From Mycobacteroides abscessus ATCC 19977 (GTDB taxonomy: Bacteria > Actinomycetota > Actinomycetes > Mycobacteriales > Mycobacteriaceae): DNA of 64,000 nt. Position numbers and translations under genes: made by a program. Shown here in pieces: positions 1 to 64,000 of this stretch (position 1 is the first letter of the stretch; every line of letters begins with the position of its first letter). Under the pieces are notes generated by a model. It was not told the DNA's origin, made no database searches, and worked only from the letters and a program-made list of their open reading frames with translations. Location of the stretch: positions 4,898,001 through 4,962,000 of the forward strand of contig NC_010397.1 of NCBI RefSeq assembly GCF_000069185.1. The letters are read 5' to 3'.

Positions 1-714
1 CCGCATCTGTCGCGCCAATGTCAGCACTGGCAGCGTGGGCTGATAGTCGTAGCGGTGCCTTCCCTGCCCGATCGAACCGGTTATCAGGCAAGCCATTTGC
101 TCCGGTGAACGTGTGATCCCCCCGATCTCGGGGTGTGCGGCTCTCCACTGGGTGACGGCGTCCTCCGACACAAAGAAGCTGTTGTAGTCGCACCAGCCGG
201 CCACCCGATGAGGCATCTCGCGAACCGGATACGCAAGGTGTACTCGCAATGTGCGGGGTGTGTAGTCGACCAGAAAGCCGTCGCGCCCGACCAACCGCAC
301 AGGCGCTTTGGTCTGCCGACATACCGAGTCGACGATCACTTCTGAACCCGGAAACTGCCCCGATATGGCACACGCCTCGACAGCGCATTCGGCGTACCAG
401 TTCTGCTGGCCCGCAACAGTTACCGCGTAGTGGTTTCTGAATGCCGCGAACGGCCGCGCATAGACCAGTTCGCCAAGCGGAGGCTGCGGCTCGATCAGTA
501 CCTCGTCCTGGAAGGTCGGCGCCCCCGCGTGCTCTTCGTCTTGGAGCGCCACGCAGATTGCGCCTTCCAGGTCACGCATGAGTCGTGCCATTTCAGCCTT
601 CGACATTGCGAACTCGGCGAGCAGTTCCGCCATCGTAGGCGCGGTGCCACGGCTCATGATCTCGGTCATGATGCGCCGCCGGACCGACCGGGCACGCTCG
701 CTGAGCTCCGCCAT
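1..714 (-). CDS. Alkylmercury lyase (MerB)-like protein, 3' end beyond window
   Basis: 238 codons are visible and the gene runs off the left edge. The ATG is preceded by GGAGGT at a 6-nt spacing. The N-terminus (residues 1-50) looks like the small winged-helix domain of organomercurial lyases. The core resembles MerB around WYAECAVEAC, VDSVCRQTKAPVRL and WCDYNSFF. By motif alignment C110 and C175 fall where the catalytic C96 and C159 of MerB lie, and C132 corresponds to the structural C117. The residue matching D99 appears to be E113. The MerB family protonolyses C-Hg bonds, but the Asp-to-Glu change leaves the substrate uncertain. No merA or merR lies in the window. The gene is divergent from the SDR gene. 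Confidence 0.75.
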   Translation of the reverse strand, partial: MAELSERARSVRRRIMTEIMSRGTAPTMAELLAEFAMSKAEMARLMRDLEGAICVALQDEEHAGAPTFQDEVLIEPQPPLGELVYARPFAAFRNHYAVTVAGQQNWYAECAVEACAISGQFPGSEVIVDSVCRQTKAPVRLVGRDGFLVDYTPRTLRVHLAYPVREMPHRVAGWCDYNSFFVSEDAVTQWRAAHPEIGGITRSPEQMACLITGSIGQGRHRYDYQPTLPVLTLARQMR

Positions 715-822
715 GCATACACCTCCGTAAGTGAACGATGATCACTGTTTGATCGCCGATCACGATAGCGGCATGTTCACCGTGTGACAACCCACTCGGG
801 CCGGCTCTTCGGCAAATCGGTA

Positions 823-842
823 ATATGACCGTATGGTCATAT
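823..842. promoter_or_regulatory. Perfect inverted repeat, probable TetR-type operator
   Basis: ATATGACC-GTAT-GGTCATAT is a perfect 8-4-8 palindrome in the divergent region between the MerB-like and SDR genes. Its size and symmetry fit a TetR-family operator. No TetR gene is adjacent, so the cognate regulator is unknown. It covers the upstream ATG of the longest SDR frame. Confidence 0.6.
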
Positions 843-881
843 CCATATCGAGGTGACCTGCCGTCACGTGAGAGGGTCCCC

Positions 882-1715
882 GTGTCCATTCGTCGTACCG
901 TCCAAGAGTTTGTGCAGCGCCGCACGTTGCTTCCCGATCGGATCGACTCCCTGATCGCCGGCCCGGGCCGTGACGTCCGCGGGTTGACCGTCGTAGTCAC
1001 CGGAGCGTCCGCCGGGATCGGCCGTGAGAGCGTCCTGCAACTGCGCGACCAGGGCGCGCGAGTGATCGGAGTGGCCCGCCGTGCCGATGAACTCAAGGCA
1101 CTCGCGGCCGAGACCGGCTGCGAATGGCACACGTGCGATCTGTCCCACCAGGACCAGATCGCACGGTTGTTGGAGGAACTCACCGAGCAAGGGGTCGACG
1201 TACTGGTGAACAATGCCGGGCATTCCATCCGCCGCCGCATTGTCGATGCGTCCGATCGATTGCACGATTACCAGCGCACCATGGCGCTGAACTACTTCGC
1301 CGCAGTGCAGCTGAGTCTGGGTTTGTTGCCCGGAATGATCGAGCGGGGCCGCGGTCAATTTGTCAACGTATGCACATGGGCCCTGCACGCCAACACATTT
1401 CCGAGATTCTCCGCGTACGCGGCCTCGAAAAGCGCGCTAGCTATTTTCGGGCGCAGCCTCAACGCGGAGCGCCCGCATCCCGGAGTGCACGCGACCAACG
1501 TGCACTTCCCGCTGGTGCGTACCGAAATGATCACTCCCACAGAGGAATACAATGATGCTGCGGCACTATCCGCCCAGGAAGCCGGGCGTTGGATCATGCG
1601 CGCGGTGACCCATCAGCCCGTGGAGATCAGTCCCGCCGTGCTGCGCGCGGTGCTACCGACAATCGATCTACTGTCACCGACCGCGTCGGACAGCACCATC
1701 GCATCACTCACGTAG
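882..1715 (+). CDS. Short-chain dehydrogenase/reductase
   Basis: A classical SDR of 277 aa using NAD(P)(H). It carries the cofactor motif TGASAGIG, the NNAG motif and the active-site YAASK. At the usual catalytic Ser position (13 before Tyr) there is Trp, with Thr next to it, so the catalytic tetrad is atypical. The longest frame starts at ATG 825, but that ATG lies inside a perfect palindrome. GTG 882 follows a GAGAGGG ribosome-binding site and gives a normal N-terminus, so 882 is preferred. The substrate cannot be inferred. The gene is probably monocistronic. Confidence 0.88.
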   Translation: MSIRRTVQEFVQRRTLLPDRIDSLIAGPGRDVRGLTVVVTGASAGIGRESVLQLRDQGARVIGVARRADELKALAAETGCEWHTCDLSHQDQIARLLEELTEQGVDVLVNNAGHSIRRRIVDASDRLHDYQRTMALNYFAAVQLSLGLLPGMIERGRGQFVNVCTWALHANTFPRFSAYAASKSALAIFGRSLNAERPHPGVHATNVHFPLVRTEMITPTEEYNDAAALSAQEAGRWIMRAVTHQPVEISPAVLRAVLPTIDLLSPTASDSTIASLT

Positions 1716-1747
1716 GCACCGGCCCCTCGCTGAAGCACCCCGCTCAT

Positions 1748-2110
1748 CTATACCTCGTCGTTGTCCGACGAGAGCACCGACCCACTCTGATCGTGATCAC
1801 AGGCAACACCCTGGTCTTCACATGCCATGCCGGTGCCACTGCTAGGCGCCTTTGGCGCAATGTTCGTCTTGTCCGAATCATAGGGCCCGCTGATATCAGA
1901 ATCCGGGTTGTTTGGTCCGGAGTCATTGCTCGCCAGCATGATCCGCATCGACACCGTCGGATGGTCCGGGATTGTCGCCGCCGCGGCATGATGCGAATCC
2001 GCCATGGGGGCCACCGCACTGCCTGCGGCCAGACCTATTCCCCCAGCGGTGACGACCGCGGGGGCGATCAGCACGGCCGCCAACCAAACGCGCCTCGACT
2101 GAAAACGCAT
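1748..2110 (-). CDS. Small secreted protein of unknown function
   Basis: A 120-aa product with a clear N-terminal signal peptide: basic MRFQSRR, then a hydrophobic stretch to about residue 30. The mature part is short, Asp/Asn/Pro-rich and acidic, with two Cys near the C-terminus (GMACEDQGVACD) that could form a disulfide. The start is supported by AAAGGAG seven nucleotides upstream. No family was recognised. It is divergent from the PaiB-like gene. Confidence 0.65.
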   Translation of the reverse strand: MRFQSRRVWLAAVLIAPAVVTAGGIGLAAGSAVAPMADSHHAAAATIPDHPTVSMRIMLASNDSGPNNPDSDISGPYDSDKTNIAPKAPSSGTGMACEDQGVACDHDQSGSVLSSDNDEV

Positions 2111-2205
2111 GGCGCACTCCTTTCACAGATACCGCGCTGTCGCGGTGCCAGTAAAAGTCTTCGTGAACTACCGGCCGCAAACATCGCCGCCAGCAGGTGA
2201 TCTGC

Positions 2206-2225
2206 TTTACCTGCTAGCAGGTAAA
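2206..2225. promoter_or_regulatory. Perfect 20-bp palindrome upstream of the PaiB-like gene
   Basis: TTTACCTGC-TA-GCAGGTAAA is a perfect 9-2-9 palindrome, 40 nt before the ATG at 2265. Overlapping AGCAG/CTGCT half-sites extend it to the left (2192-2206). It lies in the divergent promoter region and is probably an operator; the regulator is unknown. Confidence 0.6.
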
Positions 2226-2264
2226 GGGTCGAGGAATTCGGCATGCCTACGCAACAATGGGCCC

Positions 2265-2885
2265 ATGTACGTGCCCAAGAACTTCGCGATGCAGGCCAAG
2301 GAGATCACCGCCGTTCTCGGCGACGCCGGCCTGGCCCATCTCGTCACTCATGATGACGCCGGGTATCTCGTGACACCGGTTCCACTGCTCTATCGACCCA
2401 CAAGCAACACACTCGTCGGGCATGTCTCTCGCGCCAACCCGCATTGGCATCGAACCGGTCCGTCCATCGCCATTTTTGCCGGCCCTCAGGGCTACATTTC
2501 ACCCAGCCTGTATGCCACCAAGGCCGAAACCGGCAAGGTGGTGCCGACCTGGAACTATGAAGTCCTCAACGTTCACGGGCACCTCACCGCACACGACAAC
2601 CCCGAATGGGTACGCGCACTGGTCACCGAACTCACCGATCGGCATGAGCACCACCGGGATTCGCCATGGGGGATCGACGATGCTCCCGAGGAATTCACGT
2701 CTGCACAGATTCGCGCCATTGTTGGGATCGAACTAAGCATCGAATCGGTCGAAGGCAAGGCAAAGATGTCGCAGAATCAGCCCGAACGTAACCGCACTGG
2801 CGTCATCGAAGGATTGCGCCGATCCGGGGACCCGGCCCAGCAGCAGGTCGCAGAGCAGGTGGCGGCCCAGAACTACACACGCTAA
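2265..2885 (+). CDS. FMN-binding PaiB-like protein
   Basis: 206 aa resembling the PaiB/FMN-binding negative transcriptional regulator family. It opens with MYVPKNFAM and continues with a split-barrel flavin-binding region (HLVTH, PVPLLYRP, HVSRANPHW, YISPSLYATK, VPTWNYEVLNVHG). The C-terminus has the usual KMSQNQPERNR segment. The longer frame from 2109 overlaps the divergent gene's start and the operator, so ATG 2265 is chosen. The family binds flavin; its biochemical role is poorly defined. Confidence 0.88.
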   Translation: MYVPKNFAMQAKEITAVLGDAGLAHLVTHDDAGYLVTPVPLLYRPTSNTLVGHVSRANPHWHRTGPSIAIFAGPQGYISPSLYATKAETGKVVPTWNYEVLNVHGHLTAHDNPEWVRALVTELTDRHEHHRDSPWGIDDAPEEFTSAQIRAIVGIELSIESVEGKAKMSQNQPERNRTGVIEGLRRSGDPAQQQVAEQVAAQNYTR

Positions 2886-2910
2886 CCGCGGTGGGCAGTG
2901 CCCGACCTGC

Positions 2911-4170
2911 TCAGCGGACAGCTTTGATCGGCAGTACCGCCAAACCACCGAGGACGGAAAGCACCATCGACGCGATATAGAGGATGCTGAAATCGCCCTG
3001 TGCGCTGTGCATTCCGAATAGCGCGGTGGCCAATAGCGGCACCAGCAATTGTGGCAGCAGGTACGCCATCGCGACCACGCCGAGGTCTTTACCCGACGAC
3101 TCCGTCTCCGGCAGCACCTCGGTCATCAGTGCCAGATCCACCGCGGCATAGGCGCCCTGGCCTGCCCCGATAACCGCCGCACCGAGCAGAAGCGCATGAA
3201 AATCCTTGAACAACAGCAAGATGACCAATCCCAGTGCCGTGATGACGCACGAGGTCCACACAATGCCCTTACGCCGTCCGGTGCGGTCGGACCACCAGGC
3301 GGACACCGCAGCCGTGAGGGTGTTGGTAACCAAAAATGCGCCGATAATCACGCCGTACTTGGCAGCCGCCTCATGCTCGGACAAGCCCAGCGTGCCCGCC
3401 ACGATGTACAGCATGTATACCGTCACCAACAGCACCGACATGGTGACGAGTAGGCGGCAGACCCACGCCCACGCAAAATCTTGATGCTTCCTTGGACTTA
3501 TCCAGTAGCTGGACAGAATCCGCTGCCAGCTCCGGGGGTCGCCTTGCATGCGAACCGTATCGCGCAGAATGACCGCGGCAAGGCCATTGCATATCAGTGC
3601 TATCACCGCCGGCAGGCCGAACCACCATCGAGGATCGTTGGGCAGCACATTGATAAACACGCTGCCGACCACTGGCGCCAGGCTGGTCGAGATGCCAAAC
3701 ACCGCCGCGACACGTGCCCTGATCGCGATGGAGATTTGGTCGGCCAGTAGTGCGTTGAACACTACAAGTGTTGCCGCAAAACCAATCTGGGTGATACACC
3801 AACCGGCGACGACGCCTCCTACCGAGGGAGCAGTCGCCAGGGCCGTCAAGCCCAACGCCCCTACCAGCGTGCCACCCACCAGGTATGGGCGACGGATCCC
3901 GAATCGAGACGTCGAGGTGTCACTGAGATGCCCCAGCGGGGGCGTGACCGCGATGATCGCAATGCCACCCAGCGCCATAGTCAACGACAACGCCTGTGTC
4001 TTGTGCGCAGGGTCAAGCTCGGCGAGCCGCAGTGGGATGCTCACTCCACCTGCGGCCAACAGCGCGACCGCGGAGGCAAAGTAGGCCAGCAGAAAAACCG
4101 GTAAGAAGGCGCGCGGTTGCGCGGTCCGGATGTCCGCCTGGGGGCGTATATCGGGGGTTTCCGTGGCCAT
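2911..4170 (-). CDS. MFS transporter
   Basis: 419 aa with about 12 predicted hydrophobic segments. A cytoplasmic loop 2-3 motif (GHLSDTSTSRFGIRRP) resembles the MFS motif A, and a repeat-like DRTGRRKG occurs in the second half. The start at ATG 4170 follows GAGAGG; the longer frame adds an implausible soluble leader. The acidic/polar loops resemble sugar or drug transporters of the GPH/MFS type. The substrate is unknown. It is divergent from the AraC gene, which is a possible regulator. Confidence 0.85.
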   Translation of the reverse strand: MATETPDIRPQADIRTAQPRAFLPVFLLAYFASAVALLAAGGVSIPLRLAELDPAHKTQALSLTMALGGIAIIAVTPPLGHLSDTSTSRFGIRRPYLVGGTLVGALGLTALATAPSVGGVVAGWCITQIGFAATLVVFNALLADQISIAIRARVAAVFGISTSLAPVVGSVFINVLPNDPRWWFGLPAVIALICNGLAAVILRDTVRMQGDPRSWQRILSSYWISPRKHQDFAWAWVCRLLVTMSVLLVTVYMLYIVAGTLGLSEHEAAAKYGVIIGAFLVTNTLTAAVSAWWSDRTGRRKGIVWTSCVITALGLVILLLFKDFHALLLGAAVIGAGQGAYAAVDLALMTEVLPETESSGKDLGVVAMAYLLPQLLVPLLATALFGMHSAQGDFSILYIASMVLSVLGGLAVLPIKAVR

Positions 4171-4348
4171 ACGGTCCTCTCGAATGTTCTTCGACCAACC
4201 ACTGTAAGCGGAGGCGCGCAAACCCCGCTGAGGACGCGATCGGCACCAGTGGCCGGTAGGCGCTCCACGTACGCATAACGAGCCCTCAAGCGATTACCCG
4301 CATATGCTCCGGGCAGGCAAGCCAGCCATTGGTGTGAGGAGGAGCACA

Positions 4349-5284
4349 ATGCGATTCACCAGTGATCTCGCGCGCCCCCCTTACCGGCGGCCGACCGCCA
4401 CGGCCACCATGAGAACCAACACCCGCCAATTGACGGTTTGGGACGGCACCCGGCCGCGCACCCCTCGCACGTGGCAATCACGCGTCAGTCTTGCCGCCAG
4501 TGGCGCCGAATACGTGTTCGCCACCGAGCAGATCGCGACTCCCACCGACTGGTTCTTCCACGAGGGACGCCACGTCGTCGTCGTGCACCGCCGCGGCCGG
4601 CTGCGCACCATGGAGCTTGAGTTCGAGGGTGGGCCCTCGGGCCGGGCCGACCCACAGGTAGGCGACATTTGGCTCATCCCCGCCGATCGGCGCTATTCCG
4701 CACTCGCGCACGGCAGCACCGTCGAATACTGTCAAATGACGTTGCCGCCCAGATTCCTCGAGAAAGCCGACCTTGAACCCAGTATTCGGCAACGGGATCC
4801 GCTCACATATCGCGTCATCGAGCAGATCAGCACCGTGGCCGGACGTGAGGATGCCTTTGCGCGGCTAGCCGCCGAATGGTTGACCGAGACCTTATTGCGG
4901 CACCTCACCAAGAGATTCGTGACTGGCAGCGACAGCACGCCCGGTTTGTATCGCGACTTCGGGGCGGTTGATCGCGCCGCACTGATCGAGTACTTGGACG
5001 AATGCCCCGATTCGATGATTGGACTATCCCCGCTCGCGGCGCACGTCGGGATGACAACACGAGAGTTCACCAAGGCCTTTGCCGCCGCTTTCCACACCAC
5101 ACCACACCAGCTCCTCCTCGACAGGAAAATCACAAAGGCCAAGCGGCTTCTCGTCGAGTCCACGGCCTCTATCGCGGAAATCAGCGTCCAACTCGGATTC
5201 TTCAACCCCGATCATCTGTGGGCGGCATTCGCGCAGCGGGTGGGTACCACCCCGAGTGGCTACCGGCAGTCAACCGCTGGTTAG
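4349..5284 (+). CDS. AraC-family transcriptional regulator
   Basis: 311 aa. The N-terminal half (about 1-190) is a ligand-sensing region of the AraC-binding-like type. The C-terminal two-HTH AraC domain spans about 215-308, with LSPLAAHVGMTTREFTKAF as the first HTH, RKITKAKRLLVES linking, and SIAEISVQLGFFNPDHLWAAF then G-Y-R as the second. The start ATG 4349 is preceded by GAGGAGG. It is divergent from the MFS transporter and its 3' end overlaps the convergent LysR gene by 15 nt. Confidence 0.9.
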   Translation: MRFTSDLARPPYRRPTATATMRTNTRQLTVWDGTRPRTPRTWQSRVSLAASGAEYVFATEQIATPTDWFFHEGRHVVVVHRRGRLRTMELEFEGGPSGRADPQVGDIWLIPADRRYSALAHGSTVEYCQMTLPPRFLEKADLEPSIRQRDPLTYRVIEQISTVAGREDAFARLAAEWLTETLLRHLTKRFVTGSDSTPGLYRDFGAVDRAALIEYLDECPDSMIGLSPLAAHVGMTTREFTKAFAAAFHTTPHQLLLDRKITKAKRLLVESTASIAEISVQLGFFNPDHLWAAFAQRVGTTPSGYRQSTAG

Positions 5285-6175
5285 GGCATCGCGAATCGCG
5301 GACTGGGTGTGCGGCAACCAGATTGCCTGGATGGGGGCCTGCGGCGGGTCCACGATGTCGATGACGACAACCTGGCCCGCCAAACACGGCCCGGTCGGCG
5401 CGGTAACAAATGCGACGCCATCGTTGTCCAATACCGCCGTAACCGGCGGTGTGCCCTGGACATGATTGATGACGAAGGCGGGTTCAAAACCCGCTGAGCG
5501 GCAGGTACTCAAAATAAAGTCCGTGTAGTGCGAGACTCCCGGTGGCGCCCAGACGATGATCCGTTCATTTCGCAGGTCCCGCAGGGCGACCGAATCGCGT
5601 TCAGCCAGAAGATGTTCCCGGGGAACGGCAACTCGCAGCGCGTGGTACCCGATCACGCGTGAGGCCAGGTTCTTGGGCGTCGCTATTCCGCGGCGCAACG
5701 CGATGTCTGCCGAACCGCCGATCACCGCGGGTTCGAGCGCGTTGGGAAAGACCTGCAACGCCGTCACGGAGACGTTCGGCAGTGCCGACCGAACCGGTAC
5801 AAGCAGCTGGTGCACCTCCTCGGCGGTGATCGCCGGGGTGTGCGCGACCACGAACGGGCGCGGCTGCTCGGCCGCCGTGTTCTGTACCTGGCGCACCAAG
5901 GTCTGTGCGGCCGCAAGCAGCACCACGGAGCCATCCCGCAGGACTTCACCGGCAGGCGTCAACGCAATGTGACGACCGCTGCGGTCAAACAGCTTGGCGC
6001 CGACCTGCTTCTCCAGGTTGGTCACCGATTGGCTGATGGCCTGCTGGGTGAGGCGGAGCTGCTGCGCAGCCCGCGTGAAACCGGAGTGTTCGGCCACAGA
6101 TAGGAATTGCTGGAGGCGCCGCAGATCGACGGGATCATCCCAAATTCCGGCTGAGTGCTCGGGCATAGGTAGCAA
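5270..6175 (-). CDS. LysR-family transcriptional regulator
   Basis: About 301 aa. The N-terminal winged HTH covers residues 16-75 (LRRLQQFLSVAEHSGFTRAA, then QQAISQSVTNLEKQVGAKLFDR). The effector-binding domain follows from about residue 100. The start may be either of two close Met codons (residue 1 or 4). It is transcribed divergently from the alpha/beta hydrolase gene, the usual LysR layout, so that hydrolase is the likely target. Coinducer unknown. Confidence 0.9.
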   Translation of the reverse strand: MLPMPEHSAGIWDDPVDLRRLQQFLSVAEHSGFTRAAQQLRLTQQAISQSVTNLEKQVGAKLFDRSGRHIALTPAGEVLRDGSVVLLAAAQTLVRQVQNTAAEQPRPFVVAHTPAITAEEVHQLLVPVRSALPNVSVTALQVFPNALEPAVIGGSADIALRRGIATPKNLASRVIGYHALRVAVPREHLLAERDSVALRDLRNERIIVWAPPGVSHYTDFILSTCRSAGFEPAFVINHVQGTPPVTAVLDNDGVAFVTAPTGPCLAGQVVVIDIVDPPQAPIQAIWLPHTQSAIRDALTSG

Positions 6176-6301
6176 CTATATGCCCAAGTAGAAGTTGTGG
6201 ATCTTGAACATTTTTTTGTTTCTCAGTTGTGGCACAGCGACCTAGCGTGATGAGGTCAGGGATTTACTGACATTCCAGTCGAAAAAGTGAAAGGGGCATG
6301 C

Positions 6302-7228
6302 ATGCCTGAGAAGATCGATGAGGTCGATCAGCTCATCAAGCAGCTCGCCGAGACGTTCGGGCGTCCGATCCGGTCGCCGATCCTGCACTGGCCGGACGAG
6401 TACGGCCTGGAGTACGAGTCGGTGTCCTTCCCCTCTGAGGACGGCGTTCCGCTGGATGCCTGGTTCATTCCATGTAAGGGCTCCAACAAGATCGCGATCG
6501 CCAACCACCCAATCTGGCATAACCGATACGGCCTGCCCGCACATCTGGAACCGTGGAAGCAGATCGGTGCCGCCGGCGGCAACGATTTCGAAGTCAACTT
6601 CATGGCCGACTACAAGAACCTGCATGACGCCGGCTACAACGTGCTCACCTACGACATGCGCAACTTCGGGCACAGCGGCATCGGCAATGGTGGCGTCGGC
6701 AGCAACGGAATCTTCGAGTCGCGCGATGTGATCGGCTCGATCCAGTACGTGCGCTCACGGCCGGACACCAAGGACATGACCCTGGTGTTGTTCAGCCGCT
6801 GCTGCGGTATGAATGCCACGTTCATCGCCCACGACCGCCGTCCCGAAGTGTTCCGGGACATCCGCGCCATCGTGTCACCCCAGCCGGTATCGCTGCGGCC
6901 GTTCTACGAACGGATCACCGAAATCCTCGGAATCACTGAACGTTTGGATGATATCGAGCGAGAGATTCAGCTGATCACCAGCTTCAAGTTCGATGATATG
7001 TCGCCGATTCCGTATGCCAAGAGCATGGACATCCCCACCTTCCTGGTCCAGGTGCGCAACGATGCGCTGACCAAGGAAAGCGACGTCCAAACGATCTTCG
7101 ACAGCATTCCTACCAACGACAAGAAGCTGTTCTGGATCGAGAACTCAACCAGGCGCTGGGACGGGTACAACTACTTCCCACACAACCCGGAACAACTGAT
7201 CGACTGGTTCGACACGCACACCTCGTGA
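6302..7228 (+). CDS. Alpha/beta hydrolase with Cys-type nucleophile elbow
   Basis: 308 aa with an alpha/beta-hydrolase fold: VLTYDMRNFGHSG is typical of strand 4 and the loop before the elbow. The elbow itself reads SRCCG (165-169) in place of G-x-S-x-G, so the nucleophile is probably Cys167, as in dienelactone-hydrolase-like enzymes. A late FLVQVRNDALTK strand and a DGYNYFPHNPEQLIDWF tail fit the acid and His region. AAAGGGG precedes ATG 6302. LysR-divergent context suggests inducible use of a small ester, lactone or thioester. Confidence 0.75.
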   Translation: MPEKIDEVDQLIKQLAETFGRPIRSPILHWPDEYGLEYESVSFPSEDGVPLDAWFIPCKGSNKIAIANHPIWHNRYGLPAHLEPWKQIGAAGGNDFEVNFMADYKNLHDAGYNVLTYDMRNFGHSGIGNGGVGSNGIFESRDVIGSIQYVRSRPDTKDMTLVLFSRCCGMNATFIAHDRRPEVFRDIRAIVSPQPVSLRPFYERITEILGITERLDDIEREIQLITSFKFDDMSPIPYAKSMDIPTFLVQVRNDALTKESDVQTIFDSIPTNDKKLFWIENSTRRWDGYNYFPHNPEQLIDWFDTHTS

Positions 7229-7233
7229 GCCGG

Positions 7234-7274
7234 CGTGGGGACCACTCGCGGCCTCGCGCCGGGTGGTCCCCACG
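7234..7274 (+). terminator. Strong hairpin between hydrolase and LLM oxidoreductase genes
   Basis: CGTGGGGACCAC (7234-7245) and GTGGTCCCCACG (7263-7274) form a perfect 12-bp stem with a 17-nt loop, five nucleotides after the hydrolase stop. There is no U-tract, as is common in mycobacterial terminators. It argues against an LLM start at 7263 inside the stem. Confidence 0.65.
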
Positions 7275-7316
7275 TCATCCATGCTCCACCATCCTCATCG
7301 GAGGCACTGCACGGCA

Positions 7317-8195
7317 ATGCGTTTCGATATCAAGACTGCAAATCACAACACCACGTGGCAAGAGATCCTGAGTGTGTGGAAGGAGGCCGACGACATCGAG
7401 GTCTTCCACACCGGATGGCTCTTCGATCACTTCTATCCCATAGCCTCACCGTCGCAACGAGATCACAACAGCGCGGGCCCCTGCCTTGAAGGCTGGATGT
7501 TGCTTTCCGCACTCGCACAGGAGACCTCGCGCCTACGACTCGGAACCCTCGTCACCGGTATCCACTACCGACATCCCGCCATCCTGGCCAATATGGCGGC
7601 CACGGCCGACATCGTCTCCGGTGGCCGCCTCGAGCTCGGACTCGGGGCGGGGTGGAACGAAGAAGAATCCCAGGCGTACGGCATCGAGCTGGGTACGTTG
7701 GCAGAGCGATTCGACCGTTTCGAGGAAGCCTGCCACATCATCACCGGCCTGCTGTCGCAACCTCGGACCAGTTTTTCCGGACAGTACTACAGCGTCACCG
7801 ACGCCTACTGCGAACCTAAATGCCTGCAACAGCCGTACCCACCCATCCTCATCGGGGGCAAGGGCGAGAAGCGGACTCTGCCTCTTGTCGCCCGATACGC
7901 CCAACACTGGAATTTTCCCGACGGCACTCCCACCGAGTTCGCGCGTAAACGCGAGATACTGCACGCATACTGCGCAGCCATCAACCGTGCCCCCTCGGCG
8001 ATCCTGACGTCGGCGCATGTTTGGCTCACCTCCGATACGCCCGAAGGTATTTCGCGCCTAGTCGAGGAGCTCGCCGCCTTTCAGACAGCCGGTCTCGACG
8101 CGGCGGTCATCTATCTGCCCGTGCCGCTGGATCCTCGCGTGCTGAACCCGCTGGCGAATGCACTGAACGGTCTCACCGCACCTCCGAAACGTTAG
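7317..8195 (+). CDS. LLM-class flavin-dependent oxidoreductase (F420-type)
   Basis: 292 aa of the luciferase-like monooxygenase/F420-dependent family. It shows the TIM-barrel segments TGWLFDHFYP, RLRLGTLVTGIHYRHPAILA, ADIVSGGRLELGLGAGWNEEE and YPPILIGGKGEKRTL. Actinobacterial members use F420 or FMN. Start ATG 7317 follows GGAGG at 12 nt; the longer frame lies in the terminator hairpin. It is followed closely by an NTF2-like gene, so the two may be co-transcribed. Substrate unknown. Confidence 0.9.
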   Translation: MRFDIKTANHNTTWQEILSVWKEADDIEVFHTGWLFDHFYPIASPSQRDHNSAGPCLEGWMLLSALAQETSRLRLGTLVTGIHYRHPAILANMAATADIVSGGRLELGLGAGWNEEESQAYGIELGTLAERFDRFEEACHIITGLLSQPRTSFSGQYYSVTDAYCEPKCLQQPYPPILIGGKGEKRTLPLVARYAQHWNFPDGTPTEFARKREILHAYCAAINRAPSAILTSAHVWLTSDTPEGISRLVEELAAFQTAGLDAAVIYLPVPLDPRVLNPLANALNGLTAPPKR

Positions 8196-8207
8196 GACAC
8201 CTCTCAC

Positions 8208-8537
8208 ATGCCTTCGCCCACAGACGACTTCACCCGGCTAACGGATCCAGCAGTCGAGCGCGCTCTCCGAGCCTGGCAGCGGGCCGACAGTACAAGCTGG
8301 CTGGATGCCTTTGTCGATCAACCAGGCTTGACCGACGACGGCGCACTGCGTGACTTCGGCGCATTCAGCGCGGAGATCGGCAACGAGTACTTCACCAGCA
8401 TCGAGAAGGTCAGCCCCGACGGCCACACTGTGACCGGCCAGTTCCACAGCGAGACCTGGGGAAATTTCCGAACCTTCTTTCGGTTCGTCCCCGACGAGAG
8501 CGGGAAATTCAGGCAGCTCGATATCGGCCAGGCCTAG
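8208..8537 (+). CDS. NTF2/SnoaL-like small protein
   Basis: 109 aa, 12 nt after the LLM oxidoreductase stop. The pattern (VERALRAWQRADSTSWLDAF, FTSIEKVSPDGHTVTGQFHSETWGNF, FRFVPDESGKFRQLDIGQ) fits a cone-shaped NTF2/SnoaL fold. It may be an accessory or isomerase-like protein acting in the same pathway. Its last 4 nt overlap the convergent methyltransferase. Confidence 0.75.
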   Translation: MPSPTDDFTRLTDPAVERALRAWQRADSTSWLDAFVDQPGLTDDGALRDFGAFSAEIGNEYFTSIEKVSPDGHTVTGQFHSETWGNFRTFFRFVPDESGKFRQLDIGQA

Positions 8538-9217
8538 CTTCGGTGTGCCGAAACCAACCAGGCCGGCAGCTGCGCGCGTCCATCAGAACCGATCGTCACA
8601 TTGCGGTATTCGAAGCCTTCGGGCAGCTGACCGGGAACATTCACCCACGCTCGCGCGCGCCGCACCTCATCGACCACCAGATGCCGCCCAACGATGTCGC
8701 GCAGCTGCTGTTCGGTGAACGGCCTGGGGCCGAACTCGGCATTGGGCGGAAAAGCCTCGGTGGCAAAGACAAGCGCGAAGAACCTGCCACCCGGCTTAAG
8801 CGACCGCGCCAGGGACCGGACATAGTCTCCCCTGATTTGCGCGGGCAAACAATGGAATACCAGGCCATCAATCACGGTGTTGAAATGGTCGTTATATCCA
8901 ATATCCGAAGTCAAGTCGGCGGTGTCAAAGACAACATCCAACGCAAGCGGCTCGGCAGCCTTTTTCGCTTTTTCTATCGCGCCGCTCGATAAGTCGAGTC
9001 CCACCACCTGGTAGCCGTGACCGGCCAACGCCAGCGACGTCGATCCGATCCCGCACCCGGCATCCAGGATGGGACTTTCGAACCGCCCCTGTCGATGTAG
9101 GGCGGCGAGTTCGGGTTGCATCTCGCCGATGTTCCAACCGGGATCTCCTGGCGCATAGACCGCTTCGCCACGATACAACTCATCCCAGTCCACAGAATTC
9201 ACGTCAAATGTTGGCAT
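8534..9217 (-). CDS. Class I SAM-dependent methyltransferase
   Basis: 227 aa. The SAM-binding motif I is ILDAGCGIGSTSLALAGHG, the post-I acidic strand is VVGLDLS, and motif IV-like LVFHCLP precedes LKPGGRFFALVF. The start is taken at Met 9217 (MPTFDVNS), which matches the usual N-terminus of this group; the frame upstream lacks a ribosome-binding site. The target is not predictable, though thiopurine/tellurite-type small-molecule methyltransferases are similar in size. Confidence 0.85.
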   Translation of the reverse strand: MPTFDVNSVDWDELYRGEAVYAPGDPGWNIGEMQPELAALHRQGRFESPILDAGCGIGSTSLALAGHGYQVVGLDLSSGAIEKAKKAAEPLALDVVFDTADLTSDIGYNDHFNTVIDGLVFHCLPAQIRGDYVRSLARSLKPGGRFFALVFATEAFPPNAEFGPRPFTEQQLRDIVGRHLVVDEVRRARAWVNVPGQLPEGFEYRNVTIGSDGRAQLPAWLVSAHRS

Positions 9218-9420
9218 ATTTCCGATGCTAAGCCGGTAATAGAGACTCGGCAATCAAGCAGTTTTTATCAGCGCGATTGTTTCTCGCTCCGACTTTTACC
9301 TTCTTATGCTGGATAACAACTTCACGAATATTGTGAATATCCTGAAATTCGATAACAAATTGAATACATGCGGGCTGCCGCCACTGCGATGAGTGGCACC
9401 GCCGTTGTACTACCGTCGGT

Positions 9421-10893
9421 GTGGTGAAGGTGCCCGGATCGCACGCCACCCGGGTGTGCGCCGTCGCCACGGTTCTGCTTGCTCTCGCGGGCATCCCTTC
9501 GTGCGGACGCCCGGCACAGCCGATCACCGCGCCAAGCATTGTTCCCACCGGCCCCTTCGCGCCCATCACCACGCTGGTGAACGATGCCGTCGCGGCACCG
9601 CGACTGCCCGGCGCGGTAGTTGAGATAGGGCACGCCGGCAAGATCGTCTTCCGCCAGGCTTTCGGATGGCGCAAGCTTCCCGACGAGCCGGGCCTGAACG
9701 GATCACCGGCACCCGCCGAGCCGATGACCGACGACACAATCTTCGACATCGCATCGCTGACCAAACCCCTGGCCACGAGCGTGGCCGTACTGCAACTGTA
9801 CGAAGGGGGCCGGGTTCACATCGACGAACCCGTGCAGGCATATCTGCCCGACTTCAACCCCACCAACGATCCGCGGCGCGACCAGGTAACCCTTCGGATG
9901 CTGCTCACCCACACCTCCGGTATCGGCGGCGACCTGAGTCACCAGGGCCCGTGGGGACTGAAACAGGCGGATAAGGCGGATGGCATCCATCGAGCACTCA
10001 CCACACCGTTGGCATTCGATCCTGGCACCACGTTCCACTACTCCGATATCAACTTCATCATTCTGGGCGCGCTGGTCGAGAAGGTCACCGGCCAAACTCT
10101 AGATATTTATGTGCAGGACAATATCTTTGCACCGTTGGGCATGAACGAAACCCGCTATCTTCCCGCCGCCAAAGCCTGCGGGCCGCACCACATAGTCGGT
10201 ACCGCAATCACTTTGGAGGAAGGCCCGCGCGCCGCACCGGACTGCGCGACAGGCGCCTGGAGCACCGCCCTGCTGACCCGCATCGCGCCGACCGCACATG
10301 ACGAGGACACCCCGGGCATCAATCCCCACTACGGCCGCCTCATTCGTGGAACCGTGCACGACCCGACCGCGCGCCGGATGGGCGGTGTGGCGGGTAGCGC
10401 CGGCGTGTTCTCGACGGCTGGCGACGTCGGCCGGTACTGCCAGGCATTGCTTGATCGGCTGGCGGGACGCCCGAGCACCTTCCCGCTGAAACGAGCCACG
10501 CTGGAATTGATGACCAGTCCGGCGCAGCCCGGCCATAACGACGGACAACTCAAGGCTGCCAATGACGCCGCTCGACTGGCCATCGAAAAGACGTCCAACT
10601 CAACCGATCCCCTACTCGCACCGGGCTATCCGGCCATCGCGGGACAGAACCTGCGCGGCTTGGGCTGGGACATCGACACCGAGTTGTCCAAACCGCGCGG
10701 AATGCTCTTCCCCATCGGCAGCTTCGGCCACTCGGGCTTCACCGGCGTGACCTTGTGGCTGGACCCGGGGTCTGACACGTACGTGGTCGTCCTAGCGAAC
10801 GTCATCCATCAACGCGGCGGTCCGCCCATAGTGCGGCTGAGCGGTCACATTGCCACCGTCGCTGCGCGCATGTTGGACCTCTACCGCAACTAG
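9421..10893 (+). CDS. Exported serine hydrolase, beta-lactamase/esterase family
   Basis: 490 aa. The N-terminus has a hydrophobic export signal ending in GIPSCG, a possible lipobox with Cys28. The catalytic motifs of class C/EstB-type enzymes are present: S112-L-T-K115, Y207-S-D and a late GHSGFTG. The family hydrolyses esters, D-amino-acid amides or peptides and rarely gives real lactam resistance. The GTG start sits directly before the signal peptide. An AT-rich 200-bp region upstream probably holds its promoter. Confidence 0.85.
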   Translation: MVKVPGSHATRVCAVATVLLALAGIPSCGRPAQPITAPSIVPTGPFAPITTLVNDAVAAPRLPGAVVEIGHAGKIVFRQAFGWRKLPDEPGLNGSPAPAEPMTDDTIFDIASLTKPLATSVAVLQLYEGGRVHIDEPVQAYLPDFNPTNDPRRDQVTLRMLLTHTSGIGGDLSHQGPWGLKQADKADGIHRALTTPLAFDPGTTFHYSDINFIILGALVEKVTGQTLDIYVQDNIFAPLGMNETRYLPAAKACGPHHIVGTAITLEEGPRAAPDCATGAWSTALLTRIAPTAHDEDTPGINPHYGRLIRGTVHDPTARRMGGVAGSAGVFSTAGDVGRYCQALLDRLAGRPSTFPLKRATLELMTSPAQPGHNDGQLKAANDAARLAIEKTSNSTDPLLAPGYPAIAGQNLRGLGWDIDTELSKPRGMLFPIGSFGHSGFTGVTLWLDPGSDTYVVVLANVIHQRGGPPIVRLSGHIATVAARMLDLYRN

Positions 10894-11020
10894 CCGGCCT
10901 GACAGCTGAAAATGACTGGGCCTGTTCAGATCACGAGATCCGTCGCATTGATACAAGAGCGTTATCTAAGTGCCGCTGAGGCTACAGTTTTAACATCAGT
11001 CACTTTGTTAACATCGCGCA

Positions 11021-11833
11021 ATGCAAGATTCGTCGGGGAATCAGAGCCTTCGGCACACCTCACGTCCGGTAACCCGGCGAGACGCCCTGCGCTATGCCAC
11101 CGCGGTATCGGCATTGGCCGGACTCGGCGCGGCATCACTCGGTACCGGCGCACCGACGGCCTCAGCCGCCGCGCCCACCTTGATCGACTTCGCCATGCGC
11201 CAGATCCCAGCCGAGCACATCAAGGCCGCCGGGCACGCGGGGGTGATCAACTACGTCTCCACATCGCGGCCCGGCTCATCCATGGGAGCCAAGCCGATCA
11301 CCCGGCCCTATGCACAGTCGCTCACCGCCGCCGGACTGGTGATCGTCAGTAATTTCCAGTATGGGAAGCCCGGCGGGACAGCACCTTCGGACTTCACCCG
11401 CGGGTTCGCCGGTGGTGTCGAAGACGCTCGCACCGCATGGCAGCTGCATACCGCGGCCGGCGGCGGGCAGAGTGCGCCGATCTTCTTCTCCGTCGACGAC
11501 GACATTGATCGCGGCACCTGGAACGATGTTGCCCTGCAGTGGTTCCGGGGCATCAATTCGGTGCTTGGCGTGCAGCGCACCGGCATCTACGGTGGCGTCA
11601 ACCCCTGCCAATGGGCCGCTTCCGATGGCGTGATCGGCAATTCACGCTCTCCCGGTCACGTCTGGGCCTGGCAGACCCGCTCATGGTCTCGTGGTCAGGT
11701 CTTCCCCGGAGCGGTTCTCTACCAACGGATCGTGAGCACCGCGTCCAACCCCGGTCCCGTGGTCGGCGGCCTGGAAGTCGACGTCAGCGACGCCTTGGCT
11801 CAGGACGTGGGCCAGTGGAACTTCCACCAGTGA
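11021..11833 (+). CDS. Tat-exported DUF1906 glycoside-hydrolase-like protein
   Basis: 270 aa with a twin-arginine signal (TRRDALRYATAVSALAG) ending near ASAA at about residue 50. The rest is a DUF1906/Rv2525c-like TIM barrel (LIDFAMRQIPAEHIKAAGH, VINYVSTSRPG, PIFFSVDDDID, GIYGGVNPCQWA, VWAWQT, GGLEVDVSDA). The acidic cluster DDD at the strand end is typical of GH25-related folds. In M. tuberculosis the related protein is Tat-exported and linked to the cell envelope. Two TTAACATC repeats lie just upstream. Confidence 0.88.
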   Translation: MQDSSGNQSLRHTSRPVTRRDALRYATAVSALAGLGAASLGTGAPTASAAAPTLIDFAMRQIPAEHIKAAGHAGVINYVSTSRPGSSMGAKPITRPYAQSLTAAGLVIVSNFQYGKPGGTAPSDFTRGFAGGVEDARTAWQLHTAAGGGQSAPIFFSVDDDIDRGTWNDVALQWFRGINSVLGVQRTGIYGGVNPCQWAASDGVIGNSRSPGHVWAWQTRSWSRGQVFPGAVLYQRIVSTASNPGPVVGGLEVDVSDALAQDVGQWNFHQ

Positions 11834-11956
11834 CGCCGTAGACCTCACCCTGCCGACGCACATGCTCTGCGCAGCTACCCGCATGCGCATACGGTGGTCC
11901 TGAAGATCACTGCGTGTCGACAGCTTTGGGGCAAGAGGGCTGGAGGGCATCTCCGC

Positions 11957-12622
11957 ATGGACGATTTCGCACCGACGCGCACCTTGCGTTTCGCGCTGGT
12001 ACTCACCCTTGCCAGCGGCTTCATGGATGCCTACACCTACCTGGCGCGCGGTGGCACATTCGCGATCACACAGACCGGCAACATGGTGCTGTTCGCCGTC
12101 GACGCGGCGACCCGAAACTGGGACGACGCCAGGGCGCATGTGTGGCCGATCCCCGCCTTCATGCTGGGCATCGCAATGGCAGCACGCATCGAAGCCGGTC
12201 ATGCACGGTTGGCGCACCCACTGCGCTGGGCGGTGGGAGCCCAGGTCGCGGCACTTGTCGCCATCGGATTCCTACCGGCATCCACCCCGCACGCATTCGT
12301 CACCGTGCCGGTCGCATTCCTGGGCGCGGTGCAGATCGGACTGTTCCGCACCGTTGGAGACCTGACCTACATGCCCGCCGCCACCACCGGCAATCTCATG
12401 CGGTTCGTCCAACAGATCTATGACGCACTGACGCATCGGGGTTCCGCCGCCTGGCAAGCCGCACGGATCTACGGGGTATTGATCAGTTCCTTTGCCGGAG
12501 GGGCGGTGGCCGGCGCCTTCGCCACCCAGGAATGGGACGTTCACGCCAGCTGGGCCGCTGCGGGAATCTCCGCCGCCATGCTGGTGATGCTGATCATCGA
12601 CCCCATGCGGACCACCGACTAG
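11957..12622 (+). CDS. YoaK/DUF1275 membrane protein
   Basis: 221 aa with about six hydrophobic segments and the DUF1275 signatures LASGFMDAYTYLARGGTF, TQTGNMVL and AATTGNLMR. Start at ATG 11957 (MDDFAPT) after GGAGGG; the upstream extension is not membrane-like. The family's transport or sensing role is unknown. Confidence 0.9.
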   Translation: MDDFAPTRTLRFALVLTLASGFMDAYTYLARGGTFAITQTGNMVLFAVDAATRNWDDARAHVWPIPAFMLGIAMAARIEAGHARLAHPLRWAVGAQVAALVAIGFLPASTPHAFVTVPVAFLGAVQIGLFRTVGDLTYMPAATTGNLMRFVQQIYDALTHRGSAAWQAARIYGVLISSFAGGAVAGAFATQEWDVHASWAAAGISAAMLVMLIIDPMRTTD

Positions 12623-12647
12623 CCATTCATCGGATCCAGCCGGCGAC

Positions 12648-13025
12648 GTGGTTGAGATCATCGAGACGCTCGGCTCGGGACCGCTGCGCTTCTTCCTCAC
12701 CTTCCATGACGGTGTCGCGACCGAGGACGACAGACACGAGACCTATCGCCGTCGCGATCTTCCTGCCTCCGCTTGGGTTGGTTATGTGTTCCTCATACAC
12801 CGAGAACCGGCGCTCGGGATGGGGCGACTCATAGGCATCATCGCCGTCGGCATGGTCGTCAATGGCGCACTGCCGCTGTCGATCAACCTGTACCTGCACG
12901 GTGTTATCTCCCGACCATTTCTCGATCTGCTGCAACTCGCCATCGCGGGACTCATCCCGATCGTCGGCGCCCTGTTGGAACCACGGCCGGAGCGCATTTC
13001 GTCGACACCCGAACTCCAGCGTTAG
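12648..13025 (+). CDS. Hypothetical small membrane protein
   Basis: 125 aa in the longest frame from GTG 12648. The first half is polar and unlike any family I recognise. From residue 58 (Met, nt 12819) two hydrophobic segments appear: RLIGIIAVGMVVNGALPLSI and FLDLLQLAIAGLIPIVGALL. The true start may be 12819, giving a 68-aa two-helix protein. A long minus-strand frame covers the same DNA but is low-complexity and looks like a shadow. Confidence 0.4.
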   Translation: MVEIIETLGSGPLRFFLTFHDGVATEDDRHETYRRRDLPASAWVGYVFLIHREPALGMGRLIGIIAVGMVVNGALPLSINLYLHGVISRPFLDLLQLAIAGLIPIVGALLEPRPERISSTPELQR

Positions 13026-13137
13026 CTGAATTTTCTGGAGGCCGGAAGTTTTACGAAGGCGGACATCGCCATCGCCGGATAGCTTCCACTTGAGTTTGCC
13101 CGCGACAGCCCGTCCGGGCCGTGGAGTGGAGGAGGCC

Positions 13138-13416
13138 GTGTTGACGAGGATCGCCGCTGCCGGTGTGCTTGTTCTGTGTGGCGTGTTCACCAATATGTTC
13201 ACAGCCGTCGCACACGCTGACGACGTCGTCGTTCGGGACGCCAACGGCGTCCCCTGGAGCTGGTCGACCGAGGCGTCGTGCATCAAGGACGGTCCCGACC
13301 AACACCTGGCGAACAACGCCGACGACGCATTCCTCAAGTACTGGTACTGCCTCCAGCATGATGACGGCCTGTGGTACCTGCACAACACAGACAGCCCGTC
13401 GGAGCGGGTGGGCTAG
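13138..13416 (+). CDS. Small secreted protein
   Basis: 92 aa with a signal peptide (MLTRIAAAGVLVLCGVF, ending near VAHA/DD). The mature domain of about 65 residues has two Cys (ASCIKDG and YWYCLQHDDG) and a WYLHN motif, suggesting a small disulfide-stabilised extracytoplasmic protein. AGGAGG lies immediately upstream; TTG 13141 would give better spacing than GTG 13138. No function recognised. Confidence 0.65.
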   Translation: MLTRIAAAGVLVLCGVFTNMFTAVAHADDVVVRDANGVPWSWSTEASCIKDGPDQHLANNADDAFLKYWYCLQHDDGLWYLHNTDSPSERVG

Positions 13417-13600
13417 GCGACTCGTCATTTCGGTACCGACCCTGTTCCGATTGCCGGCGGCATAGTCGCGCGCTCCGGCACCCGAATCATCGAGTCCGGA
13501 TGGCCCGCAAGGCGGTCTCCCGGCACTCGGCGACCAACATGGCCACCCCGCCTATCGTGCGCAGCTAGACTACGCGTATTGACAGTAAGGGGGCGTGGGT

Positions 13601-14515
13601 GTGAATACGCAGGTGCGCAAGTTGATTCAGCCGAACAATACCGTTTTTCCGGTATCGGGCGGACCCATGCGCCGGCGAACCTTCCTGCTCGGGTCGGCGA
13701 TGCTAGCCGCATCATCCCTATGTTCGTGCGCAAGTCCGCGTCGCCCGGAAAGCGTACCGGCCGTGGGAAGCTGGTACTCCCGAGAGGTTGTCTCGGAGCA
13801 CCTCAACCTCTACCGTGAGATACACGCGGATTCGTTTGTCGCAGCGAATATCTGGCATGTGCGTGGACCGGACCGCGATATGGTCGTAGATACCGGACTA
13901 GGTGTCTCTTCGCTTCGTCGCGAGATCCCCACATTATTTCAGCGTGATCCCGTTGCATACGTGAGTCATTGGCACCTGGACCACAGCGGCGGCGCGCACG
14001 AATTTGATGACGTACGTGTCTTCGAAACGGGCGTGCCCCAGTTGTTGAGGCCGCCGCCGGCCAGCCTACGGCGCCATGGCCTGCAGAAAGATCTCGGCCT
14101 CCCGGAGGTAGGCGCAGACGCCCTGTTGCTCTCGCAGCTTCCCGCCCCCACATACAACCCCGACGAGTATCGCGTGATACCTGTGCCAAACGTCAAGGGA
14201 ATATCCGATACCGGAGTTCTCGACCTTGGCGGCAAGACCCAATTTCGGGTCGTGCACCTACCCGGACACACCCATGACAGCTCTGCGCTCTTCAATGAGA
14301 GAACAGGCGAATTGTTTTCCGGTGACGTCATCTACGACGATGAGGGCGAGGGCCTGCTCGACACGACCTCTGACTCTTCTGTAGCCCAATATGTGGCGTC
14401 GTTCCAGAAGTTGAAACAGATGGATGTGCAGACTACCTATCCCGGACACGGGCGCACACTCGACCGACAAACCCTGCGCTCCATGATTACTCAATACCTG
14501 CAGAAGCACGCTTGA
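13601..14515 (+). CDS. Exported metallo-beta-lactamase-fold hydrolase
   Basis: 304 aa. The Zn ligands HWHLDHSGG, PGHTHDSS, GDVIYDD and YPGHGRT mark the MBL superfamily. The N-terminus carries RRRTFLLGSAMLAASSLCSC, a Tat-like twin-Arg motif followed by a possible lipobox. GTG 13601 has AAGGGGG seven nucleotides upstream; ATG 13667 would start directly at the signal peptide but lacks a clear ribosome-binding site. The substrate is unknown; glyoxalase II-like or lactonase activity is possible. Confidence 0.85.
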   Translation: MNTQVRKLIQPNNTVFPVSGGPMRRRTFLLGSAMLAASSLCSCASPRRPESVPAVGSWYSREVVSEHLNLYREIHADSFVAANIWHVRGPDRDMVVDTGLGVSSLRREIPTLFQRDPVAYVSHWHLDHSGGAHEFDDVRVFETGVPQLLRPPPASLRRHGLQKDLGLPEVGADALLLSQLPAPTYNPDEYRVIPVPNVKGISDTGVLDLGGKTQFRVVHLPGHTHDSSALFNERTGELFSGDVIYDDEGEGLLDTTSDSSVAQYVASFQKLKQMDVQTTYPGHGRTLDRQTLRSMITQYLQKHA

Positions 14516-14536
14516 CCAAGGCTGCATCCAGACATC

Positions 14537-15886
14537 TCAAACTGCCACACTGGCACTCGCGGGGCGCAGCCGTGCAATGATGCCGTCAAGGTCTAGTACG
14601 AACATGTCAGGCCGAAAGACATGGCCGCCTGGCTCTTCACGAAACTCATGTGGGATACCGGCGTCGCTGAGACGTCCGCGGAATTCGCGCTGGCCGGCAA
14701 GCACCTGAGTCTCTTGCACAGTGTCGAACCAGTTGACCGGATCCGGACTGGTGCCGGCGACCGTGAATATCCGCTTGTTCCGATAGCTCTCGATCCGCTC
14801 GACAGGATTGTCGGCACTGACCCTGGCCTCGTCCCAAGGGACGCCGTAGACGGTTGCACCGCCCAGTTCGACGGCCGCAGAACTCAAGTTTGCCCAATGG
14901 ACGACCAGGCCCCCGTCCCGACGAAGACTCGCCGGACCCGAATGGCTACTCACGGAGGCGAAGTGGCCGTAGTACTTGGCCGCATACTTCAGCGCACCGA
15001 ACCCACCCATCGAAAACCCGGAAACCGCGCGGCCGTCGTACTCCGCGTATGTTCGGAAGTTCGCCTCGATCCAGGGAATCAACTGGGCCATGTGGAACGT
15101 CTCCCAGTTTCGTGGACCGACAAACGAACCGACCGGGTTGCAGTACCAACCCGCCTGCCCGCCGTCAGGCATCACCACGATGATCGGCCTTCCCGCGGTT
15201 AGGTCTCTGATCCCCAGGAAATCGAACTGGCGGAAGTCGGCTGCTCCGCCGTGAAGCATGTAGAGGACGGGATAGGTGCGTCCGCTGGTGCGATAGTCGT
15301 CGGGAAGCAGAACGTTGACGCCCGGGTTCCAGCCGATCGCGTCGGTCTGGAATCGGTAGTACCACAGGCGCGGATCATCCTCGTTGCGATCCACGATCGT
15401 GAGCCCAAACCCATCACTGCGCCCACGGAATATGAGCAGCACCCGCCCGGCATCCAGGGCGGTGGGATCAGCGATCCCGTTGACGGCGGCAATCAGCCGA
15501 TAAAGCTCGGCATCACCATAGAAACGCAACGCCAACGCCGACAACGTATCCCCCGCAACCACCGTGTATCTCGTGACATCGGGAATGACCAGCCGCCGCC
15601 CCACACCAATGGCTCCAGGATCGGAAATCCCGTTGACGGCGGCAATCAGCCGATAAAGCTCGGCATCACCATAGAAACGCAACGCCAACGCCGACAACGT
15701 ATCCCCCGCAACCACCGTGTATCTCGTGACATCGGGAATGACCAGCCGCCGCCCCACACCAATGGCTCCAGGATCGGAAATCCCGCTGGCGGTGGCAATC
15801 AGCCGATAAAGCTCGGCATCACCATAGAAACGTAGCGCCAATTGCCACAATGTATCCCCGGCAACCACGGTATGTGTTCTGACCAT
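14537..15886 (-). CDS. Triple-LysM esterase (esterase D/antigen 85-like)
   Basis: 449 aa. Three LysM repeats of about 51 residues (YTVVAGDTLSALALRFYGD type) occupy roughly residues 1-152 and are expected to bind peptidoglycan. An esterase D/Ag85-type alpha/beta-hydrolase follows from about 160, with YMLHGGAADFRQ, the nucleophile GFSMGG and a C-terminal GGHVFRPD His region. No signal peptide is visible although LysM and the hydrolase imply a wall location, so export may be non-classical. ATG 15886 follows GAGGGG. The esterase might act on wall-linked esters. Confidence 0.88.
   Translation of the reverse strand: MVRTHTVVAGDTLWQLALRFYGDAELYRLIATASGISDPGAIGVGRRLVIPDVTRYTVVAGDTLSALALRFYGDAELYRLIAAVNGISDPGAIGVGRRLVIPDVTRYTVVAGDTLSALALRFYGDAELYRLIAAVNGIADPTALDAGRVLLIFRGRSDGFGLTIVDRNEDDPRLWYYRFQTDAIGWNPGVNVLLPDDYRTSGRTYPVLYMLHGGAADFRQFDFLGIRDLTAGRPIIVVMPDGGQAGWYCNPVGSFVGPRNWETFHMAQLIPWIEANFRTYAEYDGRAVSGFSMGGFGALKYAAKYYGHFASVSSHSGPASLRRDGGLVVHWANLSSAAVELGGATVYGVPWDEARVSADNPVERIESYRNKRIFTVAGTSPDPVNWFDTVQETQVLAGQREFRGRLSDAGIPHEFREEPGGHVFRPDMFVLDLDGIIARLRPASASVAV
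15480..15785 (-). repeat. Near-identical 153-bp tandem repeat encoding LysM units
   Basis: Two copies (15480-15632 and 15633-15785) share an essentially identical nucleotide sequence over most of their length, period 153 bp or 51 codons. A third copy (15786 onward) is more diverged. Nucleotide-level identity points to recent duplication or gene conversion, and copy number could vary between strains. Confidence 0.9.
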
Positions 15887-16354
15887 TTGGCTCACCCCTC
15901 AACGTTGAGACCGGCCCAGCTACCGCCAGCGCCGGCGGCCGAGCTGACACCATCAAGTGTAGGCGCACTGGAGCGGAAAAGCTTGAGTTACAAGGGATCA
16001 CATGCACCCCACTGATATCGCAGACGACTTTCCCCGTGTACGGGCGCTGGCTACTCGTTCCGTTTCGTCCGCGCCGGCGGCCTCAGATTGTCGGCCCCGA
16101 CGCGCCCAAGGTTCGCTGGCACTCCTTGGCAAGTGCCGCTGCGCAACGTGGAGTCACTCCTTAATGGCATGCCGATGCCAGCTCCTACATTTTTGGCAAA
16201 AGGATTATGGGCTAACCATTCTCGCAATCAATGTTGCCACCTGGTCTCCCGAGTAGAATGTGGGTACGCATCGGACTTCAACCTCCACACCGCGTGTTCG
16301 ATCGCGTCGACGGCTGGCATTACGCCGTACCGATGACGCGAGGAAGGACCCTGC
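15887..16354. other. Intergenic region without a supportable gene
   Basis: 468 bp between the divergent LysM-esterase and amidase genes. Short frames here have no family-like features. It presumably holds both promoters; no clear palindrome was found. Confidence 0.6.
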
Positions 16355-17203
16355 ATGCCGCAGACGGGACCTTGGACCGGCGATCCGGTTTGGATCGTCG
16401 ACATCCTGCGCGCCGAAGGGGTCAATCCCGTTGAATATCCCGGCTGGCGTGGCCGCGGGCACGGTGACTTCAAGGATATTCGCGGTGTCATGGTGCACCA
16501 CACCGGATCCGATAGCGCTAGTGCCGCCTCGATTGCCGAAGGTCGCCCTGATCTTGCGGGACCGCTATCCCAGTTGCACATCGCCCGCAATGGCGCGGTG
16601 ACCGTGGTCGCGGTCGGCGTCGCGTGGCATGCGGGAGTCGGTATGTACCCGTGGTTGCCGACCAACATGGGAAATTGGCACCTGATCGGCATCGAATGCG
16701 CCAACACCGGTACCAGTCCCACCGCTCCGCACCGCCAGAATTGGCCCGACGCACAATATTCCACCTTGATCAATTGTTGTGCGGCGATCAACCGACGGCT
16801 GGCGCAGACGTCCGCCCGCACCATCGGACACAAGGAGTACGCCGGCCGCGCTCAGGGCAAGTGGGACCCGGGAGCCATCGACATGGACGTCTTGCGACGC
16901 GATATCCAGGACCAGATCGGCCGCGTCGCCATACCGGCCCCGACACCGAGACCGTCTGTGCCGGTGGGTGAATATGCCGATGTTCTGCTGTTCCGCGGCT
17001 CCAAAGGTCCTCAGGTCTCCCAACTTCAGCGCCGTCTCAACGAGCACGGCGCAGACCTCGTGGTCGACGGGATCTTTGGTCCGAATACCGAAGCCTCCGT
17101 GAGGGAGTTCCAGCGCCGGGCCCGTGGCCTCAAGGTGGACGGTATCGTCGGCCCGGCCACCGCCGCCGCCCTGAGGTTGAAGGCGGAACCCGCGCTGGAG
17201 TAA
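16355..17203 (+). CDS. N-acetylmuramoyl-L-alanine amidase with peptidoglycan-binding domain
   Basis: 282 aa similar to mycobacterial Rv3594-like proteins. An amidase_2/PGRP domain (about 40-190) shows the Zn ligands VMVHHTG, WHAGVG and a late GHKEYAGRAQGKWDPG. A PG_binding_1 domain (about 210-275) carries LLFRGSKGPQVSQLQRRLN and VDGIFGPNTEASVREFQ. There is no signal peptide, as in phage-type lysins. GAGGAAGG precedes the ATG. It cleaves the amide between MurNAc and the stem peptide by family knowledge. Confidence 0.92.
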   Translation: MPQTGPWTGDPVWIVDILRAEGVNPVEYPGWRGRGHGDFKDIRGVMVHHTGSDSASAASIAEGRPDLAGPLSQLHIARNGAVTVVAVGVAWHAGVGMYPWLPTNMGNWHLIGIECANTGTSPTAPHRQNWPDAQYSTLINCCAAINRRLAQTSARTIGHKEYAGRAQGKWDPGAIDMDVLRRDIQDQIGRVAIPAPTPRPSVPVGEYADVLLFRGSKGPQVSQLQRRLNEHGADLVVDGIFGPNTEASVREFQRRARGLKVDGIVGPATAAALRLKAEPALE

Positions 17204-17296
17204 CAAATGGCCGGTCGCCACAGGCATTTCGGTGTCGCTCACGCCCGATTGGCGTGGCCCAGACCACACATGACTCGCCCGTCGATCGATCCCGTT

Positions 17297-17644
17297 TCAG
17301 CGGGAGCCGATGGGTGGTCGCGGCCATGGAAGAGTGGCAGCGTCTTGGCGAACAGCGGTGGCGAGGACACGTTTCAGTATGTCGAGCTGCACATCGACTA
17401 TCTGATCGAGCTCGTCAACGCTCCACTGCTCCCACTGATCAGGGGGCCATTCGTCGAAAAACCTGCAGCATTCGAAAGACCCAGTTCCGTTGTACATCTT
17501 CAGGAAGATCGCACCACACCGACGCCCACCAGCACGAGTTCCTCCACCCACGCTCCGAGTATTCGGGCATGGGCCGCAGTCTCGCCGGAGATGATGAAAC
17601 CGGGCGTACATGCCGTCCCCGCATGGTCCAAACGCCTGCACCAC
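17297..17644 (-). CDS. Doubtful ORF, possible gene remnant
   Basis: 115-codon frame. Only the middle looks protein-like: KMYNGTGSFECCRFFDEW, QWEQWSVDELDQIVDVQLD and ILKRVLATA have natural amphipathic composition. The N-terminus is low-complexity Gly/Arg and a different frame (PEYSERGW) seems to precede it, so this may be a frameshifted remnant. Overlapping plus-strand frames show no domain. No family recognised. Confidence 0.25.
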   Translation of the reverse strand: MVQAFGPCGDGMYARFHHLRRDCGPCPNTRSVGGGTRAGGRRCGAIFLKMYNGTGSFECCRFFDEWPPDQWEQWSVDELDQIVDVQLDILKRVLATAVRQDAATLPWPRPPIGSR

Positions 17645-17703
17645 AAAACAAGCGGTAACGCGCTCGACGCCGCATAGGCTATTGGCTGCTACCGCACATC
17701 AGG

Positions 17704-18069
17704 CTACTCCGGCAGCAGGTGATCATCGATCTTGAAACGGAAATCGACTTTGTCGCCCTCGATTTTTGTGACGGTCAGAGTCACCCCCGCCTTCTGACCA
17801 CCGTCGGTCAATACACACCGTTGGGTGGCACCCACAGTCGCTTCAAGAGGCCCTTCACAAACCAATGACTCAACTTGGTCCTTAGTGACTTCCTCGATGC
17901 GTTGCTTCGCGACTTTTTCGGTTTGGTCTTTCGAAATCTGTCTTACCGGAGGCGTCGATGGCGATTCAGATGTCATCCGACCGGCATGCCATGTCGACGT
18001 GACTGTACATCCCGACACAGCAAGCATTATTGACATAAATGGCATTACCGCTGCCGATGTGTAACGCAT
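17704..18069 (-). CDS. DUF4333-type lipoprotein
   Basis: 121 aa. The signal peptide ends in the lipobox LAVSGC, so the mature protein is anchored through Cys21. The rest fits a DUF4333-like domain: basic/acidic helix (KDQTEKVAKQRIEEVTKDQ) then VESLVCEGPLEATVGATQRC and a beta-rich tail (VTLTVTKIEGDKVDFRF). It is the last gene of a minus-strand set with 18079-18561 and 18604-21015. Confidence 0.82.
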   Translation of the reverse strand: MRYTSAAVMPFMSIMLAVSGCTVTSTWHAGRMTSESPSTPPVRQISKDQTEKVAKQRIEEVTKDQVESLVCEGPLEATVGATQRCVLTDGGQKAGVTLTVTKIEGDKVDFRFKIDDHLLPE

Positions 18070-18078
18070 GGGAGTTGC

Positions 18079-18561
18079 CTACTCGCTTTCTTGCACAGTG
18101 ATGGAATCGAATACCGCCTTAAAGTCCAGGAGGCAATCTTCAAACACAGACTCCGGTGACGTCAGGAGGAAACTCAACACACGCGGTTCAAGTCCCGTGA
18201 AGGTGAACAGAATCTCACTTTGAATTACCGCGACACGATCACCCGACGACGGCTCGGTCTCGAACCAGATTTCCTGACCATACATCTGCGGGTCACGCTC
18301 AGAGATATATTCACCACGTCTAAGCCTGACCCCGCTGTAGATCTCCGATATCGCGGCGCGGCGGTCGTGAGCCAGCACATCCAAAGGAGTGACCGAACCA
18401 GAGGCTTCCAGTAAGGAGACAGTGATCTCCGGGGCGATCTGCTGACCAAGCTCACTGTCCCTGGTGAAACTGAGATAGGTATCGCCGCGACGGGCCGCAT
18501 CGAGATTCACGCTCCAGCCAACAGGTGCATGACCGCCGAGCCCAAGTTCAAGGGTGGCCAT
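18079..18561 (-). CDS. Hypothetical protein, LpqN/DcrB-like shape
   Basis: 160 aa, soluble, no signal peptide. Beta-strand-rich pattern (WSVNLDAARRGDTYLSF, EITVSLLEASG, VAVIQSEILFTF, FEDCLLDFKAVFDSITVQ) resembles the DUF1795/LpqN-like single-domain fold, which is a fold-level guess only. It lies 9 nt upstream of the DUF4333 lipoprotein and 42 nt downstream of the large Q-rich protein, so an operon is likely and the three may form one envelope system. Confidence 0.6.
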   Translation of the reverse strand: MATLELGLGGHAPVGWSVNLDAARRGDTYLSFTRDSELGQQIAPEITVSLLEASGSVTPLDVLAHDRRAAISEIYSGVRLRRGEYISERDPQMYGQEIWFETEPSSGDRVAVIQSEILFTFTGLEPRVLSFLLTSPESVFEDCLLDFKAVFDSITVQESE

Positions 18562-18603
18562 TCTCGTCTACCTCTGCCTCTCAGTTCCGTCGATCTAGCG
18601 ACT

Positions 18604-21015
18604 CTACCCACCGAACACCGAAGGTATTCCGCTGGTTATCCACTGGCCAGCCTGCCCTAGCGTGCCCTGGATCAGCTGCGGCACATCCACGACTCCTTGG
18701 ATGGTGCTGCCCACCTCAACCGCCTTATAAGGCACACTCACAGGCAAATTGATAAAGAACTTCCCATTACCCAGGTTCTGGAATACTGCATTAGCGCCAA
18801 TAGGTGTGCCCGTGGTCGCCCCCTTGCTGAGGCTCGGTCCAACTTTCAAAGTATTTGTGATCGTGCCCTGCACACCCGGTCCGAATATGACGTTCTTGTT
18901 TTCCAGATTGTAGCCCGCGAACGCCTCCGCTTTCGGCACTAGAAGATTGGATCCGGACTCTGGGGGATTGACCATTGATGAGACCTCTCCTTCAACACCA
19001 AATTTCTGCTGAAGCGAGCTACCCAAATCGAATTGCCCCACATTGGACTCACCAAGAGAGATAGGGTCTTTGTTTTGAAGGCCATATCGACCCTCCACGC
19101 CAACTTTCTGGCTACCATTCGGGAACTCCTGATGTATCGGTTTTACCTCACCGGTAACATCCCAGGGCTGTTCTTCTGGCGCGCCCTTGGCGGCGCCGTC
19201 GATTCCCTTTGGTTTGCCGTTTGTTGGTTTAGTTTGTTGAGGGGCCTGCTGGCTCTGTTGCGCCGGTTTAGGCGTTTGCTGCCCCTGCTGCGTGCTCTGC
19301 GGAGCTTGCTGAGTCTGCGCCGTAGATTTGGGTGCCTGCTGCGTCGCTTGTTGCGTACCCTGTTGCACCGCCTGTTGACCTGCCTGCTCCCCGGCTTGCT
19401 GCGAACCACGGCGAGTGGCCGCCGATGCCAGATCCGTGGGGTCCATCGGATTCTTCTTCGGGGCCTCCGGTTCCTTCTGCGGCTGCTGGCCCGGCTGTGT
19501 TTGACCGGTCTGATTTTGGCCGGTTTGCGGCCAGTTCTGTTGTGCCGGTTGCTGCGGTGCTTGCTCGACAGGCTGCTGCCCGGCAGGGTTTTGTGGTGCC
19601 TGTGCCGGCTGCTGCGGAGCCTGCTGTGCGGGCTGAGGCGCTTGGGGTGCTTGTTGCACGGGTTGTTGCGGTGTATTGATTTGCGGTGCTTGGTTTCCCG
19701 ACCAGCCTGGGTTGGGTTGGCCGGGGCCTTGCGTCAGACCGGGCGTGGCGGTCTGATAGTTGGGCGGGGACCATTCACCATTGCGGGCCTGCCACGAACC
19801 ATCTGGATTGGCTCGAAAAGACGGGTCCTGCATGGACTGCTGTCCACCCGTTTGGGAGGGCACCTGGCCAGCAGACGGGTTCTCGTTGTAGATGCTGATT
19901 CCACTGTTCTGATCCAAGGGCGGCTGATTGATCCCGCCCTGATAGTCAGGCATCTGATTAGGCATCTGCGGGGGTTGGAAGTTTCCGGTGTCCGGACCGT
20001 AGGAGCCTTGCCCATTGCCGCCACCGCCGCAACCATCGGGGCCGCACGGGTCCGCTGACGCTACGGCGGCCGTTTGAGGTAAGTAGGACGAGAAGGTAGC
20101 CAGCCCAAAGGCAGTGGCCGAGAACGCGACCAACGCCAAGACTCCGGCTCCGGCATAAATCTGTCCTATCGGGGTGGCACCGCCCGGGCCGTTGGGTGTG
20201 TGTGCCCATGTCCACCAGCCCGATAAGGCACGCCACCACCACGTGTTAGCCAAAAACGCGACGGACAAAATCGCGGCAATCGCGGCAAGGGCGGCCATCG
20301 GATCATCCCCGGTCAGCCACCCCGACACCCGCGGCACCACATACCCTGACAACAGCACCAGGGCGGCAGCCCCGGCCAGCAGTGATAGCCCCAGGCCCAC
20401 GTGGCTCGACCACCAAGTGCTCCAGCGGTCCCGCGCATTGTTGTTACCGAGTGAATGTTGTTGCCGTGTACCGGAGTTAGCGAAAATGAGCTGGCCGAGC
20501 ACCTTGGCGCCGCCGAATAGCAGCACTCCGGCGATCGCCACAATGGCCACCTGCGCCAGCTGTGAAGGCAGTGACCACGCAGCATCCGTGCCCGTCATAT
20601 CCGTGCCGGTCAGTTGCGCCCACCATGTGGCGGCATGCCCGCGCAGCACCGACCAGAGACCCGCGGCGCCGACACCGATCCCGGCTACGGCCCGCGTCGG
20701 GGCTGGGATGGGCGCTACCGACGCTGACAACACCGCCGAGACAGGGGCTAGTGCGCGGCGCAGCAAGCCGATGCCCTTACCCAGGGCACTGAAGGCCAAA
20801 CACAGCAGGATCACCCATCCCGCCGCCCCAGCTACCCCGTCGCCGCGTGTCAGCACGTGCAAGCCCCACACCCCGACAGCCGTCAACACGGCCCCAACGA
20901 TTCCGGCCCCCACCCCCGCCAACTCCGGTGCGGGCACTGGCGCGGTGGGCAAGGTTTGCGTGGGATCCTCGTCGCCGTGGTAGCGGGCTGAACCCTCCCT
21001 GTCGGTGTCAGTCAT
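18604..21015 (-). CDS. Large Q/P-rich membrane protein with beta-rich C-terminal domain
   Basis: 803 aa. Residues about 30-320 contain roughly six to eight hydrophobic helices, including GIVGAVLTAVGVWGL, LLFGGAKVLGQLIF and VGLGLSLLAGAAALVLL. A Cys-containing Gly-rich turn (DPCGPDGCGGGG) follows, then about 300 residues of Gln/Pro/Asn-rich low complexity. A 180-residue C-terminal domain with beta-like segments (QKVGVEGRYGLQNK, FAGYNLENKNVIFGPGVQG, KFFINLPVSVPYKAVEVG) ends the protein. GGGAGGG precedes the ATG. No family recognised; a surface-exposed scaffold or porin-like tail are speculative options. Confidence 0.7.
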   Translation of the reverse strand: MTDTDREGSARYHGDEDPTQTLPTAPVPAPELAGVGAGIVGAVLTAVGVWGLHVLTRGDGVAGAAGWVILLCLAFSALGKGIGLLRRALAPVSAVLSASVAPIPAPTRAVAGIGVGAAGLWSVLRGHAATWWAQLTGTDMTGTDAAWSLPSQLAQVAIVAIAGVLLFGGAKVLGQLIFANSGTRQQHSLGNNNARDRWSTWWSSHVGLGLSLLAGAAALVLLSGYVVPRVSGWLTGDDPMAALAAIAAILSVAFLANTWWWRALSGWWTWAHTPNGPGGATPIGQIYAGAGVLALVAFSATAFGLATFSSYLPQTAAVASADPCGPDGCGGGGNGQGSYGPDTGNFQPPQMPNQMPDYQGGINQPPLDQNSGISIYNENPSAGQVPSQTGGQQSMQDPSFRANPDGSWQARNGEWSPPNYQTATPGLTQGPGQPNPGWSGNQAPQINTPQQPVQQAPQAPQPAQQAPQQPAQAPQNPAGQQPVEQAPQQPAQQNWPQTGQNQTGQTQPGQQPQKEPEAPKKNPMDPTDLASAATRRGSQQAGEQAGQQAVQQGTQQATQQAPKSTAQTQQAPQSTQQGQQTPKPAQQSQQAPQQTKPTNGKPKGIDGAAKGAPEEQPWDVTGEVKPIHQEFPNGSQKVGVEGRYGLQNKDPISLGESNVGQFDLGSSLQQKFGVEGEVSSMVNPPESGSNLLVPKAEAFAGYNLENKNVIFGPGVQGTITNTLKVGPSLSKGATTGTPIGANAVFQNLGNGKFFINLPVSVPYKAVEVGSTIQGVVDVPQLIQGTLGQAGQWITSGIPSVFGG
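19215..19690 (-). repeat. Low-complexity Q/P-rich coding repeat
   Basis: Imperfect repeats of the QQAPQ/QQPAQ type encode most of the disordered linker of the 803-aa membrane protein. Such runs are prone to length variation. Confidence 0.8.
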
Positions 21016-21429
21016 CAGCTAGCGTCCCTCCCCGAAAGCGTATGAAAGATGTTGCGGCGAGCTGAAATGTCAGCAAGGACAGCTGAGGTTGCCGAAGCGG
21101 TTCTGGTGTGGCGGTGGGCCCGATACACGCGGCTACACTCCATCGTGGCAGTCATCCTGTTATCGCCCCCGTCGCACTGTCGAGCCCGCCCTGCGGCATC
21201 CTCCATACGAGAAAACCCCGAATCTCCTAAACAGGCTGTGTAATGGCACGGTAGAAGTTGACAGCTACCTTGTCAACCAGCAGTCGACTTCGCCTGCCCG
21301 GTTCCTGTATGTATCCGGGCGATACGCAGCGTCCCTACCAGCGAAGCGCTGAGCGGGTCACCCGCCACCGCCGGAGGTCGCGTTCTGCTGTTAACATCCA
21401 CCAGGTTGGCAACTTGGGTGGGGTATCTG
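21016..21429. other. Intergenic region upstream of the Q-rich protein
   Basis: About 410 bp with only short unsupported frames. It contains the presumptive promoter of the minus-strand envelope operon and adjoins the broken recombination remnants to the right. Confidence 0.55.
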
Positions 21430-21579
21430 GTGAAACTGTACGGCGCTCGACGTGCATCCGAACGTGCGGTCTTGAAAGCCGAGTACGAGGCCGGCGCCAG
21501 CATCCGCACAATCGCGTCTCGTCCACGACGCGCTCATAGCAACACGAACACAGCTGCGCAGCCGAGGCGGGCCCAATAA
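21430..21579 (+). pseudogene. Truncated HTH protein fragment
   Basis: From GTG 21430 the frame begins LYGARRASERAVLKAEY and continues EAGASIRTIAS, matching the first helices of small actinobacterial HTH proteins whose next segment is normally GRSYGFVH. After IAS the similarity stops and the frame reads Arg/Thr-rich residues to a stop at 21577. It therefore looks cut through the HTH at about nt 21520. Confidence 0.5.
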
Positions 21580-21662
21580 TCCCTACTCATTCCGACGCCG
21601 CGCGAACAGGGCGCCAGCGACGCACTCAACGAGACGGCAGCTCTCATACGGCTGCGCACTGG

Positions 21663-21842
21663 CCGACGCAGATCCTCAAGATTCCGCGCCAAACGATGCA
21701 TGCTGTGAACCACCAGGGTGTCGCCCTCACGGACATAAGCCAACGCCGCCTCAAGCTGCGGACGGCTCGCATCCTTGCCACTGACCTGATCGATGAAGAC
21801 CCGATCCAGCGCCACGCCATCCAACTGCGTCTCTGGAATCTG
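21663..21842 (-). pseudogene. Serine recombinase (resolvase) fragment
   Basis: The frame encodes a core of the resolvase catalytic domain: TQLDGVALDRVF, IDQVSGKDASRPQLEAAL and VREGDTLVVHSMHRLARNLE. The N-terminal catalytic-Ser motif (YxRVS) is absent, since the sequence before QLDG is unrelated. The C-terminal half (AFAEFER region and DNA-binding HTH) is missing. It is a degraded relic of a Tn3- or phage-type resolvase, adjoining the HTH fragment. Confidence 0.65.
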
Positions 21843-21980
21843 CGCAAGGTGACAAGCCAAGTGCACCATGCGATTCCGATGCCGCCACGGCGTCGTGGAG
21901 GTCTGCAGCGGCACATAGGGAACCGCCTGCTGCGCGTGGCTGTCATCGAGGAAGCCGCAACTGGAACCAGACCAGGGGTC

Positions 21981-22316
21981 TCATTCGGATACCCTCAAAG
22001 AAGCGAGGAGCTCGGCGGCAAGAAGCCGGACTTCAGCCCATCGATCATCCGACTGCAGCCCTTCGTACGACCACTGGCCAACATCCGGAGCCTCTGACAT
22101 CGCGGTCAGAAGACGATCCAAGTCGACCGCATACACGCTCTGCCGATCAGTTAACGAAAGCCGTTCTGGTACATACAAGGAGTCGAACTCAAGCGCCAGT
22201 TCATCAGTTCCCACACCAAGCTCCTGTAGGTAACTGATCTGAATTTCCGGCGAAGCCGCCATACGTACAACACTCTCCACGAAACTGTCACGCCAGTTGT
22301 CGATACCTGATGTCAT
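21981..22316 (-). CDS. Hypothetical small acidic protein
   Basis: 111 aa starting at ATG 22316 with TAGGAGGCG upstream. Acidic and helical (NWRDSFVESVVRMAASP, LALEFDSLYVPERLSL, AVDLDRLLTAMSEAP, AEVRLLAAELLASLR). Size and composition resemble immunity proteins of polymorphic-toxin systems, but no toxin gene is adjacent. No family recognised. Confidence 0.6.
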   Translation of the reverse strand: MTSGIDNWRDSFVESVVRMAASPEIQISYLQELGVGTDELALEFDSLYVPERLSLTDRQSVYAVDLDRLLTAMSEAPDVGQWSYEGLQSDDRWAEVRLLAAELLASLRVSE

Positions 22317-22977
22317 CGGATTACGCCTCCTAGACCACCTTGCGGACCCCAACAACATGCCAGTAAGGTCCGGCCCATGATGCCCACGAGGGGTTCGGAG
22401 GCGTTCTGCGGTGCGTTGAACCAGGCTGGACTCCAAGTACGAGGCAGCTTTGAGATCCACGTACAGTCGCCGCCGCGATTTTGAAGCTGTGTCTTCCCAA
22501 ACAAAGTGGTGCTTTCACCAGCCAAAGCGCATGCTATATACGCTCAGCCCCGTACCAAGTTCGTGTGAAAACGACAACCACATGACGTCAAACTTGGGAA
22601 TACGACACGAAACTCGGGACCCTGCACAACAACATGTAGGTTCCGCGTTTGCGTGTCATCTGGAACAACTACTTACTAGGGCGTACTGGCCTGTTTCCCT
22701 CCGAAATGTCACCACCTTTTTCCGAGATGTCTGTCAATTCCTACAGCTATTTACGTGACTTCCCTCAACGGCCACCGCAACGATGACGCGGAGACGACGA
22801 GACGTCTCCTGATTCCAAAAGTCAAGCGGCCAGCCCGAGAGGGGTGGGAACGTGTGCGTTTCGTTCTAGCTGGTGCCGGTTTTGAGGCAGTGGTGCACAT
22901 GAAGGGAGCCTGCCGCCGGCACCTGCCGGGATTCCTTGCGGGGCTGGATATCAGAGACTGCGCGTCCCAGTCCTAGT
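22317..22977. other. Gene-poor stretch with one weak ORF
   Basis: 660 bp with no convincing gene. The frame 22755-22976 (+, GTG start, 73 aa) contains KRPAREGWERVRFVLAGAG, faintly like the C-terminal tail of AbrB/MazE-type antitoxins. It could be a relic, but I would not annotate it as a gene. Confidence 0.4.
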
Positions 22978-23973
22978 TCACTGTCCGACGATACCCGTGA
23001 GATCGTTGGGCGGGTCCGGACGCACGACGTAGACCCGGGTAGGGTTCACCAGCGGTTTATCCGCGGGACCTTTGGTATGTGGTCGTACATAGACCAGCTT
23101 GCGCTCTATGTTGCCAGGGCCACACGGCTGCATCCGCCAGTAGCCGCACACCCACCAGCGAAAGTCGTGGTCGCGACTCTGGAGGCCTGCGCCGCGAGCG
23201 GTAGTGCCCGGTGGGCGCAACAGGTCGATGAGAATGACCTCTGGGGGCTTGGGCGGTTCGTCCGTGCTCGACCGCGGCGCGCCCACACCATCTGCGGCAC
23301 CGAGCGCGGTCTGTGAAGTCATCCGCGGCTGCCCCATCGTCAGTAGTACCGAGGTAATGAGGGCAGCTCCGTGACTGTATTCGGCAGGTGTGAGCGCCGG
23401 GCCTGTGGGGTCGATCGAGGTAATGTTCTTCTCCCACATGGCTTCATCGGAATCGAAATTAAACCCGCCAACCCCGATCAGCGGAGCGTCCCCGCGTACG
23501 TCGCTGATCAGACTGCGTTGCCCGCTCATCCGGGACAAGATCTCGACACTGAATCGTCTGGTTTTGCGCCGTCGGTCGTAGATGTGTCCCCAGCACAGCC
23601 CATCCCATGTCACTTCCCGGGGCTTCCCGTCCGAGGCTGTCAGCCAGCGCCACTGCCCCAATGGACTTGCGAAACATAAGAATCCGTGCGCTGATACCTT
23701 GGCGCTGGCCAACACTTCTTCTGTCGTATGGTCGGGCACACCGCGAGCGGCCAGGCCTGCGGCTACATCGACGGCGGTCTTGTTCATCCAGTACAGGGTC
23801 GGCGACGCTGACATGAGCTCGATACCCGCACGCATCGGCACGAGCCGCGGATCCAACCCCATATCTTTTTCCTGCCGCAGGAATTGCAGATACCGGGTGA
23901 CCGATTGACGTGACTCATCGAGAATGTGTGCCATTCCGTACGGTGTCCAATTCCGCCGCCGATAGCTGCTCAT
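22978..23973 (-). CDS. Mobile-element-associated protein of unknown function
   Basis: 331 aa. An N-terminal HTH-like segment (SVTRYLQFLRQEKDMGLDPR) precedes a central domain (VPMRAGIELMSAS, WRWLTASDGKPREVTWDG). The C-terminus (RWWVCGYWRMQPCGPG, then YVRPHTKGPADKP and RVYVV) is a signature I associate with proteins of actinobacterial phages and integrative elements. Its start overlaps the stop of the 75-aa gene (ATGA), so the two are translationally coupled. Confidence 0.65.
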   Translation of the reverse strand: MSSYRRRNWTPYGMAHILDESRQSVTRYLQFLRQEKDMGLDPRLVPMRAGIELMSASPTLYWMNKTAVDVAAGLAARGVPDHTTEEVLASAKVSAHGFLCFASPLGQWRWLTASDGKPREVTWDGLCWGHIYDRRRKTRRFSVEILSRMSGQRSLISDVRGDAPLIGVGGFNFDSDEAMWEKNITSIDPTGPALTPAEYSHGAALITSVLLTMGQPRMTSQTALGAADGVGAPRSSTDEPPKPPEVILIDLLRPPGTTARGAGLQSRDHDFRWWVCGYWRMQPCGPGNIERKLVYVRPHTKGPADKPLVNPTRVYVVRPDPPNDLTGIVGQ

Positions 23974-24197
23974 GTCGCTACCCTCAAACTTTCACTTGGT
24001 CTTTTCGGCATCGGTGCGCCGGCCCCGTACACCATCGCAAACCTCACCGACACTGGCGCCGCCTGTGCGGCCATCCGTTCCAGAGCCCCCGGAGAGTGCG
24101 GGCGATAGAGATTCGAGATCGTCAAGCCTGGCCTATCGGTTAATTCAACGACCAGATGATCCGGCCTGGCTGGGAACTGGGGAGACCCAGTTCGCAT
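23970..24197 (-). CDS. Small protein coupled to the mobile-element gene
   Basis: 75 aa whose stop overlaps the next start as ATGA (23970-23973). Composition looks natural (DHLVVELTDRPGLTISNLYR, AAPVSVRFAMVYGAGAP). The coupling is the main evidence that it is real. It reads toward and slightly overlaps the untranslated leader of the divergent caspase gene. Confidence 0.5.
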   Translation of the reverse strand: MRTGSPQFPARPDHLVVELTDRPGLTISNLYRPHSPGALERMAAQAAPVSVRFAMVYGAGAPMPKRPSESLRVAT

Positions 24198-24236
24198 GTC
24201 GTTATACCTGTCGGTGTTCTCAGCAATGATGTCGAC

Positions 24237-27200
24237 ATGAGCATTGAGGGCACCGAATCACTGTTTCTGGGTTTCGGTATGCAGACGTATTGCAACCAGC
24301 GTCTTAATGAGCTGGGAGGAACGGCCGCCGAGGTACATCAAGTGTCGCAACTTGTCGGAGACCATTTCACACCGGTCGTTTTACAGGACGCCACCGAAAC
24401 GCAAGTGCGCCAGGAGCTTAGGTCGCGTGCCGGCTACTTTTCCGCGGGCGAGGGCAAGCTGGTCATGATGTGGTCCGGCCACGGCAGGGAGGGCGCCGGA
24501 GATGACCTGTACCTGCTCAGTCACGATGACCCGACCATCGCTGGCCATGTGCTGACCGCGAACGAGGTAGCCGGTCACTGCGCAGCGACAGGCGCCAATC
24601 AGATGCTCTTCATTATCGACACGTGCTATTCGGGTAGGGCTCTGAGTGTGGGCTCTCGAATTGATGAATACTTCCGCGATCATCCCGCCGCGAGCGCAGC
24701 CACGTGGTGCGGAGTACTTGTCGCATGCGGACCGCGAGATGCAGCGCGCACGCGGGTGTTGGGTGAAGCAATAGTCCGACTGTTGCGCTACGGACCTCGA
24801 CTGGACGGTCCGCACGCCCAGGACGTACGGCGACGGTGGACTGTCCATCAGGAACTGATTCGCGGAGATGATCTCTGTTGGACACTCATCAAGGAGCTCG
24901 AACAGTTGCAGGTGGAACCGTTACCGACATTCGATGCGATTGGGCACTTTCCGCTGCCAATGATCCGTAATCCGCTGTGGCGGCCCGCAGCGACCGCCGC
25001 CACCGTGCGCGAGGTTTTGACAGCAACGCCATCGCGCCGACCATTTTTCGGGCGGCGTCGAGCCGTATCGACAATCTCAGAATGGATTGAGGCCTCGCAT
25101 TACGGAATCTATCTGATCACCGGTGGGCCCGGTGCGGGTAAATCAGCGCTACTTGCTCAGACGTTAAGGCAGGTACGGACCTCCTCTGATCGCCGGTCCG
25201 TAGCCGTCAGTGTGAACGTGAGCAACCTGAACCTGAACCGCATTGTTGTCTGCCTTGAGCAGGCGTTAGTCGATGTCGGTGTGCTGGATAGCCTCAGCCA
25301 TGGACGCAACCCGCTGGAGCTCTCAGGTGCGCTCAAGCGGTTGGTCGATGACGGCGAACCGGTACCGGTGGTTGGCATCGATGGGCTTGACCAAGCCACG
25401 GACGTTTCACGGGTTATCGATGAGCTCCTAACACCATTGAGCCGGGCAGCCAGAGTCGTGGTGGCGGCCCGGCCTATACAAGTGCCAAGTCCTCAGCAGC
25501 GGCAGGTGGCCAGGCCTGGTGAATGGTCTGTCCAGGCGGACCATATGCCGATCGCGGCTGTACTCACCGAACCGCAAAGGATGCTCGACCTGGACGCCAG
25601 CGAGCAGCGGGCATCCGGCTGGCAAGCCATCAAGGACCTGCTGAAGAGCCGACTGGCAGAGATCGACACAGACATTGATCATGCGGCCGTGTTCGACGCA
25701 TTGCAGCGAGCTCTTGAAGCGGGCAGCACACCACCGTTTGTGCTCGCGAACTTAGTCGTGGACCGTCTGCGCACTGCCAGCCCCGGCGTTGGAACACACG
25801 GATTCGATATTGCTGAGTCAGTAGGCGCCGCACTCGATGATCTGGTGGCGCTGTCCTACAACGACGCCGCACCTACTCGTCGCGCAAAGTGCCTGCTGCA
25901 GACGCTCGCCTTCGGGCTGGGTGCCGGGCTGCCGGAAGCCGAATGGCTCGCAATCGCTAACGGCGTCAGTTGGTTATCCGAGCAGCTCAGCCGCGAAGAC
26001 ATTGCTGATGTCCTTGCCGCACTAAGCGACTACATCGTCGAAGATTCCGAATCTGGCTATGCCACTTATCGTTTCTCGCATGCGCTGATCACTCAGCATT
26101 TCGCGAATCAAGCACGCGCACATGATGAAAGCGCGCCGCTACGCGTGGCCGCGGCGTTGACAGCGGCGGCACGGGCACTAAACCCGGCTCCACATCTGAC
26201 TAACAGTCCACACCTTCGTCGTTACCTGTGGTGTTACGTCGCCCAAGCAGCAGAACCTGGCCTGGATCTGCTGCGGGGTAACCCCTTGTTCGCGATGGAT
26301 CTAGTTGCGGCAGCGCTGGCCGTATCCGCAGCGCGTGCACAACAACGCCAACTCCCTGAGGCTACCCACCTGGCCGAAGAAGCCGTCACGCTTCTGACCG
26401 ACCTAGACCACACCACTGAACTCGACGAAGTACTGCCCAGAGTGCACTTGGCCGCCGTGCAGCACGCCGGTGGTGAAATAACCAATGCTGTCGAGAACCA
26501 GCGGCGGGCCGTGGAAATCATCGACCAGCACGGTGTGGCCGGGAGCTGGCAAAATTTCGACCACCCGGCGATCTTGTGTAACTACGCCAATATGCTGATC
26601 GATGCTCAGCGCCCGGATACAGCAATCACGGCAGCCCGCCAAGCCGTCGAACTTGAGGAAAAGTCCAAACGTGTTGGCGCCAATAATGGGCATCGGCTCG
26701 GAGCCGCACACAACACCTTGTCGCTGGCGTATAACTTGGCCAGACGACACTCTGAAGCCGTTGCGGCCAGCCGCGACGCGGTCCGAGCTTTGGAGAACAG
26801 CGTCAGCGAACGCGACAACGCGCTACTTGCCCAAGCCCTACAGAATCTGGGCAGCCGGCTCGCCGATGTCGGCAAGTGTGATGAAGCGCTAAATGTCACC
26901 GAACGCTCGCGTCGGATTGCCCGCGAACTGACCCAGGTCAATCCGATCTGGCGTGAAGTCCTACTCGGAGTGCTCGGTGATCTGGCTGTGCGCCACGAGC
27001 AATGCGGCTATCAAGAGCAGGCCCTTGCGTTGATGGCCACTGTGGTCGAAGAATACAGCGCTGTTTCCTTGCCGACAGCACACCAAGCAATCGATCGTGC
27101 AAGAGCATTGAGCAACTACTCTCACATGCTGCAACAGCAGGACCGATCCACCGCGGCATTGAAACCCGCGTATGAGGCAGTACAGATCATGGAAGAGCTC

Positions 27201-29093
27201 GCGGCACGCGAGAAGGCTCACCAACCCGCACTCGCGTTGACTTTGAACAACTATGCCAATGCGCTCACCAAAGCCGGCCACCACACCCTCGCTATGCAGG
27301 CCACAGAAAATGCACTGTGGTACTACCGGCAGGCATGGCAGACCAACCTCGGCCTGAATGTCGAGTTAGCGAAAATCCTCTGCAACTACAGCCATCGCCT
27401 TGCGGCTGCGGCACGTTTCACGGACGCGATCAATGCAGCCTCTGAAGCGATCACGGTGCTCCAGCCAACTGCCGCCGATGACCCACAAAAACAGGCCATC
27501 GTGTTCGGCGCTCAAGCCGACATCAACGACTACAGAAGGCAACTGGGCCTCCCGGGACAGAACGCATCCGTGACGAGAAACGTCACGCAACAGGCAGTGG
27601 CCCTCGCAGTGACCGGTGCGATGAGCCCAAGCCAACTAGCCGATCTATACACACAGACCGCTCGATCGTGCGCTGACGATCCAGCACAGGCGCTAGATCA
27701 TCTCGAACATGCGGTCGCGGTGCTTCGCGAAGCCGGTATGTCCAACACCTCCATGTATGGGAGGGCGTTGCGCAATACCGCGATGATGCTCGGCGAAACC
27801 CAACAGCTGGAATCGGCTCTGAACGCAGCAAGTGAAGCGGTACTGGTGTTCTCCAGGCTCGCCCAAGCTGACAGCTCACACCGCTATGCCTTGGCTTCCG
27901 CTCAGGGCACGCAGGCAAAACTTCTACAAGCCGCCCGTTGTCCCACACAAGCGCGGGACACGGCCATCGAGTCGCTGGACAATTTTTGTCGAGTGCCTCA
28001 GTGGACCTTTGAGGAAGTCGTCGAATGCGGACGACTTCTGGCACTGCTAGCAAGCATTCTGAGCGACTTAGGGCATGGACTCGCGGTGTTAGACGCGCAC
28101 GTCCAGCGGTGTGCCAGCAGATTGCACGGATACCTATATATGGTGCTGCACGCCAATGTGATACACGGACTACCTGCTAGCCATCCACGTACCCCAAGAT
28201 GGATATACGAGGCAATCAGCGCGATCGATGTCGCCGACCCGAAGCAAAGGTTCGGACTAGGCCAGCTTGCCCGGCCGATTCGCTCCACAGACCCAGCTCG
28301 TTTCGACGAATTATGGCAGCAAGACACCGGCGTCGATATCCCCAAGTGGATCACGATCGACGACGACAAAGTTCAACTAGCCCTTGCATGGATCTCCTGT
28401 CAAAACTACACTGCCGCAGCAGATTTCCTGCAACAGCACCCAGAGCTGCTCGGCGACGATTTCACCGCCGCGATCGATGAGGTCTACGCGCTCATAACCA
28501 CCGTAGAGCCAGCACGGGTTGATGCCCTACGCACCATTCGAGAACTCCCCCACACAAGCGTGGCATTCGATCTCGCTGAAGCTTTCCTCGCCGCTAACTT
28601 ACGGCATCGCCTGCAGATGCTAAACGAACACAGCACGTCGCTGCGCGTCGACTGGGTGAACCAGCATCTGCAAAAGCGGGTGGACAGCCCTCGTCTGCCT
28701 GCCGCGGCTGCACTCCTCGCGTTGCATGATCTCGGGCTGGGCAACCAAATCAATGCAGTTATCACCGCTGTCGACCGAGCTGAACAGCTACTGACCCAGC
28801 TCACCGTCCAGTACGGCACTGCGATAGTTCTCCTAGTAACAACCGTGCTCCTGGACATTTCCTCGGCCGATGCCACACCGGAAGTACGGATAACCGCTTC
28901 GTTTTACGTAGCAGCTGGGCTTGTCGATGCCGGTCTGCTAAAGCAGGCCCGTGAACTGATCACCACCATCTGTCAGCGGGCACCTCATCGCGTACTCGCC
29001 TGGAAAGAACTCTGTAACAGCCTATCTGGCGTCTGCCCTCATTTCCCTCGGGTCGCGGCATTGCTCGACCAATCGGTCGGCGCAAATGAGTAA
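24237..29093 (+). CDS. Caspase-like protease / STAND NTPase / TPR protein
   Basis: 1618 aa. Residues 1-200 form a caspase-like (peptidase C14) domain with LFLGFGM, the catalytic His82 in MMWSGHGREG and Cys130 in FIIDTCYSG. A STAND-type NTPase follows at about 280-680: Walker A GGPGAGKSALL (296-303) and Walker B VVGIDGLDQ with Asp382, then a winged-helix-like region with RFSHALITQHF. From about 700 to the end come tandem TPR-like helices (LQNLGSRLADVGKCDEAL, LNNYANALTKAGHHTLAMQA). This architecture matches predicted bacterial conflict/cell-death sensors, in which repeats sense a trigger, the NTPase oligomerises and the protease fires. ATG 24237 is chosen because it starts just before the first caspase strand. 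The gene overlaps the downstream lipase by 8 nt. Confidence 0.88.
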   Translation: MSIEGTESLFLGFGMQTYCNQRLNELGGTAAEVHQVSQLVGDHFTPVVLQDATETQVRQELRSRAGYFSAGEGKLVMMWSGHGREGAGDDLYLLSHDDPTIAGHVLTANEVAGHCAATGANQMLFIIDTCYSGRALSVGSRIDEYFRDHPAASAATWCGVLVACGPRDAARTRVLGEAIVRLLRYGPRLDGPHAQDVRRRWTVHQELIRGDDLCWTLIKELEQLQVEPLPTFDAIGHFPLPMIRNPLWRPAATAATVREVLTATPSRRPFFGRRRAVSTISEWIEASHYGIYLITGGPGAGKSALLAQTLRQVRTSSDRRSVAVSVNVSNLNLNRIVVCLEQALVDVGVLDSLSHGRNPLELSGALKRLVDDGEPVPVVGIDGLDQATDVSRVIDELLTPLSRAARVVVAARPIQVPSPQQRQVARPGEWSVQADHMPIAAVLTEPQRMLDLDASEQRASGWQAIKDLLKSRLAEIDTDIDHAAVFDALQRALEAGSTPPFVLANLVVDRLRTASPGVGTHGFDIAESVGAALDDLVALSYNDAAPTRRAKCLLQTLAFGLGAGLPEAEWLAIANGVSWLSEQLSREDIADVLAALSDYIVEDSESGYATYRFSHALITQHFANQARAHDESAPLRVAAALTAAARALNPAPHLTNSPHLRRYLWCYVAQAAEPGLDLLRGNPLFAMDLVAAALAVSAARAQQRQLPEATHLAEEAVTLLTDLDHTTELDEVLPRVHLAAVQHAGGEITNAVENQRRAVEIIDQHGVAGSWQNFDHPAILCNYANMLIDAQRPDTAITAARQAVELEEKSKRVGANNGHRLGAAHNTLSLAYNLARRHSEAVAASRDAVRALENSVSERDNALLAQALQNLGSRLADVGKCDEALNVTERSRRIARELTQVNPIWREVLLGVLGDLAVRHEQCGYQEQALALMATVVEEYSAVSLPTAHQAIDRARALSNYSHMLQQQDRSTAALKPAYEAVQIMEELAAREKAHQPALALTLNNYANALTKAGHHTLAMQATENALWYYRQAWQTNLGLNVELAKILCNYSHRLAAAARFTDAINAASEAITVLQPTAADDPQKQAIVFGAQADINDYRRQLGLPGQNASVTRNVTQQAVALAVTGAMSPSQLADLYTQTARSCADDPAQALDHLEHAVAVLREAGMSNTSMYGRALRNTAMMLGETQQLESALNAASEAVLVFSRLAQADSSHRYALASAQGTQAKLLQAARCPTQARDTAIESLDNFCRVPQWTFEEVVECGRLLALLASILSDLGHGLAVLDAHVQRCASRLHGYLYMVLHANVIHGLPASHPRTPRWIYEAISAIDVADPKQRFGLGQLARPIRSTDPARFDELWQQDTGVDIPKWITIDDDKVQLALAWISCQNYTAAADFLQQHPELLGDDFTAAIDEVYALITTVEPARVDALRTIRELPHTSVAFDLAEAFLAANLRHRLQMLNEHSTSLRVDWVNQHLQKRVDSPRLPAAAALLALHDLGLGNQINAVITAVDRAEQLLTQLTVQYGTAIVLLVTTVLLDISSADATPEVRITASFYVAAGLVDAGLLKQARELITTICQRAPHRVLAWKELCNSLSGVCPHFPRVAALLDQSVGANE

Positions 29094-30459
29094 CAACGAC
29101 CTAGTGGTAGTGATACCTGGGATCGGGGGCAGCACCCTCGAACGCGGCACCATCCCGCTGTGGTCTACCAAGCCGGGGAAGCTGATCACCGCTCTTACTG
29201 TGTTGACCACGCATCTTCAGACATTGCAGCTGCCTGACGGGATCGGCGATGAGGCCCCCGACGACGGGGTGCGGGCGGGCACGGCGATCTCAAGCCTGCA
29301 TGTAATACCGGGGCTTTGGTCACCAGCACACGGGTACCAACGACTTGTACGCCACCTGCAGCCTCTGTTCATGCCGACTAAGAGACATGCCCGGGGGTAC
29401 GCCATCACCAATCCTCTGGTTTTTCCTTATGATTGGCGCTTATCCAACCGATACACGGCGCGCCAGCTCAAAGTTTTCGTCGAGCGGGCTCTGGGCCAAT
29501 GGCGTGAGTACGCCCCCGAAAACCGTGACGCACAAGTCGTTTTCGTATGTCACTCCATGGGCGGTCTGGTGGCTCGCTGGTACATCAGCTGCGAGGGCGG
29601 GGCTGAACTGACACGCAAACTGATCACGCTAGGCACCCCTCACCGAGGGGCGCTCAAGGCGCTAGCGGTGCTGACTGAAGGCCCGTTGCCTCAGCTGGGC
29701 AGATTCGGCGAGTGGCTGCATCAGACGGCTATCTCGTTTCCTTCCATCGCCCAGCTACTGCCGAGTTATGCCTGTGTCAACGGCGAGCACGGGCCTGAAT
29801 ACCTTGTCGATCAACTCTGTTCACCATTGCCGACCAGATGTATCAAAGATTCGGCTCGGTTTTACCAGGAGCTGGAAGTTGCCGAAGACGCCGATAGCGG
29901 CAGCAGAAGCCGCACACACGTGATAATCGGAGGCAGCCAGAATACCGCCGTTTCGGCCACTCTATCCGGCGGCCGCTACAGATACTCGCTTCTGCTCGAC
30001 GGAATCGAGCCGGGTGGAGACGGCACCGTGTCGGCGGCGTCAGTACCGAAAGGTATTGCGCTCGACTCTAATTCGATCCGAAGAATCGCCGACAAGCACG
30101 GCAATCTGCACTGCAATAAAGCCGCCATCTACGAAATAGAATCGATCATCACTGCGGCGCCAATCATGATTAAAAGCTTTGCTTCACAAGATCTCTCGGT
30201 CTGCACGCCGGAACTGGTCTCCGCCGATCAACGTTTCAGTGCAACCATCACGTCCCCTTCAGGACGTTGCGCAGTAGAGATTGCCCTCTACGACGAACGC
30301 AACACTCAGGTTGAACGGCTCGTTAAGACAATCGGCACAGATCCGACGGTCTACACAACCGATCCTCTCAAACCAGGCGGGTACACATGCACCGTCCGTA
30401 AAACCAACGACCCACTCTCGGGGGTTACCTCACCATTCTTGGTGTGGGCTCGGCATTAA
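29086..30459 (+). CDS. LCAT-like lipase/acyltransferase with C-terminal beta domain
   Basis: 457 aa. It opens with LVVVIPGIGGSTL, typical of lecithin:cholesterol acyltransferase-like hydrolases, and has FPYDWRLSNR, the nucleophile CHSMGG (Ser157), LGTPHRGA, GGDGTVS (acid) and HGNLHCN (His). The first Gly of G-x-S-x-G is Cys. Residues about 365-457 form an Ig-like beta domain (RFSATITSPSGRCAVEIALY, GGYTCTVRKT). No signal peptide, so it acts in the cytoplasm. Its ATG lies inside the 3' end of the caspase gene (8-nt overlap), implying fixed stoichiometry; a membrane-lipid effector released by the caspase module is the natural inference. Confidence 0.88.
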   Translation: MSNNDLVVVIPGIGGSTLERGTIPLWSTKPGKLITALTVLTTHLQTLQLPDGIGDEAPDDGVRAGTAISSLHVIPGLWSPAHGYQRLVRHLQPLFMPTKRHARGYAITNPLVFPYDWRLSNRYTARQLKVFVERALGQWREYAPENRDAQVVFVCHSMGGLVARWYISCEGGAELTRKLITLGTPHRGALKALAVLTEGPLPQLGRFGEWLHQTAISFPSIAQLLPSYACVNGEHGPEYLVDQLCSPLPTRCIKDSARFYQELEVAEDADSGSRSRTHVIIGGSQNTAVSATLSGGRYRYSLLLDGIEPGGDGTVSAASVPKGIALDSNSIRRIADKHGNLHCNKAAIYEIESIITAAPIMIKSFASQDLSVCTPELVSADQRFSATITSPSGRCAVEIALYDERNTQVERLVKTIGTDPTVYTTDPLKPGGYTCTVRKTNDPLSGVTSPFLVWARH

Positions 30460-30539
30460 CGGATCCGCACCATAGGACTGCACTGTGCAAACTAGACGCA
30501 GCGCGCGCTCCTACAGTCAGGACCGGTACGGCCGCAGAA

Positions 30540-30938
30540 TCACCCGGCTGTCGCGAATTGCCTTGCTGCGGAGAGGATGCGCGGACCAACAGCCTCGATA
30601 TCACCTTCGCGTAACAGTCGCGCGGGCGATGCATCTCCCAATGCGGGGTTCAGGCCCTGAAACCATGCCTGCGCGACACTGGAGGGCCCGCGGGACATGA
30701 TCAGGCTGGCCGCGTGAAAGGCCAAACGGAGCCGTTCGATGTCCTCGGCGTTCGCGAGTTCACGGGTTCCCTCTGCCCACTGCTTAGCGGCGCGGGTTTC
30801 CTTGACTTTTCCGAGGTAGGCGACCAGCTTGAACCCGAGCTGGTCGGCCAGGGCCGTGACTAGTTCAGGGGTATTCATGGCGAGCGCTTCGCGGTGCAGG
30901 ACGAGGTCAGACATGGCTATCGAATCATCTATCGCCAT
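30540..30938 (-). CDS. Orphan Xre/MbcA/ParS-type antitoxin-like protein
   Basis: 132 aa in the longest frame (starts at 30938 or 30914 possible; no good ribosome-binding site, perhaps leaderless). An N-terminal helical region (ELVTALADQLGFKLVAYLG) is followed by AWFQGLNPALGDASPARLL and REGDIEAVGPRILSAARQF, the DUF2384/MbcA-type toxin-binding segment. Such antitoxins usually precede a RES-domain toxin, but none is adjacent. It is convergent with the lipase gene. Confidence 0.7.
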   Translation of the reverse strand: MAIDDSIAMSDLVLHREALAMNTPELVTALADQLGFKLVAYLGKVKETRAAKQWAEGTRELANAEDIERLRLAFHAASLIMSRGPSSVAQAWFQGLNPALGDASPARLLREGDIEAVGPRILSAARQFATAG

Positions 30939-31295
30939 AATTGATCGGTTCTCAAATTCCGCGTCACCTCACGATTCCTTAACCTGCGGTGATGCACGTT
31001 CTTTAAATGCGTGTCGTTTAAGTTTAGCCTCGACTCCGTGTCATTTCTTCAATATCGAGTGGGTTCACGTCACAGCAGGAGTTGAAGGCAGCTGACTGTT
31101 TATCGCTGTGGTGATGCAGAACGCACGACCACTGGTGTCTTCGGTTTCTCTATCCCAGGGTTTCCGTCGTGGGCCAGCACTCAACCGACCGCTAGTTTCG
31201 ATGAAAGGTCAATCCGGCTCTTAACAGTCGTGTCGGTTTCCGGTCTCCCTGCGATTCTCTAGCACGTCGACGTAGTCGGAACGGATGACCTTCCG
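30939..31295. other. AT-richer intergenic region
   Basis: About 360 bp between the divergent antitoxin-like gene and the PD-(D/E)XK gene. It has AT-rich tracts (CTTTAAATG and GTTTAAGTTTAG, about 31000-31030) that may be promoters. No gene supported. Confidence 0.5.
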
Positions 31296-33419
31296 GTGTC
31301 GCGACCGCTTATCAGCGTTGTCTCGGACGAGACACAGGCCGCTCGCATGTCGATTTCGGGGCTTCTTGTCGGATCGCCGATTTACGATCCCGCCATGCCT
31401 CGACTTGGTGGATTCCCACAGCGGCGATCTTTGGATTCTGATGCCTTGTTCGAGTCCGCAATGGGCTCCGAGGCCGGGGTCATGCAGAGGTCACTGCCGC
31501 CGGGGCCCGAACGCGACGCGCTCCTCGCCAAGATATTCGAAGCAGCTCAGGCCTCTGCTGGGGATCTCCCTGCGTTAATCGAGGAGCTCCGCGGCCTGAT
31601 GGTCGGCCGGGATCTGACCCAACTCATCAACTCGGTGGTGGTCCCCGCTACAACGGTGGCGTACACCGATGGCGAAAGCCTCGCCGATGGAGATGCGACA
31701 TCGTCGTGGGCGGCCAAGATCGAATACCTCGTGGGTGTTGCGCTATCAGTGGACCCCGAAGGAGACACCGATACCCCGCCGCAAGTCTCGCAGCGCGTAA
31801 GGCAGCTGATCAGCGACATCTTTGAAGCCGACCAATTGAACATGCTTACCGACGGTCTCGCACACGCTGACCGCGGCGACGGGCACCGTGAGCTTTTGTT
31901 GCAGCAGCTGCGATTGGAGTATCAGGTGGACCGGATGCCCGGCTACGCGGTGCATCTGGAAGAGGTTGACACCGAGGTGTTCGGGCGGCACCGCGACTAT
32001 TACGTGAATGGGCTCGGTTTCGATCCCGCGGATGTCATCCGGGTTACTCGACGGCGTGCCTGTTGGTTGAACCAGACATTCAAGTCGGCTCTGGACGCGC
32101 TAGAGGACGTTCTGAACGGTGGCGTTCCGAACCCCATGGCCGAAGAGACCATGCGCAAGGGGCTTGATGCACCTACGCTGTGGGATCCCGACGATGTTGC
32201 GGCCTGCACCGATATCCCTGTGGAGCAGATCATCGCGATGCTGGAGTTCTTCTCCGTCGAATTCGGCTGCCAGCCCGAGTTCCGTGCCCCTAGGGACGCG
32301 AATCGGGTGCGCACCCATCCTGTCATCAAACTCGATGATGGCACCTACCTAGTTCCGGACTCGTGGTCGATGTCGGCGGTTCTTCACCACCGTCTAGCGG
32401 TAGAGCCAAAACGCAGCGGCTACGACCCGCAGAAGTACTTCAAGCACCGCCAAGACGCACACGAACGCCTGATCGCCAGCACATTGACGAACGTGTTCGG
32501 AACCTCGAACGTCCACCCGTCGCAGCACTACACACTGGCTTCTGGAGACAACGGCGAGATCGATGCGCTGGTCTGTGCCGAGTGGCCACTCGTCGTCGAA
32601 GCCAAGGCGATCGCACTGACTGAGCGCGGTCGGCGTGGCTACACAGACCGCGTTGACAAGAAACTCCAGGAGATCCTCGGCAAGGCGCTCGAGCAGACTG
32701 ACCGCGCACTGACCTACATCCTCGACGAGAACGGTCGATCCTTCGCCTCTAAGCAGGGCGGTCCGCAGATCTCACTGCTCCCGGCTGACATCGCCGGCGG
32801 GACCGCGATCATCATCACGTTCGAGCGAATCGACCCCTTCGCTTTCGGCGGGCTGGCGGTCGCCGGCGATGTCAATAGACCAACTTGGGTCATATCTCTG
32901 ACGGACTTGCTGATGGTCGCCGAAATCCTCTCGGACCCGGCAGCATTCCATCACTACGCACATACACGTGCGCGCATGTACTCCGCTGAGGCGTCGGTGT
33001 TCTCGGAGGCCGACGCGCTCGGCGCCTACCTGCTCAATCGCCTCCGTATCGTGGACCAATCGACGTCCGAGGGCTCACCGCGCATCTTCATCGGATACTC
33101 ATGCGCGGAAATCAATGACTTCTACACCCGGCAGGAAATCGGGCTTGAAGCCGACAGGCCCACAACGGGTATACCGGATGAGGTCACTGACGCATTAACG
33201 AACGCGCTCCGCCAGCCAGGGTGGGCAGAGTGTCTCGACGCGGTGATGGTGGTGGACTCGTCTCGCTGGAAGAAATGGAAGCGGTTCTGGGGCAAGCACC
33301 GACGCGGCGGCGACTTCGCCCTCAACGACCAGGTGTCACTCGTGTCCTTGCCCGATGGGCAGTCATCGCTCGAACGCATCGACGGCACGATCAGGCTCAA
33401 TATTCCGTCTCGACGATGA
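31296..33419 (+). CDS. Large protein with central PD-(D/E)XK nuclease-like motif
   Basis: 707 aa from GTG 31296; the start is uncertain (ATG 31347 and 31395 also possible) because none has a clear ribosome-binding site. The N-terminal 400 residues are helical and unrecognised. At about 410-445 the sequence HPSQHYTLASGDNGEID (Asp423) followed by PLVVEAKAI (Glu435-x-Lys437) forms a PD-(D/E)XK pattern. The last 250 residues alternate strands and helices (GTAIIITFERIDPFAFGG, WVISLTDLLMVAEIL). It is probably a stand-alone DNA-cleaving defence protein; no methyltransferase is adjacent. Confidence 0.65.
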   Translation: MSRPLISVVSDETQAARMSISGLLVGSPIYDPAMPRLGGFPQRRSLDSDALFESAMGSEAGVMQRSLPPGPERDALLAKIFEAAQASAGDLPALIEELRGLMVGRDLTQLINSVVVPATTVAYTDGESLADGDATSSWAAKIEYLVGVALSVDPEGDTDTPPQVSQRVRQLISDIFEADQLNMLTDGLAHADRGDGHRELLLQQLRLEYQVDRMPGYAVHLEEVDTEVFGRHRDYYVNGLGFDPADVIRVTRRRACWLNQTFKSALDALEDVLNGGVPNPMAEETMRKGLDAPTLWDPDDVAACTDIPVEQIIAMLEFFSVEFGCQPEFRAPRDANRVRTHPVIKLDDGTYLVPDSWSMSAVLHHRLAVEPKRSGYDPQKYFKHRQDAHERLIASTLTNVFGTSNVHPSQHYTLASGDNGEIDALVCAEWPLVVEAKAIALTERGRRGYTDRVDKKLQEILGKALEQTDRALTYILDENGRSFASKQGGPQISLLPADIAGGTAIIITFERIDPFAFGGLAVAGDVNRPTWVISLTDLLMVAEILSDPAAFHHYAHTRARMYSAEASVFSEADALGAYLLNRLRIVDQSTSEGSPRIFIGYSCAEINDFYTRQEIGLEADRPTTGIPDEVTDALTNALRQPGWAECLDAVMVVDSSRWKKWKRFWGKHRRGGDFALNDQVSLVSLPDGQSSLERIDGTIRLNIPSRR

Positions 33420-33556
33420 AAGCGCCTGCCCCCTAAGCATCTTCGCGGTTGCGAGAAGGTGACTGGTATCGGGATGTCCAGAACGGTCTGGTCCAGTGCG
33501 GTCCTGCGGCTCCGTGCGGATCAGCCGTGTCGGCGCGATGTGAGATATTCGCTGAC

Positions 33557-34332
33557 ATGGCCAATGAAACGCTTGATGACGCCGACGATCAGTGGCTTCA
33601 TGATCTGAAATGCGCTCGTGCTGAAAAGAGCTATTTTGCTCTCACTCTGGGAGCGAACCGCCGCGGAAAGCCCTTCTGGGCCAGGCAGACACACTTTGTT
33701 GGCTGGTCCGAACGAAACCCTCGTTGGGAGATCAGGGAGGCCAGCCTCGTAGATGCGGGGTGGATGACGCAGTTATGGAACGAGATCGGCCAGACCTGGA
33801 TCGTCGTGCACGACGATCGTGCGCTTGCCGTTTTCCTGAGGTGGGGTGGAATGCGCTGGTTGAGAAGGAACTCGCCGAGGATCGCATACCCGATGTGATC
33901 GGTCCTTCCGAGTGCGTGCACGACGGGGGCCTAAAGGTTGGCGGTTTCGGCTTTCTGGGAACTGGGCACTTCCCCAACGACGCGATAGAGCGTCGTGCCC
34001 CCAGCCCGAAGCTCCGTATGCGGGTGATCAAACGGGATAAGTACCGGTGCGTGATATGCGGTCGTCGGGCGATGGATCACATCGATCTCGAGTTGCATGT
34101 CCACCACCTGATCCCGTGGCGCATGGCTGGTCCGACGGCGGAAGAAAACCTCGTTACCCTGTGTGGAACTTGCCATAAGGGGCTCCTTCCGGACTATGAA
34201 CCGATGTTGCGTGAGCTTGCGGCATTACCTGGCCCAGCAAGCTCGCTCCTGGAACGTACAACCGAGTTCGATGAAGAGGCCGCGCGGTACCGAGAATGGG
34301 TCGCCCAGCTAGACACTGGCCGCGACACCTAG
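33557..34332 (+). pseudogene. HNH endonuclease gene split by a frameshift
   Basis: The first frame begins at ATG 33557 (MANETLDDADDQWLHDL) and reads through QTHFVGWSERNPRWEIREAS to about nt 33840, then drifts to a stop at 33896. The -1 frame continues sensibly with GWNALVEKELAEDRIPDVIG and a full HNH domain: CVICGRRAMDHIDLELHVHH, then LVTLCGTCH. The parts join if one base was lost near GCCGTTTTCC at about 33828-33837. Programmed -1 slippage at the TTTT run or an assembly error are alternatives. The HNH part alone could be expressed from an internal start. Confidence 0.7.
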
Positions 34333-34760
34333 CTTCGGACCATCGATTGGCATGCTCAGCTTGCCGATCTGAACAACCCGTTGTCGAACAACTCGCCGCG
34401 CTCGTTACCGTGGCTGCTCATGTATCGAGACCCTGCCGTATCAATAGGCTAGTTCGGCCACGACACGTGCCGCCCACGCGGGACATCTGATCCAGAGCCC
34501 CCAGACCCCATACTCGCATCCCCCCAAGCATCCCCCGCAGCTGATCGTCCTCGCATCTCCGACCGAGCGGCAGCGGCAGAATTCGCTTCAGCGCCGACGT
34601 ATTTGGTTATCGGACCAGTTGTCGCGCGATTTGAGGCGACGGTGTAAACAGCTCGCTTATCGGCGAACCGGCTGACACAATAGCGATGAGCTCCGAACTG
34701 CCTGCTCCACGGCGCACCGTCGGGTAGTCAGTCACAGCACCGATCTGTCAGGTAGGGGCG
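34333..34760. other. Gene-free stretch
   Basis: About 430 bp with no supportable coding frame, RNA motif or strong palindrome on either strand. Confidence 0.5.
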
Positions 34761-35042
34761 ATGAACGATATTGCGCTGCAGCATATCTGCGAGGTGTGCG
34801 GTATTCAGGCAACGCTCACACCAAGCCAGGCGTTCAAGGCCGGATGGGATTACCCACCGCATATGGGTACGTTCGCGGTTATCGGCCCCAGGGTATGTCC
34901 GGCGTGCCCGTGCACCGGCACTGTGTGGTGGGCGATCGCCGTAGACGGCCTCACGTTGGACATGCTCAGCCAGGCGCAGTGTGCGACGGTGGAGCGGATC
35001 CTCGGCGAGCCGGGCAGTATCGCTGTCGCGTCGCCCGGTTGA
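34761..35042 (+). CDS. Small protein with two CxxC motifs
   Basis: 93 aa. HICEVCG near the N-terminus and PRVCPACPC in the middle could form one Zn site, suggesting a small zinc-ribbon protein. GGTAGGGG lies just before the ATG. The C-terminus (LDMLSQAQCATVERILGEPG) is helical. No family recognised. Confidence 0.65.
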   Translation: MNDIALQHICEVCGIQATLTPSQAFKAGWDYPPHMGTFAVIGPRVCPACPCTGTVWWAIAVDGLTLDMLSQAQCATVERILGEPGSIAVASPG

Positions 35043-35225
35043 GAACCTGCGGGCACCAGCTGATTCGGTCACGCGTGGCCCCACAGGTCGTCAACATTCA
35101 GGCCTAGTCCCAGAGGTGCTCTGCAGATCGGAACCCAAAACGAGCCCTCTACCGCGTTGGCAGGAGAGCTGACATAGCTGCTGAACACGCAGCCCGTGTT
35201 GGGGCAACTGGCCTCCGGCGATGAC

Positions 35226-35555
35226 CTAACGCAACTGATTGGTCCCAGGTGAATCCGTTTGGGAGTCCGCCAGTACCGCCAGCTCCTCGGCCCACTGCCA
35301 CGCTGCACTGGGGTTACGCAGCATATGTCGTCTCTTGCTGTCACTTCTAGGTAACGGAGTGAGCAGTCCCAGCGCGATCAGGCTACGCAGAGGGCCCTGG
35401 ACGTTGCTAGTGCTCGTGCCTACAGCTGCCGCCAGGTCAGAAAGGCAAACCAGTCCATCGGTCGAACGGCCGACCGCGAGCATGACCTCCAGCCGGTAAT
35501 CCTGCCGAAATGCCTCCCGCGACATGCGTCGCAGCGCAGTCAGCTCGTCAGTCAT
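35226..35555 (-). CDS. Winged-helix transcriptional regulator
   Basis: 109 aa. The wHTH is evident: RLEVMLAVGRSTDGLVCLSD, LAAAVGTSTSNVQGPLRSL and IALGLLTPLPRSDSKRRHML. There is no metal-binding Cys pattern. It is divergent from the DUF5131 gene with GTTAC/GTAAC repeats in between, so it likely controls that gene and itself. Similar small regulators sit beside defence modules. Confidence 0.78.
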   Translation of the reverse strand: MTDELTALRRMSREAFRQDYRLEVMLAVGRSTDGLVCLSDLAAAVGTSTSNVQGPLRSLIALGLLTPLPRSDSKRRHMLRNPSAAWQWAEELAVLADSQTDSPGTNQLR

Positions 35556-35578
35556 ACCCAGTATTCTACGAGCAACAC

Positions 35579-35597
35579 GTTACGGGTAACTCGTAAC
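35579..35597. promoter_or_regulatory. GTTAC/GTAAC repeats between regulator and DUF5131
   Basis: GTTAC (35579-35583), GTAAC (35586-35590) and GTAAC (35593-35597) are spaced 2 nt apart. They form a GTTAC-GG-GTAAC palindrome and a longer CGTTAC/GTAACG one. Position in the divergent promoter suggests the binding site of the adjacent wHTH protein. Confidence 0.65.
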
Positions 35598-35619
35598 GAG
35601 AAATACGTAGGGAGGCGCA

Positions 35620-36366
35620 ATGCGTCGCAGCACTGGTATCGAATGGACAGAAGTCACCTGGAATCCGACGACTGGCTGCGACCGAGTGTCGACCGGATGC
35701 GACAACTGCTACGCCTTGGCAATGGCTAAGCGGCTCAAGGCCATGGGTTCTGCCCGCTACCAAGTTGACGGCGACCCACGCACCTCTGGCCCCGGCTTCG
35801 CCCTCCAGATTCATCCAGATGCATTGGATCAACCCTACAAGTGGTCCGGCAACCGGACCGTATTCGTCAATTCTATGAGCGACCTGTTCCACGCAAAAGT
35901 TCCACTTGACTTCGTGCGCAGCGTCTTTGAGGTGATCGAAGATACCCCTCGGCACACCTACCAGGTACTAACCAAGCGCTCGGCTCGCCTGCCCAAGATC
36001 GCCAACAAACTGCGGTGGCCCGAGAACTTGTGGCTGGGCGTAAGCGTCGAGGACCGACGGCATCTCGACCGGATAGATCACCTGCGACAGGTACCGGCCG
36101 CTGTCCGCTTCTTGTCATGCGAGCCGCTGCTGGGGCCCCTTAACGGGCTCAATCTTTCAGGTATCGGTTGGGTTATCACCGGAGGCGAATCTGGCCCCAA
36201 AGCCCGGCCACTCGATGAACAGTGGGTTCGCGATATACGGGATGCCTGCATCGAAAATGGTGTGCCGTTTTTCCATAAACAGTGGGGTGGTCGTACACCG
36301 AAAGAGCGCGGCCGGGTTCTCGACGGCATGGTGTGGGACGAAATGCCGCAAAAGTCTACGGCGTAG
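35620..36366 (+). CDS. DUF5131 (phage Gp37/Gp68) three-Cys protein
   Basis: 248 aa. The hallmark TGCDRVSTGCDNCYA gives Cys20-x6-Cys27-x2-Cys30 near the N-terminus, resembling a radical-SAM/Fe-S cluster site. WSGNRTVFVNSMSDLFH, YQVLTKR, LWLGVSVED, RFLSCEPLLGPL and WVITGGESGPKARP follow in family order. The activity is not established. These proteins are repeatedly found beside TcmP, here convergent and overlapping by 11 nt at the 3' ends. Confidence 0.9.
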   Translation: MRRSTGIEWTEVTWNPTTGCDRVSTGCDNCYALAMAKRLKAMGSARYQVDGDPRTSGPGFALQIHPDALDQPYKWSGNRTVFVNSMSDLFHAKVPLDFVRSVFEVIEDTPRHTYQVLTKRSARLPKIANKLRWPENLWLGVSVEDRRHLDRIDHLRQVPAAVRFLSCEPLLGPLNGLNLSGIGWVITGGESGPKARPLDEQWVRDIRDACIENGVPFFHKQWGGRTPKERGRVLDGMVWDEMPQKSTA

Positions 36367-37585
36367 CGCAAAGGCTCTGCTGATACAGCGCTTTGGACTT
36401 GTTGCGGGGCAACACTATTCCAGTTTCGCTTAACTGATCCCAGGCTCGTCGCAGTTCCGGCTCACCTGCCAGCGATAGTGTTGCACCCAGGATGGGTACA
36501 ACGTTTTCAGCAACGGGCAATACGCGGTGCTCGGCCACAAGTTCTTTGATGTTGGCACTGATGACGGCGATCCAGCTGTCCGCAAAGGCACGCTCCTGGG
36601 CGGCCGCTTCTTTCTCCCGCGACTCTTGGATCTGTTCAGTGAGATCAAACAGGGTTCCTTCGACCGGCAGGGTGGCGTCGGCAAGTTCTTTGGCCCGGAA
36701 AGTATCTCGCCACTTCCGGGTGGCGCGTCGCGCTGCATCCGCGAACTTGTAGCCGGCAACTGGGTGGCGATAGAACAATGTCAGATGAAACAGCGGTGGA
36801 TTTCCGTGTCTACGACGGACAGGAATCGATATGGATAGGCAACCGGTGGCGTCTGTGATCCGACGACGATACTGTTCGACGACGGCTGTGGCAGCGGCCG
36901 CGGCGGACGCTCCGTTTGCGTTTCGTGCCTCGTAGAATTCGCGGCGCCACCAGATGTCTCCGAAGAACCTGTCGACCCGTTCGACGCCTTTTTCTTGCCG
37001 CGTTTTTGCCACGATCTGGCCGTCACGTTCCTGCAGACATCCGCCCAGCCGCCAGACGGCTTCGAGGTTGATGTTGAGAAGCACTTCGGAAGGCGCTTGC
37101 TGACGTGTCCTACTCAGCAGAACGTCAGTTACCAGGTGGTTGGGCATCGCAATCCCGAAGGGGTCCAAGAACGTAATTGTTGGAGCGCCATTGACGCACT
37201 TCCACGCCTCATCGAGCCTTTCTTGGACTTCGCCGTTCAGCGGAACCAGAATCGCGCTGTCTTGTGCGAATTCCGTTAGCCCTTCGCGCAGGCTGCAGAA
37301 GTACGCAGGGTTGGCCTCAATGAAGATGCAACGCAGATCGCGTTTCCCGGTCGTGCGCCACCGTTGGGCCAGTCTGGCGGCGACGATCGGTGAACCCGGC
37401 ACCCGGGCGGTGTTGTCATCGCTCTGATACCAGCCTGGTCCTGCGTAGCCGTCAATTAACCAGATCGGCCCTTTGAATGCCGAACCCACCATAGAAGTGA
37501 ACACATTGCAGTACTCCTCAAGCACGGAGTGCTTAAGGACAGCAGCTGGTTGCTGCCTTTGAAAGAATTCGTCGTTGGACGTCAC
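36356..37585 (-). CDS. tcmP: Three-Cys-motif partner protein TcmP
   Basis: 409 aa from GTG 37585 (GAGGGGGG upstream). Family segments: LKHSVLEEYC, WLIDGYAGPGWY, GSPIVAARLA, CIFIEANPAYF, TITFLDPFGI and VLLNINLEAVWRLGG. The N-terminal half has a Rossmann-like, methyltransferase-reminiscent layout (DGYAGPG, then FIEAN). By definition it partners a three-Cys protein, here DUF5131 on the opposite strand. The joint function is unknown; a nucleic-acid or protein modification role in defence is speculation. Confidence 0.88.
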   Translation of the reverse strand: MTSNDEFFQRQQPAAVLKHSVLEEYCNVFTSMVGSAFKGPIWLIDGYAGPGWYQSDDNTARVPGSPIVAARLAQRWRTTGKRDLRCIFIEANPAYFCSLREGLTEFAQDSAILVPLNGEVQERLDEAWKCVNGAPTITFLDPFGIAMPNHLVTDVLLSRTRQQAPSEVLLNINLEAVWRLGGCLQERDGQIVAKTRQEKGVERVDRFFGDIWWRREFYEARNANGASAAAAATAVVEQYRRRITDATGCLSISIPVRRRHGNPPLFHLTLFYRHPVAGYKFADAARRATRKWRDTFRAKELADATLPVEGTLFDLTEQIQESREKEAAAQERAFADSWIAVISANIKELVAEHRVLPVAENVVPILGATLSLAGEPELRRAWDQLSETGIVLPRNKSKALYQQSLCATP

Positions 37586-38171
37586 CGATTTCCCCCCTCG
37601 CAGCGATCCGCGTATCTGCCCGTGTATCCGTAGCGTATGCCTTAAAGTTTCCGAGCTACGACTGATTCAGCTAAGACAACGCCGCATATGCATTCCGTCG
37701 TGCCGTGCTGCTGCTTCCGAACATGCGCAAAGCCAAAGCGAATGCCCGCTAGCAGCCGCCGTGGCGTGCACGGTGCCAGGATTCCGTTTCACTCGGACAG
37801 CCCGCCGGCCCGCAGCGTTGCCCCCGATCGCGGGCAGATATTGGATGCGAGTTCCCAAGTGCAATATCCAGATTCATGCGACAACGGTTCATAGAGGCTC
37901 GGATTGTTGACGTGGCGGCGAGGACAAGATGGACGTCTTTGCTTTCGTGCATCCGACAGCTATGAGCTATCTGCAGGGGTGTCAGCGCGCCAGATGTTGT
38001 GGGCAATCACGGCCCGGCCCAGTGCTAGAACCGTACGGAAGTCATCGCCGCTACTCATTTCGCCTCTGCTTGACGGTCCTGGACGCCTCTCGGCTTCTGA
38101 TGTGCAGGTAGGCAGACCACTGATACACACGGACGTTGTGTCGAAGTCGATTCGGTTACGTGGTGGCCGGT
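37586..38171. other. Gene-free stretch between TcmP and GGCT-HEPN genes
   Basis: About 590 bp. Several short frames exist on both strands but none has a ribosome-binding site or recognisable motif. It may contain the TcmP promoter on its left side. Confidence 0.5.
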
Positions 38172-39134
38172 TCAGTTGTCTGGCGGGGCGTTGAATTCGG
38201 TTTTGATTCGCCAATCGCGGATGCTGTCGGTGGGATCGGCGTGCATCCAGGTGTCGCTGATGGAGGGGATGGCGGCCTGCAGGTAGATGCGCAGTACGTC
38301 GTGCAGGTCGATCAGTGCGGTGCGAACAAGTTCTGCTTCGAGGGAGGCGCTCTTGCCGCGGTGCACCAGGTTGCTGCGGATCTGATAGGCCCAGTTGGCG
38401 AATTGATCGGCTTTATTCAGATTTACGCGCTCGCGTGGATTGTCTGCTCGATAGACAGCTCGGCGCGGGATCGGCACGCCAGCAGATTGCACCGCGGACA
38501 TGAATTGCGGTTGTCGGCCAAGAATGTTCACTTTCGTAGTGGGGCCGGCGTTGGGTGCGAGCCGGAATGCAATGCGCTCCAGGATTGAGCAGGCCAGCAT
38601 GTACGCCGCCTGTAGCCGGTAGAAACGCAGCCAGTGCACCGGTTCGTAGAGGGCTTGTCCTCCTTGAAAGGCTGCGCGTCCATCGTTTCTGAGTGTGTCG
38701 GTCACTGCAGCCAGACCGTAGGTCAGAAGCGGATCTTGCGTGCTGGTCCATGGTTCGTAGAGCACATCGCCGCCGCCGCGGTCAGGTGTGAGCCAGCCAG
38801 CTGCTACCAACGTGTTGGCTTTAAGTCTTGACGGTTCAATGCAAGTAACCTTTGCCCACTGGTAATAGGCCGTGGGTTCGAGCTCTCCAACCGCACGGTA
38901 ACCAGGGGCCGACAACGTCAAAAGGTGACCGCGAATGTGTCCGCGAGAACCCAAGTCGGCCAACGGCACTCCATCTCGCACCCACAAATGTCCGGTCACC
39001 GTCGCGGGCCGCGAATCACTGACCCACGGGGAGATCAACAGATGGCCGAGTTCACCTGGTTTGAGGTTCCCGTATACGAACAGCGGCAGGTTCGTCTCAA
39101 GCGGTGACCCGAGCCCGCTTGCGTCAGTACTCAA
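38172..39134 (-). CDS. GGCT/AIG2-like domain fused to a HEPN domain
   Basis: 320 aa from TTG 39134 (GGAG 8 nt upstream). Residues 17-120 resemble the gamma-glutamylcyclotransferase/AIG2 fold: PLFVYGNLKPGELGHLL, VTGHLWVRDGVPLADLG and YRAVGELEP. The catalytic Glu cannot be assigned with certainty. The C-terminal half is helical and contains WAYQIRSNLVHRGK with Arg253-x4-His258, the HEPN ribonuclease motif of Apea-like type. The helical part may be a toxin or RNA-cleaving effector. It lies 52 nt downstream of the AbiEi-type gene on the same strand, in the position normally taken by abiEii. Confidence 0.72.
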   Translation of the reverse strand: MSTDASGLGSPLETNLPLFVYGNLKPGELGHLLISPWVSDSRPATVTGHLWVRDGVPLADLGSRGHIRGHLLTLSAPGYRAVGELEPTAYYQWAKVTCIEPSRLKANTLVAAGWLTPDRGGGDVLYEPWTSTQDPLLTYGLAAVTDTLRNDGRAAFQGGQALYEPVHWLRFYRLQAAYMLACSILERIAFRLAPNAGPTTKVNILGRQPQFMSAVQSAGVPIPRRAVYRADNPRERVNLNKADQFANWAYQIRSNLVHRGKSASLEAELVRTALIDLHDVLRIYLQAAIPSISDTWMHADPTDSIRDWRIKTEFNAPPDN

Positions 39135-39186
39135 CCGTTGTCTCCATTCCGGCTGTCAAATACGTCGTACCCGTTGATTACTTCTA

Positions 39187-39840
39187 TCAGTGCCTGCCCG
39201 CCGACGTCAGCAATCGCAGTGCTAACTCGGTTCCGTTGCGGGCATTCCATGTATTGGCGTGCCGGTCCAGGCGTGCGTGAATGTCGTCGACATCTGCCAG
39301 GCCGCGATGCAGGGCATCTTCGATCGCTATGCCCAGATGGGAACCGTCGATGTGGGCGGCAGCCAAATCTTCAATCACCCGAGGCGCGGTAGCCACCGGA
39401 AGGCCCTCAACAAGTTGCCAATCTGCGTCGCACTCCCCGACGGGCTGCCGATGGGCCAGTACGCGCGCTGAGCGCACGTTGATTCGCCGGGGGCCACTCA
39501 AATGCAGGATGTCGTGACTCACGATCGTACCCAGGTCAAGGATTTCTGCGGCCGATTGATGGCTGATCACCACGTCGGGATCGCCGCGGCGCTCACCGAC
39601 GTCGGCAGCTGGCCGCAACGCAAGCCATTGGGCCGCCCAGTCCTCATACGGGTACTTATCGGCCGATTCATCCGTAAAGGCGTAGACGCCGTGACGGGCG
39701 CGCCACAGCTGTCCTGCGTCGGCCATGCGGGACAGCTCATAGCGCCGCACCCGAAGTGCGCGGGCCTGGTGGGCGGTGAATAACCCGAACTGATTGGCCG
39801 CGATCTGGCGCAGCCGTTCCCACCGCCCGTCGGGCTGCAT
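39187..39840 (-). CDS. AbiEi-type antitoxin
   Basis: 217 aa starting at MQPDGRW (39840). The N-terminal wHTH (LRQIAANQFGLFTAHQARAL, VRRYELSRMADAGQLWRARH, GVYAF) and DVVISHQSAAEILDLGTIV, LHLSGPRR and LPVATAPRVIEDLAA are classic AbiEi/DUF4095-type features. AbiEi antitoxins repress their operon and neutralise AbiEii nucleotidyltransferases. No AbiEii is present; the next gene is the GGCT-HEPN fusion. It is divergent from the helicase gene. Confidence 0.85.
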   Translation of the reverse strand: MQPDGRWERLRQIAANQFGLFTAHQARALRVRRYELSRMADAGQLWRARHGVYAFTDESADKYPYEDWAAQWLALRPAADVGERRGDPDVVISHQSAAEILDLGTIVSHDILHLSGPRRINVRSARVLAHRQPVGECDADWQLVEGLPVATAPRVIEDLAAAHIDGSHLGIAIEDALHRGLADVDDIHARLDRHANTWNARNGTELALRLLTSAGRH

Positions 39841-39971
39841 GCAGCGATAGTAGCAATGCGCTGGCCGGGGCAAAAATGCAAGACATAGGCTCACTGACGC
39901 CGAGGTAAACTCCGATGCGGAGCTGGGCAGCCCGAGAGGCGCGGAGGCCGGCGGGGAGGAGTGCTGGGACT

Positions 39972-42509
39972 ATGCCGCTCGATCTTGGCCGTATCAACCC
40001 GGGGAAGCGTGCACACCTGCTGGAGCCACGCGACATCTTCGCTGCACTGCCGGATAAGCGCTGGCCCCGACTGCGGGCAGAGCAGGGTGAAGTGCTCAAG
40101 GCGTGGTTTGCTCGCCGCACCGAGCGTGACTTGGTCATCAAACAGAACACTGGCGGCGGTAAAACGTTGGTGGGACTGTTGATCGGCCAGTCCAGTCTCA
40201 ACGAGGGGATCGGACCCGTCATCTACTTGGTGCCCGACCGGTACCTGATCACACAGGTTGTGGACACAGCGGAAGCAGTGGGGATCGCGGTGACCACTGA
40301 CGTCGATGAAGAACTGTTCCGTGCTGGGCGGGCAATTTGCGTGGCCACATTCGACAAGTTGGTTAATGGCCGCACTGTGTTCGGTGTGCGTGGACGCCGC
40401 GAAATCACTCCACTGGGAACCGTCATCGTCGATGACGCGCACGCAGCATTGAGTGCAGCACGCCAGCAGTTTCGCCCAACGCTGTCAGCGAACTCTGAGG
40501 GTTATGCGAAGCTGTTAGGCCTGTTCGCAGCCGACCTCCAGCGCCAGAGTCAGCGGGGATATGCCGACTTAGCGGCGGGCGATCGCGGAACACCGCTACG
40601 AGTGCCGCCCAAGGCGGTCGTAGAGCGCACAGCTGAGGTGATGGCCATTTTGCGGCCGTTGGGCGAGGATCACGCGGTCAAGTCGATGTTCTTCGGTTGG
40701 CCGCTGATTTCCGAGGATCTAGCGCTAGCTACGATCACCTTCACGTCGCGTTCGGTGGAGATCAAGACTCCTTGTCCCCGAATCGATTTGATTGCGGCGT
40801 TCGCCGATGCCACACGGAGGGTGTATTTGACCGCGACCCTGGCCGATGAGGGAGTTTTGGTCACTGAGCTGGGGGCTGATGCCCGTAGTGTCCGAAAACC
40901 GATCACTCCTGATCGCGCGTCGGATCTTGGGGACCGCCTGATTTTGGCCCCCCAGTCGATCAATCCCGACGTTGACGAGAAGTTGGTGCGACAACTTGTT
41001 CGTGATTTCGCTGACGGCGACCGTAACGGCGACGGCACCCTTGAAGCAGACCCGGTCAATGTCGTGGTCTTGGTCCCCGGGACCGAACGGGCCAAACTGT
41101 GGGATCAGTTCGCCAATCACACCCTAAACGTGAACACCATGGGCCCGGTGATCGAGCAGATGACCAATGGTGAGCACGTCGGTGTGGTCGTTTTGATCAA
41201 CAAATACGACGGTGTCGACCTTCCTGACGGAGCATGCCGACTATTGATCATCGATGGCGTTCCCACTCCGCTCTCGGGCAGCGAGCAGCGTGAAGCAGCA
41301 GCGCTGACCGGGTCGTTGACTTTTGAGTCCAGGAAGGTTCAACGGCTTGAGCAGGGCATGGGTCGAGGTATCCGGGATCTACAGGACTATTGCGCGGTGC
41401 TGGTTTTGACGCGTGAGGCTTCCTTGACGCTGCGCGATCCGAAACGCCTGCAATTCTATTCACCGGTTACTCGTGCGCAGATTGAGCTCAGCCAGCAGGT
41501 CGCCGATCAAATTGCCGCAGAAGGCCTGGAAGAAATCCGCAATGTGCTGGACATCTTTCTTGAGCGTGAAGAATCCTGGGTGTCAGTAAGCCGTGCCGCG
41601 GTCGCTGATGTCGAGTACAAGCATGACGGGGCTGTCGATGCCCACACTGAGGCGCGCAGACAAGCCTTCGACAAGGCCGTCGCCGGCGACCTGAGCACTG
41701 CGGTGCAGCTACTTCGTTCGGGTATCGACACCCTTACCGACGAGCTTGAAACGGGTTGGGCGATGGAGGAACTGGCGGGTTATCAACAACATGTTGATCC
41801 GGCCGGCAGTCAGAAGACTCTCGTCGGTGCCCGACTCCGTAACCCAGGTGCGCTCAAGGCCGAGGTGCCCCCTGAGCCTAGACGAACGAAAGGACCCGCC
41901 CAGCAAGCTGAAGCCGCCGCCACGTACCTCGGCGCGCAGTACGACGATCCGGTTGCACTGCGCCTGAGCGTAGGCAGTTTGTTCGACAACATCGTGTGGG
42001 CGGTGCCGGAAACGCATGATCTGGCGGAGGATCAGTTCCGCTTGCTTGGACTGCATCTCGGTTTCGCGTCGAGCCGCCCTGATCGGGAAGAGAACGACGG
42101 CGGCCCAGACGTTCTCTGGGGTCTGTCGCCGGAAGCCAACGCCGTCATCGAGTTGAAGACTGAAATCACGCGGAAAGATCCGGTCATCCACAAACTTGAT
42201 GAAGCCGGCCAACTACTAACCTCATTGGAGTGGGATGCTAGACGCAATCCCGGCGCCACCAGTCGAATACCGGTGATCGTGCATCCCAGCGCGGTGCTTA
42301 GTCCCAATGCCAGCTTGCCCCCGCATACTCGTGTCATCACCAAGCAGGATTTGGCCGATCTTCGGGTCGACGTCGAGAATTTCGTGAAGGATCTTGTGGC
42401 CGTTGGCCGGTGGTCACATCCGGCTACCGTTCGTGAAGCGTTGGTGCGCAACCGGTTGACCGCCGCGACCGTGATTTCGGCGCATAGCACCGCTATATCG
42501 ACCTCCTGA
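39972..42509 (+). CDS. SF2 helicase with C-terminal PD-(D/E)XK-like domain
   Basis: 845 aa from ATG 39972 (GGAGGAG upstream). Helicase motifs: I TGGGKT (60-65), II VIVDDAHA (Asp154-Asp-Ala-His157), a YLTATL motif III-like element and QRLEQGMGRGIRD as motif VI. The C-terminal region has GPDVLWGLS (Asp713) and AVIELKTE (Glu727-x-Lys729), a nuclease-like pattern. The layout (ATPase plus nuclease-like tail) recalls defence helicases. The neighbouring PIN-domain gene is convergent with only a 26-nt gap. Confidence 0.85.
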   Translation: MPLDLGRINPGKRAHLLEPRDIFAALPDKRWPRLRAEQGEVLKAWFARRTERDLVIKQNTGGGKTLVGLLIGQSSLNEGIGPVIYLVPDRYLITQVVDTAEAVGIAVTTDVDEELFRAGRAICVATFDKLVNGRTVFGVRGRREITPLGTVIVDDAHAALSAARQQFRPTLSANSEGYAKLLGLFAADLQRQSQRGYADLAAGDRGTPLRVPPKAVVERTAEVMAILRPLGEDHAVKSMFFGWPLISEDLALATITFTSRSVEIKTPCPRIDLIAAFADATRRVYLTATLADEGVLVTELGADARSVRKPITPDRASDLGDRLILAPQSINPDVDEKLVRQLVRDFADGDRNGDGTLEADPVNVVVLVPGTERAKLWDQFANHTLNVNTMGPVIEQMTNGEHVGVVVLINKYDGVDLPDGACRLLIIDGVPTPLSGSEQREAAALTGSLTFESRKVQRLEQGMGRGIRDLQDYCAVLVLTREASLTLRDPKRLQFYSPVTRAQIELSQQVADQIAAEGLEEIRNVLDIFLEREESWVSVSRAAVADVEYKHDGAVDAHTEARRQAFDKAVAGDLSTAVQLLRSGIDTLTDELETGWAMEELAGYQQHVDPAGSQKTLVGARLRNPGALKAEVPPEPRRTKGPAQQAEAAATYLGAQYDDPVALRLSVGSLFDNIVWAVPETHDLAEDQFRLLGLHLGFASSRPDREENDGGPDVLWGLSPEANAVIELKTEITRKDPVIHKLDEAGQLLTSLEWDARRNPGATSRIPVIVHPSAVLSPNASLPPHTRVITKQDLADLRVDVENFVKDLVAVGRWSHPATVREALVRNRLTAATVISAHSTAISTS

Positions 42510-42535
42510 CGGGAGGACCTGACAACTGCCGGCAG

Positions 42536-44113
42536 CTACCTGCCTAAGCCTGCGCTTGTGTCCAGCAGGAAGGACCACACGACCGCCAACGCGGTGTAAG
42601 GCTCGTCGGTGTTCAGATCCGCTGATTGTCCCTCGGACTTGAGTCCGTAAGGCCGGCGGTGGTACACCGGATCGTCTCGGTACAAGTAGACATCCGGGCC
42701 CAGCCACATCCGACCACCCGGATCAAACCTACCGCTGATACTCACGTTCAACCCTTCAAATCTCAGCGTCCATTCTTGAATGAGGGAAAACTGCTCATCC
42801 AGAGAAGCGATCACCGTACGGCCCGTCGGGCCACGCAACTGAAAACTACTTGGCGCAGAAAAGCCCTCGGTCTGTTCCGACAGGGGATGTACCGTGATGT
42901 GCTCCCATCGACAGATCTCCTCGGTGTACAGCCACACGTACGCGTCATAGCCGTCGTCGAAACGCTGTTCTGCGGCTTGCGAACTAGCGCTCTCGGTCTG
43001 AGTGAGGATGGTCAGTCCATCATCGGTGAGCTCGGCAGCCAGCGGAACCCGAAGTAGTCGATCCTCCATGATATCGGTGTCGTACAAGGTGATTAGGCTT
43101 CCATCGTCGTCGATTACGCGTCCATCAACGCGCAGATCAGTCAGCAGGCGGACCGCGAATCGGACCGTGCGGGTGTTTTCGCCATTGTTGTCCACCTCGA
43201 TGTCGCGTACGTCGATGATCTTGATGGGTGGATCGATTTGAACGTAGGGGTCCACGAGCTGTTCGATGTGCTCTTGGATTCGTGGATGGATGTCATCACC
43301 GGGATCGATGTTGTCCGTTTCGAACCACACTGGCGGCGCCGCGTGATTCCGAGAATTACCCAGCGAACTTCCTATTAGCGTCAGCTGCAGGACTGTACAG
43401 ATCGTCTTCAACACCGTGACCTGATCGCCGTCCGCTATCGGTGTGATCGGAAAGACATTGCCGAACAATGAGTTCAGCCTTCCGGTCCAGCACCGGATCT
43501 CAAGACCAAGTGCTCGTCCCGCGGCGCGCACATCGGCGCCGTTCTTCGTCAGGAAGATGATTTTGCGGTGGTCACCATCGAGATGGACGAGTGCATCACG
43601 TACCCATGATGAGTCCACTGCCCCCGTCCTGATTCCCTTTTCGACCCGGCCTGGCCCGGTACCCAGAATCTGGTCGCGAACGGCCGCAACCGCCGCTGCT
43701 CCGTTCATCGGCAACACCACTACATTGGGTATCCGCTCGCACCGCTGCTGTAGTCCAGCGGCAACCTCGGCAGCGTCTCGGCCTAGATTGTCATCACCAA
43801 ACCACCGAAGCAGACCAGCATTTCGCAGTCGGGTCTGTGCCCGACGCAAGTCACTCAGGAGCCCCATCGTGTGTACGGCCCACTCAAGCACCACCTGCTG
43901 TGGGATCCACAGTTGTACCCCGCGATGCGCCAGGCCCTTCGCGAACTGAGTTACCTTCTCAACGTGGAAATGTCCGCTGTCGAAATAGGATGTGTCCAGA
44001 ACCACGGCAACGGCGTGTTCGAAGGGGCTGTCAGCAAGCTCCACGATGCCGATCTTGTCACTTCGCCTGGCGAAGGGAAGCTGTTCTTTGCCGATTTCAC
44101 CCACCCTCCCCAT
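42536..44113 (-). CDS. PIN-domain (DUF4935-like) protein with long C-terminal region
   Basis: 525 aa. A PIN nuclease domain covers about 35-215: VVLDTSYFD (Asp40), LWIPQQVVLEW (Glu77), VDSSWVRDALVHL (Asp167, Asp173) and IIFLTKNGADVRAAG (Asp194) are the acidic residues expected for Mg2+-dependent RNA cleavage. The remaining 300 residues are beta-rich and unrecognised (KIIDVRDIEVDNNGENTRTV and others), perhaps a target-binding region. The partner system is unclear. Confidence 0.75.
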   Translation of the reverse strand: MGRVGEIGKEQLPFARRSDKIGIVELADSPFEHAVAVVLDTSYFDSGHFHVEKVTQFAKGLAHRGVQLWIPQQVVLEWAVHTMGLLSDLRRAQTRLRNAGLLRWFGDDNLGRDAAEVAAGLQQRCERIPNVVVLPMNGAAAVAAVRDQILGTGPGRVEKGIRTGAVDSSWVRDALVHLDGDHRKIIFLTKNGADVRAAGRALGLEIRCWTGRLNSLFGNVFPITPIADGDQVTVLKTICTVLQLTLIGSSLGNSRNHAAPPVWFETDNIDPGDDIHPRIQEHIEQLVDPYVQIDPPIKIIDVRDIEVDNNGENTRTVRFAVRLLTDLRVDGRVIDDDGSLITLYDTDIMEDRLLRVPLAAELTDDGLTILTQTESASSQAAEQRFDDGYDAYVWLYTEEICRWEHITVHPLSEQTEGFSAPSSFQLRGPTGRTVIASLDEQFSLIQEWTLRFEGLNVSISGRFDPGGRMWLGPDVYLYRDDPVYHRRPYGLKSEGQSADLNTDEPYTALAVVWSFLLDTSAGLGR

Positions 44114-44217
44114 CGCGGCGACCGACGTGGCCGGACAGTCCGTGCAAAGCTTAATGCTGCACGTATTATTCGGAACGACACGTCTGTTGGCCCAAGAATC
44201 GACCGCTGAGCTATGGC

Positions 44218-44757
44218 TTAGTCGTTCTCGCGCAAGGTGCCACGGTATGTGCGTTCGGGACGGCCAGCTTCAACCCAGGCTAGGTAGTCTCGCTGCGCGT
44301 ATGGGTACTGGCCGGCCAGCTCTGATCCGTTGCGTCGGTTAAGGGCTGCCTGTACGGATTCCATCGGTTTGAGCAGAGTTTCCCAGAACGGGAGATCGAC
44401 GACGGGCGTATTGTCATCGGCGCCGGCGCCTGCCTTTGGAAGTGCAGCCCATGTGCCTTCAAAAGCGATCCGGTAGGTCTCTCCGATGTAATAGACGTAC
44501 CTCATCGTGGTATGAACGTGCTGTTCGTCCAAGGCGTCACGGAAGTTGTCATACAGCGACAGCAGTTTGTTCTCGACTACAGCGAGGCTTTCCTCGGTGT
44601 ACATGATGCCGGCCACTTCGGGGCAATCTTCGACGGGGAATTCGATGGCCATTATGGCCTGCTGCCTGTCGAGCCATGACCGAAACAGCTTGTTTTCTTG
44701 CGCCCTGCGAAATTCTTTCGTCAGCTGAATCGGAATATAATCGTGAGTAGCGCCCAT
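44218..44757 (-). CDS. Putative immunity protein of the ESX toxin
   Basis: 179 aa from ATG 44757 with GAGGAGGAATG just before it; the longer frame overlaps the toxin gene. Soluble, helical and acidic, no signal peptide (THDYIPIQLTKEFRRAQ, AIEFPVEDCPEVAGIMYTE, RYVYYIGETYRIAFEGTW). It starts 15 nt after the toxin stop, the usual place for a cognate immunity gene. The assignment rests on position and size only. Confidence 0.65.
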   Translation of the reverse strand: MGATHDYIPIQLTKEFRRAQENKLFRSWLDRQQAIMAIEFPVEDCPEVAGIMYTEESLAVVENKLLSLYDNFRDALDEQHVHTTMRYVYYIGETYRIAFEGTWAALPKAGAGADDNTPVVDLPFWETLLKPMESVQAALNRRNGSELAGQYPYAQRDYLAWVEAGRPERTYRGTLREND

Positions 44758-44771
44758 CGAACATTCCTCCT

Positions 44772-46232
44772 CTAAAATTCGATCCGATTGACGATGAAGC
44801 GGCCCGGGAATGCTTTTTGCATTTGCGCTAGCCAGTCTTCTTCGGCCTTGGTGTATTGATGGTTCGCATTGATGTTGTAGGTGACCGTCCATCGGGTTCG
44901 TTCCAGGACTTCCCTGTCGGTCACCATCTGGTCGGAGTCGAGCTTACCCTTCTTGTGCTCTGCCACCTGCTGAAGGTCTGGGTTGCCCCAGTCCCAGTGC
45001 CTGCCCGGAAGCGGTACCTTGTCGTAGTCCTCTTTTTTGCTTCCGAATTGAGGGGTCCAGCCTTCGCCTTTGTCGTATCCCATGACGTCGGCGGCGAGTT
45101 TGTCGAATGCGTCGCCGTCGGCCTGGTTTTGTCTAATGCGGTCGTAATAGTCGCTCCAGGTATCGATATCCATATCGCCGCCGCGCAATAAGTATCTCTG
45201 CCAAGCCATCCACTTTTCAAGTTTGAAGTATCGAATGGTCTTTTTGAAGGTTCCGTCGGGCTGTAGTTCATAGCTTTCTGCCGGAAACTGTGTTGTCTGA
45301 TCGAGGAGGCCCTGCATTGTGGGATTTAGGGCGGTCACGAACGTGCGCATGCTGGCGACCACGGGTTCCAGCGCGCGAATCAGACCGTTGATTTCTTTGC
45401 CGGTTTCGCCAACTTCGCGAGCAGTCAGCCGTCCGCCCACTTGAACGGCTTTCTTCCCGGCAATTCGTGTTCCCACGACGGTGGCGACGCCAATCAGCCC
45501 GATGATCAACACCAGGTCATCGATTGCTTTGGCGCTGGCCTCACGGAACGCATGTATCGCGGTGCCGAAAGTCGATGTAAACGAGGCCATCTGCATGGCG
45601 TCACCCGCGATGGCATTCGCGGGTTCGTTGAGCTTCATGATCGCGTCGTAGAACGGCATCGCATCGGTCATCGATGGGTCGGGGCGATGAATTTTGGCGA
45701 TCCATTCACTGCCCGATCGGTTGATGGCGTTCCCGAGCGCGGTCCACGCCGGAGCCATGCGGCCCAATTTCTCGTAATCGCCGTTGGGACAAGGCTCACC
45801 CACGGCATCCACCAGACCAGGGATGAAGTCATCCAACCCAGGGCCGTTGTCGCCGACAGCCGACGGTGGCGTGTTCGCGACCGACGACGATATGGGCGGT
45901 TTCGGGGGCGCGGAATTGGGGCCCGGATATCCGCGCCGGCCTGCTTCCCATTCGGCGAACTGATGGTTAACGCCCGCTTGGTGAACTTTCTGCGCCATGC
46001 TGGACCAGGCGCTGACCAACGATGCGGCCCCGTGTAGCACGGTTTTAGCCGACGCATCGTACGGCGTGCCCCATCCCGAGCCTTTGGCGTCGTTGCCTGC
46101 CATTTTCTGGCTGTACAACAGCCCGCCGTCGCCGGTCGCCGTGGAAACAGCTCCGGCAAGGCTCGATGCAGCTTGGCCAAGGCAGGCCGCCGTGTAGAAG
46201 AACCAGTCAGGTTCGACCGTCACCTTGGGCAC
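44772..46232 (-). CDS. ESX-linked polymorphic toxin with C-terminal nuclease-like tip
   Basis: 486 aa from GTG 46232, one base after the WXG100 stop. The N-terminal 300 residues are helical and LXG/WXG-like (DWFFYTAACLGQAASSLAG, LVSAWSSMAQKVHQAG) with a Pro/Ser-rich linker (NSAPPKPPISSSVA). One hydrophobic segment is visible at about 245-265 (DDLVLIIGLIGVATVVGT). The C-terminal 150 residues form the variable tip. QQVAEHKKGKLDSDQ supplies an E-x-K-like pair and RWTVTYNINANHQY follows, compatible with a restriction-endonuclease-fold toxin. The activity is inference. Confidence 0.75.
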   Translation of the reverse strand: MPKVTVEPDWFFYTAACLGQAASSLAGAVSTATGDGGLLYSQKMAGNDAKGSGWGTPYDASAKTVLHGAASLVSAWSSMAQKVHQAGVNHQFAEWEAGRRGYPGPNSAPPKPPISSSVANTPPSAVGDNGPGLDDFIPGLVDAVGEPCPNGDYEKLGRMAPAWTALGNAINRSGSEWIAKIHRPDPSMTDAMPFYDAIMKLNEPANAIAGDAMQMASFTSTFGTAIHAFREASAKAIDDLVLIIGLIGVATVVGTRIAGKKAVQVGGRLTAREVGETGKEINGLIRALEPVVASMRTFVTALNPTMQGLLDQTTQFPAESYELQPDGTFKKTIRYFKLEKWMAWQRYLLRGGDMDIDTWSDYYDRIRQNQADGDAFDKLAADVMGYDKGEGWTPQFGSKKEDYDKVPLPGRHWDWGNPDLQQVAEHKKGKLDSDQMVTDREVLERTRWTVTYNINANHQYTKAEEDWLAQMQKAFPGRFIVNRIEF

Positions 46233-46233
46233 G

Positions 46234-46557
46234 TCAAGAACCCTGCCCGAGCATGGCAATGTTGGTCGCAATCACCTTCCGATACGTCTGCGAAGCCGTG
46301 TTCGCCCAGGACGCCATATCAGATGCATTCTCACGCAGTTCTTTTAGCTTCTCTAGCCAGTCGCGGTGCCGAGCCTGATAAGCGTCATTGGCCTCGCCTG
46401 ACCAGACCGTCGAGTCAGACAGCTCGGAGATGACTTTCTCCACGGTCGCGAGGCTTTCCGCGGCAAGCGTGACCCATCGCTTGACGTCCGCCTCTAGCTG
46501 ATCAAGCTCATCAGCATCAAACGTGTACCGCCCCGACGGATCCTGGCTGCGCGGCAT
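46234..46557 (-). CDS. WXG100-family ESX protein
   Basis: 107 aa with the hairpin motif TVWSGEANDAYQARHRDW (W-S-G turn) between two helices. The C-terminus contains YRKVIATN. Paired with the next WXG100 gene (46557-46862), overlapping by 1 nt, likely forming a heterodimer needed to export the toxin through a type VII system encoded elsewhere. Confidence 0.88.
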   Translation of the reverse strand: MPRSQDPSGRYTFDADELDQLEADVKRWVTLAAESLATVEKVISELSDSTVWSGEANDAYQARHRDWLEKLKELRENASDMASWANTASQTYRKVIATNIAMLGQGS

Positions 46558-46862
46558 TACTGGCCCCCCAGCCGCGAGGCGTTGATCGCTTCTTGCTGCA
46601 GGAACTGAGTGACATTCCCCCGAACTCTGCTCTCAATCTCCTTGGCATCACCTACGATCCGCGATGCCGCCTCGCGGAACTCCTGCCAACTCTCCTCATA
46701 CAGCTTCGCCGAATCACCCGTCCACGACACCCCCACGACGCCCTCGACATTGCTGACAAGTTGCCTCAACGACTCCTCAAGATCCCGCGCCACCGTGCCG
46801 AGTCGATCTACATTCGGAATCACCGCATCGACCGACAGGTGCATAGAATTACCCCCGCTCAT
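46557..46862 (-). CDS. WXG100-family ESX protein
   Basis: 101 aa. SWTGDSAKLYEESWQEF holds the W-x-G hairpin; helices flank it (LGTVARDLEESLRQLVSNVE and RIVGDAKEIESRVRGNVTQF). First of the WXG pair. It follows the lipoprotein gene after a 98-nt gap, which may contain an internal promoter. Confidence 0.88.
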   Translation of the reverse strand: MSGGNSMHLSVDAVIPNVDRLGTVARDLEESLRQLVSNVEGVVGVSWTGDSAKLYEESWQEFREAASRIVGDAKEIESRVRGNVTQFLQQEAINASRLGGQ

Positions 46863-46960
46863 GGCTCACCTCTCTGCCCAGAATCCGCCAACACCTAAGT
46901 ACGACGGCCATAGCGCAGATTCGGTTCCACCGAATCCGCAGGCAATCTGCCAAACAGAGG

Positions 46961-47530
46961 TCAGGCCGGGAAATACGGCAAGAATGCATCCAGGTGCGCG
47001 CGGGCCGCGGTCAAGCAATCCGGGAAATCGCCGAACGTACCCATTGCGCTGGACGCGTTGACTCCGTAGGTGCCTGTGGTTGCCTCGACATCTATGGCGC
47101 AGGCCGTGGGGTCGTTCTTGTAAATCAGGAAGCTCAACGCGCGCCGACCGTTGATGTCGAACTCTTTGAAGTCGCCGTGGAAGTCGACTTTCTTGTCCAT
47201 CTCCAGGGTGTAGTTCGAGGCCACCGCGCTAACTCCGTAACGCGCCTGCGCCAGGTACCCGCACCGGTTGTTCTCGATATCCCCGTCAGCAGACCTATCG
47301 GGTTTCGGAGGAAGACGGTCCAGCTTCTGTTGGGCGATCACGCTTGCCGGGATCTGCGAGCACGGATCAAAAGTGATCTTGGCCCTGCCCGCGGTATTGG
47401 TGGCGACCGCCGATGTAGAGGTGCTCGTACTCGTGGATGCATCTTGCGGCTGGATACGCGAGTGGCTACAGGACACCGTCAACGCCGCAGTCAACGCCAA
47501 GACCGGTAGCACCCATGAATTAGTGGCCAT
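46961..47530 (-). CDS. DUF3558-type lipoprotein
   Basis: 189 aa from ATG 47530 (MATNSWVLPVL). The signal peptide ends in TVSCS, a plausible lipobox. A Ser/Thr-rich linker precedes the DUF3558 core: FDPCSQIPASVIAQQKLD, NNRCGYL, FLIYKNDPTACAIDVEA and FPDCLTAARAHLD, with paired Cys. Mycobacterial DUF3558 lipoproteins often sit beside ESX substrate cassettes. It overlaps the upstream gene by 11 nt; the longer listed frame through that gene is spurious. Confidence 0.85.
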   Translation of the reverse strand: MATNSWVLPVLALTAALTVSCSHSRIQPQDASTSTSTSTSAVATNTAGRAKITFDPCSQIPASVIAQQKLDRLPPKPDRSADGDIENNRCGYLAQARYGVSAVASNYTLEMDKKVDFHGDFKEFDINGRRALSFLIYKNDPTACAIDVEATTGTYGVNASSAMGTFGDFPDCLTAARAHLDAFLPYFPA

Positions 47531-47891
47531 CGCCTGGCTTGAATTTGCGCGCGTTGTCCTCTTCCATCTGCCGGTAGGCAGCGCGGGACGCCAAGAACAG
47601 CGACTTGAATTCGTCCACCCGCTCCATATGCGACTTGAACGTGGCAGCCGCGCTGTTATCTGGAGCTGCTGCCTTCTCCTGAAACTTGCGCGCGAGCGCC
47701 GCGCCCGAGGAGAGGTGATCCTCGGAGAACCCCAACGGATGGTGGCCCAGGCTCTTCGCATCGTTGTACAACCGCTCCAACTGATCCCGGTACACATCGC
47801 ATGCCTTGATGAGCTCGCTGAACGCTTCGTCATCCATGTGCAACGCCAACTGGCCAGCATTCGCGTTCTTGATCAGATCCTCGATACCCAC
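47520..47891 (-). CDS. EspC-like ESX-associated small helical protein
   Basis: 123 aa, all-helical, no signal peptide (FSELIKACDVYRDQLERLYN, GALARKF region, MERVDEFKSLFLASRAAYRQ). The size and YRQMEEDN tail recall ESX-secreted EspC/WXG-like proteins with a Y-x3-D/E signal. First gene of the cassette leading to lipoprotein, WXG100 pair, toxin and immunity genes. Confidence 0.7.
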   Translation of the reverse strand: MGIEDLIKNANAGQLALHMDDEAFSELIKACDVYRDQLERLYNDAKSLGHHPLGFSEDHLSSGAALARKFQEKAAAPDNSAAATFKSHMERVDEFKSLFLASRAAYRQMEEDNARKFKPGDGH

Positions 47892-48103
47892 GATTCCCTC
47901 CCATGCCCTGGCGAACTACCGAGCACGCTACACCCAGCGGGCAGCTACCAGCAGAGTTAGACATTTTGGAACAGGCAAGTAATGCTGACTAACGCCCCAG
48001 TTCGGCGGCCATCGAATCGGCAGCTCGCCAGTAGCACCGCCAACGGCCTCAGCACTCCACTAGATCTTGATTCAAAACGAATCACGGAGGGGATTGGCTC
48101 GTC

Positions 48104-48550
48104 TTGGACATCGATGTGCCTACCGCCCAGCGTCAGCTCACCATTGCAGCTGCGCATCAACGCCTCTGCCGTCGTGAACTTGAACGTGCCATCTACCGCG
48201 CGGCCCGCCACGCCGGGCTCACACAACGACAGATCAGTGACATCGTGGGCAGCTACTCCCAGGCCACTATTCAAAGGATCATTCGTCGGATGGCACTGGA
48301 TCCCTCCCTTTTAGAAGAGTCGCCCACCGACACCGTCGACCGACGGGCAGCGGGCCTCATCACCGACGAGGAGATGATGAACAAGCTACTGCACCGTAAT
48401 TACGGCTTTGGGGCCGCCGTGCGTATCGACGGCGTGGTGACCGACGCCTATGCGCGCGGAACCTGGGATGACATCGAAATGGCTTACTACCAGCGACTAC
48501 TCACCGATGATGAGTCCCACACATTGGCCGACTACCCCCTGAGAACCTGA
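48104..48550 (+). CDS. HTH DNA-binding protein
   Basis: 148 aa from TTG 48104, preceded by GGAGGGG. The HTH spans about 25-62: LERAIYRAARHAGLTQRQIS, DIVGSYSQATIQRIIRRM. The C-terminal half (EEMMNKLLHRNYGFGAAVRI, WDDIEMAYYQRLLTDDE) is unrecognised. It is divergent from the ESX cassette and is a candidate regulator of it. GTG 48113 is an alternative start. Confidence 0.7.
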   Translation: MDIDVPTAQRQLTIAAAHQRLCRRELERAIYRAARHAGLTQRQISDIVGSYSQATIQRIIRRMALDPSLLEESPTDTVDRRAAGLITDEEMMNKLLHRNYGFGAAVRIDGVVTDAYARGTWDDIEMAYYQRLLTDDESHTLADYPLRT

Positions 48551-48716
48551 TGGCGACCAGCCACGACGACCAGCCGTAACAGCACCTCCGGCCTGTTCTC
48601 GAAATCGGATGAAACAGCCAAAGCGCAACGATCAGCCCCGCCCGCCCACGACACCGCGCTACTGAACTAAGTGGGATCAGCGGTCGGTCGGACCCCTGGA
48701 AACCGCTGCGGAACAG

Positions 48717-49271
48717 TCAGTTGTCGTGCGCGTGGCGAGTGAGAACCTCGTTGATAAACAGCTGTTTGCCTGCGGTGTAGGCCTCGCGATCGTGACGGTG
48801 ATGCTTGGCCAGTTGGATTTTCAGATCCGCGTAGGTGCGAACAAGGTCCGGGTCGATACGCAGCGCGTCCCTGAAAGCGAGCTGTTGGTGCCATCTGGCA
48901 CTGTCGTTCGTCAGCAGGTGTAGATGAGCCGTTCGGCGACCATCAACAACTTTGACGAAGAACCGGCGATCGAGCCGACGATCCAGATATGTTGGAACGT
49001 AACACCATTGGTGTGGGGCAAGCTTAGCGGCGATGGCATTAGCCACTTCTAGGTTCGTGACAAGTGCTTGGAGGTCAATGATCGGTTTGGCGGCCAGCCC
49101 AGGAACAGCGGTTGAGCCGACATGCTCAACTCCCTCGGCGAGTCACGGAGCCAGAAGCGCGCGCAGCCGGCAGCGTTCCTTCGCACCGTGCATGGCCCAA
49201 GCCGGGTCATAGCCGACGATCTCAACGTCCTCGGTGGCCCAATTTGGCCACAAGACTGAATCTTCGCTCAT
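48717..49271 (-). pseudogene. GrpB-family (UPF0157) gene with in-frame stop
   Basis: From ATG 49271 the frame encodes the GrpB N-terminus (EIVGYDPAWA, LRALLAP), then TGA at 49145-49143, then continues in the same frame with LAEGVEHVGSTAVPGLAAKP and IIDLQA, RFFVKVVDGRRTAHLHLL, WHQQLAFRDAL and DREAYTAGKQ. The stop probably replaces Trp (TGG to TGA). The downstream part could be translated from Met 49046, but without the N-terminal half it is probably inactive. Family role: nucleotidyltransferase-like, poorly defined. Confidence 0.85.
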
Positions 49272-49354
49272 GAGTTTGACTTTCCCTCACCTAGCATCGC
49301 GATAGCAGGTCGTAGTTGCGCGCTACTGGCGACTCGCATTTTCGAGATCGATAG

Positions 49355-49477
49355 CTATGTTTGTTCCGTGATCTGCTGGATGGCCGCAGCGACTGCGGCA
49401 GGTTCCTCGCGTTGGAGGGTGTGAGGTCGCCGGTGGGCGGCACTTGTCCAGGATCCAGGCGATATCTCAGCTTCCAG
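49355..49477 (-). pseudogene. C-terminal remnant of an alpha/beta hydrolase
   Basis: A frame ending at TAG 49357-49355 reads SWTSAAHRRPHTLQREEPAA and VAAAIQQITEQT, matching the His-containing tail of alpha/beta hydrolases (the H-x-PHxE-P region). No upstream hydrolase sequence is present, so only the 3' end remains. Confidence 0.5.
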
Positions 49478-49582
49478 CAGTCGCGACGAGGCTAATTCGT
49501 GCAAATTAGCATCACTCAATGGGCTTGGAATGCTCGCACATCGCTAGATGAACGGTTCATGAGATCTTGCCTCCAAATGTAG

Positions 49583-51140
49583 TTAGAGGGTTTGCATTAT
49601 TGGCCACATTGTTGACCAGGGTTGTATCGGTCCGGTGCATTTCCAGATTGTGATGTCGCGTGTGACTTGTGGCATGCCCAGGCGTACACCGAATTTCGCC
49701 GCCGCCACGACAGTGGTGAATCGGGCTTGCAGATCGGCTTTGGTGCTGCCGACCCATAAAACAGTCTCGGCGTTGTCGGGTGGGGCACCGAAGTATCCGA
49801 AGCCGCGCTTGGGACTGAAGATCGCAGGAAGACCAGCCGCGGACTGGTAGTAGTCGAGGGCGCTGGCTTGGATGTAGCGTTCGGTGATGATGACCGCGCT
49901 GCGGCGCTGCTCGGCCGGTAGCTCTTGGTAGATGCTGGTTACCGTCGCCGTCAATTCCGGCCAGCCGAACTCGCCGTAGGCCTGACTGGCCAGTCCTGCA
50001 GCGAAATCGGTGGCGGGAGCAAGTTGGGAAGCCGGTCGCCACGGGGTTGCCCAGATCACGAATGCTGCGACCGACACCACCGCCACGGGGTACGGCGGCA
50101 ATTGTGACCCAGCGGCTGCGTAACGCTGTCAGTTCGACGGCTCCTGCTGCGATCACTGCCGCGTAGATGCCGGCGCCGTATTGGATGCGCCCGCCGGTGA
50201 CCGCGAAGATCACCACCACGATCAGAAACGTCAAGCCTAGAAACCTGTACGGCTGCAGTCGCGGTGACCGCCATAGCTGCCACGCCCCATATACCAACAA
50301 CACGGCACCGAGCACCCCGCACATTTGCACGGCTCGCGGAATGAAGGTCGCCGGACCGAACAACATGCTGGTCTGGCCACGAATCACCGCGCCCATCGCT
50401 GCCTGCGGCCACCCATGCTGGCTCTGCCAAATCAGCATCGGGATCGCTGATAGTGCCACCGCGACCGCGCTGAACCACAGGGTGGGGCGACGCAGCAACT
50501 CTCTGGGTCCCAAGCATCCCACGGCGATCAGCGTTGCGATCCAAAAGATCGGGATAAGCCACTTCACCTGCAGCGCAGCCATAGTCACCAGCCCGGCCAC
50601 AAGCAGCAATCCATCGCGGCGGGTCCGCACCCAACGCACCACAAGCCACGACAGCAGCGCCCACATTGCGGTGTCGATGATGTTGGTGGTCAACGTGCCT
50701 GCCTCGCCCAATATGCCGAACGCCGTACTGCAGGCCACCGCAGCAAGAACCTGCGCGCTGCGACCGCCACCGAACTCACGTGCGATGAGCGCACTGACCG
50801 TCACGACCACAAGAACGGCAATGATTCCCTGAATGCGCAGCGCAACAAATGATCCCGGAAACACCCAGTCCACACCGCGGGCAAGCAGCGGCACCAACGG
50901 ACCCTGATCGGCGTAGCTGAACGAGGGCCGCTTGCCCGCCGCGATGAAATACAGCTCGTCGTAGTAATAGCCATACCGTGTGGCCGACAACACCGCCACA
51001 ACCCCAGCCACAACAACCACCAATGCGACCGCACCCGCCGCGAACGGCGGACAATCGCTGGACGTCTTCTCGACAACAGACTCAGGCACGCCCCCAACAG
51101 TAAAAGCAGAAACCGCCAACGTCTTGTCCGTACCCGGCAA
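49583..51140 (-). pseudogene. GT39-type membrane glycosyltransferase with a frameshift
   Basis: The first frame (start TTG 51140) has about ten hydrophobic helices and the GT39/PMT-like YYYDELYFIAAG and SYADQGPLVPLLAR motifs. It is sensible to RWVTIAAVP near nt 50085. It then becomes Arg/His-rich junk to 49557, while the adjacent frame continues with YPVAVVSVAAFVIWATPW, LPAEQRRSAVIITERYIQAS and FGYFGAPPDN, ending at 49583. A single-base indel near 50080-50100 explains this. The complete protein would transfer sugar from polyprenyl-phosphate donors at the membrane. Confidence 0.78.
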
Positions 51141-51265
51141 TCAGTCACCCATGACTACACCGTGACCGAACCTCTCCTCGCCACGGTCACAGCGTGTGAT
51201 CGAGGCACCGCCCGACGTGAACTTCAGCTAATAGACCCGCACCTGCGATTTGTACACGCCCTCAA

Positions 51266-52180
51266 TCAGGACGAGTCAGCAAGGAGCCGATCAAGAGTGC
51301 GCCGACCGACCCTGCTCATGGCCGGGTTGCTGTTGGCGTAATACCAGACCAGTCCCATCGCCTGCTGAAACGCCCACGCCCGGCCTCGCTGCCACTGAAG
51401 CTCATCAGGACGCAGACTCTCACGAAACACCTTGCGGGCAGCAGCATCAAGAAGATGCCAAGCACCCACTAGATCCAGTGCGGGATCGGCTGGACCGAGC
51501 CCGCCAGCATCGAGGACACCCGCCAAACGCCCCTCGCCAGACACGAGCATATTCCCCGGAATCAAGTCACGATGACTGGTGACGTCAACATCAGACCCGC
51601 GCGGCAATTCACGCATCTGCGCCCACACCTGACGCAATCGCGGCACATCAAGAAGCCCGGCGCTGCGCTCAAAACACATCTGCATCCACTCGTCATGAAG
51701 AGCGATCACACCGCCGCGACCAGGGCCCTCGAAATTCTTTCCGCCGGTCGAGATCATGCGCACTCCGGCAACGAATTCAGCCAAGTCCCGCGCAAACCCC
51801 GCCGAATCGCCTGGATCGCGGCCGGTCGCTACGACGCCAGGCAGCCAGGTTTGCACAGACCACGGCAACCCATAACCCGGCCCCGGGGAACCGATCGCTA
51901 CCGGCTCCGGCGTGGGAAACCGCGTGCGCCCAACCAGTTTCGCCGCAGCGTCTGACTCGGCCTGCAGCTGCTGCAATACCGCACCGGGATCTTCGCCTTG
52001 CAACGGAAACCGCGCCGCGAACTGACTACCGATGCGGAAAATCGCGTTGACCGTTCCCACGCTCTGAACAGGCCTAATCGGCTGAACTCGCCACTGAGGA
52101 AACTGAGCATCGATCAAACCCCGCACCACCGATGATGTGATCCTCACCTGACCGGCATGCATATCCACAGCCCGCAGCAT
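51266..52180 (-). CDS. Aminoglycoside phosphotransferase (APH)-family kinase
   Basis: 304 aa from ATG 52180 (GGGGGGA upstream). APH fold: FAARFPLQ (Lys-equivalent strand), the Brenner-type loop SHRDLIPGNML (His-x-Asp...Asn) and VLDAGGLGPADPALDL in place of DFG/DxD. Family members phosphorylate aminoglycosides, macrolides or metabolites. The substrate is unknown, so resistance should not be assumed. The frame can be extended to 52273 but the leader looks unnatural. Confidence 0.85.
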   Translation of the reverse strand: MLRAVDMHAGQVRITSSVVRGLIDAQFPQWRVQPIRPVQSVGTVNAIFRIGSQFAARFPLQGEDPGAVLQQLQAESDAAAKLVGRTRFPTPEPVAIGSPGPGYGLPWSVQTWLPGVVATGRDPGDSAGFARDLAEFVAGVRMISTGGKNFEGPGRGGVIALHDEWMQMCFERSAGLLDVPRLRQVWAQMRELPRGSDVDVTSHRDLIPGNMLVSGEGRLAGVLDAGGLGPADPALDLVGAWHLLDAAARKVFRESLRPDELQWQRGRAWAFQQAMGLVWYYANSNPAMSRVGRRTLDRLLADSS

Positions 52181-52300
52181 TCGCCCGATCCCCCCATCCC
52201 GCAAGTTAATAACCGTGGCCCGGTGGATCAGGTGCTTGCTGACCCCGAGGGCAGCGAGTTCGGTATCGTCCACGACACCTGGGCCTGATGCTGGCGGTAA

Positions 52301-52894
52301 CTATTGGTGACTGGCTTTGACCCATACCATGCCGATACCCGACTCTGCTGGGGTACATACCGGTCGCTCATACCGCTCAACTAGCCTGTATCCCAAGCGT
52401 TTCGGAACCGCTACACTGCGCACATTAGCGATATCGCAGCGAATCTCAACGCGATCCACACCAGGTAGGGCCAACGCGGCCTCGGTTAACGCCGCCACAC
52501 AGCGGGTGATGAGGCCTTGGCCGGTGTGCGCCACATGGCACCAGTAGCCAATCTCCAGTGCGCCTGGGCCTACGCAGTCGTGTAACCCGAGACCACCCAA
52601 AACGGCCTCGCGAGCATCGAAGATGCCGTAGTTACAGTCACCACTCGAAGTGGGCCATCCCCTGGCGGCTGAGTCGATAAACGCCTGCGCGCCTTCGATG
52701 GTCATCGGTTCGGCCAGCCATCTCATCCACGGATGCAGATGCCCGTACGAGCTAGTGACCGCTTCATGCATTGCGGACACATCACCGACTCGCCAGCGCC
52801 TCATCACGAACTCGTCAGCAACGATCCGTTCCTGCGGCACAGCGTGTGAGAACGGCCCCGAACTGTCCGGGACCCCGTTTTGCTTATCGCTCAT
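52301..52894 (-). CDS. GNAT-family N-acetyltransferase
   Basis: 197 aa from ATG 52894 (GAGGTGGGC upstream). RimJ/RimL-like GNAT: VMRRWRVGDVSAMHEAV, LHPWMRWLAEP, YGIFDAREAVLGGLGLHD, LEIGYWCHVAHTGQGLITR (acetyl-CoA-binding turn, Q-x-x-G-like) and RCDIANVRSVAVPKRLGY. Acetyl acceptor unknown; ribosomal-protein or small-molecule amines are typical. Follows the same strand as the APH gene. Confidence 0.88.
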   Translation of the reverse strand: MSDKQNGVPDSSGPFSHAVPQERIVADEFVMRRWRVGDVSAMHEAVTSSYGHLHPWMRWLAEPMTIEGAQAFIDSAARGWPTSSGDCNYGIFDAREAVLGGLGLHDCVGPGALEIGYWCHVAHTGQGLITRCVAALTEAALALPGVDRVEIRCDIANVRSVAVPKRLGYRLVERYERPVCTPAESGIGMVWVKASHQ

Positions 52895-53243
52895 TGCCCA
52901 CCTCAGCACCGTAAGCCGGCAACCCGCTACACCGTTGTCTGGCGGGTGCCCCCTCTCGACCTAAAACTTCCACCACTTTCCACTTCTTATCTGTAATGGT
53001 TCTGCCGCTGTATACGACTGTTACTCAAGGATGTTCGATAGGGCGTATTGGGCTTGGTCAACAGTGTTATCTGTAATGGTGTTCCCGATGGCGGATCGGG
53101 CGGATGTGAATGCGGCTTGCTGTCGGTGATAACACTCGAGTGGCTATGAGTCGTCGATGGAGTCCAGGCATTGGTGCGGTAGGCGGACACCATGATCATG
53201 GTGGTGACGGATGGCAGTGCGTTCTGAGATTCGTCGGTGATGA
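52895..53243. other. Intergenic region with a 14-bp direct repeat
   Basis: No convincing gene. TTATCTGTAATGGT occurs twice, at 52987-53000 and 53067-53080, with an 80-bp offset. The repeats could be regulatory or a remnant of a duplication at an island edge. A long minus-strand frame here is a shadow of the MFS gene. Confidence 0.5.
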
Positions 53244-54437
53244 TTACTGGGATGGGTTTGTGGCGGTAGCCGCTGCAGCGCCGATGATCCCGGCGACTCC
53301 TAGCGCCACGAACATGGCGGGATACCCGTGCAGGAGTTGGGCTAGCGCTGCACCTGTGAAAGGGGCGAGCGCCGTGGTGAGCATGATCGGCGCGGTGAGA
53401 AGTCCACTGAGGTGCCCGTAATGGGTGCTGCCCCATCGTTCGGTGATGGCGGTTGCTTGCAGAAGGGTCATGATTCCGCGCGCCATTCCGGCGGCGACGG
53501 CGACGGCGATTAACGATACGGCAGAAGCGAAGACCCCTAGTAGTGCAGTGGTAGCGGCTACTACCCCCATGATCAGCAAGGTGCGGGGCACGACCGAGAT
53601 ACATTGCGCCAATGCAGGATACCCGAAGCGCCCGATCACCTGTCCTACTCCGCCCAGGGCGAGAGCGGTGGCTGCAACGGTGCCGTCCAGGCCACGCTGG
53701 TTCATCAGCGGGACCAGGTTCACGATGACTGCATAGGAGGCACATGAGGCCAGGGCGAACGCGATGATCAGGGAAATAAACGGTCTGCTTCGTGCGATTC
53801 GGGTTGGCGATTCAGCCAGATGCGTCGCCGGTAGCGAAGGCCAGGGTCGGCGCAGCCCAATGATGTGCGCGGGGACCGTGATTATCGTCAGTAGCACGGC
53901 CAAGGCCAGATATGTTGTGCGCCAATCCATGTGTGATGCCAAGACGGCGGTCAGCGGGACAAACACTGTGCTGGCCAGTCCCGCAACGAGGGTCAGAACC
54001 ATTAGTGCGCGCACCGCACCCGGTCCGTACCAGCGGGTCAGTGCGGCGAAGGCGGGCGGGTAGAACACCGCGGCCATCGCGATCCCGGCCATGAGCCATG
54101 CGGCGAGGAACCAGCCGTAATTCGGTGCCATCGCCACCCCGATTAACGCTGCAGGGCCCCATAGTGATCCGGCTGTCATGAGCCAACGTGGGCCGTGCCG
54201 GTCCAGCCAGCGGCCCACCCCGATACCAGCCGCCGCCGCGACCACCAGTGCGGCCGAAAAGGCCGCCGTTACCGCCGGTGCGGACCACCCGGTGTCGGCA
54301 GTGATGCGCGGCGCCAACACTGGGAAGGCGTAGTAGAGCACGCCCCAGCTGGTGATCTCGGTGAGACACAGCGTGATCAGTACGCCGCGCAGCCCAGTGA
54401 TCGAGTGCGGCTGCGCGTGCACCGCGGCGGTGCTCAT
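53244..54437 (-). CDS. MFS transporter of the arsenic locus
   Basis: 397 aa, about 12 hydrophobic segments. ITSWGVLYYAFPVLAPRI and GRWLDRHGPRWL (motif A-like) identify an MFS protein of the monocarboxylate/oxalate-like branch. Its start overlaps the flavoprotein stop by 4 nt (ATGA), so the two are translationally coupled. In actinobacterial ars clusters such transporters accompany flavin monooxygenases and arsR; efflux of an arsenic species is inferred. Confidence 0.85.
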   Translation of the reverse strand: MSTAAVHAQPHSITGLRGVLITLCLTEITSWGVLYYAFPVLAPRITADTGWSAPAVTAAFSAALVVAAAAGIGVGRWLDRHGPRWLMTAGSLWGPAALIGVAMAPNYGWFLAAWLMAGIAMAAVFYPPAFAALTRWYGPGAVRALMVLTLVAGLASTVFVPLTAVLASHMDWRTTYLALAVLLTIITVPAHIIGLRRPWPSLPATHLAESPTRIARSRPFISLIIAFALASCASYAVIVNLVPLMNQRGLDGTVAATALALGGVGQVIGRFGYPALAQCISVVPRTLLIMGVVAATTALLGVFASAVSLIAVAVAAGMARGIMTLLQATAITERWGSTHYGHLSGLLTAPIMLTTALAPFTGAALAQLLHGYPAMFVALGVAGIIGAAAATATNPSQ

Positions 54438-55768
54438 TGTTGGGGCGGCCGGGCCCCGATGGTCAATGGTTCGGGACTGGAGGCTACGCCGCAGCAGCCG
54501 CCGGCGCCTTGACTGTCGGGGTCATCGAAGAGTCCCGCGCCCCCGCAGACACCGGTGTCGGGAAGAACCAGCTCGACGCGGCGGGCCCCCTCGTGGTCCC
54601 CGGCCAGTTCGGCGGCGACGCTGCGGACTTGTTCGTAGCCGGTCATCGCCAAAAATGTTGGGGCACGGCCATAGGACTTCATACCGACCACGAAGAAGTC
54701 AGGTTCGGGATGAGCCAGCTCGGTGACCCCGTGCGGGGAAATACTGCCGCACGAATGTTGGTTCGGGTCGATCTCGGGTGCCAGTCGTACCGGTGCCTGC
54801 AGGATGGGATCGAGTTCCAGGCGAATCTCGGACAGGAACGACAGGTCGGGACGGAACCCGGTCAGCGCCACCACGTGATCTGCGGGGGCCAGCGTACGGC
54901 CGTCCTCGGCGACGAGCACAACCTGATCTGCGGTGGCCTCGATCTGTTCGGTTCGGAAACCGGTCACCAGAGACGCCAGGCCGTCATCAACAGCCTGTTT
55001 GGCCCGTATCCCCAACGCGCCGCGCTGCGGTAGTTCATCGGCGGTGCCGCCACCGAAGGTGTCGCTGCTGATGCCGCGGCGCAGCACCCACGTCAAGGTC
55101 GTGGCGGGATCACGGCGCACCACCTGGGCAAGTTCGATGACCGCTGTCATCGCCGAGTGCCCACTGCCCACCACCACGATGTGACGTCCTGCCCACTGCC
55201 GCAACAGTTCAGGTGCCGGAGGAATGTAGGTCAGCACACCGGCTGCGGCAGCCGCCTGTTCGCCTGCGGCCGCAAGACCGTCAGCACCAACGGGATTGGG
55301 GCTACGCCAGGTGCCGGAGGCGTCAATGACCGCGCGGGCCAGCAGGCGCTGCTGGCGGCCCTGGCCGTCGACGGTGTGGATGACGAAGGGCTGCTCTGCG
55401 CGCCCGGAACTGACGAGGCGGTCGCGGCCGCGCCGTGAAACCCCGGTGACGGCAGTGCTGTAGCGCACCCGATCGCCCAGAGCGACCGCCAGCGGACCCA
55501 GGTAGAGCTGCACCCAGTCCTGCCCAGTCGGATACCCGTCCTCAGGGGCGCTCCAGTCTTGCGCGGTCAGCAGTCGCGCCGCGGCGCCGTCGACCAGTTC
55601 TGGCCATGGCGAGAACGTGCGCACATGTCCCCACTCGGCCACCGCAGCGGCCGGGCCCGCGCCTGCTTCGAGCACCAGCGGCTCCACACCCCGCTCTAAC
55701 AGGTGCGCAGCGGCGGCCAGCCCCTGCGGGCCGGCGCCAATGACCACAACGGGAAGATCCGAAGACAT
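54434..55768 (-). CDS. FAD-dependent oxidoreductase of the arsenic locus (ArsO-like)
   Basis: 444 aa from ATG 55768 (GAGGAG upstream). N-terminal FAD Rossmann motif VVVIGAGPQGLAAAAHL and the second nucleotide motif VVVGSGHSAMTA mark a flavin monooxygenase-like enzyme. The C-terminus has TGVCGGAGLF then GAGGCCG, a Cys-rich tail that could bind arsenite or another soft metal. It is divergent from arsR and coupled to the MFS gene. Its ArsO-like role is inferred from context. Confidence 0.8.
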   Translation of the reverse strand: MSSDLPVVVIGAGPQGLAAAAHLLERGVEPLVLEAGAGPAAAVAEWGHVRTFSPWPELVDGAAARLLTAQDWSAPEDGYPTGQDWVQLYLGPLAVALGDRVRYSTAVTGVSRRGRDRLVSSGRAEQPFVIHTVDGQGRQQRLLARAVIDASGTWRSPNPVGADGLAAAGEQAAAAAGVLTYIPPAPELLRQWAGRHIVVVGSGHSAMTAVIELAQVVRRDPATTLTWVLRRGISSDTFGGGTADELPQRGALGIRAKQAVDDGLASLVTGFRTEQIEATADQVVLVAEDGRTLAPADHVVALTGFRPDLSFLSEIRLELDPILQAPVRLAPEIDPNQHSCGSISPHGVTELAHPEPDFFVVGMKSYGRAPTFLAMTGYEQVRSVAAELAGDHEGARRVELVLPDTGVCGGAGLFDDPDSQGAGGCCGVASSPEPLTIGARPPQQ

Positions 55769-55799
55769 CGCCACTCCTCACATCGATCAACATCAATAC

Positions 55800-55815
55800 A
55801 TCGACAATGCTCGAT
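55800..55815. promoter_or_regulatory. Operator-like repeats in the arsR divergent promoter
   Basis: ATCGA-CAATGC-TCGAT (55800-55815) is an inverted repeat, flanked by TCAAT half-sites and ATCGAT palindromes between 55780 and 55835. Position between the flavoprotein gene and arsR suggests ArsR binding and shared control. Confidence 0.55.
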
Positions 55816-55853
55816 ACATCGATGTTTGTCAATGTGTGTGTCATGATGGATTG

Positions 55854-56210
55854 GTGAGCAGTCCAGCGATACCCCTAGCCCCGGCCGGGGCGCAGGCGTG
55901 CTGCTCGCCGCTTTCCGGCGGAATCCTCGATAGCGCAAGCGCGGAGCGGATCGCGCAGATCTTCAAGGCGCTGGCCGATCCTGCTCGCGTCAAGCTGATT
56001 TCACTGATCGCCGCCGCCGAGGGCGGGCAAGCCTGCCTGTGCGATTTGACCGCGCCGGTTGGGCTCTCTCAGCCTACGGTCTCTCATCACATGAAGATGC
56101 TTGTGGACACCGGCCTCGTACACCGGGAGCAGCGCGGCAAGTGGGCCTACTACCGGCTTGACGCCGCGGCGTTCGGCCAGCTGGCCCAGCTCATCACCCC
56201 GCCGTCCTGA
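55854..56210 (+). CDS. arsR: ArsR-family arsenic-responsive repressor
   Basis: 118 aa from GTG 55854 (upstream extension is not protein-like). The wHTH is IAQIFKALADPARVKLISLI to SQPTVSHHMKMLVDTGLVHR. The ligand site QACLCDL gives Cys61-x-Cys63, and an N-terminal Cys16-Cys17 pair could complete a three-coordinate As(III) site. Expected to repress the flavoprotein-MFS pair and possibly itself. No strong ribosome-binding site, perhaps leaderless. Confidence 0.9.
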   Translation: MSSPAIPLAPAGAQACCSPLSGGILDSASAERIAQIFKALADPARVKLISLIAAAEGGQACLCDLTAPVGLSQPTVSHHMKMLVDTGLVHREQRGKWAYYRLDAAAFGQLAQLITPPS

Positions 56211-56307
56211 GCCCGTCCCTTTCCCGCCGGACACACCATGTCGACGTTCGGCGTCCCTGCATGCCCCGCACCACCGATCCCCGGACTCACGTTTCCCACT
56301 AGATACC

Positions 56308-56321
56308 TCAATACTTATTGA
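56308..56321. promoter_or_regulatory. TCAATA/TATTGA palindrome upstream of arsenate reductase
   Basis: TCAATA-CT-TATTGA is a perfect 6-2-6 palindrome 70 nt before the reductase start, followed by an AT-rich tract (GATATATATTTGG) that could include a -10. Its half-site matches those near the arsR-arsC fusion and pit genes. Confidence 0.65.
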
Positions 56322-56390
56322 TATATATTTGGTGCGGGTTGTTCCTGACCCATTGGACCCGTACATGCAGGTTGGGAAGGGAGCGATTTT

Positions 56391-57053
56391 GTGACTGGAC
56401 AGGCATCGACCGAGCCGCGGCAGGAACTGACTCTGGATCAGGTTCATGCCCTCAAAACGGCCGCGACACGACTGCAGCAGGAGTTCGAGGGCACCTTCGG
56501 CACCGAGACGATTGAGCGGTTTCTGCAGTCCTCGTATGGCCAGTTCGCGGGCCGGGCGTCGGTATCGCGGTTCCTGCCGCTGCTGGCTGAACGGTTCGCC
56601 CGCCAGCGGCTGCGGGCGCTGGCCCGGGTGGAGGGCAAATCTGCCGATGGCCGTCCCACGGTGCTGTTCTTGTGCATTCACAATGCGGGCCGCTCCCAGA
56701 TGGCGCTGGGGTTCTTCCAGGCGGTGGCCGGGGATTCGGCGGTGGCCTGGTCGGGCGGCTCCGAGCCGGGCACTGAGGTCAACGCGATTGCCATCGCGGC
56801 GATGGCCGAACGGGGTATCGATATTTCCGGTGAGTACCCCAAGCCGTGGACCGATGAGGTGGTCCAGGCCGCCGACGTCGTGGTGACCATGGGGTGCGGT
56901 GATGCCTGCCCGGTGTTTCCGGGCCGGCGCTATCTGGACTGGACCCTCGATGACCCCACGGGGCTCGATGTTGAAGGCCTGCGCCCGATCCGCGACGAGA
57001 TCGAGCGACGGGTCCGGCATCTCGTCGATGAGCTGCTCGGCGCCCGGCAGTGA
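56391..57053 (+). CDS. arsC: Arsenate reductase, LMW phosphatase type, with N-terminal helical domain
   Basis: 220 aa from GTG 56391 (AGGGAG upstream). Residues 1-85 are a helical domain (LTLDQVHALKTAATRLQQEF, ERFLQSSYGQFAG) found on actinobacterial ArsC proteins. The LMW-PTP domain follows: CIHNAGRSQMA active-site loop, GSEPGTEVNAIAI, MGCGDACPVFPGRRYLDW with the second Cys pair, and LDDP. It reduces As(V) to As(III) using mycothiol/mycoredoxin or thioredoxin. Its stop overlaps the next start (GTGA). Confidence 0.92.
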   Translation: MTGQASTEPRQELTLDQVHALKTAATRLQQEFEGTFGTETIERFLQSSYGQFAGRASVSRFLPLLAERFARQRLRALARVEGKSADGRPTVLFLCIHNAGRSQMALGFFQAVAGDSAVAWSGGSEPGTEVNAIAIAAMAERGIDISGEYPKPWTDEVVQAADVVVTMGCGDACPVFPGRRYLDWTLDDPTGLDVEGLRPIRDEIERRVRHLVDELLGARQ

Positions 57054-57409
57054 TCGCCTGGGCGCGGGCCGCGCATGCCGCCGGGCACCTGCTGTCATCG
57101 TCGCCGCACAGCACCGGACCCGAGCATCGGCATTGGCTGCGCCGTGCTGTTGCCGCTGCGGCGGCGTGGGTGCGGGGCGGATATGACCAGGACGCGCCCC
57201 GGTGGGGCTTTTCGCCCCTGATCGCCCTGAACGGGCCGGTGAGCTTGACCGGCGGGCAGCTCGATCAGGTCGTGCGGAACTTTCGCACCTGCGGCAACAC
57301 TCACCCCGATCCGGTGGATGTGCGGGTAGCGATCTGCACGGTCACCGGCACACTGCCGAGCCCGTCCCAGGTTGCTGCGGTCCTGCACGCCCTGGGCGGG
57401 CAGCCCTAG
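57050..57409 (+). CDS. Small protein coupled to arsC
   Basis: 119 aa beginning at GTG 57050, overlapping the arsC stop by 4 nt. Soluble with a helical N-terminus (AWARAAHAAGHLL) and VRVAICTVTGTLPSPSQVAA, which resembles a short DUF domain near ars genes. No function recognised. Converges with the ArsR-ArsC fusion, overlapping by 4 nt. Confidence 0.6.
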   Translation: MIAWARAAHAAGHLLSSSPHSTGPEHRHWLRRAVAAAAAWVRGGYDQDAPRWGFSPLIALNGPVSLTGGQLDQVVRNFRTCGNTHPDPVDVRVAICTVTGTLPSPSQVAAVLHALGGQP

Positions 57410-58116
57410 CTGGCCTGCGCCGGGATCAGCCGCGGCGCGAGTCTGCCGATCCGGCTGTCGATGTCGGTCATGACCTCATCGAATACCGCCGTGCCCCCGT
57501 CCGGTACCGGGTCCTGGATCGCCCAGTGGCTGCGGGTGATGATCGCCGGCAGTTCCTCATGGGCGTTGTCGCACACCACGATCAGGTAATCGCTGGCCTG
57601 CAGCACATCATCGAGGCGCCGCGGCGCCGCGGCTGCCAGCTCCAAACCGTGCCGTCGTGCGGTTTCGATGGCCTCAGGATGAATCCTGCGTGCGGGGCGG
57701 GTTCCGGCTGATTCGGCAGGGATCGGACTTTGTGCCCGCCAGGCGGCGGCCGCCAGCTGCGAGCGCGCCGAGTTCTGGGTGCATACGAACACCACGCGGC
57801 TCACGCTGGTCGGCGAGGTCGTGCACATGCTGTCGAGCACTTGCGGGATGAGCCGCAGATACCAGCGGCGACGGTCACCTTCGGAGCGGCGTTTGTGCAC
57901 CACCCCGGCGCTCTGCAGGACCCCGAGATGATGAGCCAGCAGGTTCGACGACGGTATCGAGAGCCGGGCCTGCAGCTCGGTCGGCGAGGCATCCCCGATA
58001 CTCAGGGCCTCAACAATCGCAAGGCGGGTGGGGTCGGCCAGCGCGGCGTGCACCGCCACACGGGCCAGCAAGCCCTGATCCGGCGGCGTACCTTCCTCAA
58101 CACCCTCGGTAGCCAT
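57406..58116 (-). CDS. ArsR-ArsC fusion (wHTH plus LMW phosphatase-type reductase)
   Basis: 236 aa from ATG 58116, which is embedded in a palindrome; TTG 58152 and GTG 58134 are alternatives. Residues about 15-100 are an ArsR wHTH (AALADPTRLAIVEALSIGD, SSNLLAHHLGVLQSAGVVH) without an obvious As-binding Cys pair in the recognition helix. A LMW-PTP domain follows with CTQNSARSQLA, SAGTRPARRIHPEAIE and CDNAHEELP. Such fusions are known in Actinobacteria and may couple sensing with reduction. It is divergent from the pit gene. Confidence 0.85.
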   Translation of the reverse strand: MATEGVEEGTPPDQGLLARVAVHAALADPTRLAIVEALSIGDASPTELQARLSIPSSNLLAHHLGVLQSAGVVHKRRSEGDRRRWYLRLIPQVLDSMCTTSPTSVSRVVFVCTQNSARSQLAAAAWRAQSPIPAESAGTRPARRIHPEAIETARRHGLELAAAAPRRLDDVLQASDYLIVVCDNAHEELPAIITRSHWAIQDPVPDGGTAVFDEVMTDIDSRIGRLAPRLIPAQAS

Positions 58117-58127
58117 TGAGTCAATGG
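58113..58127. promoter_or_regulatory. CCATTGA/TCAATGG palindrome at the ArsR-ArsC fusion start
   Basis: CCATTGA-G-TCAATGG is a perfect 7-1-7 palindrome covering the ATG at 58116. Half-site TCAAT matches those at arsC and pit. It suggests direct autoregulation of a leaderless or near-leaderless transcript. Confidence 0.65.
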
Positions 58128-58293
58128 TCAGCACATTGACCTCTGCTGTCAATCGGACACCACCCGATGACGCCCGTTCGGCGTGCGGATCAGGTTGTGA
58201 CGGCGGGTACCGCTGCGGTTTCGCCGCTGTTCACCGGGCCGCTGCGGGGTGTTCTCGGGGCATGTTTACCGTCACCCTCACACGATTAATAAC

Positions 58294-58307
58294 TCAGCGT
58301 ATATTGA
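58294..58307. promoter_or_regulatory. TCA/TTGA imperfect palindrome upstream of the PiT gene
   Basis: TCAGCGTATATTGA shares its right half (TATTGA) with the site upstream of arsC (9 of 14 positions equal). It is 39 nt before the pit start and overlaps a likely promoter, so phosphate uptake here may be under ArsR-type control. Confidence 0.5.
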
Positions 58308-58346
58308 GCCAAATTCGTTGGATTTGACTGCTAAGGAGCTCCGGCC

Positions 58347-59477
58347 GTGGACATTCCGCTTCTGGTCCTGATCGTGATCGTCACCGCTTTGGCATTCGAC
58401 TTCACCAACGGGTTCCATGACACCGCCAACGCGATGGCGACCTCGATCGCTACCGGGGCGCTCAAACCCAAAGTGGCGGTGGCTGTGGCGGCGGTGCTGA
58501 ACCTGGTGGGCGCCTTCTTATCCACGGAGGTCGCCAAGACGATCTCCGGCGGCTTGGTCGATGACACGAAGATCACCACGGCCGTGATCTTCGGCGGGCT
58601 GACCGGGGCGATCGTGTGGAACATGCTGACGTGGCTGCTGGGAATTCCCTCGTCTTCCTCGATGGCGCTGTTCGGCGGGTTGATCGGGGCGGTGTGGATC
58701 GGATCAGGTGCCAACGCAGTGCATTTCGGTGCGGTGATCTCCAAGGTGCTGATCCCGGCATTCGCTTCGCCGGTCGTGGCCGCGCTCGTGGCCGCCGCGG
58801 CCACCTATCTGGCGTACCGGATCGTGCGGTCTGCCAACGGGGCATCGGTATCGCGTGGATTTCGGGTCGGGCAGACCGTCTCGGCGTCCATGGTGTCACT
58901 GGCCCACGGCACCAGCGACGGGCAAAAGACCATGGGTGTCATCACGTTGACTCTGATCGCCGCCGGGCAGCTGCACCAAGGATCCGGGCCGCCGCTGTGG
59001 GTGGTGTTCAGCGCCGGTACCGCCATCGCGATCGGCACCTATCTCGGTGGCTGGCGGATCATTCAGACCATGGGCCATAAACTGGTCAGAATCGAAGCCC
59101 CCCAGGGTTTCTCCGCTGAAACCACCTCTACGGTGGTGCTGTTGGTGTCCTCGCATGCCGGGTTCCCGCTCTCGACCACGCAGGTATGCGCCGGCAGCAT
59201 CCTGGGTGCCGGACTGGGCAAGGACCGCCAATCGGTGCGCTGGTCAGTGGCCTGGCGAATGCTGCTTGCCTGGTGCTTCACCTTGCCCGCCTCGGGAATC
59301 GTCGGCGGCATAGCTGCCCGCATCGCCAACACCGGCAACACCGGGGTTCTGGTGGTGGCCGCCGTGCTGATCGGCACCGTCACCGCGATCTATCTGATCA
59401 ACCGCCGCAACGCGGTGACCGCCGCCACGGTCAACGAGGTCCCTGCCGAATCCGCCGTGCCGACTACGGTCGCCTGA
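58347..59477 (+). CDS. PiT-family inorganic phosphate transporter
   Basis: 376 aa, GTG start with AAGGAG upstream. PiT signatures: FDFTNGFHDTANAMATSI and the duplicated FSVSFAHGTSDGQK-like MVSLAHGTSDGQKTMG, plus SSHAGFPLSTTQVCAG. About ten membrane segments. It takes up phosphate (possibly as metal phosphate) with H+ and also admits arsenate as an analogue, so its placement in the ars cluster is meaningful. Followed by a small membrane gene. Confidence 0.93.
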   Translation: MDIPLLVLIVIVTALAFDFTNGFHDTANAMATSIATGALKPKVAVAVAAVLNLVGAFLSTEVAKTISGGLVDDTKITTAVIFGGLTGAIVWNMLTWLLGIPSSSSMALFGGLIGAVWIGSGANAVHFGAVISKVLIPAFASPVVAALVAAAATYLAYRIVRSANGASVSRGFRVGQTVSASMVSLAHGTSDGQKTMGVITLTLIAAGQLHQGSGPPLWVVFSAGTAIAIGTYLGGWRIIQTMGHKLVRIEAPQGFSAETTSTVVLLVSSHAGFPLSTTQVCAGSILGAGLGKDRQSVRWSVAWRMLLAWCFTLPASGIVGGIAARIANTGNTGVLVVAAVLIGTVTAIYLINRRNAVTAATVNEVPAESAVPTTVA

Positions 59478-59496
59478 AACCCGGAGAACGAACACC

Positions 59497-59745
59497 ATGA
59501 ACCTGCACATTGATTGGATGGCTCTGGGTCGTGTGGTGGCGCTCAGCGCCGTCGTGGGCGTTGCGATCGTGGCCGCGTTCTCGGTGGGAGTGCTCGGCAT
59601 TTCCCGCGCTGACACCGCCGTCAGCGACGGCATCATCGACCAGCCGCGCCGTATGAGCGGATATCTGCAGGCCGCCGTCATGCACGGCCTGTGTATTGCC
59701 GCTGTCGCCTATGGCCTGTACCTGCTGATCCCGCAATTCCATTAG
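59497..59745 (+). CDS. Small membrane protein downstream of PiT
   Basis: 82 aa with two hydrophobic segments (VVALSAVVGVAIVAAFSVGV and YLQAAVMHGLCIAAVAYGLY). Starts 19 nt after the pit stop with GGAG upstream. Similar small proteins follow pit genes in mycobacteria, perhaps as accessory subunits. Confidence 0.75.
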   Translation: MNLHIDWMALGRVVALSAVVGVAIVAAFSVGVLGISRADTAVSDGIIDQPRRMSGYLQAAVMHGLCIAAVAYGLYLLIPQFH

Positions 59746-59765
59746 CCGCCAACAATATTAGCGGC
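59745..59765. terminator. Hairpin between convergent genes
   Basis: GCCGC (59745-59749) and GCGGC (59761-59765) pair around an AT-rich loop at the meeting point of the pit operon and the minus-strand repeat-protein operon. Possible weak bidirectional terminator. Confidence 0.4.
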
Positions 59766-59782
59766 CCGTCTGGCCGCCCGGC

Positions 59783-60883
59783 TCAGGATGGCGATGTGGC
59801 ACAACAATGGCCGGCCGGGCAGTCCTGGTGGTGCCAGCACCAGCCGGGCACGGCCTGCAGCTGGGCGGCGCGTCGCGCCGCCAGACGGCCATGCCGATAG
59901 GCCTCGCGCTGGGCGCGCACCCATTCCCCGACCGGGTAGGCCCCGACCCGGCATCCGCTGGACGGGCAGGCCCCGCCATGACGGTCGACGTACTCCGACA
60001 GTGCGGCAAGGCCACGCTGCCAGCTGGCCTCCTGCGGGTACCACTGCCAGCCCGCCACTCCCTGTAGCGCGGCGGCCTGATGCGGCGGCAAGATGCCCAG
60101 CCGGTAGCGGCGGCGCTTGTCGCATACCCACACCCCCAGTGCCACACCGTCTATCACCACGTGCTGACTGGGGCACGCATCACCGGCTTGGGCGACATAC
60201 CGGGTTAGGGCGGCCATGCCGCGCTCCCAGCTGTCCTCTCCCCGGCCCCATGACCAGCCCGGTAACTCTTCGAGTTCAGTAGCGCGCGGCGCGGGCAGCG
60301 TGCCGGCGCGGTGATCTTGGCGGCAGCGTTGCAGCCACCAGCCCAAACCGAAACCGCCTACACAGGTCCCGGGCGCCGCCGAACTGATCGTGCCGTGCTT
60401 GTGCGCGTATTGGCGAGCGGCCTGCATGCCGTCATGCCAGCGCAGTTGGTCCAGGTCCCATTCCCAATGCGGCAGCGTTTCCAGCAGTGCGCTGCGGGCG
60501 GCGCACAGCTCGCCGCTGGTGTGGGATTTGCGTTGTGCCGCAGACCATTGACGCACGCTCTCCTCGGCCGGGGCCAAGGTGCTGCCGTGGATTGTGGCGT
60601 AGCGGGCCAGGGCGTCGAAGGCGTGCCGCCAGGTGCCTGGCCGGACCGGACCCCAGGACCAGCCCGGCACTGACTGCAGCTCAGCGACGTGCGCGGCGGA
60701 CAGCAGACCATCCCAGTAACGGTCCCGGCAGGTGTACACCCACGCACCCAGGTCCACACCCTGGACCCGGAAGCGCCGCGGCACCTCGGCGCTGCCCCGG
60801 GCGCTCTGGAAGATCCGCAGCGCGGCCATTGCCTTGCGCCACGCGACGGACTCGGCTCCCACCGATTTCATGGCGGTGTTCAT
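59783..60883 (-). CDS. Stand-alone protein made of helicase-associated (HA) repeats
   Basis: 366 aa with five tandem units of about 68 residues, each ending in a Trp-rich turn: VPGWSWG, LPHWEWD, LPGWSWG, VAGWQWY and VPGWCWH. Units open with basic W-R/E-x-G/A-x-A-L-x-x-Y helices (RHAFDALARYATIHG, WQRGLAALSEYVDRHGG). These match the HA domain normally attached to helicases and proposed to bind nucleic acid, but no helicase part exists here. Its ATG overlaps the regulator's stop (ATGA), so the two are co-translated at the end of the pst operon. Confidence 0.82.
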   Translation of the reverse strand: MNTAMKSVGAESVAWRKAMAALRIFQSARGSAEVPRRFRVQGVDLGAWVYTCRDRYWDGLLSAAHVAELQSVPGWSWGPVRPGTWRHAFDALARYATIHGSTLAPAEESVRQWSAAQRKSHTSGELCAARSALLETLPHWEWDLDQLRWHDGMQAARQYAHKHGTISSAAPGTCVGGFGLGWWLQRCRQDHRAGTLPAPRATELEELPGWSWGRGEDSWERGMAALTRYVAQAGDACPSQHVVIDGVALGVWVCDKRRRYRLGILPPHQAAALQGVAGWQWYPQEASWQRGLAALSEYVDRHGGACPSSGCRVGAYPVGEWVRAQREAYRHGRLAARRAAQLQAVPGWCWHHQDCPAGHCCATSPS

Positions 60884-61641
60884 GAGGAGATCGAGGGCGC
60901 CAGCCGGTATCCGGCGCCACGGATGGTTCGGATGTACTCGCCGTGTTCGGGGTCATCGCCGAGCTTTTCGCGCAGACGCCGTACGTGCACGGCCACCGTG
61001 TTGGTGTCCGAGGGCCTGCCCCATACGGCGCGGCTGATTTCCTCGCTGCTGGCGACGCGGCCGTGCTGTTCGATCAGGAAGACCAGCAGCTCCAGTTCGC
61101 GGACCGTCAGTTGGACATCGCGGTCCCGGACCCGGGTTTCGTGGCCGCGCCGATCGACCTGGATCGGTCCGGCGATGTACACCGCGGGCCCAGACCCGGG
61201 CTGCTCTTCGGATCCGAGTACGAACGGGCTGATGGCGTTGATGTCGTAGGGGCGGGTAATGACGGCGGAAGCACCGGCGGCCAGCGCTTTTCGGGCGATG
61301 AGGTCGGTGGCCGGGGCCGCACCGATCAGGATCGGCAACTGCCAGCGGCCGCGCACGGCGGCGGTGATCTGGGCTGCGTTGATGATGTCGGTGTGCGCGG
61401 CCAGGACCAGCACGTCGGGCGGTTCGGCACCGATATGCAGCAGCGCGTCGGCACCGTCTCGGCACCATAGGGTGCTGATCCCGATCTGCGCGGCCTGCTC
61501 TGAGAGTCCGGCAGCGATCTGGGGGTCGGTATCGACCAGCATGATCGCACCGCGCGAGGGCGCCGCGCCTGCGCGGTGCTCGCTGAGTTTGGCGGCCCCC
61601 TCGGTGTGCCGCGCCTCGATGGACAACGTTCTGCAGCCCAA
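60880..61641 (-). CDS. OmpR/PhoB-like response regulator with degenerate receiver
   Basis: 253 aa from TTG 61641, nine bases after the pstB stop; ATG 61542 is an alternative that would cut into the receiver. The receiver keeps IMLVDTDP but the phospho-acceptor position in PPDVLVLAAH is Ala81 instead of Asp, and the conserved Lys is Arg130 (ITRPYD). The wHTH (ELELLVFLIEQHGRVASSEE, VHVRRLREKLGDD, IRTIRGAGYRL) is intact. It is probably controlled by something other than phosphorylation. Location after pstCAB suggests phosphate or arsenate-related regulation. Confidence 0.85.
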   Translation of the reverse strand: MGCRTLSIEARHTEGAAKLSEHRAGAAPSRGAIMLVDTDPQIAAGLSEQAAQIGISTLWCRDGADALLHIGAEPPDVLVLAAHTDIINAAQITAAVRGRWQLPILIGAAPATDLIARKALAAGASAVITRPYDINAISPFVLGSEEQPGSGPAVYIAGPIQVDRRGHETRVRDRDVQLTVRELELLVFLIEQHGRVASSEEISRAVWGRPSDTNTVAVHVRRLREKLGDDPEHGEYIRTIRGAGYRLAPSISS

Positions 61642-61649
61642 CTCCGCGG

Positions 61650-62426
<777 letters not shown>

Positions 62427-62443
62427 CTGAGGAAGTCCTGTCG

Positions 62444-63343
62444 TTAACGTTTGCGGGTCAGCAGGCGGGTGGCGACCGCGGCCAGGGCCATGAGAATGGC
62501 GACCACGATGATCAAGGTCAGGGCCGCACCCCACACACGCATCTGGCCGGCGGGCTGTGGGTTGATCAGCTCGGTGTAGATCAGCAGCGGCAGCGAGGCC
62601 ATGTTGCCTTCAAACACATCGAAGTTGATCGAGCGGGCATAGCCGACCAGTACCAGCACCGGGGCGGTCTCCCCGATGACGCGGGCCACCGACAGCAAGA
62701 TGCCGCTGATGATTCCGGGCAGGGCGGTGGGCACCACCACTTTGACGATGGTCTTCCACTTCGCGATACCCAGCGCATAGCTGGCTTCCCGAAGTTCGTC
62801 GGGCACCAGTTTGAGCATCTCTTCGGTGGAGCGCACCACCACCGGCAGCATCAGCAGCACCAGTGCCAGCGATACCGCCAGCGCGCTTTGCGGGAACCCT
62901 AGGGTGGCGATCCACAACGCGAAGATGAACAGGGCCGCCACGATCGAGGGCACCCCCGCGAGCACGTCGACCATGAAGGTGGTCAGCTTCGCCAGCGTGC
63001 CGCGGCCGTACTCGACCAGATAGATCGCGGCCATCACACCCAGCGGGATCGCCAGTACCGCAGCGATACCGGCCTGCACCAGTGTCCCGTACAGGGCGTG
63101 GTAGATGCCGCCTGCGAACTCTTCGGGCAGCACGCCCTGCAGTGAACGGGTCCACCAGCCTGAGGTGGTCACTGCCTGCCATCCGCGTTCAAGGACGATG
63201 AACAGCACCCATGCCAGCGGTACCAGGGCGACCCCGAATGCGGTGGCGAACAGTGTTGTGGCCACCCGGTTCTTGATGCGCCGTACGGTGCTCACTGAAT
63301 GGAACGTCGAGGTTTTGATCGGTTCGTCCAGTGTGCTTGTCAT
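62444..63343 (-). CDS. pstA: Phosphate ABC transporter permease PstA
   Basis: 299 aa with six transmembrane segments. Contains the permease EAA-like loop [33 protein letters not shown] and [14 protein letters not shown]. Start ATG 63343 overlaps the pstC stop by 4 nt (ATGA). Forms the membrane channel with PstC. Confidence 0.95.
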
Positions 63344-64000
63344 CCGTTGACCTTTCCGCCGGCGATTGCGCGGGCTGCGGCGTTGACCACGAAGGTCAGC
63401 GCGAACAGCACGAATCCGGCGGCGATGTAGGCGCCGGTGGGCAGTGGGGCACTGAATTCTGCTGCCGCCGAGGCGATTTTGGAGGCGAACGTGTAGCCGC
63501 CGTCAAACAGTGACCAGGTGCCTGGCTGTGCCGCCGAACGCAGAATGATCAGCACCGCCACCGTCTCGCCCAGGGCGCGCCCCAGTCCCAGCATCGAGGC
63601 GGCGATGACGCCGCTGCGCCCATAGGGCAGCACCGTCATGCGCACGACTTCCCATTTGGTGGCGCCCAGGGCTTGAGCGGCCTCGATCTGCGCGGTCGGA
63701 GTTTGGCGGAACACCTCACGGCTGACCGAGGTGATGATCGGCAAGATCATGACCGCCAGCACCACTCCGGCGGTGAAGATGGTGCCGCCGCCGGCCAGGG
63801 ACACGTTTCCCTGATCGAACAGGAACAGCCAGCCCAGGGTGCTGTTGAGGAACGCCGCGACGGGTTCGAGCCAGTTGGCGAGAACCAGGATTCCCCAGAG
63901 CCCAAAGATGATTGAGGGCACCGCCGCCAAGAGGTCGACCAGCGCGGCGAAGGGGCGCGCCAGCCGCGTCGGCACGTAGTGCGTGAGGAACAAGGCGATC
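63340..64000 (-). CDS. pstC: Phosphate ABC transporter permease PstC, 5' end beyond window
   Basis: About 220 C-terminal residues are visible; the frame is open to the right edge ([17 protein letters not shown]). It has [55 protein letters not shown] and several membrane segments, all typical of PstC. The N-terminus and any pstS lie outside the window. Confidence 0.92.

Follow-up and report, generated by a model that had tools for sequence, protein, structure and literature searches.

In Mycobacteroides abscessus ATCC 19977, a gene for a caspase-STAND-TPR protein runs into a gene for an LCAT-like lipase, and the caspase and the lipase are a conserved two-gene unit. The genes lie in a 64,000-nucleotide stretch of contig NC_010397.1, hereafter the window (Table 1). 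We see an even chance that they form a small NLR-like conflict (cell-death) system of just two genes, in which the caspase cuts the lipase after K363 and thereby frees a phospholipase. In the proposed course of events, the TPR array would detect a trigger, and the STAND ATPase, to judge from its Apaf-1/NLR fold, would exchange nucleotide and oligomerize, which would cluster the paracaspase-like domains at the N-termini. The caspase, presumably of the Arg/Lys-specific type to judge by its aligned S1 positions, would cleave the co-translated lipase after K363 in the linker. The cut would detach the macroglobulin-like domain, possibly an inhibitor or a targeting prodomain, from the phospholipase A2/LCAT-like domain, and the freed phospholipase would act on the cell's own membrane. 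We infer activation of the lipase by cutting, with abortive infection as the outcome.

Anatomy of the gene pair

The earlier note on this DNA described a caspase-STAND-TPR gene that overlaps an LCAT-like gene by 8 nt; the open reading frames and domain matches bear this out, and the residue numbers given there were correct when checked. The overlap probably couples the two genes translationally. At every direct same-strand junction measured, 13 among the relatives and 14 with the window pair, the two genes overlap by at most 17 nt or stand at most 5 nt apart. Translation from another in-frame ATG, upstream at 24156, would yield a caspase-STAND-TPR protein of 1645 aa. In the host assembly, each of the two proteins has a single match at E<0.001. 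The reading frames, the motifs, and the pairing are all conserved, and chance or an annotation artefact was rejected on these grounds.

Table 1. Features of the caspase-lipase gene pair and of the downstream region (window positions)
Feature	Position	Strand	Details
Caspase-STAND-TPR gene	24237..29093	+	1618 aa
Caspase (MALT1/metacaspase-like) domain	24261..24986	+	residues ~9-250; H82, D128-x-C130, acidic E32
STAND NTPase and winged-helix region	25038..26156	+	residues ~268-640, borders approximate; Walker A 296-303, Walker B D382-G-L-D
TPR/alpha-helical repeat region	26334..29090	+	residues ~700-1618; TPR matches span part
Junction overlap, 8 nt, ATGAGTAA	29086..29093	+	caspase-gene stop and lipase-gene start
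LCAT/lysosomal phospholipase A2-like hydrolase with C-terminal macroglobulin-like domain	29086..30459	+	457 aa
Hydrolase domain	29092..30162	+	residues 3-359; S157, D312, H338
Flexible linker	30163..30189	+	residues 360-368; K363-S364 candidate caspase cut site
Ig-like (macroglobulin-type) domain	30175..30456	+	residues 364-457
HNH endonuclease	33724-34332		Pfam
PDC-M41B/PDC-M30B-like protein	35620-36366		PADLOC, 359 bits
PDC-M30A, weaker match, adjoining the PDC-M41B/PDC-M30B-like gene	36356-37585		PADLOC
AbiEi-like	39187-39894		PADLOC, 229 bits
PDC-S28-like	39915-42509		PADLOC, 856 bits

Pfam matches to caspase and TPR models in the 1618-aa protein were above the cut-off, and those to AAA_16/NACHT were below the threshold. 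The peptidase C14 fold with its His/Cys dyad places the N-terminal domain in the caspase superfamily, on the metacaspase/paracaspase side. Asp-specific caspases fit the caspase model almost as closely as MALT1 does, which counts against the Arg/Lys-specific reading. Walker A, Walker B with DGxD/E, a STAND/AP-ATPase fold, and a repeat sensor identify a STAND NTPase, and the TPR/alpha-helical repeat region is presumed to be the sensor.

The 457-aa protein matched LCAT and PGAP1 in Pfam, both above the cut-off, and its LCAT fold and catalytic triad assign it to the LCAT/PLA2G15 hydrolases. The Ig-like domain that the earlier note placed at its C-terminus is real, with a macroglobulin-like fold match. 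The lipase shares the hydrolase fold and the catalytic Ser-Asp-His with lysosomal phospholipase A2, LCAT, and Tle4; unlike these, it has an extra macroglobulin-like C-terminal domain and no signal peptide evident on inspection by eye.

Pairing, gene order, and sensors across genomes

With the lipase alone as bait, an order-level search of 397 genomes, which like the class-level search scored few candidates per genome and may have missed some, found the lipase in 14 genomes at E<1e-40 and in 6 at E<1e-100, the latter cut being chosen after a gap had been seen (1.5e-160 or better, against 1.2e-85 for the next match). A caspase domain (E<1e-8) was found in exactly the same 6 of the 397 genomes, close by each time. 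The genes are neighbors in five of them and lie 8 kb apart in G461, because the receptor there is split into three consecutive genes. Weaker order-level matches (G177, G065, G368, G380, G401, G404, and G504) were left out, and G023 was taken in as L110. The class-level search at E<1e-100 found the lipase in the host's own genome alone among 394. A second family, sampled at 200 genomes, has the lipase in 7 and the caspase in 9; in all 7 lipase-bearing genomes the caspase lies within approximately 5 kb.

Loci with a lipase score >370 bits were termed canonical. A caspase lies nearby in 17 of 19 such loci, the exceptions being L006 and L014, and in all five further distinct ones, which gives 22 of 24 (L130 and L011, which are one record, were counted once, and L002 is a duplicate of L109). 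Caspases L133, L134, and L135 had no lipase for comparison and were dropped. Adjacency of homologs, to which the earlier note had tied its two-gene system, was thus found at the order level (6/6), in the second family (7/7), and in the canonical loci (22/24). Lipases of intermediate similarity (L017-L036, n = 20) have a caspase-profile match nearby in 8 cases, and those of L018, L020, L023, and L026 adjoin CHAT, STAND-HEAT, or nSTAND proteins. None of 47 distant LCAT-like hydrolase loci matched the caspase profile, a control that is only indicative because the canonical group served to train the profile and 11 of the loci are shorter than 10 kb (25 are at least 15 kb).

A related caspase also occurs with no lipase-family match in 19 kb, namely in G1100, in G1125, and at a second locus in G1002. 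These loci would suit parallel effectors, in which the caspase degrades many proteins or another target, the lipase works independently, and the pairing serves dosage and joint transfer only; the proposal that caspase autoproteolysis deploys the effector in EACC1 systems, made in the available passages of Kaur et al. (2020; PMC7159879), would suit them too. Direct action of the caspase on the lipase is favored by the closeness of the genes in either order and by the linker residue described below, and we consider parallel effectors quite improbable.

The arrangement of the unit varies. The lipase gene comes first in L008, L012, L013, L016, L129, and L131, and the two genes are on opposite strands in L011 and L015. 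According to Pfam, the receptor part after the ATPase consists of TPRs in L109, L005, L104, L007, L016, and L013, of an FGE-sulfatase domain plus TPRs in L008 (a MAG labelled Desulfosudis), and of WD40 in L015, L017, and L021; L105 has its TPRs in separate genes, and no sensor module was found within the caspase genes of L129 and L131. Window open reading frames of at least 100 aa that start at 14-45 kb were compared with six related loci (L004, L005, L104-L106, and L109, some with little flank). Only the caspase-STAND-TPR protein and the lipase have relatives there, and a third conserved gene was rejected; the flanking genes of the relatives vary (COX1, asparagine synthase, and UDG). Given the variable receptor modules, the two gene orders, and only two genes in common, the core of the unit consists of two genes, and its sensors are exchangeable.

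The linker residue and the caspase pocket

A caspase cut site at about residue 365 of the lipase had been predicted in the earlier note. This position matches K363, a basic and nearly invariant residue of the flexible linker, and acidic residues occur in the caspase at S1-aligned positions; covariation between the two is just partial. Among 111 full-length relatives, drawn from the best 120 of 3,695 matches after nine outside 430-500 aa had been left out, the K363 column contains 70 Lys, 40 Arg, and one Met, the following residue is Ala in 91 and Gly in 11, and in no second column do K and R together reach 95% while being genuinely mixed. Segment 363-367, where the two matched folds of the lipase meet, is the least confident stretch of its AlphaFold model (pLDDT <50). 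A basic linker residue is present in 18/19 canonical loci versus 3/21 distant loci; three of the five further distinct loci keep it, and the other two, L129 and L131, carry Asp. The linker Arg of L105 is followed by Pro and would therefore resist cutting.

The caspase profile aligns with plant metacaspase-4 and human MALT1, and E32 and D128 of the window protein align by sequence with acids of MALT1 that we take to be D365 and D462 of its S1 pocket. In MALT1/metacaspase-type caspases, acidic S1 positions confer a preference for Arg/Lys. D128 is invariant in 15 sequences. Position 32 is acidic (Asp/Glu) in 17 of 29 paired loci, all 17 of which have a linker K/R; it is non-acidic in 12, of which three, all with Gln-32, keep a linker Arg and nine have no linker K/R. 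With kinship ignored, the association has a Fisher p of 2e-5 over the 29 loci and, again with kinship ignored, of 5e-4 when two loci excluded from the 29-locus table, L025 (two separate acid-bearing caspases and no linker K/R) and L029 (acid present; lipase too short), are counted against it. Within the canonical clade alone, the association is weak (17/17 versus 3/6, Fisher p 0.011). Five of the nine negatives form one distant group with caspases of only 22-60 bits; two of the five, L031 and L032, have no readable Cys motif. Since about three changes of linker state suffice on the hydrolase-domain tree and most of the negatives (five of nine) are distant and weakly matching, these alignments suggest, and do not prove, that the caspase pocket and the linker residue covary in part.

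The same loci bear on another reading, in which the lipase effector is activated uncut. Its macroglobulin-like domain would dock on the STAND ring, the caspase would mainly process itself or host proteins, and the linker Lys/Arg would be a docking or structural residue. This would accommodate L006 and L014, which retain the linker Arg although no caspase lies in the examined stretch, the three loci that keep the basic residue next to a caspase without an acid at position 32, and the distant lipases beside CHAT, nSTAND, and STAND-HEAT proteins, which mostly have no basic linker. However, a residue that is nearly invariant, yet may be either Lys or Arg, is hard to account for by packing where the confidence of the model is so low, and the S1 position and the linker residue differ jointly in L129/L131 and L015. 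We regard activation without cutting as unlikely and retain cleavage after K363 as the preferred reading.

Known systems and the genomic neighborhood

The accessible passages of Kaur et al. (2020; PMC7159879) report that the caspase domains of VMAP systems always adjoin an alpha/beta-hydrolase gene and suggest joint action, and those of a 2021 eLife paper (PMC8195603) count as effectors both caspases, which adjoin AP-ATPases, and alpha/beta-hydrolases that act on membrane lipids. Because such pairs and effectors are reported in these passages, the caspase/hydrolase partnership is of a known kind, and a caspase-STAND protein with an LCAT/PLA2-macroglobulin lipase and a linker site is a variant of it; the earlier note had treated the pairing as conjecture. 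The stand-alone form of this combination was not found in the passages of PMC7159879 and PMC8195603 covered by a limited literature search, and the main text of Kaur et al. (2020) has no word starting with "lipase" or "LCAT". As an interpretation, the earlier note is supported in part: adjacency holds and the predicted cut site falls on a basic linker residue, but this type of pairing is already in print, sensors vary among relatives, and either gene may come first.

Like the window pair, the VMAP (MoxR-vWA) ternary conflict systems, as described in those passages of PMC7159879, combine a caspase-superfamily domain with a neighboring alpha/beta-hydrolase gene; unlike theirs, the window caspase sits on a STAND-TPR receptor. 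Membership in the VMAP systems was rejected, there being no Pfam match to MoxR, vWA, or VMAP among the 26 window proteins scanned. The same passages describe EACC1-caspase two-gene systems, including STAND-containing variants, in which, as in the window, an N-terminal caspase is fused to a variable C-terminal part. The constant partner of those caspases is the membrane protein EACC1, whereas that of the window-type caspase is a lipase. Membership was rejected here too: the score for NCBIfam NF047832 (EACC1-caspase) was 39.3 against a cut-off of 140, and no Pfam match was found in the open reading frame at 22978-23973 or in five small upstream ones on the + strand.

Apaf-1/NLR-type STAND receptors have in common with the window protein the STAND ATPase fold, a repeat region, and a link to caspases; unlike in these receptors, the window caspase is within the receptor chain and its apparent substrate is a lipase. 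In bacterial gasdermin systems, the membrane-damaging effector loses an inhibitory C-terminal part to a caspase-like protease encoded in the same operon. That effector is a gasdermin pore, whereas the window pair would use an LCAT/phospholipase-like enzyme that carries a macroglobulin-like domain, and with an LCAT-fold hydrolase as partner the pair does not belong to the gasdermin systems.

Candidate and known defense genes lie 5-12 kb downstream of the pair. The PADLOC matches among them place the pair beside a defense-type cluster, which fits the defense role suggested in the earlier note. Carriage by phages or plasmids was rejected: phage records gave no lipase match and plasmid records no match for the caspase-STAND part, and the other matches were distant (nine plasmid records) or weak (six viral-contig loci). 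Two flank searches for a genomic-island boundary gave no clear empty site.

The pair might instead serve outside defense, as a regulated lipid-remodeling or developmental programmed-death module of actinomycetes. Most close loci are from Actinomycetota, and PADLOC has no match for the caspase-STAND-TPR protein or the lipase, which, together with the phage-record result for the lipase, would agree with such a role. The distribution is, however, sporadic (of 301 genomes of the host's own family, only 2, host counted, have the lipase at E<1e-60); the pair occurs in a Desulfobacterota MAG (L008) beside a phosphoesterase-NACHT protein; sensor modules are swapped among relatives; and AbiEi- and PDC-type genes lie downstream in the window. 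We therefore consider a non-defense role very improbable.

Returning to release of the lipase by cutting, we tentatively propose, with somewhat less than even confidence, a pyroptosis-like pathway in which the Arg/Lys-specific paracaspase of an NLR-type receptor frees a phospholipase zymogen from its macroglobulin-like prodomain, with pocket and cut site co-evolving across bacteria. If this is true, a bacterial NLR-caspase would have a named, dedicated substrate, testable at a defined site, K363-S364, and with natural specificity variants in L129/L131 (linker Asp and an altered S1 position). The sequence from receptor to caspase to proteolytic release of a membrane killer would then also have been solved with a phospholipase rather than a gasdermin pore.

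Genes flanking the pair in the window

On the 5' side of the caspase-STAND-TPR/lipase pair lie a LysM-esterase protein and an amidase with a peptidoglycan-binding domain. A small ORF with a sub-threshold match to the C-terminal domain of Xre/MbcA/ParS antitoxins immediately follows the lipase gene, and an HNH endonuclease ORF stands between the pair and a downstream defence-type cluster (PADLOC matches in the table).

Features in the window and in loci of other genomes (L-numbers)
Feature	Locus	Positions	Strand	Match
LysM-esterase and amidase	window	14537-17203		
Small ORF	window	30540-30938	-	Xre/MbcA/ParS antitoxin C-terminal, sub-threshold
HNH endonuclease	window	33724-34332	+	Pfam HNH, 42 bits (cut-off 21.4)
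Defence-type cluster	window	35620-42509		PDC-M41B/M30B-like; PDC-M30A (weak); AbiEi; PDC-S28 (DEAD helicase)
Related caspase	L133	8850-13487		
Related caspase	L134	8958-10475		
Related caspase	L135	8381-10723		
Distant lipase, CHAT-STAND protein and trypsin-nuclease fusion	L110	4136-10620	-	
Metallophosphatase-NACHT-FGE-sulfatase protein	L008	6429-9626	+	
CHAT-domain protein	L016	5567-6367	+	
Split receptor	L105	9405-17991	-	
Split receptor	L127	8117-12922	-	

Caspases and a lipase outside the pair

No lipase-family match was found in the 19 kb examined around the related caspases of L133, L134 and L135 (genomes G1100, G1125 and G1002); of five neighbouring proteins scanned against Pfam, four had no match and one was M48-peptidase-like. 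The distant lipase of L110 has a CHAT-STAND protein as well as a trypsin-nuclease fusion next to it, a neighbourhood reminiscent of the NucA-peptidase systems named in passages of Kaur (2020; PMC7159879).

Variation among related pairs

The receptor is split up in L105 and L127, where the caspase has a gene to itself and one or two additional genes make up the rest, with the lipase remaining adjacent in both; the non-caspase part of the L105 receptor contains TPR. In L016, the CHAT-domain gene shares 4 nt with the end of the caspase-STAND gene and makes a third gene in the caspase-STAND/lipase operon. The protein adjoining the caspase-STAND-FGS/lipase pair of L008 is similar in build to that receptor, as if one sensor type were common to two receptor systems. 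The lipase gene comes first in the L129 and L131 pairs, whose caspases have Leu at the position of the putative S1 acid (window E32) and whose lipase linkers have Asp in place of the Lys/Arg of others (window K363, the candidate caspase cut site); together, these two substitutions may represent a switch in specificity.
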